Virus record (IMG/VR): IMGVR_UViG_3300032267_000657 | Span: 1-37,461 of that record | From: a virus | Length of the DNA stretch: 37,461 bases | Direction: 5' to 3' (one strand) | Part shown: piece by piece, positions 1 through 37,461 of the stretch | How positions within the stretch are numbered: position 1 is the stretch's first letter | How the letters are laid out: each line of letters begins with the position of its first letter | The notes under the pieces: generated by a model | The model's database searches: none | Seen by the model: only the letters and a program-made list of their open reading frames with translations | What the model was told of the DNA's origin: nothing | Made by a program: the position numbers and the translations under genes

Positions 1-677
1 CTAGAAGCTCCATAGGGAACAACAATGTCTTCAGCGGGTACGAACATCGATACTTGACGTTCTAAATGCGGGTCGTAATAGACTTTCTTAAAGGCGTTAC
101 CAGAAAGACCCAAGCCCCAAATCATGCGCTCATGCTCAGGACGGTATTCTTGCATTATGTCCGTTAGCTGGTAGTTCATGTCGTCTTGGACACGCTGGGC
201 GGCATCTTTCTTCTCTGGGGTCTCACGTCCAATAATCTGGGTCTTGACAGGACCAGCGGCAGGGAACGTCTCCATGATGGTCTCGGCTTGGAACTTGACC
301 AAGGCTTCTGACAGGAGGGGATGGTAAACGCCACAAGCGCCTTCCCAAGGTTCAGACCGCTCCTCAATTTTCATACCTAGGAGTTCTAGTCCGTCCACGT
401 AAGTCTGAATCCAATCCTTACGGGCGCTGATGTCATCTTCAAAATCACCAAGCAAATCGCCAGCAATTTCAACCATTTCCTTTTCATCAAGGTATTCGGC
501 TAGGTTGGCATCAAAGTCTTCGTCTGACGGCTCGGCTTTTTCAAACTCAATCTCTAGTCCGTCTATTCCGACCTTGACTGACTCTGGATCTTCAATTTCA
601 ATCTCAATATCAGGCTCGTCCGTGGGTAGGGAGTCGATTCCCAGTGGGGCTTGATAAAGGCTTTTTTCTACTGACAT
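1..677 (-). CDS. Portal protein, N-terminal part (cut by window start)
   Basis: The frame stays open from an ATG at 677 to the window edge (225 codons). The product starts MSVEKSLYQAPLGI, followed by an acidic stretch (IEIEIEDPESV), then helical sequence with GACGVYHPLLSEALVKFQAE and a WGLGLSGNAFKKVYYDP segment. This order is typical of the large portal proteins (about 700 residues) of P22-like and related podoviruses: an acidic start, a 'W.GAcgv.hPll.Ea..rfqA' helix, then the wing. The portal forms the dodecameric ring at the capsid vertex through which DNA is packaged. It follows terL by 9 nt on the same strand, the usual terL-portal order. Only about a third of the protein is visible, so the assignment rests on family resemblance and position. 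Confidence 0.85.
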   Translation of the reverse strand, partial: MSVEKSLYQAPLGIDSLPTDEPDIEIEIEDPESVKVGIDGLEIEFEKAEPSDEDFDANLAEYLDEKEMVEIAGDLLGDFEDDISARKDWIQTYVDGLELLGMKIEERSEPWEGACGVYHPLLSEALVKFQAETIMETFPAAGPVKTQIIGRETPEKKDAAQRVQDDMNYQLTDIMQEYRPEHERMIWGLGLSGNAFKKVYYDPHLERQVSMFVPAEDIVVPYGAS

Positions 678-686
678 AAGGTATCC

Positions 687-2192
687 TTAGTAATATGCCG
701 CTTTTTTTCTGGGCATAGTCTCATTATCATACTCATCAGAGTTTAAACGGATAAAGCCGCCCTGACGAAATCTTAACAAAGCTTGGCTGGTTGAGTCTAC
801 TAAGTCGTCATGCTCACCGTTTGGAAACGAGGCGCATTCTTCCATTAGTTCTTCTGCCCAGCGGGTGTCAGGACACCAAACAAACCCTGAAGCAAACAAA
901 TCTGATATAGCGTTTACACGGGCTATTTTATCTGAACCTTTGCCAGGTGTATATTCCTGAAGCGGAATTCCCATCCTTCTCATCTCGTAGATCAGGGGCG
1001 CTCCCGCAGCTTTTTTCTCCACAATGCAGGAATCTGGCTCCCATTCCTTGTACAGTTCCATTGCTTTTTGTTTTAGTTCAGGAAACTCTAATCTAGCTTT
1101 ATAGGCATCTAACAAGATGATATGGGCTACTTCAAAGCCTTCGCTGTCGGTTTTATAGAAGACTCCCCACGTGGTACAGGCGGAGTAGTCGGCACGGTTT
1201 GACTTTTCAAACGCTGTGTCCCATGATTGGATGATGAACTCGCATGGAGGAGGGGATTCTTTTTCCCAAATTTTCCAGTTCTCCCGTTTAATGATTGCGC
1301 CTTCTTCTGAGGTCGGGTTCTGCTGGTACTGGGCTTCCCACTTAGAAACAGGGATCTCCGCCTTGATTGCCTCTAGTTCCTCTTGCTTCCAGAACTCAGA
1401 CCACAAAGGCTTGCCACTAGGCAATAAGGCAGGAAATTCAATCGTCTCCCATTCATCCCCGTCCCGTTTAATGGAATTCATGACGATCTGTCCCGTCAGA
1501 TCTCGCTTAGACCAGCGGGTCATCACGACAATAATGGCTCCACCTGGTTGAAGTCGTTGGCGAGGACCAGATGAATACCACTCGTAGACTCGGTCGTAGA
1601 CGGCAGGGTTTCCTTGCATCGCCTCTTGTTCAGAATGGGGGTCATCGATGATCAGAACGTCAGCGCCTTTACCCGTAACGGCTCCACCGACACCAATCGC
1701 AAAGTAATCACCACCCTTGTTGGTGTTCCAGCGACCCGCAGCTTTGGAGTCAGAAGACAGTTTTACGGGGAAAATCTTCTGGTAGTCAGCAGAGTTGACC
1801 AAGTTTCTGACCTTACGACCAAAGCCTGTAGCCAATTCAGCGGTGTGGGCAGTCTGAATGATCTTCTTCTCAGGGTATTTCCCTAGGAACCAAGCGGGAA
1901 ACAGGTAGGATGCGAACTCAGACTTAGTATGACGTGGCGGCATATTAATGATGAGCCGCTTGAGTGTCCCATTAGCAACCCGCTCAAACGCATCCGCCAT
2001 AATTGCGTGGTGTCTACCCCCAATAAAGGCAGACCACATATCACTTACAAACGGCATAAAGTTCTCTCGGCAGCGTTCCTTACGGTCTTCTGCTAAGAGT
2101 TGGCGAATCTTAGGTATCTGAGGTGAATCTTTGGGAAGCACATCCAGTAATTTGATGTACTTCTTAATCTCGTCTTGGGTTAATAACGCCAT
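687..2192 (-). CDS. terL: Terminase large subunit (ATPase and nuclease)
   Basis: This 501-residue protein is the DNA-packaging motor. The ATPase domain shows a Walker A-like MPPRHTKSE (about residues 84-92) and Walker B DVLIIDDPHS (178-187). A motif-III-like VVMTRWSKRDL follows near 222-232. The RNase H-fold nuclease domain starts with QSWDTAFEK (first acidic residue D325) and ends with EHDDLVD (about 460-466), giving the expected acidic cluster. The length is normal for the family. Its ATG overlaps the TAA stop of the upstream 76-residue gene (TAATG), so the two are probably translationally coupled. The portal follows 9 nt downstream. One GTTTAAAC palindrome lies at its 3' end (741-748), encoding RLN. 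Confidence 0.96.
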   Translation of the reverse strand: MALLTQDEIKKYIKLLDVLPKDSPQIPKIRQLLAEDRKERCRENFMPFVSDMWSAFIGGRHHAIMADAFERVANGTLKRLIINMPPRHTKSEFASYLFPAWFLGKYPEKKIIQTAHTAELATGFGRKVRNLVNSADYQKIFPVKLSSDSKAAGRWNTNKGGDYFAIGVGGAVTGKGADVLIIDDPHSEQEAMQGNPAVYDRVYEWYSSGPRQRLQPGGAIIVVMTRWSKRDLTGQIVMNSIKRDGDEWETIEFPALLPSGKPLWSEFWKQEELEAIKAEIPVSKWEAQYQQNPTSEEGAIIKRENWKIWEKESPPPCEFIIQSWDTAFEKSNRADYSACTTWGVFYKTDSEGFEVAHIILLDAYKARLEFPELKQKAMELYKEWEPDSCIVEKKAAGAPLIYEMRRMGIPLQEYTPGKGSDKIARVNAISDLFASGFVWCPDTRWAEELMEECASFPNGEHDDLVDSTSQALLRFRQGGFIRLNSDEYDNETMPRKKAAYY

Positions 2193-2422
2193 TAGAGTTT
2201 GATTACGTCCTGCACCGTCTTGTCAATGACTTTGAGGGAACGAACCATATGGGGCTTTACCTGGAGCAGTCCCTTGTTTTTAAGGTCATGAACCAGCCTG
2301 TGGATATTAGACTTGCTTCGTAGATTAAGCCCTGTAGCAATGTCCATGTAGCTGGGAGGAAACCCCTTCATCTTGATGTATAGCTCAATAAAATCTAGAA
2401 CCATCTTCTGGCGCTCAGTCAT
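2192..2422 (-). CDS. LexA-type winged-helix DNA-binding protein
   Basis: These 76 residues look like the LexA N-terminal DNA-binding domain alone. TERQKMVLDFIELYIKMKGFPPSY resembles 'LT.rQ..vl.fI..y....G.pPs', then comes an NLRSKSNIHRLVHDLKNKGLL recognition-helix region. There is no serine peptidase domain. It is the gene directly before terL and overlaps it by 1 nt, so it could be a small regulator of the packaging operon or an accessory pac-binding protein. A true TerS-like protein is encoded further upstream (3303-4004), so I do not call this one terminase small subunit. Fold confidence is good; the role is inferred. Confidence 0.75.
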   Translation of the reverse strand: MTERQKMVLDFIELYIKMKGFPPSYMDIATGLNLRSKSNIHRLVHDLKNKGLLQVKPHMVRSLKVIDKTVQDVIKL

Positions 2423-2455
2423 GGTCGCTTCGCTCCATTCAATCCTTCGGATTTT

Positions 2456-2641
2456 CTAATCATTCAATTTCTCCTCACGTTCTTGTTTTTCCAGCAATGC
2501 TGCCATTGCACGGTTTTTTGCCGTTATAGGTTTGCTTGCTAAATCCCTTGCATCGCTCAGTTTTTTAATAATCGCAAAAAAGTTCTCCCGCTCTTCAAAG
2601 GTCATACCCATTAACTGTTTGTACAGTTCACTAGCTGTCAT
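2456..2641 (-). CDS. Small charged helical protein, unknown function
   Basis: A 61-residue hypothetical protein (MTASELYKQLMGMT...KQEREEKLND), mostly helical and charged, with no motif I recognise. I chose the ATG at 2641 because GGAAG lies 6 nt upstream of it. In-frame alternatives are an ATG at 2647 and a GTG at 2656 (66 residues). It overlaps the end of the preceding Cys-rich gene by about 11 nt and is followed after 33 nt by the winged-helix gene. It therefore belongs to the compact block of tiny genes between terS and terL. Confidence 0.6.
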   Translation of the reverse strand: MTASELYKQLMGMTFEERENFFAIIKKLSDARDLASKPITAKNRAMAALLEKQEREEKLND

Positions 2642-2795
2642 ACTCATCTTCCGCACCCTGTAATTGGTTTACCATATCAATACACGAACATAGGCAAGTC
2701 GGGCAAAAGGCAACAGGCAGAATCCCAAAGTTTCCCTCTATGCCGCCTTCTTCCATCATTGAGAACTCCACGTTGCAAACGCTGCACTCGCTCAT
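2631..2795 (-). CDS. Small zinc-ribbon-like Cys-rich protein
   Basis: A 54-residue protein starting MSECSVCNVEF and ending AEDEYDS. Two CxxC knuckles (CSVC at residues 4-7 and CPTC at 31-34, followed by CSC) are about 24 residues apart, as in a small zinc ribbon. The start ATG at 2795 overlaps the stop of the upstream gene as ATGA, and the end overlaps the start of the next gene. This kind of packing is hard to get from random frames and supports a real gene despite the short length. The function is unknown; nucleic-acid or protein binding would be usual for such a ribbon. Confidence 0.6.
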   Translation of the reverse strand: MSECSVCNVEFSMMEEGGIEGNFGILPVAFCPTCLCSCIDMVNQLQGAEDEYDS

Positions 2796-2935
2796 TTGAG
2801 TAACTCGATAGCTTTACGAACCGAGGCAACCGCTTGGGTCATCTCATCTCTTTCTTTTCCCCGCATCTCTGCTTGGAGCGCCATAAGGCTCAGTACTAGA
2901 TTCTTTAGTTTGCTGACAAGTAAATCATTCTTCAA
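2792..2935 (-). CDS. Very small helical protein, TTG start
   Basis: A 47-codon frame encodes an amphipathic, probably coiled helix (LKNDLLVSKLKNLVLSLMAL... SVRKAIELLK). No ATG is available near its 5' end. The likely start is TTG at 2935, with a GGGGG run about 10 nt upstream as a weak Shine-Dalgarno substitute. Its TGA stop overlaps the ATG of the Cys-rich gene (ATGA), indicating coupling. It is the first gene after the 2936-3302 noncoding island. No function can be assigned, and the start is uncertain; an internal ATG would leave 30 residues. Confidence 0.45.
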   Translation of the reverse strand: MKNDLLVSKLKNLVLSLMALQAEMRGKERDEMTQAVASVRKAIELLK

Positions 2936-3036
2936 AATATATATACCCCCGTAGGAACGAATAGGAAACGTTCTGGGGGTAGTTTGCCATAGCGTTTAAA
3001 CGAAAGCAACAGGAAATTTTATAGGGGGGGTGGGGG

Positions 3037-3052
3037 TGTTTCACGTGAAACA
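3037..3052. promoter_or_regulatory. parS: Perfect chromosomal-type parS site
   Basis: TGTTTCACGTGAAACA is a perfect 16-bp palindrome and matches the consensus binding site of chromosomal ParB/Spo0J (TGTTNCACGTGAAACA). It lies in noncoding DNA, flanked on both sides by G-tracts. No ParA, and no ParB with a helix-turn-helix, is visible in the window, so the likely binder is the host ParB. I saw only this one full match. Binding and role are inference; the match itself is exact. Confidence 0.85.
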
Positions 3053-3172
3053 TAAGGGGGTACTCACAGCACTCATTGGGTTTAGATGTCCCACGAGATT
3101 TCATCTGGCTGCTTTCCCCTTAGACATTGTAGCAGGGAACGTTCGTATTGCTAAGTAGTGTTGGTATTATGT

Positions 3173-3200
3173 GCGTTTTATAGCGTATAGCGTGTGGCGT
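3173..3200. repeat. GCGT iterons (4 copies)
   Basis: GCGT starts at 3173, 3183, 3190 and 3197, spaced 10, 7 and 7 nt apart, in noncoding DNA next to terS. Such short phased repeats could be a terminase small-subunit or initiator binding array. This is weak by itself because the unit is only 4 nt. Confidence 0.3.
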
Positions 3201-3302
3201 GGGCATGGTCGAATTGGCGAGGGTGGGTCACGGTGGTGTCGACAAAAGCCGAATCGTGAATGCCACCCTAGCAGTTTAAACATCGCATGACGTGACGTGA
3301 TG

Positions 3303-4004
3303 CTATTGAATAGTGCTGACTTTCTTCTTGACGTTGTCTAGCAGATGCAAGTGGCTCTCCAGTTCTTTCTTCAAAGCATCCGCATCGATTACCTCAGTGA
3401 CTTGCTCAACCCTGTCAGTGAACATACCCACTGCCTTGCCTATCAACTCCAAGGCTCTCAGTTGTCCGCTCTCGCTTGCCTCGTCATCGTTCACCTTATC
3501 GAATAGTTGTTGCATGACGTAGCGCCTTGCTGATGCATCGCTCTCAATTACGTTCTGCTTTGTAGCCTCCAAGACAGACCCTAGTTGCATAGTGATTCGA
3601 CTATCTTTCATTAGACGGTTCGCATTGCCTATGATCGTTGCTCTAGTACTACCTGATACGTCATAAGCCGTACTGTAAGCAGTGATGTGATCATTCCCTG
3701 ATACAAGGAGGTTGACGAAGTGAATCATCCTTGCAGTGAGTCTCTTATTGGTTTGCTTGTCTGTCTCTTCTACTATCATCCTTACTGGCTTACCTGACTT
3801 AGTCTTCTTTACCTCTATAGCATCAATAGCAGTCCGCATCACTTCGTGATCGATCCCCGATTTCGGAATGCTTGCACTGGTTGCAATCGATGTACTAGCA
3901 CTGCAATCCATCTCTTCAATAAACTTTTTTTGACTCTTCATACGGTAGTACTCCAGTAAGCGTAGCAGTTGATATTCAGGCGATTGTGGCGGTTTAAACG
4001 GCAC
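3303..4004 (-). CDS. terS: Terminase small subunit
   Basis: A 233-residue protein whose central part reads LTARMIHFVNLLVSGNDHIT followed by AYSTAYDVSGSTRATIIGNANRL. This is the DNA-binding helix-turn-helix signature of Terminase_2-type small subunits ('lt.kq..Fv...l.g.n...AY..Ay......a...a.rll....I'). The C-terminal half is helical (ESDASARRYVMQQLFDKVN, LIGKAVGMFTD) and probably forms the oligomeric ring. TerS recognises the packaging site and loads TerL, encoded 1.1 kb downstream on the same strand. The start is uncertain. GTG at 4004 gives the longest plausible helical N-terminus but has no clear SD. ATG at 3941 (212 residues) has GGAG 9 nt upstream. A GTTTAAAC site lies at the N-terminus (PFKP). 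Confidence 0.85.
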   Translation of the reverse strand: MPFKPPQSPEYQLLRLLEYYRMKSQKKFIEEMDCSASTSIATSASIPKSGIDHEVMRTAIDAIEVKKTKSGKPVRMIVEETDKQTNKRLTARMIHFVNLLVSGNDHITAYSTAYDVSGSTRATIIGNANRLMKDSRITMQLGSVLEATKQNVIESDASARRYVMQQLFDKVNDDEASESGQLRALELIGKAVGMFTDRVEQVTEVIDADALKKELESHLHLLDNVKKKVSTIQ

Positions 4005-4159
4005 AAGTAAATGAGGTTCGTATTACGTTCGTTAACGGTTCGCAACACTGGTCTAAATTTATTTTCAAAATGACCCTGACATTTTCCAATTTCAATCGTC
4101 TCTGTATGTAAGACCCTAAGATTTTTTGGAGTCGATCGTCTTACCAGTGCAGTACTCAT
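3938..4159 (-). CDS. Doubtful 73-residue frame overlapping the terS start
   Basis: This frame (MSTALVRRSTPKNLRVL... YAYWSTTV) ends with ATGA, where the ATG is the alternative terS start at 3941. That arrangement would be classic translational coupling. Against it, no SD precedes the ATG at 4159, the composition is unremarkable, and the competing longer terS frame looks like better protein in the overlap. I recognise no domain. I list it because it bears on which terS start is used. Confidence 0.22.
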   Translation of the reverse strand: MSTALVRRSTPKNLRVLHTETIEIGKCQGHFENKFRPVLRTVNERNTNLIYLCRLNRHNRLNINCYAYWSTTV

Positions 4160-4176
4160 TAATCATTTAAGGACTT

Positions 4177-4374
4177 ATGAAAACACCTATCCAAACCCCA
4201 GTAGAAGACCGCAGTGCTATCCGATTACAGAATGCTTATTCCTACGTTGCGGAGTACTTTCCTGAGCTACCTGAGACTAGTCGCATCGTCTTAGCTGATT
4301 GCCTAGTAAAAGCTTTATTTCCTAAGCAGACTGATCCCGATTTTCAAAAACAGGCTGACAGGCGCATCCCCTGA
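4177..4374 (+). CDS. Small early protein, unknown function
   Basis: A 65-residue protein (MKTPIQTPVEDRSAIRLQNA... DFQKQADRRIP). It has an AAGGA Shine-Dalgarno 5-6 nt before the ATG, and its sequence is compatible with a small helical domain (NAYSYVAEYFPELPETSRIV, LADCLVKALF). No family is recognised. It is the first rightward gene and lies divergently from terS, separated by a short promoter-bearing stretch. It is followed by a 680-nt noncoding leader, so it may be transcribed separately from the early operon that starts at 5057. Confidence 0.6.
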   Translation: MKTPIQTPVEDRSAIRLQNAYSYVAEYFPELPETSRIVLADCLVKALFPKQTDPDFQKQADRRIP

Positions 4375-4440
4375 GCCAGTGACACTGTACAAATACACAT
4401 ATGCCGTTTAAACCGATTTTAAGGGGGCTACAAGCCATTC

Positions 4441-4619
4441 ATGCTAGTACTGATACCCAAGGTCATGCTAGTACGAGATCTCTAGGATTCCATCAACCAT
4501 GCGGGTTAGCGGGTGGTCAAAGCTCATTCCCTGAGCCATACCCAAAGTAATACCCGACTAAGTTGTAGGGGATTAAAAAGAAAATAGTTGCACACGGTTT
4601 AAACAGTTCGTGCTAGTAT
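4441..4619 (+). repeat. TGCTAGTA repeats (3 copies)
   Basis: ATGCTAGTAC occurs at 4441-4450 and again at 4465-4474 (24-nt period). A variant, TGCTAGTAT, is at 4611-4619. The last fits an extended -10 element (TGnTAGTAT). The first two could be operators or diverged promoter copies. Confidence 0.5.
4588..4619 (+). promoter_or_regulatory. Candidate early promoter (extended -10) with GTTTAAAC between its elements
   Basis: TTGCAC (4588-4593) lies upstream of TG-C-TAGTAT (4611-4619). The 20-nt spacing is too long for a standard -35/-10 pair, but an extended -10 can work without a good -35. A GTTTAAAC palindrome (4597-4604) sits exactly where a repressor or activator would act. Transcription would start near 4626, just before the structured leader. 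Confidence 0.4.
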
Positions 4620-4666
4620 TCAGTCAGTAGTTGATGCAAGCATTAAAAACGGTGAGTAACCACCGA

Positions 4667-4979
4667 CACGTCAGAGACCAGTGCGTGGATAAAGTAAAGG
4701 GTTCAACGTCAGATGCCAGTGCGTTGTAAAAGTAAAGGGCAAGTCAATAAGAGGACTCTAAACTCACCTCAAAGGCTAGTAGGCTCTGCCCCTTGGATAA
4801 GGATCAGGCAACCGAACGAGATGCGAGAGGGCTAACGTAGCAAGGTCGTTATTCGTAACCTTGCCGTATGAGACACCTGATGCGATAAGGGTAGGTCTCT
4901 GAACGTGCGAACCAAGAGCGTTCTAAAACAAGTGTGGCTAAACGTGAGATAGCAGAGCGTTGAAAAATAAGTGGCTCTC
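4667..4979 (+). repeat. Four imperfect ~38-nt leader units, each able to form a short hairpin
   Basis: Units start at 4667, 4705, 4902 and 4941, as two tandem pairs with periods of 38 and 39 nt. Each opens with a 21-nt element of the form (C/A)ACGT-11 nt-GCGT(G/T), followed by an A-rich stretch and a GGG or GGCT. The outer pair of the 5-bp stem changes together: CACG pairs with CGTG in copy 1, and AACG with CGTT in copies 2-4. The compensatory change suggests the RNA hairpin matters. Confidence 0.6.
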
Positions 4980-5056
4980 AGAAGAGATTTAATCTCATGC
5001 TCCATTGCATACCAGTGGGGCAGAGGATGCAATCTCGCATCTTTTAAGGAGGCTCT

Positions 5057-5347
5057 ATGTGGAAATTAATCAATAGAACAGAGGCAGTGCAACGGCACTC
5101 TCACTTCGTTTTTGTTCGTGGCGATGACGTTGCAATCGCTGACCATTCACTCAACAAGGTGACCGATCCCGCATCGACAGAGGACGGTCTCTTACTGTGG
5201 GACGGCAAGCTTGGCACTATCCGCACCAATTACGTTTTACTCAGGCTCAAAGGGGATGGTGAGTCCTTTGTTTCTGTAAGCACCCTGACTGCCTATCGCA
5301 TCCAACAGGCTACAGGCAAGCAAGTAATCCCTGATCCATCAAACTAA
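5057..5347 (+). CDS. First gene of the early operon, unknown function
   Basis: A 96-residue soluble protein (MWKLINRTEAVQRHSHFVFV...). The sequence suggests a small beta-rich fold (FVFVRGDDVAIADHSL, TNYVLLRLKGDGESFVSVSTL). I recognise no family. It has the operon's characteristic AAGGAGGCTCT Shine-Dalgarno and directly follows the structured leader, so it may be strongly expressed early after infection. The next gene starts 9 nt downstream with the same type of ribosome-binding site. Confidence 0.7.
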   Translation: MWKLINRTEAVQRHSHFVFVRGDDVAIADHSLNKVTDPASTEDGLLLWDGKLGTIRTNYVLLRLKGDGESFVSVSTLTAYRIQQATGKQVIPDPSN

Positions 5348-5356
5348 GGAGGCTTT

Positions 5357-5551
5357 ATGCGTAATTTTGTTGAATTTTTGGTAGTCGGTTTATCCCTCGC
5401 AGTATTCGTCATTTTCCTGACAGTGTTCTTACTGGATTGGACAGGCGGTTGCGGTGAGGTTTTTGAATATGCGAACGGCACATTGCATCAAGGTGATTGT
5501 GTCGGACGTGACGTGTTTTTCTCAATTTTCCAAAGGGTTTTTAATCTATGA
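5357..5551 (+). CDS. Small single-pass membrane protein
   Basis: A 64-residue protein with one clear hydrophobic helix (FLVVGLSLAVFVIFLTVFLL, about residues 7-26). A short extracytoplasmic or periplasmic-type segment with two cysteines (GGCGEVF, GDCVGRD) and a hydrophobic C-terminus follow. The SD is AAGGAGGCTTT. Its TGA overlaps the ATG of the SprT-like gene (ATGA). It lies in the early region and away from late genes, so I would not call it a holin; an early membrane effector (for example superinfection exclusion) is possible but unproven. Confidence 0.65.
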   Translation: MRNFVEFLVVGLSLAVFVIFLTVFLLDWTGGCGEVFEYANGTLHQGDCVGRDVFFSIFQRVFNL

Positions 5552-6111
5552 ATACAAGAGAAGAGTGGCTCTCTAAAGCCGTTGCTGAGTTGCGCCCAGT
5601 GTTTGATTCAGTTGGTCATCCATTGCCTGAGAAGATCGAGGCATCGTGCGGTTTCCCCAGTAGCAATGCTCGTTCCCGCAAGAACCGTGCGCTTGGTGAG
5701 TGGTGGTCTGCCAAGCAGTCACCCAGTGGTCACCATCAGATCTTCATTGCCCCACAAGTCAGTGACTCGTTCGATGTCTTCGGGGTGTTGGTGCATGAGT
5801 TGGCGCACAGTGCGACTGAGGGTGACGGTCATATGGGACGTTTCCCTAGTCTCGTCAAATCCCTTGGGCTTGTGGGTAAGCCTAGTAGCACGGTAGTTGG
5901 CGCAGTGTTTCGGGATATGTTCGGTGATCTTGTCGCATCCCTTGGGGACTATCCTCATGACGGTCTGACCGTTCCCGCAAGACCTAAAACGCAGTCGACT
6001 CGTATGCTCAAGGCGATGTGTCCTGAGTGTGGCTACACCATCAGGCTTACAAAGTCGTGGGCTGACAAGGGTCTGCCGTATTGCCATGTTCAATTCGTTT
6101 TATCGAAGTAA
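5548..6111 (+). CDS. SprT-like zinc metalloprotease
   Basis: A 187-residue protein with HELAH at residues 83-87 (zinc ligands H83 and H87, catalytic E84) and a downstream GDGHMGRF that fits the third-histidine motif of SprT/Spartan-type proteases. A C-terminal CPECG knuckle (about residue 151) and a final CH near GLPYCH suggest a degenerate zinc ribbon, as in SprT. Spartan-family proteases cut proteins attached to or blocking DNA. A phage version could clear host proteins from DNA or act in the adjacent AAA+/VWA module. The ATG overlaps the previous stop (ATGA). Substrates are unknown. Confidence 0.8.
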   Translation: MNTREEWLSKAVAELRPVFDSVGHPLPEKIEASCGFPSSNARSRKNRALGEWWSAKQSPSGHHQIFIAPQVSDSFDVFGVLVHELAHSATEGDGHMGRFPSLVKSLGLVGKPSSTVVGAVFRDMFGDLVASLGDYPHDGLTVPARPKTQSTRMLKAMCPECGYTIRLTKSWADKGLPYCHVQFVLSK

Positions 6112-6141
6112 TTTTTTTAACTTTTTTAAAGAGGCTCAATC

Positions 6142-7587
6142 GTGAATATCGATAACATCAAATCAGTTTTATCTTTCGTATCAGTTGGTCGTTTAAATGC
6201 CGTCAACGTCAAGTACGGCAACGGTGTCGTGTTTGCCAACAAGCGTGATGCAGTTGACTGCGTTGCGCAGTTGGTCATGGATCGCAAGGTGGAGATGACT
6301 GAGGTCAAGACCATCGCCCCTTTGACTGAAGTACCGACACCCGCTCCAGTAGGCGGTGGATCGATGGCTATCAACCATCTCAAGCAAGACCTACAAGCAA
6401 TGAATGATGACCTACTGGCGGTGGCTAACACCGCTAAGTCTGCAATGACTGAGGCACGGGACATCGACAATCGTCTTATCGCTTTGCATGACGAACTCCA
6501 AAGCAAGCTTGGCTCGATTGCAGTTGACGAGTCTGCCGTTCGCAGAGAGGTTGCCAAGGTGTTTGCATCATTCAAAAAGGTAACCCCTGTAGCTGAGTTG
6601 GAGACCATTGCATCGTCTATGCCTGTCGTGACTCGCAAGAAAGCCTGTGAAGTATTTGATGGCGAGTTGTTCTACGAGGTGGACGGTGAGCGTGTTGATT
6701 TCAGCAACCTTGAGATTGACGTGTGGGATGACGTTCATGCGCCTAAGCGTGTAAACGACTACATCTTTCAGCCACGTCATTTGCACTTTGCTTTGATCGC
6801 ACTGGCTAACAAACTGCCACACAATATGTGGCTTGGCGGTGAGAGATCAACTGGTAAGTCGGAGTTCGTAACGCAGTTGGCATCACGTCTTGGACGTAGG
6901 TTGTTCCGCATCAACTTCGATGAGGCAATCGAGAGAGCGGAGTTCATCGGTGGCAATACGATCGAGAGCGGTGACGTGGTGTGGAAAGAGGGCATCGTGA
7001 CTCAAGCCATCCAGTACACAGGCGCTCTAGTTCTGTTTGATGAGATCAGCTTTGCTCGTTCACAGAACCTTGCGGTATTGCACTCAGTAACCGAACCTAA
7101 TCCGAACCGTTCGATCACCATTGCTGAGACAGGCAAGCGCATTCCAGTAGCTGATCACGTTGCGTTTTTTGTTGCTGACAATACCCTTGGGTACGGTGAC
7201 TCATCAGGCAATTTTGCGGGTACACGGGACATGAACACTGCGTTCATTGATCGCTTTAGTTTTACCTTGAAGTTTAATTATTTGAAACCCGCAGAAGAGA
7301 TCAAGGTAATCGTTAGTCGTACTGGCATCGCCAAAGAAGTTGCAACAATGCTTGTGCAGTTTGCAAACTCTGCCCGTGAGAAAGCACAGGCGGGTGTGTT
7401 GACTCAGCCACCAAGCTTGCGTTCATTGTTTGCTTGGGCTGATGCAATCAAGGGCGGTCTGCCTGTCTCGTTTGCGTTTGAGAATGCAATCATCAACAAG
7501 TTCCCACCTGACTGCGAGGCTGAATTGCGTGGCATCTATACCGCAATGATTGATGCCAAGAAGTTGAAGTCTTACTTAACCAAATAA
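6142..7587 (+). CDS. MoxR/CobS-type AAA+ ATPase
   Basis: A 481-residue protein with a GTG start preceded by AAAGAGGCTCAAT. The N-terminal ~60 residues are a small domain, then a helical region (about 75-170). The AAA+ core starts near 215 and has Walker A GGERSTGKS (about 232-240), Walker B LVLFDEIS (about 296-303), a sensor-1-like FFVADNTLGYG, and an arginine-containing FIDRFSF. The spacing and 'TGKSEF..qLA..LGR.lfrinfd' pattern match CobS/MoxR ATPases, which work with VWA-domain partners to remodel proteins or insert metals. Those partners are encoded next (7599-9439). I see no other cobalamin gene, so a role in cobalt chelation is doubtful. Confidence 0.88.
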   Translation: MNIDNIKSVLSFVSVGRLNAVNVKYGNGVVFANKRDAVDCVAQLVMDRKVEMTEVKTIAPLTEVPTPAPVGGGSMAINHLKQDLQAMNDDLLAVANTAKSAMTEARDIDNRLIALHDELQSKLGSIAVDESAVRREVAKVFASFKKVTPVAELETIASSMPVVTRKKACEVFDGELFYEVDGERVDFSNLEIDVWDDVHAPKRVNDYIFQPRHLHFALIALANKLPHNMWLGGERSTGKSEFVTQLASRLGRRLFRINFDEAIERAEFIGGNTIESGDVVWKEGIVTQAIQYTGALVLFDEISFARSQNLAVLHSVTEPNPNRSITIAETGKRIPVADHVAFFVADNTLGYGDSSGNFAGTRDMNTAFIDRFSFTLKFNYLKPAEEIKVIVSRTGIAKEVATMLVQFANSAREKAQAGVLTQPPSLRSLFAWADAIKGGLPVSFAFENAIINKFPPDCEAELRGIYTAMIDAKKLKSYLTK

Positions 7588-7598
7588 TCGGAGGCTAT

Positions 7599-8612
7599 AT
7601 GCTAGGCATGGACGTTAAACGTGGTGTGACCGCTACTTGTGAGCGGGTGTTTACTGCAAGTGGTAATCGCTTTGAAGACCTCAAGGTTCTTTGGGGTGGC
7701 AAGACTGCTTGCATTAATTATTCCAAGGGTGTTGACGGTGTTCGTGCAACCATCGTGTTGCCCAACATTGATGAGTCTAAGCCTGTACCGCAGACTCAAT
7801 TCAACAACGCTATCGGGTTCGTGTTGCATGAGTTGGGTCATGCATGGTTCACCACCAACAAGCCTTGGGATGATGCAGTCAAGGAGCATAAGGACGGTAA
7901 GTACATCGGCTCTATGATCAACGGTCTTGAAGATCCTCGCATCGAGCAGTGTGTGATCGACTCAGGCTACGCACCGAATTCAGCACCGTTGTTTAATGCG
8001 CTGATCAATTCGATGATAGCTAAGAACGGTTACCCCAAGGAGTTGACCAAGCAGTCGTTGCCGTTCATCCTGTGCATTGAGGGTAGACGTTTAAACGGCT
8101 ATACAATCTCAGCCCCTGACTTGGTGTCGACATCGATCTACGCACTTGAGATCAACCGTGCATTGCAGTTGGCTAAGAATGCTAAGTCGACTAGGGAGAT
8201 CGTGACCATCTCTGAGAATCTCTACGATGAGTTGTTCCCAGTAGCTGAAGAGGGCGAGTCAGAAGAGGGTGACGAACCTACTGAGGGCGGTAAGCCTCCG
8301 ACTGAGGGTGACTTCCCTATGCCCAAGGATGAGCCTAGTGAGGGCGGTGAGCCTACTGAGGGTGACGGTGAGGGTGACAAGGGTGAGCCTGATGGCGAGG
8401 GTGAAACTAAGGATGGTGAGGGTGATAGCGGTAAGCCATCCGATCCACCGAAAGAACCACTCAAGGATGACGGCACTGCGCCACTGGATGTCGAGCCTAA
8501 TGAGTTCATCAAGCGCTCGATGCGTGAGTTTGATTGTCGTGCTGACCGTAGGGGTTACGGCAGACCAACACTCAAGTCGATTGAAGTAATTGAAATTAAT
8601 GATTGGAGTTAA
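7599..8612 (+). CDS. HExxH metallopeptidase-like protein with acidic tail (CobT/DUF2201-N-like)
   Basis: A 337-residue protein. The N-terminal part has HELGHAW (H77, E78, H81), followed by a NGLEDPRIEQCVI segment whose acidic residues could complete a metal site. This is the layout of the putative metallopeptidase half of DUF2201/CobT-like proteins, which normally carry a VWA domain on the same chain. Residues about 213-305 are a low-complexity Glu/Gly/Asp/Pro linker, like the acidic region of CobT. The VWA half is the next gene, after only 2 nt. The SD is GGAGGCT. The protein probably docks the AAA+ ATPase and VWA subunits; whether the HExxH is catalytic is unknown. Confidence 0.75.
   Translation: MLGMDVKRGVTATCERVFTASGNRFEDLKVLWGGKTACINYSKGVDGVRATIVLPNIDESKPVPQTQFNNAIGFVLHELGHAWFTTNKPWDDAVKEHKDGKYIGSMINGLEDPRIEQCVIDSGYAPNSAPLFNALINSMIAKNGYPKELTKQSLPFILCIEGRRLNGYTISAPDLVSTSIYALEINRALQLAKNAKSTREIVTISENLYDELFPVAEEGESEEGDEPTEGGKPPTEGDFPMPKDEPSEGGEPTEGDGEGDKGEPDGEGETKDGEGDSGKPSDPPKEPLKDDGTAPLDVEPNEFIKRSMREFDCRADRRGYGRPTLKSIEVIEINDWS
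8240..8475 (+). repeat. GAGGGTGA-rich low-complexity tract coding the acidic linker
   Basis: Units such as GAGGGTGA and GAGGGCGG recur many times and encode repeated EGD, EGG and GEPTEGD motifs. Such a tract can expand and contract by slippage, so linker length is probably variable between relatives. Confidence 0.7.
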
Positions 8613-8614
8613 TC

Positions 8615-9439
8615 GTGGGTAAATTAAAAGACATCAAGTTGGACAAGGCAGAGGGCATCGCTCACTTCGAGCGTGAGTTCAGAACCAATCAAATCGGGAT
8701 GGGCGCTACTAAAGCTAACCTGATTCGCTTACTCAAGTCAGTTGACTTGGTTGGTTGGTCTAGTCATGAAGAGTCGGGTCGCTTGGATCGCAAAGCTTTC
8801 TCTCGCTTTGCTTGCGGTAGCGCCAACATCTTCAGCAAGCGCCAGTACGTTGAGGCTGAGTCTTCTGCGGTCTCAATACTGGTTGATTGCTCAGGCTCTA
8901 TGGGCTTAGGCAATCGTATGCAAGTGACTGAGTCGGTGGTCATCCAGTTGGTCAAGATCCTTGACAAGGCTGACGTGTCTTACCGTGTGTTCGGGTTCGA
9001 TAGTCCTGATGGCACATACCCTCGCAAGGTTGCGAGTGACGAGGGTACGGCAGTTGAGGTGCAACTTGAAGAGGTTACGTTCTACCCATTTAAACACTGG
9101 AACGAATCACTGCAACGTGCGTTACCTAAGCTTGGTCAGATCCACAAGTTTCACTTGCGTGAGAACCCTGATTACTCTGCGGTAATGCTCTCGCTTGAGG
9201 ATCTCAAGACACGTCCTGAGAAACGCAAGGTGATGTTCTTCTTGACTGACTCGTTGTCCCCTGACGTTAACCATATGCGCCACCTTGATACCGTTGCAGA
9301 AAAGCTTGGCATCAAGTTGATTGCAATCGGCATCCAGTCTGACAAAGTTCTCCAATGCCACAAGCATTCAGTCGCAGTAGAGAACCTTGCAGAGATGGGT
9401 AGCGCATCGTTCAACAAGTTGTTAAAAGAGTTGCAGTAA
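8615..9439 (+). CDS. VWA-domain protein (CobT/DUF2201 C-terminal-like)
   Basis: A 274-residue protein. I chose the GTG at 8615 because GGAG lies 6 nt upstream; a TTG at 8603 would add four residues. The VWA fold shows the MIDAS motif DCSGSMG (first Asp at residue 91), and FFLTDSLSPD supplies the later MIDAS aspartate. VWA proteins of this kind bind a MoxR/CobS ATPase ring. The gene sits 2 nt after the metallopeptidase-like gene, so together they look like a CobT/DUF2201 protein split in two. A role in protein remodelling is inferred. Confidence 0.85.
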   Translation: MGKLKDIKLDKAEGIAHFEREFRTNQIGMGATKANLIRLLKSVDLVGWSSHEESGRLDRKAFSRFACGSANIFSKRQYVEAESSAVSILVDCSGSMGLGNRMQVTESVVIQLVKILDKADVSYRVFGFDSPDGTYPRKVASDEGTAVEVQLEEVTFYPFKHWNESLQRALPKLGQIHKFHLRENPDYSAVMLSLEDLKTRPEKRKVMFFLTDSLSPDVNHMRHLDTVAEKLGIKLIAIGIQSDKVLQCHKHSVAVENLAEMGSASFNKLLKELQ

Positions 9440-9480
9440 CAGGGGGCAACCCCTGTTTTTTAAAATCAAGAAAGGCATAT

Positions 9481-9639
9481 ATGAAATCCGAATACAAGCG
9501 CTATACCTGTGTTGGCACTGGCGGTATCAATTGTCGTTGTTGTTGCAATCGTGGTGGTAAGCCTGTCATTAAACGTCAAGCTAAAAGACGTTACGCACAG
9601 GCAGTCAATAAATTAATCAAATCTGAAAGTGAGGCTTAA
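9481..9639 (+). CDS. Tiny basic Cys-rich protein
   Basis: A 52-residue protein (MKSEYKRYTCVGTGGINCRC... SESEA) with four cysteines in residues 10-21 (C10, then CRCCC-type packing), followed by a basic helix (KRQAKRRYAQAVNKLIK). It resembles a one-knuckle zinc binder with a nucleic-acid-binding tail. AAAGG precedes the ATG, and the stop lies 2 nt before the next ATG. The family is unknown. Confidence 0.6.
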   Translation: MKSEYKRYTCVGTGGINCRCCCNRGGKPVIKRQAKRRYAQAVNKLIKSESEA

Positions 9640-9641
9640 TC

Positions 9642-9890
9642 ATGGCAATCATTCGTGTATCAATACTTGTCCAAGTTGACACAGAAGAGAGCGCAGAAGA
9701 CATTCGCAAAGAGTTACTTGATGCGGTGTCTCACGAAGTTAAAAACAATCCTGATCAATTCACAATCTTGGAGTTAGATGAAGACGATGAAAATGACTGG
9801 GAAGAAATTGAGTTGCATGAGGGTTGTGTTGATTGGGAAGTTGATCCAGTACACCCATCCTTTGATCCAGTATTTAAAAACGAAAGGTAA
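9642..9890 (+). CDS. Small acidic protein
   Basis: An 82-residue, strongly acidic protein (ELDEDDENDWEEIELHEG...). The N-terminal IIRVSILVQVDTEESAEDIR suggests a beta-alpha start of a small ferredoxin-like fold. No family is recognised. The SD region is GTGAGGCTTAATC, the same extended ribosome-binding motif as other early genes. Very acidic small early proteins are often DNA mimics or inhibitors in phages, but this is only a possibility here. Confidence 0.65.
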   Translation: MAIIRVSILVQVDTEESAEDIRKELLDAVSHEVKNNPDQFTILELDEDDENDWEEIELHEGCVDWEVDPVHPSFDPVFKNER

Positions 9891-9894
9891 GCAT

Positions 9895-10101
9895 ATGTAC
9901 AGAGAAGAGATTCTGATGCACTTCACTATCATCTGCACGTCCAGTGGTTACATGGTCGAGCAAGAAGAGAGTGAGGGTAGCACCGCCTACATGGAGGATG
10001 CTAATGGCGATAACACATTCACCACCTACGCAGAGGCTTGCGGGGTGTTGGCTGACTACTTGAATAGGATTAGAGATGAACAAAAAAATCAAGCCTGTTA
10101 A
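9895..10101 (+). CDS. Small protein, unknown function
   Basis: A 68-residue protein starting MYREEILMHFTIICTSSGYM. I chose the ATG at 9895 because GAAAGG lies just upstream and it clears the previous stop by 4 nt; the frame is open further upstream. The second half is acidic and helical (EACGVLADYLNRIRDEQKN). Its end overlaps the next gene by 26 nt. No family is recognised. Confidence 0.6.
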   Translation: MYREEILMHFTIICTSSGYMVEQEESEGSTAYMEDANGDNTFTTYAEACGVLADYLNRIRDEQKNQAC

Positions 10102-10219
10102 CCCTGTGATCAAGGCGCTGATCCAAGCGCCTAAGCATGGCGGTCGACACAAGGGCAGTCGATGGAAGTTGTTCCAAGAAATTCTTGAACGTGAAATTAA
10201 GGAGCGTAAAAATGGATAA
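10076..10219 (+). CDS. Tiny basic protein
   Basis: A 47-residue protein (MNKKIKPVNPVIKALIQAPK... IKERKNG), rich in Lys and Arg with a GGRHKGSRWK segment and a C-terminal amphipathic helix. It overlaps genes at both ends (26 nt upstream, 8 nt downstream), consistent with the tight packing here. It probably binds nucleic acid; the function is otherwise unknown. Confidence 0.5.
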   Translation: MNKKIKPVNPVIKALIQAPKHGGRHKGSRWKLFQEILEREIKERKNG

Positions 10220-10376
10220 ATTATTAATGGGGTCTCAACTCAGATCGTTGATTGAGTACTACACAGAACTCACCGTTGATGAGCATACGACAGGGTCTCG
10301 CAATAAAGAGGCAGACAAGACTTGGAAAAAAATAACCCAGTTGATCAGCAAACTTACAGGCGAGGTGAAGTCATGA
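10212..10376 (+). CDS. Small helical protein, unknown function
   Basis: A 54-residue protein (MDKLLMGSQLRSLIEYYTEL... LTGEVKS). I chose the ATG at 10212 because GGAG lies at 10201-10204 and it overlaps the preceding stop. The TGA overlaps the next gene's ATG (ATGA). No domain is recognised. Confidence 0.55.
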   Translation: MDKLLMGSQLRSLIEYYTELTVDEHTTGSRNKEADKTWKKITQLISKLTGEVKS

Positions 10377-10534
10377 CTTATGAACAATTGAAAGACTTAG
10401 TTGGTGAAGACAATGCAGTCAGGGTGTACGACTACTTCGTTGACTTCACAGTGGACAATCTTGTGCAGTTGGTACTGGATGGCTTTACCCCTAGCCAATT
10501 GCTTAACCTAGCAAAGGAGTTGAATGATGACTAA
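10373..10534 (+). CDS. Small acidic helical protein, unknown function
   Basis: A 53-residue protein (MTYEQLKDLVGEDNAVRVYD... AKELNDD). The ATG overlaps the previous stop as ATGA. The sequence predicts three short helices, with a FTPSQLLNLAKEL turn-helix. The family is unknown. Confidence 0.55.
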   Translation: MTYEQLKDLVGEDNAVRVYDYFVDFTVDNLVQLVLDGFTPSQLLNLAKELNDD

Positions 10535-10805
10535 TCCCGATCGTTGGTTACAGAGGTGCGCTGAAAATGCGATGGACGATGACGAGGACGAGATGTTGCA
10601 TGAAGAGTACTGCGACATTGAGCGGGACATTGCCAAGCACGGCATTGACAATTCTAAGCATGACTTCGCTGACACCATGTATGAGTATGCAAGTCGGATC
10701 ATGCAAGCGATTGCGCAAGGCGATGACGTGATGACCTTGATGCTTGTCAAAGAAGTCTATGACCGAGAGGTCAAGGCATTGGCTAAACGAAACTTAGATC
10801 TGTGA
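10524..10805 (+). CDS. Last gene of the early operon, small acidic protein
   Basis: A 93-residue helical protein with an acidic cluster (MDDDEDEMLHEEYCDIERD). AAAGGAG lies upstream; the second ATG (10527) is better spaced than the first (10524). It overlaps the preceding gene by 8-11 nt. It is followed by a strong Rho-independent terminator, marking the end of the early operon. No family is recognised. Confidence 0.6.
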   Translation: MMTNPDRWLQRCAENAMDDDEDEMLHEEYCDIERDIAKHGIDNSKHDFADTMYEYASRIMQAIAQGDDVMTLMLVKEVYDREVKALAKRNLDL

Positions 10806-10812
10806 AACTAAA

Positions 10813-10837
10813 GAGGGAAAATCGAACCAGTTCCCTC
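10813..10837 (-). terminator. Weak minus-strand terminator hairpin
   Basis: GAGGGAA and TTCCCTC form a 7-bp stem with an 11-nt loop. On the minus strand it is followed by TTTAGTTT, so it could end the leftward primase-helicase transcript. Confidence 0.35.
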
Positions 10838-10852
10838 CCCCCCCCTACCCCC

Positions 10853-10888
10853 TCCCCCAAGGTCTTCGGACTGAGGGGGATTTTTTTT
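10853..10888 (+). terminator. Rho-independent terminator of the early operon
   Basis: TCCCCC pairs with GGGGGA around an inner GTC-TTCG-GAC hairpin (UUCG tetraloop), followed directly by eight Ts. It lies 48 nt after the last rightward gene and before the convergent primase-helicase gene. The upstream C-tracts (from 10833) make a G-quadruplex possible on the other strand. Confidence 0.85.
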
Positions 10889-10967
10889 GCCCAGAATTTT
10901 GACGCTGGTTCTGGATAGCGTTTAAACCTATCATCTGTTTAAACACTTACCACCAAACAGCAGGTGG

Positions 10968-12668
10968 TCAAAACTGATCCTTGGTCTCAAAGTAAGTTCC
11001 AGTGGTTTTGTTATATCCAAGGGATGTCTCGCCTTGTGTTCCAACCCATCTGAACCGACACTTCCAAACCGCAATCTCCACGTCATTAGTCTTGGTGCGA
11101 TGCACCGTGATACCGCAGTCTGCCTTAGCCCACCATGCCATCGAACCTGAGATCGCCATACCGTCAGGACGTGGCAGATCCATGCCTGAGCGTGTGATCT
11201 TTGATGGGTGGGCAACAAACCATATGTGGACACCGTAAGCCTTAGCAAAGGTTTGCATCCTCGTCAGCATGGACGAGATGAATTCATGCTCTGCCTGTCC
11301 GCCTTTGTTCTCAATGTAATTGTAAGGGTCGATAACCAAACCCCTGATCCCTGTTCTCGCTACGGCAACCTTGGCACGTTCCAATATGGAATCGATGGTC
11401 GAGGGTTCTGCTCCCTCTGAATCCATAAACATAAAATGATTTTCTACCCAATCGAATGCCTCGGTCTTATCCTCATCGGTCATGCGATTAGATCCCTCAA
11501 AGAACCGTTTTTCCTTGTAAATTTCCATGAGTCTAGAGATGTGAATTTCGGGCTGATTCTCAAATGAACACAGGGCAAACTTCCAATCGTGCGCCTTGGC
11601 TAAGTTGACCATCAGCTGATCCACAAAGTTAGACTTACCGCAAGATGGATAACCTGTAACAATGCTGAGTTGTCCTTGGGCAATCGTGTAAATCTCATCC
11701 ACGTTGGAGTAGCCTGTCGATACGCCTTTGCCCGTACCCTTTCCCCATAGGTCGTTTAAACGCTCAGAGAACTTGCTGGCGGACGACAAGCCCGCAACTG
11801 GGTACGGCTCGGCAGTGTCGATAATCTGTTTAACTAAGTCTGCGCCTTCGGCAAGAAATGCCTCGTTTAAATCCTTGAAACTAAACTTGGCAATACGGCA
11901 CTTGTCCTTGCCAATCCTCCTCGCCAACTCTTCAGCCAATGCTTGACCCGCAGTGTCTGTGTCTGTCGCAATCGTGACGTACGGTGCTTTCTCCAGTACA
12001 TCGAACGCATTCCATACAAAGCTAAACCGCTTGTCTTCGGATGCATCAACTCTTCCATCTGAAACTTTGATTGGCGCACCGCTTGGAACTGATAACACAT
12101 TTTCTATACCGCATTCCATGAGTGTGAGCGCATCGATTTCACCCTCAACGATAACCACTGGCTTGGTGGGATCTACCTTATCAATGCCAAAGAAATCCTG
12201 TGAACCGCCTGTGTCTTGAGTAAAGTCCTTTGATTCAATACTCCGATACTTTGCGGAAATAAACTTACCGTTTTTAAAATACGGGAAACCAATCGCATCG
12301 GTCTTTTTATTTAAACGCTGAAAGTATTTCTCAGCGGGAAACAACTTCATCGCATCTGCCGTTTGTTCTGATATACCCCGTGTCTTTAAAAAATCGTAAT
12401 GTTGTGGTTGTAGTTTTGTTTCTTCAAATTTTCTAATTGGAATCACGTTTTGCTCCATGCGGGGTATAGGTTTAAAGTTGTTTGTTTTGAACGGCACAAA
12501 GCCTTTGGTCTGACAATGGTGGCAGTGGTATAGCCAACCATTCGATGTGGCATCGATGCTCAATTCTTTTATGTTGTATTTTTTGCGTTCGGGCGAACAC
12601 TCAGGACACACAACCCTGTCGTGTACAGGGACGTGCAAAGATGATACGAAATCTGCTACTGCATTCAA
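10968..12668 (-). CDS. DNA primase-helicase (T7 gp4/Twinkle type)
   Basis: A 566-residue replication protein. It starts with a zinc ribbon (CPEC at 21-24, CHHC at 49-52). A TOPRIM primase core follows, with VVIVEGEIDA (E175) and ATDTDTAG (D236, D238). A RecA-like hexameric helicase domain comes next, with Walker A GYPSCGKSN (about 339-347), an ALCSFENQ motif, Walker B GLVIDPYNYI and a WFVAHPSK motif near the end. It should unwind the fork and prime lagging-strand synthesis. The start is TTG at 12668, 5 nt after a strong AGGAGG; no in-frame ATG fits. No DNA polymerase is encoded in the window, so it probably works with the host polymerase. One GTTTAAAC site (11754) lies inside. Confidence 0.93.
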   Translation of the reverse strand: MNAVADFVSSLHVPVHDRVVCPECSPERKKYNIKELSIDATSNGWLYHCHHCQTKGFVPFKTNNFKPIPRMEQNVIPIRKFEETKLQPQHYDFLKTRGISEQTADAMKLFPAEKYFQRLNKKTDAIGFPYFKNGKFISAKYRSIESKDFTQDTGGSQDFFGIDKVDPTKPVVIVEGEIDALTLMECGIENVLSVPSGAPIKVSDGRVDASEDKRFSFVWNAFDVLEKAPYVTIATDTDTAGQALAEELARRIGKDKCRIAKFSFKDLNEAFLAEGADLVKQIIDTAEPYPVAGLSSASKFSERLNDLWGKGTGKGVSTGYSNVDEIYTIAQGQLSIVTGYPSCGKSNFVDQLMVNLAKAHDWKFALCSFENQPEIHISRLMEIYKEKRFFEGSNRMTDEDKTEAFDWVENHFMFMDSEGAEPSTIDSILERAKVAVARTGIRGLVIDPYNYIENKGGQAEHEFISSMLTRMQTFAKAYGVHIWFVAHPSKITRSGMDLPRPDGMAISGSMAWWAKADCGITVHRTKTNDVEIAVWKCRFRWVGTQGETSLGYNKTTGTYFETKDQF

Positions 12669-12685
12669 GTGAGCCTCCTAGGTTG

Positions 12686-12961
12686 TTACTTCTTTGACTT
12701 ATTTACTTTAACCGTGTGATCACTGTTGCGAGTGAACGAACGATTGTTCTTTGGTGCTTTCAATTTTAAATTACTTGGTTTATTCGTTCCACCTTTCGAG
12801 AGTGGAATGACATGATCAATGTCTTTGCCTGTTCTGTCAATTCCTTTTTTGTCTACCGCATATCTTGCTCTCGCTCTTGCGTTTCGTGAGGGTTGTTCTG
12901 CACGTTCTTTTTGTTGTTCATATTCCTTTTTATAAGGACGTGGTTTGGTGACATATGGCAT
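12686..12961 (-). CDS. HNH endonuclease
   Basis: A 91-residue protein with an HNH core DIDHVIPLSKGGTNKPSNL (D49-H50 and N60/N64), then NNRS. This is the standard 'iDHi.PlskGG.n...NL.l.c..cN..K' pattern without the usual CxxC pairs, preceded by a very basic N-terminus (RNARARARYA). Small HNH proteins in phages are either packaging or nicking accessories or free-standing homing endonucleases. It sits 17 nt upstream of the primase-helicase and probably shares its transcript. Confidence 0.85.
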   Translation of the reverse strand: MPYVTKPRPYKKEYEQQKERAEQPSRNARARARYAVDKKGIDRTGKDIDHVIPLSKGGTNKPSNLKLKAPKNNRSFTRNSDHTVKVNKSKK

Positions 12962-13351
12962 AGAAAATTCTCTCTTATATATACAACGTAGTACTTACGT
13001 ATCCTATCTGCCCTTTGGAGAGGGCAGTACTCGCCTTAAACTAGCCTCAGCGAGTATCCTTTACATCCTCTGCCCAATGGGTTCGGTTGACTCGAAAGAC
13101 TTTTCGTGCAACGGACTCTTTCTTCGCCATCCGTTTCTGATCTCTAATGCACTAACCGTAGTATCAGCAATTCAATTTCGCCCCTACCGTTTTTCATCGT
13201 CAAGCGAAACAGGAATTCATCTTAATGAAATTCACATGAACTTTGCAAGTGTTTTCGGTGCAAGTGCGGGTAAATAATTAGGAACTCTGTTTAAACAAGT
13301 AGCTCATGTAGCTCATCAGCCAGGCTGCGAAGCGGCTGAGCCAGGCTGCGT
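12962..13351 (-). other. Noncoding leader upstream of HNH and primase-helicase, with two hairpins
   Basis: I see no convincing gene. Two adjacent hairpins stand out: CTGCCCT/AGGGCAG at 13008-13027 and TACTCGC/GCGAGTA at 13028-13056, each with a 7-bp stem. On the minus strand they lie in the 5' leader of the HNH-primase transcript, 45 nt or more before the HNH start. The second loop shows GAGGCTAG on that strand. A 27-codon minus-strand frame (MAKKESVARKVFRVN...) ends in this area, and a plus-strand frame covers 12945-13277; neither has good support. A weak minus promoter may lie near 13215-13250. Confidence 0.4.
13300..13350. repeat. Short direct repeats beside the minus-strand terminator
   Basis: TAGCTCAT(G/C) occurs twice in tandem (13300-13308, 13309-13317). 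CCAGGCTGCG occurs at 13320-13329 and 13341-13350. A GTTTAAAC site (13289-13296) adjoins them. The function is unknown; they could be operators for the leftward leader. Confidence 0.45.
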
Positions 13352-13381
13352 AAAAAAAGAGGGCGCTGTTTAAACGCCCTC
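13352..13381 (-). terminator. Minus-strand terminator built around a GTTTAAAC palindrome
   Basis: Read on the minus strand, GAGGGCG pairs with CGCCCTC (7 bp), and seven Ts follow directly. The loop contains TTTAAAC, part of the GTTTAAAC site at 13368-13375. It would stop leftward transcription coming from the RusA gene. Confidence 0.75.
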
Positions 13382-13455
13382 AAGGTACTTCCTCACGAGA
13401 AGATAGAATCATTTTGCACTTGTTAAAAAAAATATCAAGCAGAACGTTTCTGTTG

Positions 13456-13484
13456 TTGACAAATATTTTTATGGTGTTTAATAT
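13456..13484 (+). promoter_or_regulatory. Near-consensus sigma70 promoter driving a small RNA
   Basis: TTGACA (13456-13461), a 17-nt spacer, then TAATAT (13479-13484). This is a perfect -35, a 5/6 -10 and ideal spacing, the best promoter I see in the window. The expected start is A13491. No gene follows; the only thing downstream is a terminator 50-75 nt further on. Confidence 0.8.
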
Positions 13485-13490
13485 GCTGAC

Positions 13491-13565
13491 AGATGACTGC
13501 GAATTGAGCCTCCATCATTGAGACCAGTAGGTCGGAGAGCCACCCCTAAAAAGGTGGCTTTTTTT
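13491..13565 (+). ncRNA. Predicted ~75-nt phage small RNA with anti-Shine-Dalgarno loop
   Basis: The unit is bounded by a near-consensus promoter and a Rho-independent terminator and has no coding capacity. Three hairpins can be drawn. GATGA (13492-13496) pairs with TCATT (13515-13519), exposing an 18-nt loop. GACC-AGTA-GGTC is at 13522-13533. The terminator stem closes the 3' end. The loop carries AATTGAGCCTCC (13502-13513), the exact antisense of GGAGGCTCAATT. That string matches the extended ribosome-binding sites of many genes here, including those at 6142, 12668, 13971, 14857, 15775 and 9642. A trans-acting translational regulator is inferred. A 27-codon frame on the opposite strand lacks an SD. 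Confidence 0.65.
13538..13565 (+). terminator. Rho-independent terminator of the predicted small RNA
   Basis: AGCCACC pairs with GGTGGCT (7 bp) around an A-rich loop, followed by a T-run to 13565. It abuts the stop codon of the convergent RusA gene. Confidence 0.85.
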
Positions 13566-13923
13566 ATTGCCGTGCCGATACTTCTATCTCGCACCTAGGG
13601 TTTACCCTATCTACCCCCATCCAGTAAATATGCTTTTCCTTGACCTGACGGTCGTTTTTATATGCCACCTCCTGTAGCAAATCGAGGATCAAACTTTCAT
13701 CCAAATCGGGTCTGCGGGATGCGTACCAAATGCGAATCGTTACCACCACATCAACTTCAAAAACTTCGCTGGGAGCTATGACACATTGCTGTTTAAACAT
13801 CTTAGCGTAACCCAACGCCTTCGCAGACTTGATAAACATTGGCTTTCCACGGACGTACACCATTTTGCGTGAATTTGCTTTACTGGCGGGTTCACCAAAT
13901 ATTTTTAATGAAAGTGTTTGCAT
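13564..13923 (-). CDS. rusA: RusA-like Holliday junction resolvase
   Basis: A 119-residue protein that matches RusA in length and pattern. It has an N-terminal FGEPASKANSRK, then RRPDLDESLILDLLQ with aspartates at 73 and 75, and YKNDRQV with D91. E. coli RusA uses Asp70, Asp72 and Asp91, so the catalytic triad appears intact. It resolves four-way and branched DNA made during recombination and before packaging, and fits the ERF/SSB/nuclease set encoded just to the right. It is transcribed alone on the minus strand, divergent from that operon. One GTTTAAAC site (13791, MFKQ) lies inside. Confidence 0.9.
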   Translation of the reverse strand: MQTLSLKIFGEPASKANSRKMVYVRGKPMFIKSAKALGYAKMFKQQCVIAPSEVFEVDVVVTIRIWYASRRPDLDESLILDLLQEVAYKNDRQVKEKHIYWMGVDRVNPRCEIEVSARQ

Positions 13924-13946
13924 TTTATAAAAAGTAGTATTAGTAT
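13918..13946 (+). promoter_or_regulatory. Candidate promoter of the recombination operon
   Basis: TTGCAT (13918-13923), a 17-nt spacer and TAGTAT (13941-13946). The -10 is the same TAGTAT as in the early control region. Transcription would begin near 13953, giving an 18-nt leader that is little more than the AGGAGGCTTA ribosome-binding site. Confidence 0.45.
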
Positions 13947-13970
13947 CTAGGTTCGTATACAGGAGGCTTA

Positions 13971-14876
13971 ATGAAAATTACGAATAACTTTAATGTACCA
14001 GAGACTCTACTCGCATTAGCAAATAGAGACGATTACAACAAGGGTGAGGCTGACTTCTCAGTCACTGAGATCATATCTCCACCACGCATTCAAAGACTGC
14101 GCAGAAAGCACTGGAATGAGATGACTCAGGACGTTGCCGATATGCTATGGATGCTTATGGGTACTGCCTTGCACGTTGTGGCAGAACGTTCTGAGATAGC
14201 GGGTCACACTAACGAGGAACGTCTTATGGTTGGCATCGATGATGTCATCCTCTCAGGTGCTATCGATCTACAAAAGAATGACAAGGACGGCACGGTCATT
14301 ACTGATTACAAATTTACATCCGCATGGGCTTTGATGAATGACAAGCCTGAGTGGGAGCAACAACAAAACATTTACAAATATTTGGTTGAGCGTGTCAAAA
14401 GACAACCAGTAAAAAAGCTAGAGATCTGTGCGCTCATTCGTGATTGGTCTCGTAGAGATGCCATGAATAAGCCAAGCTATCCACAAGCACCGATCCAAGT
14501 ATTGAACATTCCGATTTGGACTCATGACCGTGTCGAGGCTTTCATTAGAGAACGCATCAACTTGCACCGTGATTCCAAAGTCAATGCGGATTGGAACGAG
14601 GAACTCCCCTTATGCACCGAGGAAGAGCGGTGGGTGCGTGAAACTAAGTATGCAGTAAAAAAAGAGGGTCGTAAGACTGCCGTTCGGGTCTTCGATACCG
14701 AGGAGGAGGCACAGGATTTATTGAAAGATATGCCTGTGAAAGATAAAGGATTCGTAGAAATCCGAAAAGGTGAGGCAGTACGTTGCACTGGCAATTTCTG
14801 CGGTGTCAATCAGTGGTGTACTCAATATCAAGCAACATTAACTCAGGAGGTTCAAGATGAAATCGGAAGTAATTAA
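13971..14876 (+). CDS. Cas4/RecB-like PD-(D/E)XK nuclease
   Basis: A 301-residue protein with the RecB-family nuclease signature: GTALHVVAE (H68), SGAIDL (D99), VITDYKFTSA (D112, K114) and a QQQNIYKYL helix. The C-terminus has CTGNFCGVNQWC, and an upstream Cys lies in LPLCTEEE. This pattern resembles the Cys set that holds an iron-sulfur cluster in Cas4/AddB-type nucleases. It would process DNA ends, probably making single strands for the ERF annealase encoded downstream. The SD is CAGGAGGCTTA. The 3' end overlaps the next gene by 20 nt. The iron-sulfur cluster is inference. Confidence 0.85.
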   Translation: MKITNNFNVPETLLALANRDDYNKGEADFSVTEIISPPRIQRLRRKHWNEMTQDVADMLWMLMGTALHVVAERSEIAGHTNEERLMVGIDDVILSGAIDLQKNDKDGTVITDYKFTSAWALMNDKPEWEQQQNIYKYLVERVKRQPVKKLEICALIRDWSRRDAMNKPSYPQAPIQVLNIPIWTHDRVEAFIRERINLHRDSKVNADWNEELPLCTEEERWVRETKYAVKKEGRKTAVRVFDTEEEAQDLLKDMPVKDKGFVEIRKGEAVRCTGNFCGVNQWCTQYQATLTQEVQDEIGSN

Positions 14877-15630
14877 TGTAACACCGTCTTTGGCGGAACA
14901 TTTCTTAAGTAAAAACATTCTCAATAGGAACATTAGCCATTCGCTTGTTACAAAATATGCGAACGATATGGAGAATGGAAATTGGAGACAGACTCACCAA
15001 GGTATTGCTTTTTATGAAGACGATACCGTTGCGGATGGTCAACATCGTTTACTGGCGGTGATTAAATCAAGATCAACAATACCAATGATGATTACCTATG
15101 GTTTAAAAAAGGAATCATCACTAGGGATTGATTACCATCGTCCAAGGAATATTGTTGATGGTATCAAAATTGGTGGGTTCTCTGATTGGATTGACTTTAA
15201 ACACATTGCTCTTATCAACACCATTGCAGAGCGCAAGCGTTTGACATCTGTTGAGTCAATTGAATGGTTAACCAAGATGAAAGATAGCGTTCAGTTTGCA
15301 ACAACGCATTTGACTTCAAAACGTTACCTTACAAACTCTTCAAGTCAGGCGGGTGTGGCTTTGGCGCACCACTACAAAGTTGATGAGAATTTACTTGCTC
15401 GTTTTTGTAAAGTGTTTTTGAATGGGGTGACAGAGAATAAGGCTGAGTCATCAATCATAAGACTGCGGGATGATTTTTTAAATAACCCATCGCAAAGTCA
15501 CGGCATTAAAGTTGAGAAGTTTTATAAAACGCAACGTGTAATTTCTGCTTTTGCTAAAGGCGAAATACTTACACGATTAATAACTCCAAAAGAACCAATT
15601 TGGAAATTTGAGGAAACCGATTTATGGTAA
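14857..15630 (+). CDS. ParB/sulfiredoxin-fold protein
   Basis: A 257-residue protein with the ParB/Srx N-terminal signature: ITxxxAE-like start (VTPSLAEHFL), NRNISHSLVTKYANDMENG, then VADGQHRLLAVIKS (DGQHR at 60-64). This is the phage family often labelled 'ParB-like nuclease domain'. I see no helix-turn-helix for parS binding and no adjacent parA, so it is probably not the partner of the parS site at 3037. Proteins with this fold bind or hydrolyse CTP/ATP or act on DNA. It lies between a nuclease and the ERF annealase, suggesting a recombination role. The SD is AGGAGGTTCAAG, inside the previous gene. Confidence 0.75.
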   Translation: MKSEVINVTPSLAEHFLSKNILNRNISHSLVTKYANDMENGNWRQTHQGIAFYEDDTVADGQHRLLAVIKSRSTIPMMITYGLKKESSLGIDYHRPRNIVDGIKIGGFSDWIDFKHIALINTIAERKRLTSVESIEWLTKMKDSVQFATTHLTSKRYLTNSSSQAGVALAHHYKVDENLLARFCKVFLNGVTENKAESSIIRLRDDFLNNPSQSHGIKVEKFYKTQRVISAFAKGEILTRLITPKEPIWKFEETDLW

Positions 15631-15788
15631 GCAGTGAAGAGTTAGCAAGTGGATTGCAGAACATGGTGACGATGCATTTATCGGACAGAGTTTTATGCGA
15701 TCAATCAGCAATACGGTTGTTGGTATTGGAAACAGAAATTAAATTTTTACAAAAGCAATTACAGGAGGTTCAAAGTGAAAGTATATAA
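15624..15788 (+). CDS. Tiny coiled-coil protein
   Basis: A 54-residue protein (MVSSEELASGLQNMVTMHLS... QSESI). The C-terminal half is a likely coiled coil (LLVLETEIKFLQKQLQEVQ). The ATG overlaps the previous stop (ATGGTAA), and the 3' end contains the Shine-Dalgarno and start of the ERF gene. A real gene is likely from the packing; the function is unknown. Confidence 0.5.
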   Translation: MVSSEELASGLQNMVTMHLSDRVLCDQSAIRLLVLETEIKFLQKQLQEVQSESI

Positions 15789-16407
15789 AAAGTTAGTAGA
15801 GGCTAGAGTAGCTCTACAAGGTAAGGCTTTAAACAAGTCAGGTCATAACAAGTTTGCGGGTTACAAGTATTTTGAATTGGGTGATTTCTTGCCTGAGATT
15901 CAAAAGATCTTTAAAGAGATTGGCTTGTGCGATGTAATTTCGTTTGATCAAAATCTTGCGGTCATGAATATTTATGACGTGGAAGATGGATCATTTGTTA
16001 CGTTTACATCTCCAATGGGATCTGCTCAGTTAAAGGGTTGCCATGAAGTGCAAAATATCGGTGCGGTGGAAACCTACCAAAGGCGCTATTTATATACGGT
16101 AGCCTTGAGCATCTCGGAGCATGATGCATTAGATGCGACCACAGGATCTGCGCCAGTAGAACCAAAGAAAGTAGCTGAAGTAAAAAAGCCTGACGTTGGG
16201 ACGGTTACCGAGCTTAATCCTGACGATGTAGCAATGATCGAAACATTGATCACGTTCGGTGAGACTTGCGAGACGATGTCTGAGTTAACTGGTCTTTGGA
16301 AAAAGAATCAGAAAGCTATTGACTCAATCAAGGTTGGTAACAAAGAGTTGTTCAATCGGTTGCAAACTAAGTTTGCTGAGTACAAAGCCAAATTCAAGGA
16401 GGAATAA
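15775..16407 (+). CDS. erf: ERF-family single-strand annealing protein
   Basis: A 210-residue protein. The N-terminal core fits ERF: VYKKLVEARVALQGK, NKSGHNKFAGYKYFELGDFL, EIGLCDVISF, and AVETYQRRYLYTVALSISE followed by HDALDA. ERF proteins anneal complementary single strands for recombination and genome circularisation. The C-terminal ~75 residues are charged and less conserved. The start is GTG at 15775, 6 nt after GGAGGTTC. The SSB gene follows immediately, a common ERF-SSB pairing that indicates physical cooperation. Confidence 0.9.
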   Translation: MKVYKKLVEARVALQGKALNKSGHNKFAGYKYFELGDFLPEIQKIFKEIGLCDVISFDQNLAVMNIYDVEDGSFVTFTSPMGSAQLKGCHEVQNIGAVETYQRRYLYTVALSISEHDALDATTGSAPVEPKKVAEVKKPDVGTVTELNPDDVAMIETLITFGETCETMSELTGLWKKNQKAIDSIKVGNKELFNRLQTKFAEYKAKFKEE

Positions 16408-16408
16408 C

Positions 16409-16702
16409 ATGGCATACGGATCTAAATTTGAATTACAACCTAACCAAGGTAGCTTGTTTGCTACCAAGGTTAAGAAACACCCTAAAGCGCCTGACTACTG
16501 GGGAGAGTTATTGGTTGACGTTAGCACCCTTGAAATTGAAAACGGTGTTGCTAAGGTCAAGCTTGGTGGTTGGAAAGTTAAGTCTGAGTCATCAGGCAAT
16601 ACTTTTTTATCCATAAGAATTGATACATGGAAACCTGACAGTGCGCAAAAACCACAAACACAAACTAACAATGGAGACATGGACGATGACATCCCTTTCT
16701 AA
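16409..16702 (+). CDS. ssb: Single-stranded DNA-binding protein with SSB-type acidic tip
   Basis: A 97-residue protein from the ATG at 16409 (SD AAGGAGGA). The body is a compact beta-rich domain (GSLFATKVKKHPKAPDYWGE, AKVKLGGWKVKSESSGNTF, LSIRIDTWKP), compatible with a short OB fold. A Gln/Thr/Asn linker ends in DMDDDIPF. The last six residues equal the C-terminal tip of E. coli SSB, which recruits host repair and replication proteins. The ERF gene is adjacent. The fold is inferred from pattern; the tip is exact. Confidence 0.85.
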   Translation: MAYGSKFELQPNQGSLFATKVKKHPKAPDYWGELLVDVSTLEIENGVAKVKLGGWKVKSESSGNTFLSIRIDTWKPDSAQKPQTQTNNGDMDDDIPF

Positions 16703-16967
16703 ACCAGTAGCAAAGAAACGTGGCAGACCTCTAGGGTCTAAAAACAAACGTGTTAGAACTGTTGCGGGGAAAAAATATACCTTCAAAGACAAAGCGTTTA
16801 AACAATCCAATAACCATGCGTCTGAGATTAACAAGTTGCATAACAGGATCTTGGAATTGGAAACGATTCGTGAAAGATTGCATAGCGTAATTGATCGCCA
16901 AGAACATAAAGCTATCCAGTACCAAGCGGTTATTGATTATCTCGAAACAAAGTTGGAGATTAACTAA
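16686..16967 (+). CDS. AT-hook and coiled-coil protein
   Basis: A 93-residue protein from the ATG at 16686 (GGAG 9 nt upstream). Near the N-terminus KKRGRPLGSKNKR is an AT-hook (GRP core with flanking basics), which binds the minor groove of A/T-rich DNA. The rest is coiled coil (INKLHNRILELETIRERL). It overlaps SSB by 17 nt and the next gene by 1 nt. A GTTTAAAC site lies in its own coding region (16796). It is one candidate binder of the TTTAAA-centred palindromes, purely as a hypothesis. Confidence 0.7.
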   Translation: MTSLSKPVAKKRGRPLGSKNKRVRTVAGKKYTFKDKAFKQSNNHASEINKLHNRILELETIRERLHSVIDRQEHKAIQYQAVIDYLETKLEIN

Positions 16968-17380
16968 TGAATGCACTTCAGTTTGAAGCAGTCAAGATTG
17001 CCCTTAAACAGGATAAGACTGGGTTCGTGCTGACGTTGAACATTCACCCTGACGAGATCCCAAATGAACTTATGCGGGATTTTGTTGGGGCGAGATACGG
17101 TGTGGCGATGGTTCGTATTCAAGATAACGAATCCGCTACGCAGTACGACAACCGAGTTAAGAAAGCTGGGATGCTTGGGCGCAGTAAACGTTTCCATTTA
17201 TGGCTTAGGAAAGAAAATGGTTTGACGATTGATGGCGAAGACGATGCAGTCGAGGCAATCTACCGTATATGTAATATCCAATCCCGCACCGAATTAAATG
17301 GTAACAAACAAGCCCAAGATAAATTTGATGAATTAGTCCATGACTATGAACAATGGGGTGAAGAAGATGAGCCGTTTTAA
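16967..17380 (+). CDS. Conserved phage replication-module protein with SSB-like acidic C-terminus
   Basis: A 137-residue protein (MNALQFEAVKIALKQDKTGF...). The N-terminal half is of the kind I recall from phage replication modules: HPDEIPNELMRDFVGARYGV, then a VRIQDNES segment. No enzymatic motif is visible. The C-terminus ends GEEDEPF, much like the acidic tip of SSB proteins (DDDIPF in the nearby gene), so it may bind the same host partners. The ATG overlaps the previous stop (TAATG). Confidence 0.65.
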   Translation: MNALQFEAVKIALKQDKTGFVLTLNIHPDEIPNELMRDFVGARYGVAMVRIQDNESATQYDNRVKKAGMLGRSKRFHLWLRKENGLTIDGEDDAVEAIYRICNIQSRTELNGNKQAQDKFDELVHDYEQWGEEDEPF

Positions 17381-17663
17381 AAGCGTAGTGCCGATTATGG
17401 TGTATGTCGAACCTACCGAGAGAACGAAGATCCAATCCTATGCAAAGAAAGAAAAGATTAATGTTAGTCAGTTGGCAAGAGAATCATTTCGGATGCGTAT
17501 GGAAATTGATGACCCGTTTAAGAATGGTTTCAATCAAGGTTTAAACGAGGCGATGCGGATTGTCCGTGAAACTGAGGGGGCAAAAATGATGTTCCCTTCT
17601 GGTAAGTCTTTTGGTCAGCTAGTCTGCGATGAAATTGAAAAGTTTCTTAAGGATAAAAAATGA
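17367..17663 (+). CDS. Ribbon-helix-helix DNA-binding protein
   Basis: A 98-residue protein from the ATG at 17367. VPIMVYVEPTERTKIQSYAK followed by KEKINVSQLARESFRMRME fits a ribbon-helix-helix fold: a beta strand, then two helices. Such proteins are dimeric or tetrameric repressors that bind palindromes. The C-terminal part (MFPSGKSFGQLVCDEIEKFL) may mediate oligomers. It overlaps the previous gene and contains a GTTTAAAC site (17539). It is the best in-window candidate for a regulator of the dispersed palindrome, by fold only. Confidence 0.65.
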   Translation: MSRFKSVVPIMVYVEPTERTKIQSYAKKEKINVSQLARESFRMRMEIDDPFKNGFNQGLNEAMRIVRETEGAKMMFPSGKSFGQLVCDEIEKFLKDKK

Positions 17664-17866
17664 ACGAACAAGACTTGCGGGATTGCTTTGCTATGTTTGC
17701 CATGATGGGCATTATTGTTAGGGGTGGTTTGCATCCCGAATTAATGCCCGAAGATGGTATTTCTAGAAGATCCTATGACATGGCTGATGCAATGTTACAG
17801 GCACGGAAACACAAGGAAGAGGAACAGGGCATCGTTGCTATTAGAAAGAGAAAAGTTACAAAATGA
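17660..17866 (+). CDS. Small phage protein, unknown function
   Basis: A 68-residue protein (MNEQDLRDCFAMFAMMGIIV...). It has the 'D.R..fA.f...G......' and 'SYDMADAMLQAR' patterns of a small family that I recall as common in phage operons beside replication genes, always of unknown function. It overlaps by 4 nt at both ends (ATGA). Confidence 0.65.
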   Translation: MNEQDLRDCFAMFAMMGIIVRGGLHPELMPEDGISRRSYDMADAMLQARKHKEEEQGIVAIRKRKVTK

Positions 17867-18342
17867 CTAGGGTTGATCTAACGGTGCATGAAATGTTGGT
17901 ATGCCAAACCTTGGGTGTTCTAAGAAGAAGTTCTGCAATGGGAAACGTTAAAGATCAGCAGATGGGAGATCAAAGCCCTTGGAATATTGATATTGACGGG
18001 GTCATTGGTGAGATGTGTGTAGCAAAATACTTTAATGTTTTTCCCGACATGAGTGTTGGTATAAGAAAGGGCGGTGCTGATTTATTGATTAGAAAAAAAT
18101 CAATTGATGTAAAAACAACAAGGGTAAAAACTGGAAAACTGTTGTCTACTTTGAAAAAAATAGAAGATCCTTGTGATATTTACATTTTGGTAATAGTCGA
18201 TGAAAAAGGCGGAGACATTGCTGGTTGGATTGAAAAGGAAAACTTGTTTTTACCCGAAAATATTAGTGATTTAGGGCATGGAAAAGGGTATGTTTTAAAA
18301 CAAGAACAGTTGAAAAAAATTAATCTGAAAGATGGCAGATGA
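17863..18342 (+). CDS. PD-(D/E)XK-type nuclease
   Basis: A 159-residue protein. DGVIGEMCVAKYFNV contributes E50, KGGADLLIRKKSIDVKTTR contributes D73 and the D82-V-K84 triad, and the strand IYILVIVDEKGGDIAGWI follows. This is the layout of small PD-(D/E)XK nucleases. It overlaps the DNA methyltransferase gene by 4 nt, so the pair could act as a restriction-modification unit. It could equally be a free-standing phage nuclease of the kind often found in replication operons. Base composition is more A-rich than in its neighbours. Confidence 0.7.
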   Translation: MTRVDLTVHEMLVCQTLGVLRRSSAMGNVKDQQMGDQSPWNIDIDGVIGEMCVAKYFNVFPDMSVGIRKGGADLLIRKKSIDVKTTRVKTGKLLSTLKKIEDPCDIYILVIVDEKGGDIAGWIEKENLFLPENISDLGHGKGYVLKQEQLKKINLKDGR

Positions 18343-19268
18343 ATCGCATAGAGTTTGGTGATTGCCGAGACATTATGAAACGTTGGGCTGATGAGGGGGT
18401 CAAGGTACAGACTTGTGTAACTTCTCCCCCTTACTTTGGCTTGCGTGACTACGGTCATGACGGTCAAATTGGCTTGGAAGAAACCGTTGACGAATACGTG
18501 GCGGCAATCGTTGATGTGTTTAAACGGGTAAAGGATCTGCTGGCTGATGATGGAACGCTGTGGCTGAACTTAGGAGACAGTTATTACAACTACCGACCAG
18601 GCAAGGGGCAGTCTTTGGTTAAACAAACGGTGTCAAATACCGACCAAGACTTACCTCAAAACTGCGCTAGACGTGGAAACAAGCAAGCTGGGCTAAAGGA
18701 AAAAGACTTGATTGGCATCCCTTGGCGGGTAGCCTTTGCCTTGCAAGCTGACGGTTGGTATCTACGTCAGGACATCATTTGGCATAAGCCTAACCCTATG
18801 CCTGAGTCTGTGCGGGATCGTTGCACCAAGAACCATGAGTACATCTTTCTGTTGACCAAGAAGTCCAAGTACTACTTTGATAACGAGGCGATTAAAGAGC
18901 CTGTCAAGGAAGACTGGGGTACTAGGGATAGGACGGACGGCAAGTACCACAACGAGGGATCAGGTCTTACCCCTCACTCAGGGCTAGAAAAGAGCTACGA
19001 GACGGCAAATAAGCGGTCTGTGTGGACTGTTACGACCAAACCTTTCTCAGGTGCGCATTTTGCGGTGTTCCCGCCTGATTTAATAGAACCTTGCGTTCTT
19101 GCGGGTAGCAAACCAAACGACATAGTGCTTGATCCGTTTATGGGTTCTGGAACTACGGCAGCCGTGGCACAGCGTTTAAACAGGCTATACCTTGGCTGCG
19201 AGCTGAACGAAGAATATAAAAAGTTGCAGGATGAACGTTTAAAACAACCATCTTTGGAGTTGCTATGA
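18339..19268 (+). CDS. DNA methyltransferase (beta-type, SPPY motif)
   Basis: A 309-residue protein. The catalytic motif IV TSPPYFGLRDYG is near the N-terminus (residues 28-39), and the SAM-binding motif I DPFMGSGTT is near the C-terminus. That order is the beta class of amino-methyltransferases (N4-cytosine or N6-adenine). QIGLEETVDEYV and LWLNLGDSYYN are typical of phage-borne enzymes of this family. It probably protects phage DNA or marks it for regulation. The target sequence cannot be read off. It overlaps the upstream nuclease (ATGA) and the downstream gene (ATGA). GTTTAAAC sites lie at 18518 and 19174. Confidence 0.92.
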   Translation: MNRIEFGDCRDIMKRWADEGVKVQTCVTSPPYFGLRDYGHDGQIGLEETVDEYVAAIVDVFKRVKDLLADDGTLWLNLGDSYYNYRPGKGQSLVKQTVSNTDQDLPQNCARRGNKQAGLKEKDLIGIPWRVAFALQADGWYLRQDIIWHKPNPMPESVRDRCTKNHEYIFLLTKKSKYYFDNEAIKEPVKEDWGTRDRTDGKYHNEGSGLTPHSGLEKSYETANKRSVWTVTTKPFSGAHFAVFPPDLIEPCVLAGSKPNDIVLDPFMGSGTTAAVAQRLNRLYLGCELNEEYKKLQDERLKQPSLELL

Positions 19269-19459
19269 AAAGACATAGAAAGTTTTCGGAACAGATGGAA
19301 AAAGACATCCAAGAGATTGTTGATTTCTATATGCAGTTTGTAACCCACTACCAAGAAGAAGTCAGGGAGTGCTATGAGTATTTTTGGAAATGCATGAGTG
19401 ACGGCACGATAGAGGATTATTTAGAGATTGTTCGTGAAAGAAAGGCACAAGAAAAATGA
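19265..19459 (+). CDS. Small helical protein, unknown function
   Basis: A 64-residue protein (MKRHRKFSEQMEKDIQEIVD...) made of charged and aromatic helices (FYMQFVTHYQEEVRECYEYF). The ATG overlaps the methyltransferase stop, and the TGA overlaps the next ATG. No family is recognised. Confidence 0.55.
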   Translation: MKRHRKFSEQMEKDIQEIVDFYMQFVTHYQEEVRECYEYFWKCMSDGTIEDYLEIVRERKAQEK

Positions 19460-19551
19460 ATGACTTAATTTTTATTTTCTTTTTGTTGAGTGGGGTTGTA
19501 TTTTGGGGTTTTATCTTGCTTGTAATTGTTAAGATATGGATGGAAAAATGA
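19456..19551 (+). CDS. 31-residue transmembrane peptide
   Basis: A single hydrophobic helix with almost nothing else (MNDLIFIFFLLSGVVFWGF... KIWMEK). It is coupled by ATGA overlaps on both sides, which is the main support for such a short frame. It could be a small membrane effector or a toxin-like peptide; the function is unknown. Confidence 0.5.
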   Translation: MNDLIFIFFLLSGVVFWGFILLVIVKIWMEK

Positions 19552-19733
19552 CTACGTTTACTACTGAGGACAGGGAGCAGTATGAGGGTGGAATACCAAT
19601 CCCTTTTGCGGGTTGGGTATCTGTTGACAAAGAAGACAGGGAGCAAATGCTACGGGATCAGTTACGAATCCAGCAGCAAGAGATAGATCGTTTAAACGCA
19701 GAGCTTATGGCAGCGAGGAAAAATAATGAGTGA
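19548..19733 (+). CDS. Small protein with C-terminal coiled coil
   Basis: A 61-residue protein from the ATG at 19548 (ATGA with the previous gene). A start at 19536 would add four residues. GGIPIPFAGWVSVDKEDREQ is followed by a coiled coil (LRIQQQEIDRLNAELMAARK). It contains a GTTTAAAC site (19690) encoding RLN. The family is unknown. Confidence 0.55.
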   Translation: MTTFTTEDREQYEGGIPIPFAGWVSVDKEDREQMLRDQLRIQQQEIDRLNAELMAARKNNE

Positions 19734-19956
19734 TCCAGTTAATCATCCGAAACATTACACCAGCCACCCATCAGGAGTGGAGTGCATTGAGATTACTGAG
19801 CATTTAAACTTCTGCCTCGGTAACGCAGTCAAGTACATTTGGAGGGCTGGCGAGAAAGATCAGGAGAAAGAAATAGAAGACCTTGAAAAGGGTGCTTGGT
19901 ATCTAGCACGTGAAATCAATAAACGTAAGAAAGCTAAATATGGCAACCAAACATGA
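19726..19956 (+). CDS. DUF3310 (SaV-like) protein
   Basis: A 76-residue protein with the DUF3310 pattern: VNHPKHYTSHPSGVECIEIT, NFCLGNAVKYIWRAGEKD and DLEKGAWYLAREI. This small domain is widespread in phages and is often described as nucleotide-kinase-associated. The biochemical role is unclear. It overlaps its upstream neighbour by 8 nt and its downstream neighbour by 17 nt. Confidence 0.88.
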   Translation: MSDPVNHPKHYTSHPSGVECIEITEHLNFCLGNAVKYIWRAGEKDQEKEIEDLEKGAWYLAREINKRKKAKYGNQT

Positions 19957-20224
19957 AAAAGAACACTTTAGAAAAATCGCAGAAATCGGGTGCATCCTTT
20001 GCTGGCATCTCGGATACGAAGAATCTCCCGCAGAAATTCATCACATTAGAAGAGCTGGTAGACGAAGTGATGCCCCTGTTATCCCGCTCTGTCCCGAACA
20101 CCACCGTGGAAATACAGGAATTCATGGGCTTGGACGCAAAGGATTTGAGCGGAAATATGAAATTTCTGAGGATTCCTTATTACAAATCCTTGAGCAAATC
20201 CTTGAGATCGGAAGGAAACGGTAA
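19940..20224 (+). CDS. Ref-like HNH nuclease
   Basis: A 94-residue protein from the ATG at 19940. It has a zinc-finger HNH: GCILCWHLG (C18, C21), AEIHHIRRAG (H34, H35), PLCPEHHRGNTGIHG (C51, H54, H55), then FERKYEISEDSLL. This matches the Ref/'recombination enhancement' family, of which phage P1 Ref is a RecA-dependent nuclease. It is the last gene of the rightward recombination operon. Its 3' end faces the convergent giant gene with a 17-nt gap and no obvious terminator. Dependence on RecA is inferred from the family. Confidence 0.8.
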   Translation: MATKHEKEHFRKIAEIGCILCWHLGYEESPAEIHHIRRAGRRSDAPVIPLCPEHHRGNTGIHGLGRKGFERKYEISEDSLLQILEQILEIGRKR

Positions 20225-20241
20225 CAAACTCACTAAATTTG

Positions 20242-23200
20242 CTATTCGTAATCTTTCCTTAAGATCCTCACCCTAGCCGTTAACCTTAGCTGGGCATCGT
20301 GGATCTTATCTATAGCTTCACGTTTCTCATCTGCGGTCATTGTCTTAGATGCGTTGATCATTTTGCCAGCTTGATTTAACTGTTTCATAGTCTTATCTAG
20401 CGTACCAACATAGCCTTTCAACGCATACAGTTTCTTGTTCTCTTCCAAGTATGTCTTGAGATCCTCGCCATTACCAGTACGCTGTAGGGTATTGACCGTT
20501 TGAACAACGGTGTCAACCTCTTGCTTGAGATCATAGTAAGCTGAAACAGTACCCATATCACCAGCAAAAAACCGCTTGATTACAGGCAGTTGCTCCATAC
20601 GCTTAGTCGCTTTAACTGGATCGCCCTCTTGAGTCAAAGCAGAATCAATCAGCATCATTGCATAAGTACCCATCGTGCCTGTGTAGCCACGGATGAGGTT
20701 ATCAATCTTCTGCGGTGAGTACTCTAGTTCTCTGCCTAATTTTTTAGCAAGTTCAGACGTGCCAGAACCAAACTGGAATTGCGGTGCAAGACCCTCAACA
20801 CCACGACCAATGATTGGTTCGCCTGTGAAGAATGAGTGGTTCGTAGCGTTCTCAACCATAGGTAAGACGGCTTGAGGTATAGGATTAAACGACAGAGTAC
20901 TCATTGCATTACGCAGTAGGGACTCACGTAGGTCTTTGCCTGTGTCTGTGCCAAAGGAATACTCAAGCGCTCTCTCAGGGAGAACCTTAAAGAGAACACC
21001 CAACTCGAAAGGAATCGGGAAACGGAACGGCTTATCACCAACTTGGATAGCTGGGATGATCCAATAGTTATCACGTTCTTCCTTAGACAGTCTCTTGTAA
21101 TCCTCATCATCGGAAACCATAGCCCAGTACATGACGGACGTGCCGAGCAGAACCATTGAACGGAACATGAATGCTTTTTGAATGGTGTCTTTGTTCTGCA
21201 TAGCAGTCTTTCCAAAGCCTGTGCGGTACAGAACGTCAAGACCTTGGACACGTGCGTTGAAGAACGGAATCATTGCAGAAACAATGCGAATGAGGGCAGA
21301 GTTACCTTTGCGTGAGAAGTTTAAAACTTCCATTGCTTGGTAGAACGCTTCGGCTTCCGAACCAGTTCTCTCTAAGGTACGCTTGTAAACCTCGGCACGG
21401 GTCGCCATGTCTGATGCGTGAGATCCTTTTTCGAGCATATCCCAAAACGCAGTGATCGGGAGTAGTGATTTCTCGCCAACGGTGCGGGTTCCGCTACGTT
21501 TACGCAGTTCTTTCTCAACTTGTTTAGACGTGGACTTTACGTCACCAGCAAAATCATAGCCAGTCAGACCAGACCTAGCCAGAGCATTTGCTTCTGGGGA
21601 TTGGTTTGCCAGCTCTTTACCAAACTGTTTAAACGAGTCAACCAGCGGCTTCATGTCAGTTCCGCTCGTGATCCACGCTTGCATTGAGTCACGACCTAAG
21701 TTGGCAAGGATGAATCCTGGATCTTTGGTAACGAAATTACGGAGCAAGTTGGCGGGAGCAGACAAGAAATCCATAAACGGGAGCTGTGGTAGGTTTAAAC
21801 CTTTAAGAGATTCAACCAACAGCGGATCAGCTACACGGTAGTAGACGGTCATTCCCTTTTCTTTTACCGTTACAACGTCAGAACCTGACTGAGAACTAGG
21901 TAATCTTTCTCCCAATCCAAAGTCGACAACGTCACGGATAACCCTACGAGCCGCCTCGTTCTTCATACCAGCTTCAATTGCTGCACGTGCGTTACGAACG
22001 ATAGTCTCCATGAAATCATCCAATGGAGCTTCAGAACCCTTAAGTTTCTTGGGTTTAGCTACACCAGCGATTGAGGAGAAGACCTTTGGTCCTGCCGTTT
22101 TCTCGCCATCTAGCTGACGATAGAATGGGATGTAATCCCAATTTTCAGTCCATGACTTAGCTTCTTGCGGGGATATTACCCCAGTGTCCATCATGTACTT
22201 AACTAGACCTGAGTTGTACTTCTGATACTCATCGAACACCGTAGCAAACTCAGGGAATTGCGACTCTAATTCTTTGCCGTAGGCGATGTCTTCCTTGGTG
22301 AAAGTCTTCTCACGACCTTCCGCATCAAGTCTTCTACCCCTACGAGTACCAGCATAGTACTGGAATGTTTGGAATATGTATGGGTCGTTGTACTTCATCA
22401 AAGGCTCAAGAATCGGGATCAGACCTTTAACCTTGCCATCCATATCGCTAACGTATGTGTAGCCCTTGTCAAAGACAGGGATACCATCTTTAAACGAGGA
22501 TGCGGCTACTCCCGCTGCACGGTCAGATTGCAACGCAGCTGCGATTGCTGAGTTCTCAGCCAGCAGTTGATCGCCACCCATCTTCTCGCCTCTTAAACGA
22601 GAGAGTTGCTCAATGGACTCATACTTATTAATTAAGCTTTGACGTAACTGTGTCATAGCCGTTGGAGAAATGGCATCCATTAAACGCTCTACAAATCCAG
22701 CTTGCTTGCGTCTGGTTGTAGTAGAACCAATACGCTCGTTTAAACGGTCAGACAGCTGGCTGCGCAGGGAGAACAACGGCATACCCTCGCCCACTTTTTC
22801 ACGGATCTTCTCTGTAATACTAAAACCAGTTTGCGCATTCGATGTTGCTGGGTCATTAGCACGTAACCAGTCTTTTGCATCGTCATAAGTCATTGGCTCA
22901 GTAGTTACTCTTTCGCCAGTTTTTGCATCTTGAACATAAGCGTTTTCATTTGATAAATCTGAAACAACGGTATATTTAAACTTTATGTTTGACGGAACCA
23001 TTACACGAACTGGAACAATCACTTTTTCTAAGTTACCGCCACCAATTTTTTTCAATACATCATTAGCTACTTGTGGAAGAATATTGTCGTAGTAGTTAAT
23101 CATTCCCCTACCGCCAGCTTTTATGTCCATGCCAGATAATTCTTTATTGTTGCGGTATCCACGACCTTGATACTTGTCAAAAATATCCCGTGTTAAGCCG

Positions 23201-26200
23201 CTAACGTCACGCAATGTTCCAGAATAACCACCAGGATCGTCACGCATTAACTCCACAACCCTTTCAATTTCTCCGTCTTCGTAAACGCCCAGTTCTCCAC
23301 GTTTAGCTTTTTCTTCCCATGTAGAAATTGCTTTATCTATTTGCTCTTTGGCTTGCTCTTTTGTAGGAGATGAATCAACACCATCTTTAACTTTAACGGC
23401 AATTTCTTTTCCAAATGTTGCCTCTATCTCTTCTAAAGTTTGATCGTCTCTATTAAAAATAACGCTATCGTTTTTGCTTGCATCAATATTGTAAGTGCCG
23501 TCATCATTTTTACTGTAAACAATCTTGTCAAGATGTATGCTCAAATCATAACGATCAGCAGATTGTGTGCCGTTAATAAACGCTACTTTGTCGTATCCGT
23601 TTTCAGATGCATAAGCAATGATGCGTTTTAATGCAAGACCTGTCCAAGCTTTGGTGTCTTTAAATGGAGCATTTGGAACTCCAAGCATTTCGGTAGATAA
23701 ATTATTATACAAATTTTCCCACTCGTCATATCTTCCAACATCACGTGCTAAATTTTCCAATTTCATAAAATTGTTAGTGGCTGCGTATTGAGTGGCTGCT
23801 TTTTCAGCAAATTCATCAATTGGCATATTTTTTAAAGCTTTGCGTAATTCAGGCTCTGATTCGTATTCTTTTCTATAAAAATCCACGTATTTATCATGGG
23901 ATTGTTTTTTTATTTCAACAATAAAATCGTTATACTCTTTTTCAGCATTTTTATTTATTTTATAGCCTTGCTTGCGACCAGACTGATGCCAGTCAGACTG
24001 AATTTCTTCAATGAATAAAACTTTAGCGCCTTTACGATCTTTGCGATCATTCATGCGAATGTGGGCTAAAATGTTTTCCTCTTTCCAATGCGATGATTTA
24101 TATTTTGGTGAGTCTGGTGAGGCATCTTGAGTTGGTGCATACTCTTTGATTGCATCTTTAGCTTCTTTAGCGTAATACCAAATTTTGTCTGTTACACCGC
24201 TACCAGTTTTTGCATATTCATCAATTGCGCTTGAATATAACTTATAACCTTTGTCCTCTGGAGAAAAAACAACTTCCCAATTAGATGGAACTTGTTTTGC
24301 TGGTAATGTAATCAACATTTCCTGATAGTTAGTACCACCATCTAACTGATAGTCTTGATACTTTGTTTCGTTCTTTTCTTCACTCTTGTTTACTTCCTCA
24401 AGACGTACACCGCCCTGTTGCAAGTAATTAAGAATTTCTTCTTTAGAAACCTTCTTATCGCCTTGGAGATCAAGCCAATCGTTAATACCGCTAAACTGTA
24501 GCTCTTCTGATTTAACACCCATCTTAGATGCATTAGATGTTAACCATGCTTTGACTTGCGGGGCTTTACCAAAGATGCGGTCAGGAGTAGCCTCAATACC
24601 TTTTTCTAACTGAGAGTAGTACCATGCGTTTGGCGCACGGATTGAATACTTAATGCCTTTTTCGGCTAGTTCCTGTACTGTTCCCTCGTAATTAATTGGA
24701 GTGTTGTGATTAAGAACAACCATCATTCCCATGTCTGGAATGGCATAGCCATCGTAACCAGCATCAACAATTGAGCTTTCAAACTTATTTGAATCCTTAC
24801 CAGCGGCTTCGTACAACTCGCTCATGCGTTTGCTTGGAGCAAGGATGTTGTCAAACTTTTGCTTGTGTACGTAATTACCTAAGCCAGCTTCTTTAGGTTG
24901 CATTCTGCCTGTGACGGCATTCTCAATATAGAAGTACACACGGTTTTTAATGCGTGGATCATTGGTCTCGTATAAACGAGTAGCTTCTGCGCCTCTGATT
25001 CCAGAGCCGTACTTGTTACCGTTTAAAGTGGTTTGTGGTGCATTGCTATAGTGAATAGCATCAAAACTTACCGCATCGGCTTGCTTAGTGCCAAGGACGA
25101 TTCCCCCGCCACCTTCGCTGGGTCTTTCGGTAGATTCTGTAGGTCTAAATTTTGTAAAGGGAAACTCTTTGCCTTCGGATATGGACTTGGCTTGTTCTGC
25201 GGAACCTTCATCGTATTCATCTATCATTACTCCATCTGATTTTGTTGGTGGCTGATTGTACTCTGGGTCATATACCATGAATACAACGTCAGGCTTACCG
25301 TTGCTAAAGTCTGCAAATACTTTCTTATCCCAACCCTCTGCATATTGTTCGTCAAATTTTAAACGGGCAACAGTTTTAAATCCGTTGTTGTAATACAACT
25401 TTGGCAAAATTGTATCGTATGCATCAAGCCTTCTTCCACCCTCTTGAACTGCCAACTGCATGATTGCGTTAACACCGCCAATATGGGGCGACTGTGAGAA
25501 TACTGAAACAATGTCATCACCTTTTAAAGCAAACCCAGCCTTGCCGTCATTGGTAAGGAACATACGCATACCAGCGTAATCTTCTGCTGGATATACTTGC
25601 ACTGCCGCACCAAATGGATTGCTTTCTTTAGCGGTAGATATTGAGTCTTCAAATAATGCCGCTCCATTAGAACTTAATTCGTAAAACGTTGGCGCAGTTA
25701 CATCAGCATTTTTTAATGCATTTTTAAACTTAATGACAGGTTTAAATTCTGCAATTGCATTTTGTCCTAGAATCCGAAAGCCGTTGCCATTTTTTCCGCT
25801 AGTTCCCTTGTAAGCGTTGGGTGATCCCGCATTGCGCTCTCTATAGGATCGTATGATTCCTCTGGTGATGAAGTGGCTGCGTTCTTTGCCAGCAAAGCCG
25901 ACATTTCTTCCTTCGGAGCCAACTTGATTTGTGCGTTCTCCATCATTTCGTTGTATTGCTCTTGTTCTGTCCGCATATTCTTTCTCCGTATCGGCTGTTA
26001 CAGTTTTGATCTTTGACTCAGGTATGCCGTTTAAACGTGCTAGTTTTGCAGCAGCGTTTGCATAGTCTGGTGCTTCGTCATCTTTGTATCCTTCACTAAT
26101 CTTACTCTCTTTTGCAATGTCATACAAACGTCTTTCGGGATACCACAACAGTGCCTGTAAATCAGACATTGTCATATTTGGATAGCCACGTTCACGCACT

Positions 26201-29200
26201 TCATCCAATATGCCTGAGAAGACTTCACGAATGTAGTTACGCTCGGCAGGACCAGCTGGCGCTTCTTTCTGTGCATCAATGTAGTCAACAAGACCATTAG
26301 AAGTCTTGCGCATTGTTCGACCAATAGCACTCTTATTAAAGAATGTGCGGTTTAAAGGTTTTTGTGAAGCCTTGTTAACGGCAGTAGCTAGTGCATCAAC
26401 GGCATCGGTACTTGCTAAGTCTGCTTCTGTAATGGTCTTGCCAGTAATTCTTTCAAAGCGCTCACGGCTTGCTTTGTTTGCTGGTCGGAGCAATCCCTTG
26501 ATTAAACGTTCCATCTCGCCACGTTTGCTATCAATCAGACGTGTGTTGTCATCAATTAAAGAACCAGTCCAACGACCCCAAGTTCTCATTAACCAACGAT
26601 CCATTGTCAACTGGTCAAAGATACCGTTTAAATTAGAGAAGAATCCATTGCCAATTTTTGGTCCGAGAATGGATGCACCTAATACTTTGGTATCGGCAAA
26701 CTCACCGCCTACTTCAAGGTTTGTCAGGCTCTCAATCTGCTTGACAGTAAACTCGGTAGCCATGAACTTACGCATATCATCAATGCCGTACTTGTCGATC
26801 ATTGAATTAAATAGCTCTAAGCTATTATTAATAGCTTTTTGTGTCTCACCAGCCTTGAGGTTGGTAGGCATCTTGCCTGTTTTCTTGTAAATATTGTAGG
26901 CTTGCTCGGCTAATTCAAAGTTCTTATCAACCTTCATGCCGTTAGATGTAACTGCTAAAGCCCAAGTAAATGCAAATTTGGCATCGGGATCAGTCTTAAT
27001 CTCTGGATGCATCAAGCTAACAATGTTTAAAGCTTTAGTTACAGTCTTGTCGTACCAACCTACCGCATTTGCGTTAGTCTTTAATGCGTAAATGGCATCG
27101 TCTACACCAGCTTTAACTAGGTAGTCAGTAGTCTCATCTTCTGTTGAGGCAAGATCAATGCCTTCTTTTTCTGCGGCAGCTAAGACTTGATCTTGAATAG
27201 CTACCTTTAAATCACGATTGCGTTTGAAATCACTGTCACGGGCAAAGTTAAGAATGTTTTCAAGGGAAGAAGTTTGACGTAAAGAAGCTTTTGGTTTTTC
27301 TTTAGGCTTAAGTTCTGGGTACTTTGCAAACACTTCTTCCTGTGGAAGGGTGTATACGTCTAGCATTTGCTGGGCATCTTTGCGTTTGTCAAACTCTTGA
27401 ATTAAGCGTCCATCAGATATTCTTCTTAACTCGTAACTTACTTGATCAGTAGTTCTGCCACGAGGCTGGGCTTTACGCACCACCTCGTAATCACCTCTTG
27501 GTTTTATTGAAAGCTTAGTCTCATCAGACACAGCTTCCTTGGCTGGTTGCTTCTTGCCTTCTTCAATGCTGGTAAAGATGTCATCAGTAGTTTGGAAACC
27601 AAGCTTGTTAAAGGCATTGCGTAAAGCCTCGAACATCTTGTTTAAACGCACCCAGATATTGCCGATCATGCCAGGTGGAAGGCTGCCTACCTTAAAGTCT
27701 TTAAACGCTTCGGCAATAGCTTCTTCCTGAATGTATGGCTCAAACCCAATAAGGTTTCCGTTCTCTTCCAAGTACCGTGCTTTGTACGCATCGTACAAAT
27801 TAGCGTCTTTAATGTATTTCTGTATCCATTCGGACTTAGCCTTGTTCTCAAGGACTTTCCATTCTTGTGCAGTAAACGCACCCAACTCTTTTAAGGCATG
27901 GATAGACTCATGGCGCAACGTTCCCATTGGGTTCTTAGAATCCAAAGCAATTGCCATGACTTGCTTAATGTAGTAACCGTCAGCCGTTCCGTCTTCAATA
28001 CTATTAAGTACACGTAGGGCTACCTTTTCTAAACCAAAACGTTTTAACGCTGGCAATAGGGTCTGGCGCAGTTTCTCAAGGTTGTCATGGACTTCCTTGC
28101 TATAGATGCCAAGGCTTTCCAAACGCTCTTTAGAACCCTTCAAGCCCTTGGTTGTAGTAATCGCTATGCCACGATCAGTCTCAATGGATTGACGGTCATT
28201 TAGCTCTTTCTGAGCTAGGTCTGCGTAACGTTTAACCCGCCCAGTTTGTTTTTGAGCGCCAGCAGAATCAATGATTTGTTGCAGTGTCTTGTCATCTAGA
28301 CGGCTAATACCGTAGGCTTCTGCCTGTTCTTCGCTATCAAACTTAACTTGTGGCTGATCCTTCTCGTAGAAAGTAAAACTATCCTTGGCTACGGGTTTCA
28401 TTTCCAGTGGTGCTACACGCACTGGCTCAGAAAATGTCTGTTGTTCTTCACGTAGATTCTTAATAGTTTGCTGTGTAACTTGGTTCTGACCATAGTAATT
28501 GGCTGACTTAATAAAGAAAGGATTGCCTTGGTCGTATCCTAGGGCTTGATCATTAACCAACTCGGCATCCCGTTTAGCCATTTCTGACTCAAGCCTTTTA
28601 ATTGTTTTTTCTATTTTTACAATTTCTTCTTGACGCTTTTGTTCATAGACAGCCGCATTCTTCTCAGCTTCTTCTACTGTTTCCATCGTACTGATGACAC
28701 GGTTACCAGCACGTACTTCGTATGCTGATGGGGTCTCTCCCTGTTTAAACGTCTCTTTACGAATATCCATGCCGCCAGGCAGCGGTGTCATTGCTGTGGC
28801 TGGTTTAAACGTTTCAATCGTGCTGCCAGTGGAACTTGCCTTAACGTTCCTCTCTAGGTCGCCATTCCTGACAGCTTCATCCAGAATACGTTGCTGGTCT
28901 CTCTCTTGCTTGAGACCGCTATATTTTTCAATCAGTTTAAGAACGCTACTTCTGCCGTTCTCTTGATTGCCCATTTCTTTAAATTCTTTGGACAAGCCTT
29001 TGAGCGTATCGTTATATTGGTCAGGTGTGTAGTGCTTGGCATTGGTAATACCAGCCTCAAGGATCTGGGTTTCTTCGCCAGCTTTGAGGTTTCTAATAGC
29101 CTGAGCAACGGCAAAACGTTGCGGAGGAGACATCGTATTAAGGTCTTCAGATCCAGTAACCCTAGCAAGGAAGTCTCTAAATCCTTGGGTTCTTGTGTCT

Positions 29201-30579
29201 AATCCACGTTGCTGTGCAGCAAGTTCAACGGTTTGTGCTGGGATGTCTTCACCAGTGAAGTTGGTACGTGAAGCGATTAAACGACCCAGTACGCCTTCCG
29301 CAGCGGTAGACTCTTCTGGTTTAAACACGTCAGCCAGATCTTCAATTGAGAATGTACGCCCAATACGGGGTTTACCCATCTCAATTCTACGTTTGTTAAC
29401 TTCAGCAACCTCTTTAGCGCTAAGGTCTGTAGATTTAAAGCGACCCAAAGGATCTTTTAATGGATCAGCTTGCTCTTCAATAGGCTCAAGTTTGGTTTCT
29501 GGGGCTGGTAAAGCCAATGTTGTTGGGACACCAAGGTTCTGAGAAGTTTGTTTAAGCTGGGCTTGCTCTGCAAGATAGGCTTCACGTTGGGCTTTCTGAC
29601 GGTCTTGAATAGCTTTTTGTTGCTCTTCCTTCTCCATCTCAGCGCCCTTACGGACAATCTGACCACGCTCAAGGTAAGTGCCAGGAACACCCAATGTGCC
29701 ACCAAGGACTGCACCGCCAATAAAGCTATCAAAGTACTCGTCTCTGGCTTTCTGGTCTGTTAGGTTTAAACCTGCTTGCAAACGTTCTAGGAACTGTTGC
29801 CCAGCTTCTGTGGTTCCTTCAATAGTAGCTGTTCTTAATGCGCCAGCACCGTATGCACCAGTGGTTTTAAGAATGCCTTGTTCGGCAATTTGTTGCGCCA
29901 ATTTAGGAGTAATTTCTTTGCCAGCAGCACCAAATATCTTGCCAATTCCAGGAATCATACGTAAAGATACAACGTCTAAAGCGGCTTGAGGAGCAGCTGC
30001 CGCTGCTGCGCTAGAAAGACTTGTATCAGCCAAACGCATCTGAGGATTCTCTTGCATTTGGCGGGATAAGTTAGAACCTGTAAATTGAGCTAAAGAAGCT
30101 AATCCAGCACCAGCTAATCCAACTCCAGTAGCTATTGGGGCTGCAACACCTACCGCTGGAAGAGCTGCTGCGCCAATACCAACAGCTAAAGGAGCGGCTG
30201 TATATGGGAGAGAACCGCCCAACAGTTCTTTAAATTTAGTAAACGGAGCTTCAGCAAAACTTTCTTTGGTAGGCGTAAACATCTTTTCTGCAAGACGTTC
30301 TTTTTCAGTTTTGTATTTTTCTGCCGCCTCGGTATCCATGATGCCAGTGCGACCAGCTAAAGCGGCAACGTCACCCTTTAAACGCTCTTTACCAGCTTTA
30401 AATGCGCCAGTAAATCCAGTATCTGTCTTAGTACCTGCAAGTTCTTTTTCAAATGCAGTCGGCTCTACAGGTATTCCTTTGGCTTCTTGATACGCTTGAG
30501 CAACAATGTTGAACTCTTTAGTTCCCCTTTTGTCAGCGTTATTAATAATCCACTGAGCGTATTCTTCTGCCTTTGCCAT
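20242..30579 (-). CDS. Giant polyvalent virion protein with protease-like, GNAT-like and ART-like regions
   Basis: A 3445-residue protein, over a quarter of the window. Visible parts: an N-terminal helix (EEYAQWIINNADKRGTKEFN); a long Ala/Gly hydrophobic segment at about 120-170 that could cross a membrane; HESIH at 890-894 (zinc metallopeptidase motif); a GNAT-like stretch near 1650-1770 (DGKAGFALKGDDIVSVFS); an ADP-ribosyltransferase-like stretch at about 1840-1990 (HYSNAP, YGSGIRGAEATRL, NRVYFYIENA); a recurrent phage domain at about 2070-2300 (HWKEENILAHIRMNDR, IEEIQSDWHQSGRKQGY); and an LPD38-like C-terminal third (about 2700-3400; RNFVTKDPGFILANLGRDS). Polyvalent proteins are packaged and injected with DNA. 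It overlaps the previous gene (TAATG). Enzymatic activities are inferred. Confidence 0.85.
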   Translation of the reverse strand: MAKAEEYAQWIINNADKRGTKEFNIVAQAYQEAKGIPVEPTAFEKELAGTKTDTGFTGAFKAGKERLKGDVAALAGRTGIMDTEAAEKYKTEKERLAEKMFTPTKESFAEAPFTKFKELLGGSLPYTAAPLAVGIGAAALPAVGVAAPIATGVGLAGAGLASLAQFTGSNLSRQMQENPQMRLADTSLSSAAAAAAPQAALDVVSLRMIPGIGKIFGAAGKEITPKLAQQIAEQGILKTTGAYGAGALRTATIEGTTEAGQQFLERLQAGLNLTDQKARDEYFDSFIGGAVLGGTLGVPGTYLERGQIVRKGAEMEKEEQQKAIQDRQKAQREAYLAEQAQLKQTSQNLGVPTTLALPAPETKLEPIEEQADPLKDPLGRFKSTDLSAKEVAEVNKRRIEMGKPRIGRTFSIEDLADVFKPEESTAAEGVLGRLIASRTNFTGEDIPAQTVELAAQQRGLDTRTQGFRDFLARVTGSEDLNTMSPPQRFAVAQAIRNLKAGEETQILEAGITNAKHYTPDQYNDTLKGLSKEFKEMGNQENGRSSVLKLIEKYSGLKQERDQQRILDEAVRNGDLERNVKASSTGSTIETFKPATAMTPLPGGMDIRKETFKQGETPSAYEVRAGNRVISTMETVEEAEKNAAVYEQKRQEEIVKIEKTIKRLESEMAKRDAELVNDQALGYDQGNPFFIKSANYYGQNQVTQQTIKNLREEQQTFSEPVRVAPLEMKPVAKDSFTFYEKDQPQVKFDSEEQAEAYGISRLDDKTLQQIIDSAGAQKQTGRVKRYADLAQKELNDRQSIETDRGIAITTTKGLKGSKERLESLGIYSKEVHDNLEKLRQTLLPALKRFGLEKVALRVLNSIEDGTADGYYIKQVMAIALDSKNPMGTLRHESIHALKELGAFTAQEWKVLENKAKSEWIQKYIKDANLYDAYKARYLEENGNLIGFEPYIQEEAIAEAFKDFKVGSLPPGMIGNIWVRLNKMFEALRNAFNKLGFQTTDDIFTSIEEGKKQPAKEAVSDETKLSIKPRGDYEVVRKAQPRGRTTDQVSYELRRISDGRLIQEFDKRKDAQQMLDVYTLPQEEVFAKYPELKPKEKPKASLRQTSSLENILNFARDSDFKRNRDLKVAIQDQVLAAAEKEGIDLASTEDETTDYLVKAGVDDAIYALKTNANAVGWYDKTVTKALNIVSLMHPEIKTDPDAKFAFTWALAVTSNGMKVDKNFELAEQAYNIYKKTGKMPTNLKAGETQKAINNSLELFNSMIDKYGIDDMRKFMATEFTVKQIESLTNLEVGGEFADTKVLGASILGPKIGNGFFSNLNGIFDQLTMDRWLMRTWGRWTGSLIDDNTRLIDSKRGEMERLIKGLLRPANKASRERFERITGKTITEADLASTDAVDALATAVNKASQKPLNRTFFNKSAIGRTMRKTSNGLVDYIDAQKEAPAGPAERNYIREVFSGILDEVRERGYPNMTMSDLQALLWYPERRLYDIAKESKISEGYKDDEAPDYANAAAKLARLNGIPESKIKTVTADTEKEYADRTRAIQRNDGERTNQVGSEGRNVGFAGKERSHFITRGIIRSYRERNAGSPNAYKGTSGKNGNGFRILGQNAIAEFKPVIKFKNALKNADVTAPTFYELSSNGAALFEDSISTAKESNPFGAAVQVYPAEDYAGMRMFLTNDGKAGFALKGDDIVSVFSQSPHIGGVNAIMQLAVQEGGRRLDAYDTILPKLYYNNGFKTVARLKFDEQYAEGWDKKVFADFSNGKPDVVFMVYDPEYNQPPTKSDGVMIDEYDEGSAEQAKSISEGKEFPFTKFRPTESTERPSEGGGGIVLGTKQADAVSFDAIHYSNAPQTTLNGNKYGSGIRGAEATRLYETNDPRIKNRVYFYIENAVTGRMQPKEAGLGNYVHKQKFDNILAPSKRMSELYEAAGKDSNKFESSIVDAGYDGYAIPDMGMMVVLNHNTPINYEGTVQELAEKGIKYSIRAPNAWYYSQLEKGIEATPDRIFGKAPQVKAWLTSNASKMGVKSEELQFSGINDWLDLQGDKKVSKEEILNYLQQGGVRLEEVNKSEEKNETKYQDYQLDGGTNYQEMLITLPAKQVPSNWEVVFSPEDKGYKLYSSAIDEYAKTGSGVTDKIWYYAKEAKDAIKEYAPTQDASPDSPKYKSSHWKEENILAHIRMNDRKDRKGAKVLFIEEIQSDWHQSGRKQGYKINKNAEKEYNDFIVEIKKQSHDKYVDFYRKEYESEPELRKALKNMPIDEFAEKAATQYAATNNFMKLENLARDVGRYDEWENLYNNLSTEMLGVPNAPFKDTKAWTGLALKRIIAYASENGYDKVAFINGTQSADRYDLSIHLDKIVYSKNDDGTYNIDASKNDSVIFNRDDQTLEEIEATFGKEIAVKVKDGVDSSPTKEQAKEQIDKAISTWEEKAKRGELGVYEDGEIERVVELMRDDPGGYSGTLRDVSGLTRDIFDKYQGRGYRNNKELSGMDIKAGGRGMINYYDNILPQVANDVLKKIGGGNLEKVIVPVRVMVPSNIKFKYTVVSDLSNENAYVQDAKTGERVTTEPMTYDDAKDWLRANDPATSNAQTGFSITEKIREKVGEGMPLFSLRSQLSDRLNERIGSTTTRRKQAGFVERLMDAISPTAMTQLRQSLINKYESIEQLSRLRGEKMGGDQLLAENSAIAAALQSDRAAGVAASSFKDGIPVFDKGYTYVSDMDGKVKGLIPILEPLMKYNDPYIFQTFQYYAGTRRGRRLDAEGREKTFTKEDIAYGKELESQFPEFATVFDEYQKYNSGLVKYMMDTGVISPQEAKSWTENWDYIPFYRQLDGEKTAGPKVFSSIAGVAKPKKLKGSEAPLDDFMETIVRNARAAIEAGMKNEAARRVIRDVVDFGLGERLPSSQSGSDVVTVKEKGMTVYYRVADPLLVESLKGLNLPQLPFMDFLSAPANLLRNFVTKDPGFILANLGRDSMQAWITSGTDMKPLVDSFKQFGKELANQSPEANALARSGLTGYDFAGDVKSTSKQVEKELRKRSGTRTVGEKSLLPITAFWDMLEKGSHASDMATRAEVYKRTLERTGSEAEAFYQAMEVLNFSRKGNSALIRIVSAMIPFFNARVQGLDVLYRTGFGKTAMQNKDTIQKAFMFRSMVLLGTSVMYWAMVSDDEDYKRLSKEERDNYWIIPAIQVGDKPFRFPIPFELGVLFKVLPERALEYSFGTDTGKDLRESLLRNAMSTLSFNPIPQAVLPMVENATNHSFFTGEPIIGRGVEGLAPQFQFGSGTSELAKKLGRELEYSPQKIDNLIRGYTGTMGTYAMMLIDSALTQEGDPVKATKRMEQLPVIKRFFAGDMGTVSAYYDLKQEVDTVVQTVNTLQRTGNGEDLKTYLEENKKLYALKGYVGTLDKTMKQLNQAGKMINASKTMTADEKREAIDKIHDAQLRLTARVRILRKDYE

Positions 30580-32540
30580 TACTTACCTTTAAGTATTGCA
30601 TCTGCTTGAGCCTGTAAAGCGCTTGTAGGTGATGAAAGAGTTGGCATTTCTAATCCAGCTTTCTTATAAAGTTTATCAAACAATGGCTGATTTTCTGCCT
30701 TTAATCTAGCAATTTCATTTCTTTGTAATTGAGCTAATTTTGCTGGATCAGTAAGCTCGTCAATACCTTTCATCTCTTTAACATTTTTTATTGCTTGCGC
30801 TTCAATGTTTTTGTTTAATTCTAAAATATTTCTTTCTGCTTTTGATTCTATGCCTTCTACTAATTGTCTCTCTTGAAGTTTTAATTTATCTTCTTTACTT
30901 AACGTTTGACTACCATAATATTTACCAATATTTTCATAATGAGCTGCGGCAACTCTATTTTTATCTAATGCAGCCTTCTCAGCGGCACGTTGTTTATTGG
31001 CTTCAGATAGGTACTGAACACCAGATAAACCACCCTTACCAATGTTCTCAAAAGCATATTGAGAGCCACCGCCTAGCATTCCTAAGCCAGCAGCAAGTAA
31101 AGCCATGTTTTGATCTTCTTTACGTTGCTTGCCAAGAGCTGCTCTATCTAAATCATTTTGTTCCATAAACAATTCAAAATTAGTTTTTGGAACGGCTTCT
31201 CTTGGAGCAGAAACTATTGGTATGCCACTAGTAGTGTCTTTATTTACTCCGTCAAACGTACCAGCACGGCTAGAACCTGCAATCATCTCATCTGCGGTTA
31301 AACCTGGTCCCTCTATTACAGGTGGTACAGAAGATGCTGGAGGTACTGCAACAGGTTTGGCAGCAGTTCCTCCATAGAAGCCGCCTGGCTGTGCATCAGC
31401 ATCTTTGCTGGCATATGAACTTGGCTTACTAAAATATTTTTTTATGTCTTCTATGTACTGAGGAACTTTTGGTGGATTATTTTCAGCGTTGGAATATCCA
31501 AAAATATCAATTAAGTCTTGTTGAAAAACAGATCTATCTTCAGGCTCTCCGCCTTTTTTAAATTGTTGAACCTCACCACCGCCAGCAAGACTAGCTACAT
31601 ACTTCTTAGTTTCTTTAGGTAGCTTGTCTATGTCTGCGCCAGCTTTGAGCCACTTGGCTGTATTGCCTTCACCCCAGTTGTATGCAATTGCTGCAACTTT
31701 AGGATCGCCAAACTTATCCATTAAGTGGCGTAAATGCTTGCTCATACCCAAAGCGGCTTCTTCTGGGATGTCAGGGTTAATTCCGTATTGCTTTGCAGTA
31801 GCTGGCATAAACTGGGCAATACCCATAGCACCAGCTGAAGAACGAGCGTTTTCAGGGTTCTTCATACCGCCTGTTTCTTTATTTAGGATATAAGACGCAA
31901 GTGCTGGATCAACACCATATTCCTGTGCTTTAGCAGCAACTAGACTTTCATATGGATGTTTACCGCCTTTATAGTTAATTCCTTTGGATCCGCCAGTAGG
32001 CATAGGTTCTGTATATCGTAGACCTACACCAGCATTTTGGGTTGGCATCTCTCTAGCTGGCATATCTGCGCCCATAGAGGCGGCACGTTCACCTTCAGCC
32101 ATAGCTTGAGCGTACTCAGCTAGGATGTCGTTGTCATCATCTTCTTCGTCTAAATCTACTAGATCACCCCTAGCAAACGCAACAATACCGCCACCAGCGT
32201 ACTGTCTTTCTGGGATTGGTAGTTGGGCTACTCCCGCCTCTTCTGGAACCTGTGGCATAGCTTGCGGCTGTGGTTGAGCTGGAACAGTATTAGCTGGATT
32301 CTCAGCCTCAATATTCTTAGCCATCATCTGTTCCATTACAGATAATTGTGGAGCTGGTTGCTGTAGCGCTTTGCTACGAGAAACGGCATCCATCATCTCC
32401 GCTTTCCTAGACAGGATAGGAGCTAACATATCTTGGCTAATCTGCTTCTTTTGAGCCATTTGCATGATCATGGCTTGCGGAAGTTTAGCTAGATCATCAA
32501 TCGAGCTACTTTGTTGTTTGAGTGCGCTTAGTATGCTCAT
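30579..32540 (-). CDS. Virion protein with lytic transglycosylase domain
   Basis: A 653-residue protein. Residues about 195-320 form an SLT/goose-lysozyme-type transglycosylase: HPYESLVAAKAQEYGVDPAL, catalytic E222 in LNKETGG, then SSAGAMGIAQFMPATAKQYG and VAAIAYNWGEGNTAKW. This domain cuts peptidoglycan locally during DNA injection, as T7 gp16 does. Gly-rich motifs flank it (YAGGGIVAF at about 114-122, LAGGGEVQQF near 320). The C-terminal part is helical (KLKLQERQLVEGIESKAERN). Starts and stops overlap both neighbours (TAATG), so the late ejection cluster is translationally coupled. Confidence 0.9.
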   Translation of the reverse strand: MSILSALKQQSSSIDDLAKLPQAMIMQMAQKKQISQDMLAPILSRKAEMMDAVSRSKALQQPAPQLSVMEQMMAKNIEAENPANTVPAQPQPQAMPQVPEEAGVAQLPIPERQYAGGGIVAFARGDLVDLDEEDDDNDILAEYAQAMAEGERAASMGADMPAREMPTQNAGVGLRYTEPMPTGGSKGINYKGGKHPYESLVAAKAQEYGVDPALASYILNKETGGMKNPENARSSAGAMGIAQFMPATAKQYGINPDIPEEAALGMSKHLRHLMDKFGDPKVAAIAYNWGEGNTAKWLKAGADIDKLPKETKKYVASLAGGGEVQQFKKGGEPEDRSVFQQDLIDIFGYSNAENNPPKVPQYIEDIKKYFSKPSSYASKDADAQPGGFYGGTAAKPVAVPPASSVPPVIEGPGLTADEMIAGSSRAGTFDGVNKDTTSGIPIVSAPREAVPKTNFELFMEQNDLDRAALGKQRKEDQNMALLAAGLGMLGGGSQYAFENIGKGGLSGVQYLSEANKQRAAEKAALDKNRVAAAHYENIGKYYGSQTLSKEDKLKLQERQLVEGIESKAERNILELNKNIEAQAIKNVKEMKGIDELTDPAKLAQLQRNEIARLKAENQPLFDKLYKKAGLEMPTLSSPTSALQAQADAILKGK

Positions 32541-33442
32541 TATTTGCCTAGCATATTAAAGAGTGATAAGCCTCCTAGTCCAACACCAGCCAATTGGCTT
32601 GCAAAACTTGGGGGAGGAGTTGTGGTGGTTTGAGTACCCAACGTATCGCCTAGTGGTACACCACGGAGGATATTAGAGAAGTTTCCAAGTTGTTGCTCTG
32701 GGAAAGCCAACGCTTTCATTTGATCTTGATACTGAGCATCCAATTGTTGCTGTGCAACAGAGCGCTCTGTACCACCAGCAGCGGAAAGGGCAGTAGCACG
32801 AGCCAAGTCTGATTGTTGTTGTAATGCGCCTTGTTGACCCAATCCCTGACCTAATTGACCATAGGCAGTAGCTGAACCAAGTTGAGCTTTTTGAGCGGCT
32901 TCATATGCATTTTGTAAACCACTAGCTTGGATCTGACCAAGTTTAGTCTGAAGGTTACGATCCATTTCAGTCTGAGCTAAAAGCTGACGAGCGCCACCGT
33001 AAGTGCCTTGTTTGCCAGCCATTAAATTGTTGGCTAATAAACCCTTTTGAGCATCACGTGTTGCCTCTTGCTTGTTTACATCAATCACGTTCTGCGCATA
33101 TGGAGACATATACTGCTGTGTTTGCGAAGGACTAAGCATAGAGCTTAATGCGCCTAAACCTTGATTAAAAGCACCGTAACCAGCGCCAAACTGAGCTGGT
33201 TGACCCATAGCACCAATTTGTGTAGATGCGGCTTTTTCTGTTGGGGATAGACCAGCAATACGCCCAGCACCTTCTAAACCTTGAGCGGCTAATGGATTGC
33301 CATAAGCACTAGCGTAGTCTCTAGCAAAAACCTCTTGTGCTTTAGGAAGAATTCCGTAGGATTGATCAACACCCGTAAAATACGGCATTAACTCCGCTGG
33401 AATTGACTGTTGACCCGATGTGACTGTAGTTGTATTTGCCAT
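32540..33442 (-). CDS. Gln/Ala-rich ejection-type virion protein
   Basis: A 300-residue protein rich in Gln, Ala and Gly, with long helical runs (NKQEATRDAQKGLLANNLMA, GQLGQGLGQQGALQQQSDLA). It has no cysteine and no enzymatic motif. The N-terminus MANTTTVTSGQQSIPAELMP contains a pattern I associate with internal virion proteins of podoviruses. By position, between two other ejection-type proteins, it resembles T7 gp14, the small pore-forming member, but sequence alone does not prove it. The C-terminus is hydrophobic (FASQLAGVGLGGLSLFNMLG). An AAGGAT sequence lies shortly before the ATG. Confidence 0.65.
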   Translation of the reverse strand: MANTTTVTSGQQSIPAELMPYFTGVDQSYGILPKAQEVFARDYASAYGNPLAAQGLEGAGRIAGLSPTEKAASTQIGAMGQPAQFGAGYGAFNQGLGALSSMLSPSQTQQYMSPYAQNVIDVNKQEATRDAQKGLLANNLMAGKQGTYGGARQLLAQTEMDRNLQTKLGQIQASGLQNAYEAAQKAQLGSATAYGQLGQGLGQQGALQQQSDLARATALSAAGGTERSVAQQQLDAQYQDQMKALAFPEQQLGNFSNILRGVPLGDTLGTQTTTTPPPSFASQLAGVGLGGLSLFNMLGK

Positions 33443-33452
33443 AATCTATCCT

Positions 33453-36026
33453 TTACACTGGCATGAATTTCTTGGGCTTAATTTCTCGCCCTTGTTTTTT
33501 AGTGCCTACCCGTGCTTGGCGAACTCTATCCATCATTGAATATAGTTGCTTTGCGCCAGCTTTAGATGAACCGTTGCCCAAATGGGAAACAACATCAGCT
33601 GGAATAACAAACTCTCCGTCTGCAAGACGAGCCTCTTGATTTCCTTCTATTGTAGCGGGAATAGAGTCACTCATACCGTCCCCACCGCCAGATAAAAAGC
33701 GTGGTGTACCGCCAGCAGCAAACTGTTGCATACCGCCTACAGCACCTTCGTTAAAGGCTGGCTGAGAAAGACCACGCAAAGCCAAGTCATAGCTAGGTAT
33801 CATTCCGCCATCGGCATAGGATGGCATACCACCCATAAAGCCATTTTGTAAGTTGCCTGTCATTAAGCCTCTAGCCTCATCCATTCCGTATTCATCATCT
33901 ACTGAACCGCCAACGGCATACATATATGGATTAGCTCTTACTGCATCTTGCGCTCGTTTTTTGCCAGCGGCAATACGGTTTAATACTTCTTGGTTTTCGC
34001 CTTTAGCAGTAGCAGCAGCGGCATCAGCTGCTTTTTGCTGTTCAATTCCTTCATCTACTGCCATAACACCCGAAGTACCCATTACAGTCATACCAGCGGA
34101 AGGCAAGCCAGCTCTAGTAGCAAATTGAGTAGCAGCTTGATTGTAGGTATTTCCTCCAGCTAAGTTTTTAATTCCAGCACTCATTGAATCTGGATTTCTA
34201 AAAAAATTAGAACTTGCTGCGTCTGGGGTGTTTAAAGCGGCATCCATTGACCCTGTAGTAAATCCTGCGCCAGTCTCTGCCATAGCTGGAGTAGTACCAG
34301 CAGCTTCAATGCCAGCGCCAATATTAGACATTCCATAGGCAGCAATACCGCCCATCATGGCACGTTTCATATTAAAACCAGTGCCTGGCTTCCCAAAACC
34401 ACTAGCTAATGCACCAACTCCAGCAGCCATTGCTGGGCTTGCAATAAACGGGGCGGCAATTAAACCAGCGTATGGAGCTACATCCCGAAGGAAAGGGGCA
34501 GCTCTTCCTATTGGCTGAACAATTGCCTTTTCAATAGGCTGTGTAAACCGAGTAATAGCATTGGATAGTCCGCCTACGCCAAAGTGTTGTACTTCTCCAC
34601 CGCCAGCATAACGGGAAATAGGGCTGCTATAGCCATAAACGTTTTGTGCGTTTACACGGTTACGTAATAAATATGGGTTGCTTGCAATACCAGCAGAGCC
34701 GTATCCGCCAGTATATGGTCCGCTAGAAGCATCTGGAGAACCTTGCGGTTGTGGTTGTTGCTGTGGTTTACTACCAAGTGCGTTATATGCGCCATAAGCT
34801 AATGCAGCGCTTGTATATGGGTTTTCCGTTACATAGCCTTTAGCTACATCATAGGTGTAGCCTGGCATTTGAGCAAGCCTATCCATCATGCCCATATCAG
34901 CCATTCTTTGTGTTTCTGGACTTGCCATAGCAGATTTGTCAACAATTAATCTACCGTCATCACGTACAACAACGTCAGCATTTGGATTTGCTAATTTTGC
35001 CGCCCTTGTTCCAGCGGGTTCTGCTTCCATATCTCCATAGTCTTTTGCATATTTATCAAATGGGTCATCGTTATTAACAACCAATTTAGGGCTTGTATCA
35101 GCAACATTAGTTAATATTTCAGGTGTTGCATCGTATGGGGCAGCTTCCGCATTGTATGGGGTAGCTTCTGGTTGACTTAATAATGCAGACTCTAAGTCCT
35201 TCATTAAATATGTTTTTCCATTAGGCGCAACAATCTCTGTCCCATTAGGACCTTCAAATTGTGTGCCTGGTGGCATATCTGTTGGTATGTAACTAGTAGG
35301 AAGCTCCCCTAAAAGCAAGGAGTCTGCTGGCTGCATATTAAATCCAGGCTCTCCTGGCACTTTTATATAGTCAGAATCTACATTTGGGTTATACCCATCA
35401 TCAAAAATATCGGGAGCAGGGGTATTGGGAGTGGAATCAGGGCTATAGTTGTAGTCACTATTGTCTGTTACAGGCGCTTCAACGTTTGGATCAGCAAAAT
35501 AATCTTTTGCACCTTGTAGAGCCAGTTGGCTGCCTCCAGCAATAATTCCTGATTTCAGGGCATTTTCTCTATCCGCACCACCGTGGGTGTATTCAAGACC
35601 AGTTTTTGCAGCGCCAGCACCTAATGCGCCACCGTAACTACCAGCGTAAGAAACAGCCGCTTGTTCAGCTGCACTTCTTAAAGCGTTTTCCCTATCTTTA
35701 CCGCCATGAGTGTACTCTAATGCACCCCTTGCGGCAGCTCCGCCTAAAGGACCACCAAAGTATGTTGCAGCCATAACAGCTGCGGTTTCTGCAAGACCAC
35801 CCCAGCCACCATCAACAGAGCTTGATACAGCATCATCAAAGTCAGCAAGACCACCTAAAATACCGCTTTGTCCACCAGCAGTTCCTAATGCATTACTAAC
35901 CGTGTCAGTAACGGCACTAATAATCCCGCCACCACCGCCATGCAAAGTCATTCCACCACTACCAAATACACCACCTCGTGGTTTAAACGCCTCTACTGGG
36001 AGGTAAGACTCTAAATGGTATCTCAT
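33453..36026 (-). CDS. Large Gly/Ala-rich tail or ejection protein
   Basis: An 857-residue protein. An internal repeat EYTHGG.DRENAL.S occurs at residues 104-117 and 145-158 (41-residue period) within Ala/Gly-rich helices that could insert in membranes. The middle is acidic and Pro/Asn/Asp-rich (about 190-330). A YAGGGEVQHFGVGGL motif near 473 matches motifs in the 653-residue protein. Near 785-825 is SDSIPATIEGNQEARLADGE followed by FVIPADVVSHLGNGSSKAG, a module I recognise from many phage tail-region proteins. The role is probably in the tail tip or DNA ejection. It overlaps its upstream neighbour (ATGA). A GTTTAAAC site is near the N-terminus. Confidence 0.75.
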   Translation of the reverse strand: MRYHLESYLPVEAFKPRGGVFGSGGMTLHGGGGGIISAVTDTVSNALGTAGGQSGILGGLADFDDAVSSSVDGGWGGLAETAAVMAATYFGGPLGGAAARGALEYTHGGKDRENALRSAAEQAAVSYAGSYGGALGAGAAKTGLEYTHGGADRENALKSGIIAGGSQLALQGAKDYFADPNVEAPVTDNSDYNYSPDSTPNTPAPDIFDDGYNPNVDSDYIKVPGEPGFNMQPADSLLLGELPTSYIPTDMPPGTQFEGPNGTEIVAPNGKTYLMKDLESALLSQPEATPYNAEAAPYDATPEILTNVADTSPKLVVNNDDPFDKYAKDYGDMEAEPAGTRAAKLANPNADVVVRDDGRLIVDKSAMASPETQRMADMGMMDRLAQMPGYTYDVAKGYVTENPYTSAALAYGAYNALGSKPQQQPQPQGSPDASSGPYTGGYGSAGIASNPYLLRNRVNAQNVYGYSSPISRYAGGGEVQHFGVGGLSNAITRFTQPIEKAIVQPIGRAAPFLRDVAPYAGLIAAPFIASPAMAAGVGALASGFGKPGTGFNMKRAMMGGIAAYGMSNIGAGIEAAGTTPAMAETGAGFTTGSMDAALNTPDAASSNFFRNPDSMSAGIKNLAGGNTYNQAATQFATRAGLPSAGMTVMGTSGVMAVDEGIEQQKAADAAAATAKGENQEVLNRIAAGKKRAQDAVRANPYMYAVGGSVDDEYGMDEARGLMTGNLQNGFMGGMPSYADGGMIPSYDLALRGLSQPAFNEGAVGGMQQFAAGGTPRFLSGGGDGMSDSIPATIEGNQEARLADGEFVIPADVVSHLGNGSSKAGAKQLYSMMDRVRQARVGTKKQGREIKPKKFMPV

Positions 36027-36388
36027 ACCTTAGCCATCCATTGGTATTGAGGATTGTCGGATTCTTGAACATCAATCCCAAAATCCCTCAGCATTCTTAA
36101 TATAGGTGCATCAAAGGCAACAGTTCCATAGACACGCTTTAGGTCAGAATCTTTAATCTTGTCGATAAAATACTTTAAAGATCTAGCCAGTTTCATAGGA
36201 GCATCTAATGTATATAGATGCAATTCCGCATTTTTTTTGCCCAAATTAGCCAATAAAAGCACTGAATCGTTCTGTTGAAGCAATATCCCAGCTTTCTCTT
36301 GAACAATTTTCATAACGGCAGCAAGCACTTTGTCCGCCCCAGCTTTGATGGCTTCTTTATCGTTTAGGATAATTTCTGATGGTTTCAT
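36023..36388 (-). CDS. Small virion protein, possibly T7 gp13-like (GNAT-like fold)
   Basis: A 121-residue protein. The second half, YGTVAFDAPILRMLRDFGID followed by VQESDNPQYQWMAKV, resembles the end of GNAT-like small virion proteins such as T7 gp13 ('...fLk..GF....e...yq.f.'). It probably has no acetyltransferase activity. It lies directly before the large ejection protein, as gp13 does in T7. It overlaps both neighbours by 4 nt. The gp13 comparison is by position and a short pattern only. Confidence 0.55.
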   Translation of the reverse strand: MKPSEIILNDKEAIKAGADKVLAAVMKIVQEKAGILLQQNDSVLLLANLGKKNAELHLYTLDAPMKLARSLKYFIDKIKDSDLKRVYGTVAFDAPILRMLRDFGIDVQESDNPQYQWMAKV

Positions 36389-36681
36389 ACTGTTACAGTT
36401 ACCGTCCCCACACTAGCTGTGGCTGATACTCCATATAAATAAGAAATGTTGGGTACAACTATCTTTAAGTTTTCGCCAACCTGAAATACAGTGCCGTCTG
36501 GCAAATTGTACCCTGATGTGGGTAAATTTAACAGCCGAATACCGTCTACTTGTAAAGAGGCATTTGAATCCAATTGCGTAAAATAAAGCCTTAAAACAGC
36601 AATAAGCTGAGATAACTGTTGTGGGTCGTATTCCTCTGGAACCAGAGGCAACGCTGGCGCACGGAATTTTTGCATTCCCAT
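36385..36681 (-). CDS. Small structural protein, unknown
   Basis: A 98-residue protein: an N-terminal MQKFRAPALPLVPEEYDPQQ segment, a helix (LSQLIAVLRLYFTQLDS), then a short beta-rich part (GYNLPDGTVFQVGENLKIVV) ending in a Val/Thr-rich strand. It lies between the nozzle/stabilisation protein and the gp13-like protein, so it is a virion component by context. The ATG overlaps the upstream stop (TAATG). Confidence 0.65.
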   Translation of the reverse strand: MGMQKFRAPALPLVPEEYDPQQLSQLIAVLRLYFTQLDSNASLQVDGIRLLNLPTSGYNLPDGTVFQVGENLKIVVPNISYLYGVSATASVGTVTVTV

Positions 36682-37461
36682 TATCGTTTTCCATCTGGTC
36701 TACCCTCTAAACGAGGGCTACCTAACTGCCATTGAACCCCTAAATTTGCCGAGGCAATCTTAATTGCCATTTGCCTTGCCCTAGCCCTCATAAAGACTTG
36801 ATTTGTATATTGATCTACCGAAGTTTGGATAACAGCCCCTGTTTCTGTGTTGGTATAGGGTGTTCCAGGAAAGTTTCTAGGTCTGATATACATAGTTGCC
36901 TCTGGAGAGGCGGCTGTAGAACCATCAAAATTAATGTCTGGAATGATTCTCTTAGTTAATAGGAACTGATCCCCATCCAGCAAATCAAAGTCTGAAGACG
37001 ATATATTGGCAGCTAAAGGCAAGGTATCTGCATTAACGCCATTTTCTTGGTCATAAACAATAGTTGAAGCCACAGACTGAGGGTATTCCCTTAGTGATGA
37101 GTCACTCCAAGCGGTACGTTCCATTGTGCCGTAGTACCAAATCTTTTCTAAGTGGTTGTAGACCACATAGGCATCGTTTACATTGCTATTGGCGGTAGGG
37201 TAGAACCACCAGATTTCATTCCAACCCTCATTTGTACCAGTAATAATCTGATCCGCCTGTGCGTAATTTAAGTTTTGGAATACATGGTTACGCAAGGTAC
37301 ATGGCAAAGTTTCTACTCGACCAGAGTATGCGTAGAACTTATCGTGACCAAACCAGTAGGCGGTGTTATTAACTACCGCTACAGAACGGGAGCTAAGAAT
37401 GGAGATATTGTCAGAAAGCTCTTGTAAACCAAACACATCTGTTGTGCCTAAATACTGCAAG
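36681..37461 (-). CDS. Tail nozzle / DNA-stabilisation protein, C-terminal part (cut by window end)
   Basis: The frame is open to the window edge; about 260 residues are visible. SRSVAVVNNTAYWFGHDKFY followed by AYSGRVETLPC is a beta-propeller blade pattern. NEIWWFYPTANSNVNDAYVV and NHLEKIWYYGTM are a second blade. The C-terminus VQWQLGSPRLEGRPDGKR is what I associate with P22 gp10-like packaged-DNA stabilisation / tail-nozzle proteins. These plug or extend the portal after packaging and form the tail tube end. The N-terminal part lies beyond the window. It heads the visible late cluster and overlaps the next gene. Confidence 0.75.
   Translation of the reverse strand, partial: LQYLGTTDVFGLQELSDNISILSSRSVAVVNNTAYWFGHDKFYAYSGRVETLPCTLRNHVFQNLNYAQADQIITGTNEGWNEIWWFYPTANSNVNDAYVVYNHLEKIWYYGTMERTAWSDSSLREYPQSVASTIVYDQENGVNADTLPLAANISSSDFDLLDGDQFLLTKRIIPDINFDGSTAASPEATMYIRPRNFPGTPYTNTETGAVIQTSVDQYTNQVFMRARARQMAIKIASANLGVQWQLGSPRLEGRPDGKR

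Follow-up and report, generated by a model that had tools for sequence, protein, structure and literature searches.

What is the role of a stretch of phage DNA that contains no ORF, carries a series of repeats and stands at the head of an early operon? The question arises in a virus record of 37,461 bases (G000, one strand; the window), in which an earlier note had proposed a structured early leader with four hairpin repeats and a compensatory change. The terminase genes run leftward (large subunit 687-2192, small subunit 3303-4004), and from position 5057 a rightward early operon encodes small ORFs, a conserved 187-aa protein, a CobS-like ATPase and a CobT-like protein. Within 4620-5056 every plus-strand ORF is shorter than 60 aa. 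DNA searches with the leader or with the 15-kb early region retrieved no near relatives of the window among 50,697 phage genomes, and all relatives used here are IMG/VR records and GTDB genomes.

Setting and layout of the leader

A promoter-like site lies on the plus strand at 4597-4619, directly upstream of the repeats. It consists of the palindrome GTTTAAAC (4597-4604) and the extended -10 element TGCTAGTAT (4611-4619), with the -10 itself at 4614-4619, and it speaks against a transcription start downstream of the repeats. This geometry is common to most of the 21 related leaders that we checked, with GTTTAAAC located 9-13 nt 5' of the extended -10 and the end of the -10 located 19-44 nt 5' of the first hairpin. 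The leader begins about 30 nt downstream of the phage promoter, is about 400 nt long and modular. Read from its 5' end, it is composed of a 5' hairpin, a pseudoknot pair, a small pseudoknot and a core, followed by variable hairpins, a second pseudoknot pair, 3' hairpins and a Shine-Dalgarno sequence (AAGGAGG, 5046-5052) that precedes the first early gene (96 aa, ending at 5347). On the evidence of comparative sequence analysis, 4626-5056 is shown to be the 5' leader of the rightward early operon, non-coding and constrained as RNA. Folding energy gave a z-score of -3.4 against shuffles for the plus strand and -1.8 for the minus strand, weak evidence by itself, as pseudoknots are left out of the fold calculation. 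Since no terminator separates the leader from the first gene in the window, the leader is most likely co-transcribed with the early genes.

The palindrome GTTTAAAC occurs 28 times in the window, with 0.84 occurrences expected from base composition; its sites include 3992, 4406, 4597, 10920, 10937, 13289 and 13368, and it occupies the promoter spacer in most leaders. These sites look like an operator or stoperator system. The leftward early operon starting at 12961 carries in its leader a match to RF02932 (the Rfam Betaproteobacteria-1 RNA; 13211-13090, minus strand, 68.4 bits), so that this other operon may also have a structured leader. A single ORF of 3445 aa (20242-30579, minus strand) makes up about 28% of the record.

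Pairing in the units, the core and the flanking modules

The four repeat units begin at 4667, 4705, 4902 and 4941, as the earlier note had placed them, and the best-matching 20-mer (from unit 2) occurs in the window in units 1 and 2 only, with 0.00 occurrences expected by chance. They had been described as hairpins with a 5-bp stem. The stem (P1) exists and is made up of four Watson-Crick pairs and an invariant U.G closing pair; what had been overlooked is a second helix (P2) of 3-4 bp, in which the loop pairs with the end of an A-rich tail. Judged by this pairing, each 38-nt unit is an H-type pseudoknot with a 4-bp P1. In pseudoknot 1 (4667-4703), P1 joins 4667-4670 to 4684-4687 and P2 joins 4677-4679 to 4700-4702 (ACC/GGT); in pseudoknot 2 (4705-4741) the helices are 4705-4708/4722-4725 and 4715-4717/4738-4740 (GCC/GGC, plus T4714-A4741). 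The second pair follows the same plan, with 4902-4905/4919-4922 and 4912-4914/4935-4937 (CCA/TGG) in pseudoknot 3 (4902-4938), and 4941-4944/4958-4961 and 4951-4953/4974-4976 (AGC/GCT) in pseudoknot 4 (4941-4977). The proposed switch of the outer pair between C-G and A-T is present among the units, and across relatives each of the four Watson-Crick combinations is found at this pair (GC 15, CG 12, AU 10, UA 5).

Units were picked by P1 and the loop ends only, so that P2 played no part in their choice, and pairing was counted in a fixed gapless register that sets loop positions 11-13 against tail positions 36-34 (a free-register permutation test is too permissive). Among 32 units the three P2 pairs were Watson-Crick in 30, 32 and 32, making P2 99.0% paired. 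In 42 distinct units from related leaders, 99% of P2 cells were paired, individual pairs taking as many as four Watson-Crick types, and over the whole structure 99.7% of cells were paired and 91 were changed on both sides. The covariation score of these 42 units was 0.801 versus 0.159 when shuffled, none of 500 shuffles reached 0.801, and slid registers gave pairing of only 24-42%. A neighbour-joining tree built from the unpaired columns requires at least 14, 6 and 8 changes at the three P2 pairs (at least 28 in total). Five units have an extra hairpin in the tail and a shifted P2 register, yet P2 is kept (TGCC/GGCA twice, TGCA/TGCA once and GAA/TTC twice). The invariant letters T5, G8, A14, G15, G17, A25-27, A30 and G33 sit in the loops and tail, which suggests that they make ligand or tertiary contacts.

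Outside the units, the stems named earlier at 4840-4864, 4870-4899 and 5026-5041 are present; a small pseudoknot (4742-4765) and the core (4767-4830) were missing from that inventory. The small pseudoknot pairs AGTC (4742-4745) with GACT (4754-4757) and GAG (4751-4753) with CTC (4763-4765); read by eye, the latter helix is CAG/CTG in L021, L022, L034 and others. The core consists of a closing stem, CCTC (4767-4770) with GAGG (4827-4830), around AAAGGCTAGTAG-hairpin-GAACGAGAT (4771-4822). In an alignment of the phage set alone, 94.4% of its cells are paired, seven pairs have changed on both sides, the inner helices covary, and the covariation score was reached by 0 of 500 shuffles. Its closing stem appears as CCTC/GAGG, CGTC/GACG, CGGGC/GCCCG, AGAGT/ACTCT or GGTGT/ACACC, and a bulged-G motif could arise from the AGTA and GAA strands beside the inner stem. 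A core consensus from a joint MAFFT alignment of prophages and phages misplaced the hairpin and was discarded as wrong.

The 5' hairpin (4650-4665; stem CGGTG/CACCG, loop AGTAAC) is paired in 100% of cells over six variants, with two of its pairs switching both letters between CG and GC. The middle domain formed by the hairpins at 4840-4864 and 4870-4899 is variable, and many relatives carry another domain in its place. The 3' module (4984-5041) contains GAGATTTAATCTC (4984-4996), a hairpin at 4998-5022 with the loop GCATACC, and the hairpin at 5026-5041; the former hairpin is 100% paired in seven variants, with five pairs changed on both sides. Covariation in relatives, whose lack had been set beforehand as grounds for giving up the idea of a structured leader, is strong, and pairing and covariation counts across relatives strongly support such a leader with compensatory change. 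We regard this structural claim as close to certain.

Distribution and exchange of modules

Searches with the downstream proteins retrieved 18 distinct IMG/VR loci (L002-L019, of which L003 and L008 are one contig). The core pattern AAAGGCTAGTAG-N5-35-AACGAGAT retrieved 34 stretches, and a pattern derived from the units 33, including 13 new contigs. Across dozens of freshwater phages pairing is kept while the letters change. The core is also found in Comamonadaceae prophages. Of nine GTDB matches to the core pattern, five are due to chance (L055-L058 and L061); the four genuine loci are those of Acidovorax sp. NB1, Comamonas jiangduensis, a proteobacterial MAG and a contig that bears the label Pantoea sp. 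18069. With a core covariance model, 4 of 399 Acidovorax-family genomes match, one of them weakly. Two matches of the pseudoknot pattern in host genomes were set aside as chance, lying inside coding sequence that resembles the ATP synthase b subunit (atpF). The leader RNA belongs to phages and prophages and is not an RNA of the host.

The modules differ between phages in presence and number. L024 and L045 are 98% identical over 3 kb, and L024 is without pseudoknots 3 and 4; L093 has three tandem units. The domain between the core and the second pseudoknot pair is swapped between phages, and L009 and L011 combine other cores with the same 3' module. These comparisons show, within the reach of sequence alignment, a leader built of exchangeable modules around a conserved core. 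L049 has two copies of the 3' hairpin module, one (1482) ahead of its first gene and one (1701) ahead of its second, a pattern that would suit a module moving together with gene cassettes.

At the nucleotide level the 5' part of the leader is 96-98% identical between relatives, versus 83-87% for the genes. At least nine gene families, unrelated to one another, supply the first gene after a leader of this kind, and the first gene of the window also stands behind the different leader of L011; the leader is therefore unlikely to serve one particular gene. Downstream of the core-bearing leader of L050 lie two type II hammerhead ribozymes (4914-4973 and 5220-5279). An early gene of the Comamonadaceae-type phage L077 (1424-1699) has a translation that resembles acyl carrier protein, a likeness noted without a family search.

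Known RNAs and possible roles

A search of Rfam 15 with the leader returned no plausible family at E values up to 10; the sole line was an opposite-strand hit to a microRNA family, scoring far short of that family's cut-off. None of the covariance models, including those of STAXI (RF01728) and preQ1, recognises the leader. By this measure it is a new RNA family, absent from Rfam and undescribed, whose function we can only infer. The STAXI pseudoknot, which mobile elements carry in two or three repeats (PMC2864571) and which is reported from Enterobacteriales, differs in that its model does not match the leader at E values up to 10. GOLLD, ROOL and other large ncRNAs, often found in phages, are likewise multi-domain and pseudoknotted (PMC12286853); they differ from the leader, which matches them neither at gathering level nor at E up to 10 and is a co-transcribed leader.

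We tentatively favour a cis-acting, antitermination-like role, in which the leader would promote put-like read-through, because of its position and the mid-operon terminators. The leader would fold on leaving the polymerase and stay with the transcription complex, directly or via a bound host protein, making the polymerase pass terminators in the early operon. The core would be the essential contact and the pseudoknot pairs additive docking sites, an action comparable to that of HK022 put or the EAR RNA. EAR, of Bacillus eps operons, is a pseudoknot-containing RNA that causes processive antitermination; it differs from the leader in belonging to a cellular operon, in its sequence and in being a single element, and the leader has no match to it at E up to 10. 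The put RNA comprises two stem-loops in about 70 nt, has a compact fold that includes a triplex, and is bound to the beta' zinc-binding domain (PMC9378689). It suppresses termination unaided by proteins. Like putL and putR, the leader lies directly behind an early promoter, in an operon with internal terminators as predicted from sequence. It differs from put in its length of about 400 nt, at least five pseudoknots, a multi-part core and an unrelated sequence, and does not reduce to two stem-loops in about 70 nt. By analogy, it occupies the same place as put, and possibly has the same task, with a different build.

In the window an intrinsic terminator, predicted to be strong, lies inside the early operon after the CobT-like gene (9440-9461, plus strand; ACAGGGGGCAACCCCTGT-TTTTTT). 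About 18 nt separate the end of its U-tract from the next ATG (9481), a distance into which a usual promoter would not fit. The same terminator-ATG arrangement is found in L023, and L083 has a terminator near the contig end; mid-operon terminators were found behind only three group (a) leaders. Eight core-bearing Comamonadaceae regions, together about 67 kb downstream of the RNA, contain 31 stringent terminators on the RNA strand versus 2 on the opposite strand, a bias partly expected since the genes (roughly called) are mostly co-directional with the RNA. These predictions suggest that operons behind the leader may need read-through. The position directly behind the promoter at the start of the early operon, the service to many unrelated first genes and the high conservation of the 5' part also speak for it. 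On the other side stand the architecture, which differs from put, and the control regions, which also have coding-strand terminators (0 to 5 per 12-16 kb, reaching 5 in 16 kb), terminators following the coding direction. A terminator directly behind the RNA in some prophage copies (L060, L053) fits a free-standing ncRNA too, and the absence of a pseudoknot pair from one of the near-identical L024 and L045 would be odd for an essential antiterminator.

That last difference would fit a decoy, a reading to which we give a rather lower probability: the pseudoknots would capture and inactivate a protein of the host, such as a type III toxin (of ToxN, TenpN or CptN type) or some other defence factor that binds RNA, with modules gained and lost in an arms race, as between L024 and L045 or in the triple array of L093. 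Type III antitoxins (ToxI, antiQ, CptI, TenpI) are tandem H-type pseudoknots (PMC5086642), and phage phiTE escapes ToxIN through RNA mimicry of them (PMC3475682, PMC5086642). The paired units of 38-39 nt, in which both P1 and P2 covary, resemble these repeats of about 34-40 nt in topology, length and A-rich strands and tails, and their helices vary whereas the letters of loop and tail are kept, as expected for a protein ligand. The leader differs in that its units are not near-identical (they differ from each other in P2), are embedded in a larger conserved RNA, and are followed in the window by neither a terminator nor a ToxN-type gene; the ORFs after the leader (96, 64 and 187 aa) match no toxin family. 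The ToxN family (PF13958) had no match in 12 phage records, and control genomes likewise gave none. The 399 sampled Burkholderiales genomes yielded no similar unit apart from the two chance matches in the apparent atpF.

Slightly less probable still is a leader that acts on the translation or lifetime of the early mRNA, its modules shielding the 5' end and positioning the ribosome with no action on the polymerase. The 3' module stands directly before the Shine-Dalgarno sequence, recurs before the second gene of L049 and is retained in leaders that lack the core and pseudoknots (L009, L011); such a role leaves unexplained why the core is so strictly conserved in phages whose first genes are unrelated, and why there are four to five pseudoknots over 300 nt ahead of the start codon. 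A ligand-binding riboswitch array of preQ1-I-like tandem pseudoknots seems very improbable: the short stem, loop-tail helix, A-rich tail and size recall small pseudoknot riboswitches, but no Rfam riboswitch matches at E up to 10, the downstream genes share no theme, and copies vary in number and can be lost. To any other function besides antitermination and these rivals we assign a small probability.

Returning to the read-through reading, very few systems are known in which phage early transcription is under RNA-only or RNA-led control, and the leader is a recurrent, strongly covarying RNA outside Rfam. The module swaps between near-identical phages make its parts separable, and since hosts such as Acidovorax and Comamonas are culturable, the antitermination, decoy and translation models are directly distinguishable. 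Possibly, the leader represents a new class of phage regulatory RNA, found in Comamonadaceae prophages as well as in freshwater phages. In such a class an invariant core would be surrounded by an array of pseudoknots that bind protein or polymerase and can be plugged in or exchanged for one another, and the set of modules may be adjusted, as modules are won and lost, to the host or to its defences.

Follow-up and report, generated by a model that had tools for sequence, protein, structure and literature searches.

A predicted phage antisense RNA whose loop coevolves with the ribosome-binding sites of unlinked early genes

Introduction

The switch from early to late gene expression in phages is usually attributed to transcription factors or to proteins such as RegA. 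In phage T4, RegA competes with the ribosome for the translation initiation regions of about 30 mRNAs, and RegB cuts GGAG within early Shine–Dalgarno (SD) sequences (PMC3014915). The alpha-r14/NfeR1 ‘cuckoo’ sRNAs display an ultraconserved anti-SD motif in hairpin loops on variable stems, and silence by covering the ribosome-binding site (RBS) (PMC10746234). Phages carry trans-acting sRNAs of their own, such as VpdS of vibriophage VP882 and PreS of lambda, which belong to the lytic cycle and of which VpdS affects both phage and host mRNAs, while OOP, sar and aQ are small antisense RNAs of phages, each transcribed from its own promoter, according to excerpts of a 2025 review of phage sRNAs (PMC12197685).

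Here we describe a predicted RNA of about 75 nt encoded by a viral DNA of 37 461 nt (IMG/VR record IMGVR_UViG_3300032267_000657), the whole of which is referred to as the window. It recalls T4 RegA in that a single phage regulator would address the initiation sites of many mRNAs, with coverage of early initiation sites seen here as complementarity and hence as a prediction; RegA, however, is a protein and RegB a nuclease, whereas this is a 75 nt base-pairing RNA with a shared, coevolving address. With alpha-r14/NfeR1 it has in common an anti-SD loop displayed on sequence-variable stems. Those RNAs are encoded by alphaproteobacterial chromosomes, carry three CCUCCUCCC loops and have broad metabolic targets, whereas the RNA described here is phage-borne and has one extended loop, which covaries with targets in the same genome; instead of three hairpins with CCUCCUCCC loops we found one antisense loop (AGCCUCC) and a second hairpin with the loop AGUA. 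For VpdS and PreS, the excerpts of the 2025 review describe neither a common RBS address nor covariation of loop and RBS, and the target given for PreS is host dnaN. OOP, sar and aQ act, by the same account, on the gene that they overlap, whereas the present RNA touches only the stop codon of a RusA-like resolvase gene and has many putative targets several kilobases off, up to about 8.4 kb away. A literature search of partial coverage found no phage sRNA that has a set of RBSs of the same phage as its targets, and the excerpts of the review name none (PMC12197685).

Computation shows that this RNA gene is conserved, that its product would be structured, and that the loop and the start sites of unlinked genes have coevolved. 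We consider it highly probable, judging from sequence comparison, that its product is a trans-acting antisense sRNA that pairs with about nine early and replication RBSs and lowers translation of the whole set.

The sRNA locus

The locus occupies the + strand of the region that separates the primase/HNH block from the divergent exonuclease operon, and has the following features.

13456–13484, +, σ70-type promoter of the sRNA (−35 TTGACA at 13456–13461, spacer 17, −10 TAATAT at 13479–13484)
13491–13565, +, predicted antisense sRNA of about 75 nt, with its start placed from the promoter and its end from the U tract
13492–13518, +, hairpin 1, displaying the antisense loop (predicted fold; arm-swap test in relatives)
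13501–13513, +, antisense stretch GAAUUGAGCCUCC, in which all 34 aligned relatives share AGCC and the final CC; covaries with the RBSs
13522–13533, +, hairpin 2, GACC-AGUA-GGUC (predicted fold; stem replaced in relatives with pairing kept)
13534–13565, +, Rho-independent terminator (stem 13534–13563 plus U tract; six stem pairs with changes on both sides in relatives)
13564–13923, −, RusA-like resolvase gene, running convergently towards the sRNA; a marker of the conserved slot, not itself a target

A preliminary description of this DNA had proposed a near-consensus promoter, an RNA of about 75 nt and a Rho-independent terminator with no gene between, and all of these elements were found in place. 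The promoter agrees with the consensus at 10 of 12 positions and is among the two best matches in 20 kb, although it is weak evidence by itself, since promoter-like sites across the same 20 kb region total fewer than in shuffled sequences. It lies 50 nt from the terminator stem; the U tract, which ends at 13565 and would give the RNA a U-rich tail, abuts the RusA stop codon, and there is no ORF in the sRNA. The terminator stem (13534–13563) is not among the sites listed by a simple terminator scan. Folding of the RNA (13491–13567) predicts three hairpins at −25.7 kcal mol−1, against −15.7±3.0 for shuffled sequences (z −3.4). The exposed 18 nt loop that had been proposed is borne out in so far as the antisense stretch is mostly unpaired with either a GAUG/CAUC or an AUGA/UCAU stem; the minimum-energy fold, which exposes the AAUUGAGCC part, is closed by GAUG/CAUC and so shifted by one register from the AUGA/UCAU stem of the original proposal.

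No Rfam 15 family reaches its gathering threshold at the sRNA, where the best match is RcsR1 (22.7 bits against 60). The only family at threshold in the window is RF02932, the Betaproteobacteria-1 RNA, at 13090–13211 (−, 68 bits against a threshold of 49), between the primase/HNH block and the sRNA. This too is a structured RNA of the same intergenic region, but it differs from the sRNA in sequence, strand and structure. It was found beside the sRNA in seven of the eight relatives scanned, the eighth (L121) stopping just before that region, and this Rfam sRNA of unknown function is thus at home in these phages. A minus-strand terminator at 13381–13359 lies beyond the RusA gene, and a RusA transcript reading through to it (13359–13564, −) would be complementary to the sRNA over its whole length, GGAGGCUCAAUU included, and could serve as a sponge for it.

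Relatives carrying the sRNA

Relatives were gathered by an exonuclease scan (80 contigs), a RusA scan (65) and a RusA profile search that added more. About 65 related contigs carry the sRNA next to the RusA gene, in the same slot; in 53 contigs, with 42 distinct sequences, it was located either where the RusA gene ends (3′) or upstream of the exonuclease. A covariance model built on 34 sRNA sequences also matches L159, 11 held-out contigs and L186, which is binned with an uncultured betaproteobacterium; a betaproteobacterial host is suggested. In L159 the RNA lies about 960 nt from RusA and has kept its loop. Matches to a DNA collection of cultured phages were confined to the methyltransferase gene, and the exonuclease, primase and RusA have distant homologues only. 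Planktothrix phage Pag-Yong1 has convergent genes directly after RusA, and the sRNA was not found there; the slot of L034 holds a terminator, with no matching RBS.

The 34 aligned sRNAs have a mean column identity of 50 %, but the AGCC and final CC of the loop are invariant, as is its core CC(U/C)CC across relatives, and the loop is the most conserved part of the RNA. Of the 42 distinct relatives, 39 have a promoter at a similar distance that agrees with the consensus at 9 or more of the 12 positions (the mean is 9.95, compared with 7.34 for shuffled sequences). RNAalifold applied to a MAFFT alignment recovered the terminator only, because loop lengths vary, and hairpin 1 was therefore tested by swapping arms between relatives: pairing was 11.2 with an arm's own partner and 9.55±0.31 with swapped partners (maximum 10.62 in 500 swaps). 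The stem of hairpin 2 is replaced in relatives by GAUC-GAAA-GAUC, CACAC-UCCCCA-GUGUG, GACCUCCCACGGGUC, CAAACCCUAGCGUUUG and others, with pairing retained. Many relatives have an AACGTT element near the promoter; we do not claim it as an operator, since the window is rich in sequences resembling AGAACGTT (62, with 32 expected).

Putative target ribosome-binding sites

The 18 nt loop was hybridized to 41 gene starts obtained by simple gene calling. The nine strongest duplexes, with energies in kcal mol−1, are formed with the following RBSs.

5048–5056, +, GGAGGCUCU, 96-aa ORF at 5057 (−19.9)
5348–5356, +, GGAGGCUUU, 64-aa ORF at 5357 (−20.1)
6131–6141, +, GAGGCUCAAUC, CobS/MoxR-like AAA gene at 6142 (−20.5; orthologues covary in 32/32)
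7590–7598, +, GGAGGCUAU, 337-aa ORF at 7599 (−17.3)
9631–9641, +, GAGGCUUAAUC, 82-aa ORF at 9642 (−18.1; orthologues follow their own loops)
12670–12678, −, GGAGGCUCA, primase-helicase gene, 10968–12668 (−22.9; covaries in 60/60)
13962–13970, +, GGAGGCUUA, exonuclease gene (PD-(D/E)XK) at 13971 (−18.9)
14846–14855, +, GGAGGUUCAA, 257-aa ORF at 14857 (−17.5)
15764–15773, +, GGAGGUUCAA, Erf-like annealing protein gene at 15775 (−17.3; orthologue test, P=0.005)

These are the same nine complementarities that had been picked out by eye in the preliminary description, and each pairing proved correct when checked base by base. They rank in the order 12668, 6142, 5357, 5057, 13971, 9642, 14857, 7599 and 15775 (−22.9 to −17.3), followed by a gap to the tenth start at −13.1. 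The expectation that start regions would stand out from shuffled controls held for strength but not for number: loops shuffled with CCUCC fixed matched the top-nine energy sum in only 2 of 500 cases, whereas the count of gene starts below −12 kcal mol−1 was reached by 106 of 500 shuffles and does not discriminate. Loop duplexes below −12 kcal mol−1 are also formed by 286 of 2000 coding windows. Matches to GAATTGAGCCTCC with at most three mismatches number 17 (9.6 expected; 2 of 100 shuffles had as many), and GGAGGCT occurs nine times on the two strands of the window (3.1 expected), five times in RBSs, once as the sRNA complement and three times elsewhere.

Where it precedes genes the motif is in the sense orientation and at SD spacing, operon-internal genes included, and it is absent from the late, structural genes of the window. 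The late structural block contains a single ORF of 3445 aa (20242–30579, −) after a transglycosylase-like protein. A CobS-like AAA gene and a CobT-like VWA gene stand around the 337-aa ORF (6142–9439) with no cobalamin context, and probably encode a MoxR-type chaperone pair; the CobS gene is among the putative sRNA targets and the CobT gene is not.

Covariation of loop and ribosome-binding sites

If the RNA pairs with these sites, loop and RBS should be conserved together, and relatives that had kept promoter and terminator but lost the complementarity would speak against it, as the preliminary description had pointed out. Joint conservation is strong at the primase and cobS genes, and no such loss was seen, the RBSs changing with the loop. 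The extension after GGAGG matches the loop of the same phage over 4.27 bases at the primase RBS (3.07 with shuffled loops, P=0.0002) and 4.65 bases at the cobS RBS (3.28, P=0.0002); for the orthologous RBSs of erf (P=0.005) and the exonuclease (P=0.03), too, the fit to the loop of the same phage exceeded that to shuffled loops. The non-targets cobT and g16409 have no usable extension and gave no signal in this test, and g7599, g5357 and g5548 did not pass the loop-swap test.

At the level of single bases, the base of the primase RBS that follows GGxGGCT is complementary to the loop in all 60 phages (A 18, T 36, C 6), a count conditional on the RBS holding GGCT and made up of 50 initial rows and ten held-out loci; the held-out primases, from contigs fetched afterwards, fit their own loop at base 3 in 10 of 10 cases. 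At the cobS RBS, base 3 is the complement of the loop in 32 of 32, on the same condition, and at the exonuclease RBS the fit is looser (31 of 50 exact). Parsimony assigns seven changes to the loop and seven to the primase RBS. Independent contrasts on the tree are few (state T, 5 of 5 concordant, sign test 0.06), and formal phylogenetic significance is therefore limited, though all observed changes agree. Across 13 contigs, own loops match 70 gene starts and foreign loops 34.4. In the 12 contigs other than G021, 58 of the 59 own-loop matches fall in the early block, at most 11 kb from the sRNA. Orthologues of the 82-aa ORF in L143, L141 and L142 have the RBSs GAGGCUUAAUA and GAGGCUUAGAU, in step with their loops. 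Deviations compatible with wobble pairing outnumber incompatible transitions mildly (43 against 27), which we set aside as too weak to be proof of RNA pairing.

The locus thus combines its own promoter and Rho-independent terminator, with no ORF, and an exposed seed that is complementary to unlinked RBSs and conserved with them, as trans-acting sRNAs do; on these sequence features the predicted RNA is classed as a trans-acting antisense sRNA of a new variety. Many such RNAs, though not all, depend on Hfq or another chaperone, and the predicted RNA has a U-rich tail.

Switches and losses of the code word

In one clade of nine, the GGGGG clade, the loop is UUAAGCCCCC and the RBSs are GAGGGGCUUAA (primase), AGGAGGGCUUAA (exonuclease) and AGGGGCUUAA (cobS), loop and sites having both moved to CCCCC/GGGG. 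The divergent phage G025 uses the code word AUCUCC/GGAGAGAAAAAUG, which reaches into the start codon: the RNA in its slot contains ...UUUCAUUUUUAUCUCCUCG..., with the loop CAUUUUUAUCUCC, its RBSs are AGGAGAGAAAAAUG and AGGAGAGAGAAAUG, and at the exonuclease start 16 of 17 positions pair by hand count, through the start codon. Reading the complement of this RNA as the RBS of a minus-strand gene was rejected, as the frame stops after seven codons. In G022 the sRNA has been lost between a promoter remnant and RusA, and the exonuclease (GGAGGACUA) and cobS (AGGAGAAUC) RBSs have lost the extension; its sister G023 retains both the sRNA and the RBS extension (GGAGGCUUU), although its primase RBS, GGAGGAUCU, does not fit the loop despite the presence of the sRNA. 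For an L168-type loop, AUUAGCC, the matching RBS would be GGAGGCUAA. We lean slightly towards a phage-wide RNA regulon, an RNA counterpart of RegA, in which a shared RBS code word drifts and is now and then replaced wholesale (GGAGGCUUAA, GGGGGCUUAA, GGAGAGAAAAAUG) while pairing is kept, and rising sRNA dosage shuts the set off.

Proposed mechanism and alternatives

We infer both transcription of the sRNA and repression by pairing. Hairpin 1 would display 12–13 nt complementary to a shared address, namely the SD core and the next two to six bases (GGAGGCUYAA), at about nine early and replication gene starts, the predicted set comprising the primase-helicase, the exonuclease, Erf, the CobS-like AAA protein and small ORFs. 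Pairing would cover the RBS and block 30S binding, so that translation of the set would fall, probably with mRNA decay afterwards. Ribosome occlusion appears the likeliest mechanism, given that in established sRNA biology pairing over the SD sequence and start codon blocks initiation (NfeR1 on ntrB; PMC10746234). The sRNA may serve to end the production of early replication proteins or to set its level, for instance when replication multiplies the copies of the sRNA gene.

Pairing does not of itself give the sign of regulation, and the RNA might instead stabilize the mRNAs, or these might serve as sponges that free a host target, sponges being known in bacteria (PMC12559287). We think this unlikely: the SD sequence lies within the pairing, as does the start codon in G025, and pairing at such positions is established to act by occlusion (NfeR1 on ntrB; PMC10746234). 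It is quite improbable that the RNA is a generic anti-SD mimic, lowering the use of any strong SD sequence, host mRNAs included, with no specific phage set: the invariant CC(U/C)CC is indeed the anti-SD core, and 286 of 2000 coding windows give duplexes below −12 kcal mol−1, but the extension past the core covaries with particular genes, and one clade has exchanged CCUCC for CCCCC, which pairs more poorly with a canonical SD sequence. A phage protein that binds GGAGGCTYAA-like DNA sites as operators at early genes and near RusA, with changes in its specificity accounting for the covariation, would also be expected to change all copies in a genome jointly, and the weakness of the wobble asymmetry (43 against 27) suits it. 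We nevertheless give it very little credence, since in the sRNA the motif is antisense and sits in the loop of a hairpin whose arms covary, about 10–20 nt past the predicted start of transcription and ahead of a terminator, whereas in genes it is sense, at SD spacing and also inside operons, and since in G025 complementarity extends through the start codon. That there is no sRNA at all is scarcely credible. On this reading the promoter and terminator would be part of a leader, or would provide RusA with a convergent antisense or a terminator, and chance would account for the complementarity; an RNA end at the RusA stop codon and a terminator abutting that gene would suit it, but the L159 copy has kept its loop about 960 nt from RusA, and the loop is the most conserved part and covaries in trans.

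If repression by pairing with a common RBS word is indeed what this locus brings about, a 75 nt RNA would constitute a minimal, portable regulon for the whole early set, and would offer a clear example from nature of a pairing code that a trans antisense RNA and its numerous targets share and alter jointly. The shared word would make the controlled genes predictable from sequence alone, and testable without phage culture.

Further loci

Possible further pairs of loop and RBS code words lie beside RusA in L247 and L230 (AGUCUCUCUCCC; CAUCUUUUCUUCC), both of them ambiguous, L247 being a short contig and the complement in L230 being also a plausible RBS of an opposite-strand gene. In the divergent phage G024 (25222–25313) the RNA is apparently inverted beside RusA, with the loop GGUUUAGCCUCCGG and the RBSs GGAGGCUA. 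The terminator stems of L154 (G011), L164, L186 and L236 contain GCCUCC and a near-complement, which amounts to a second copy of the address within the sRNA.
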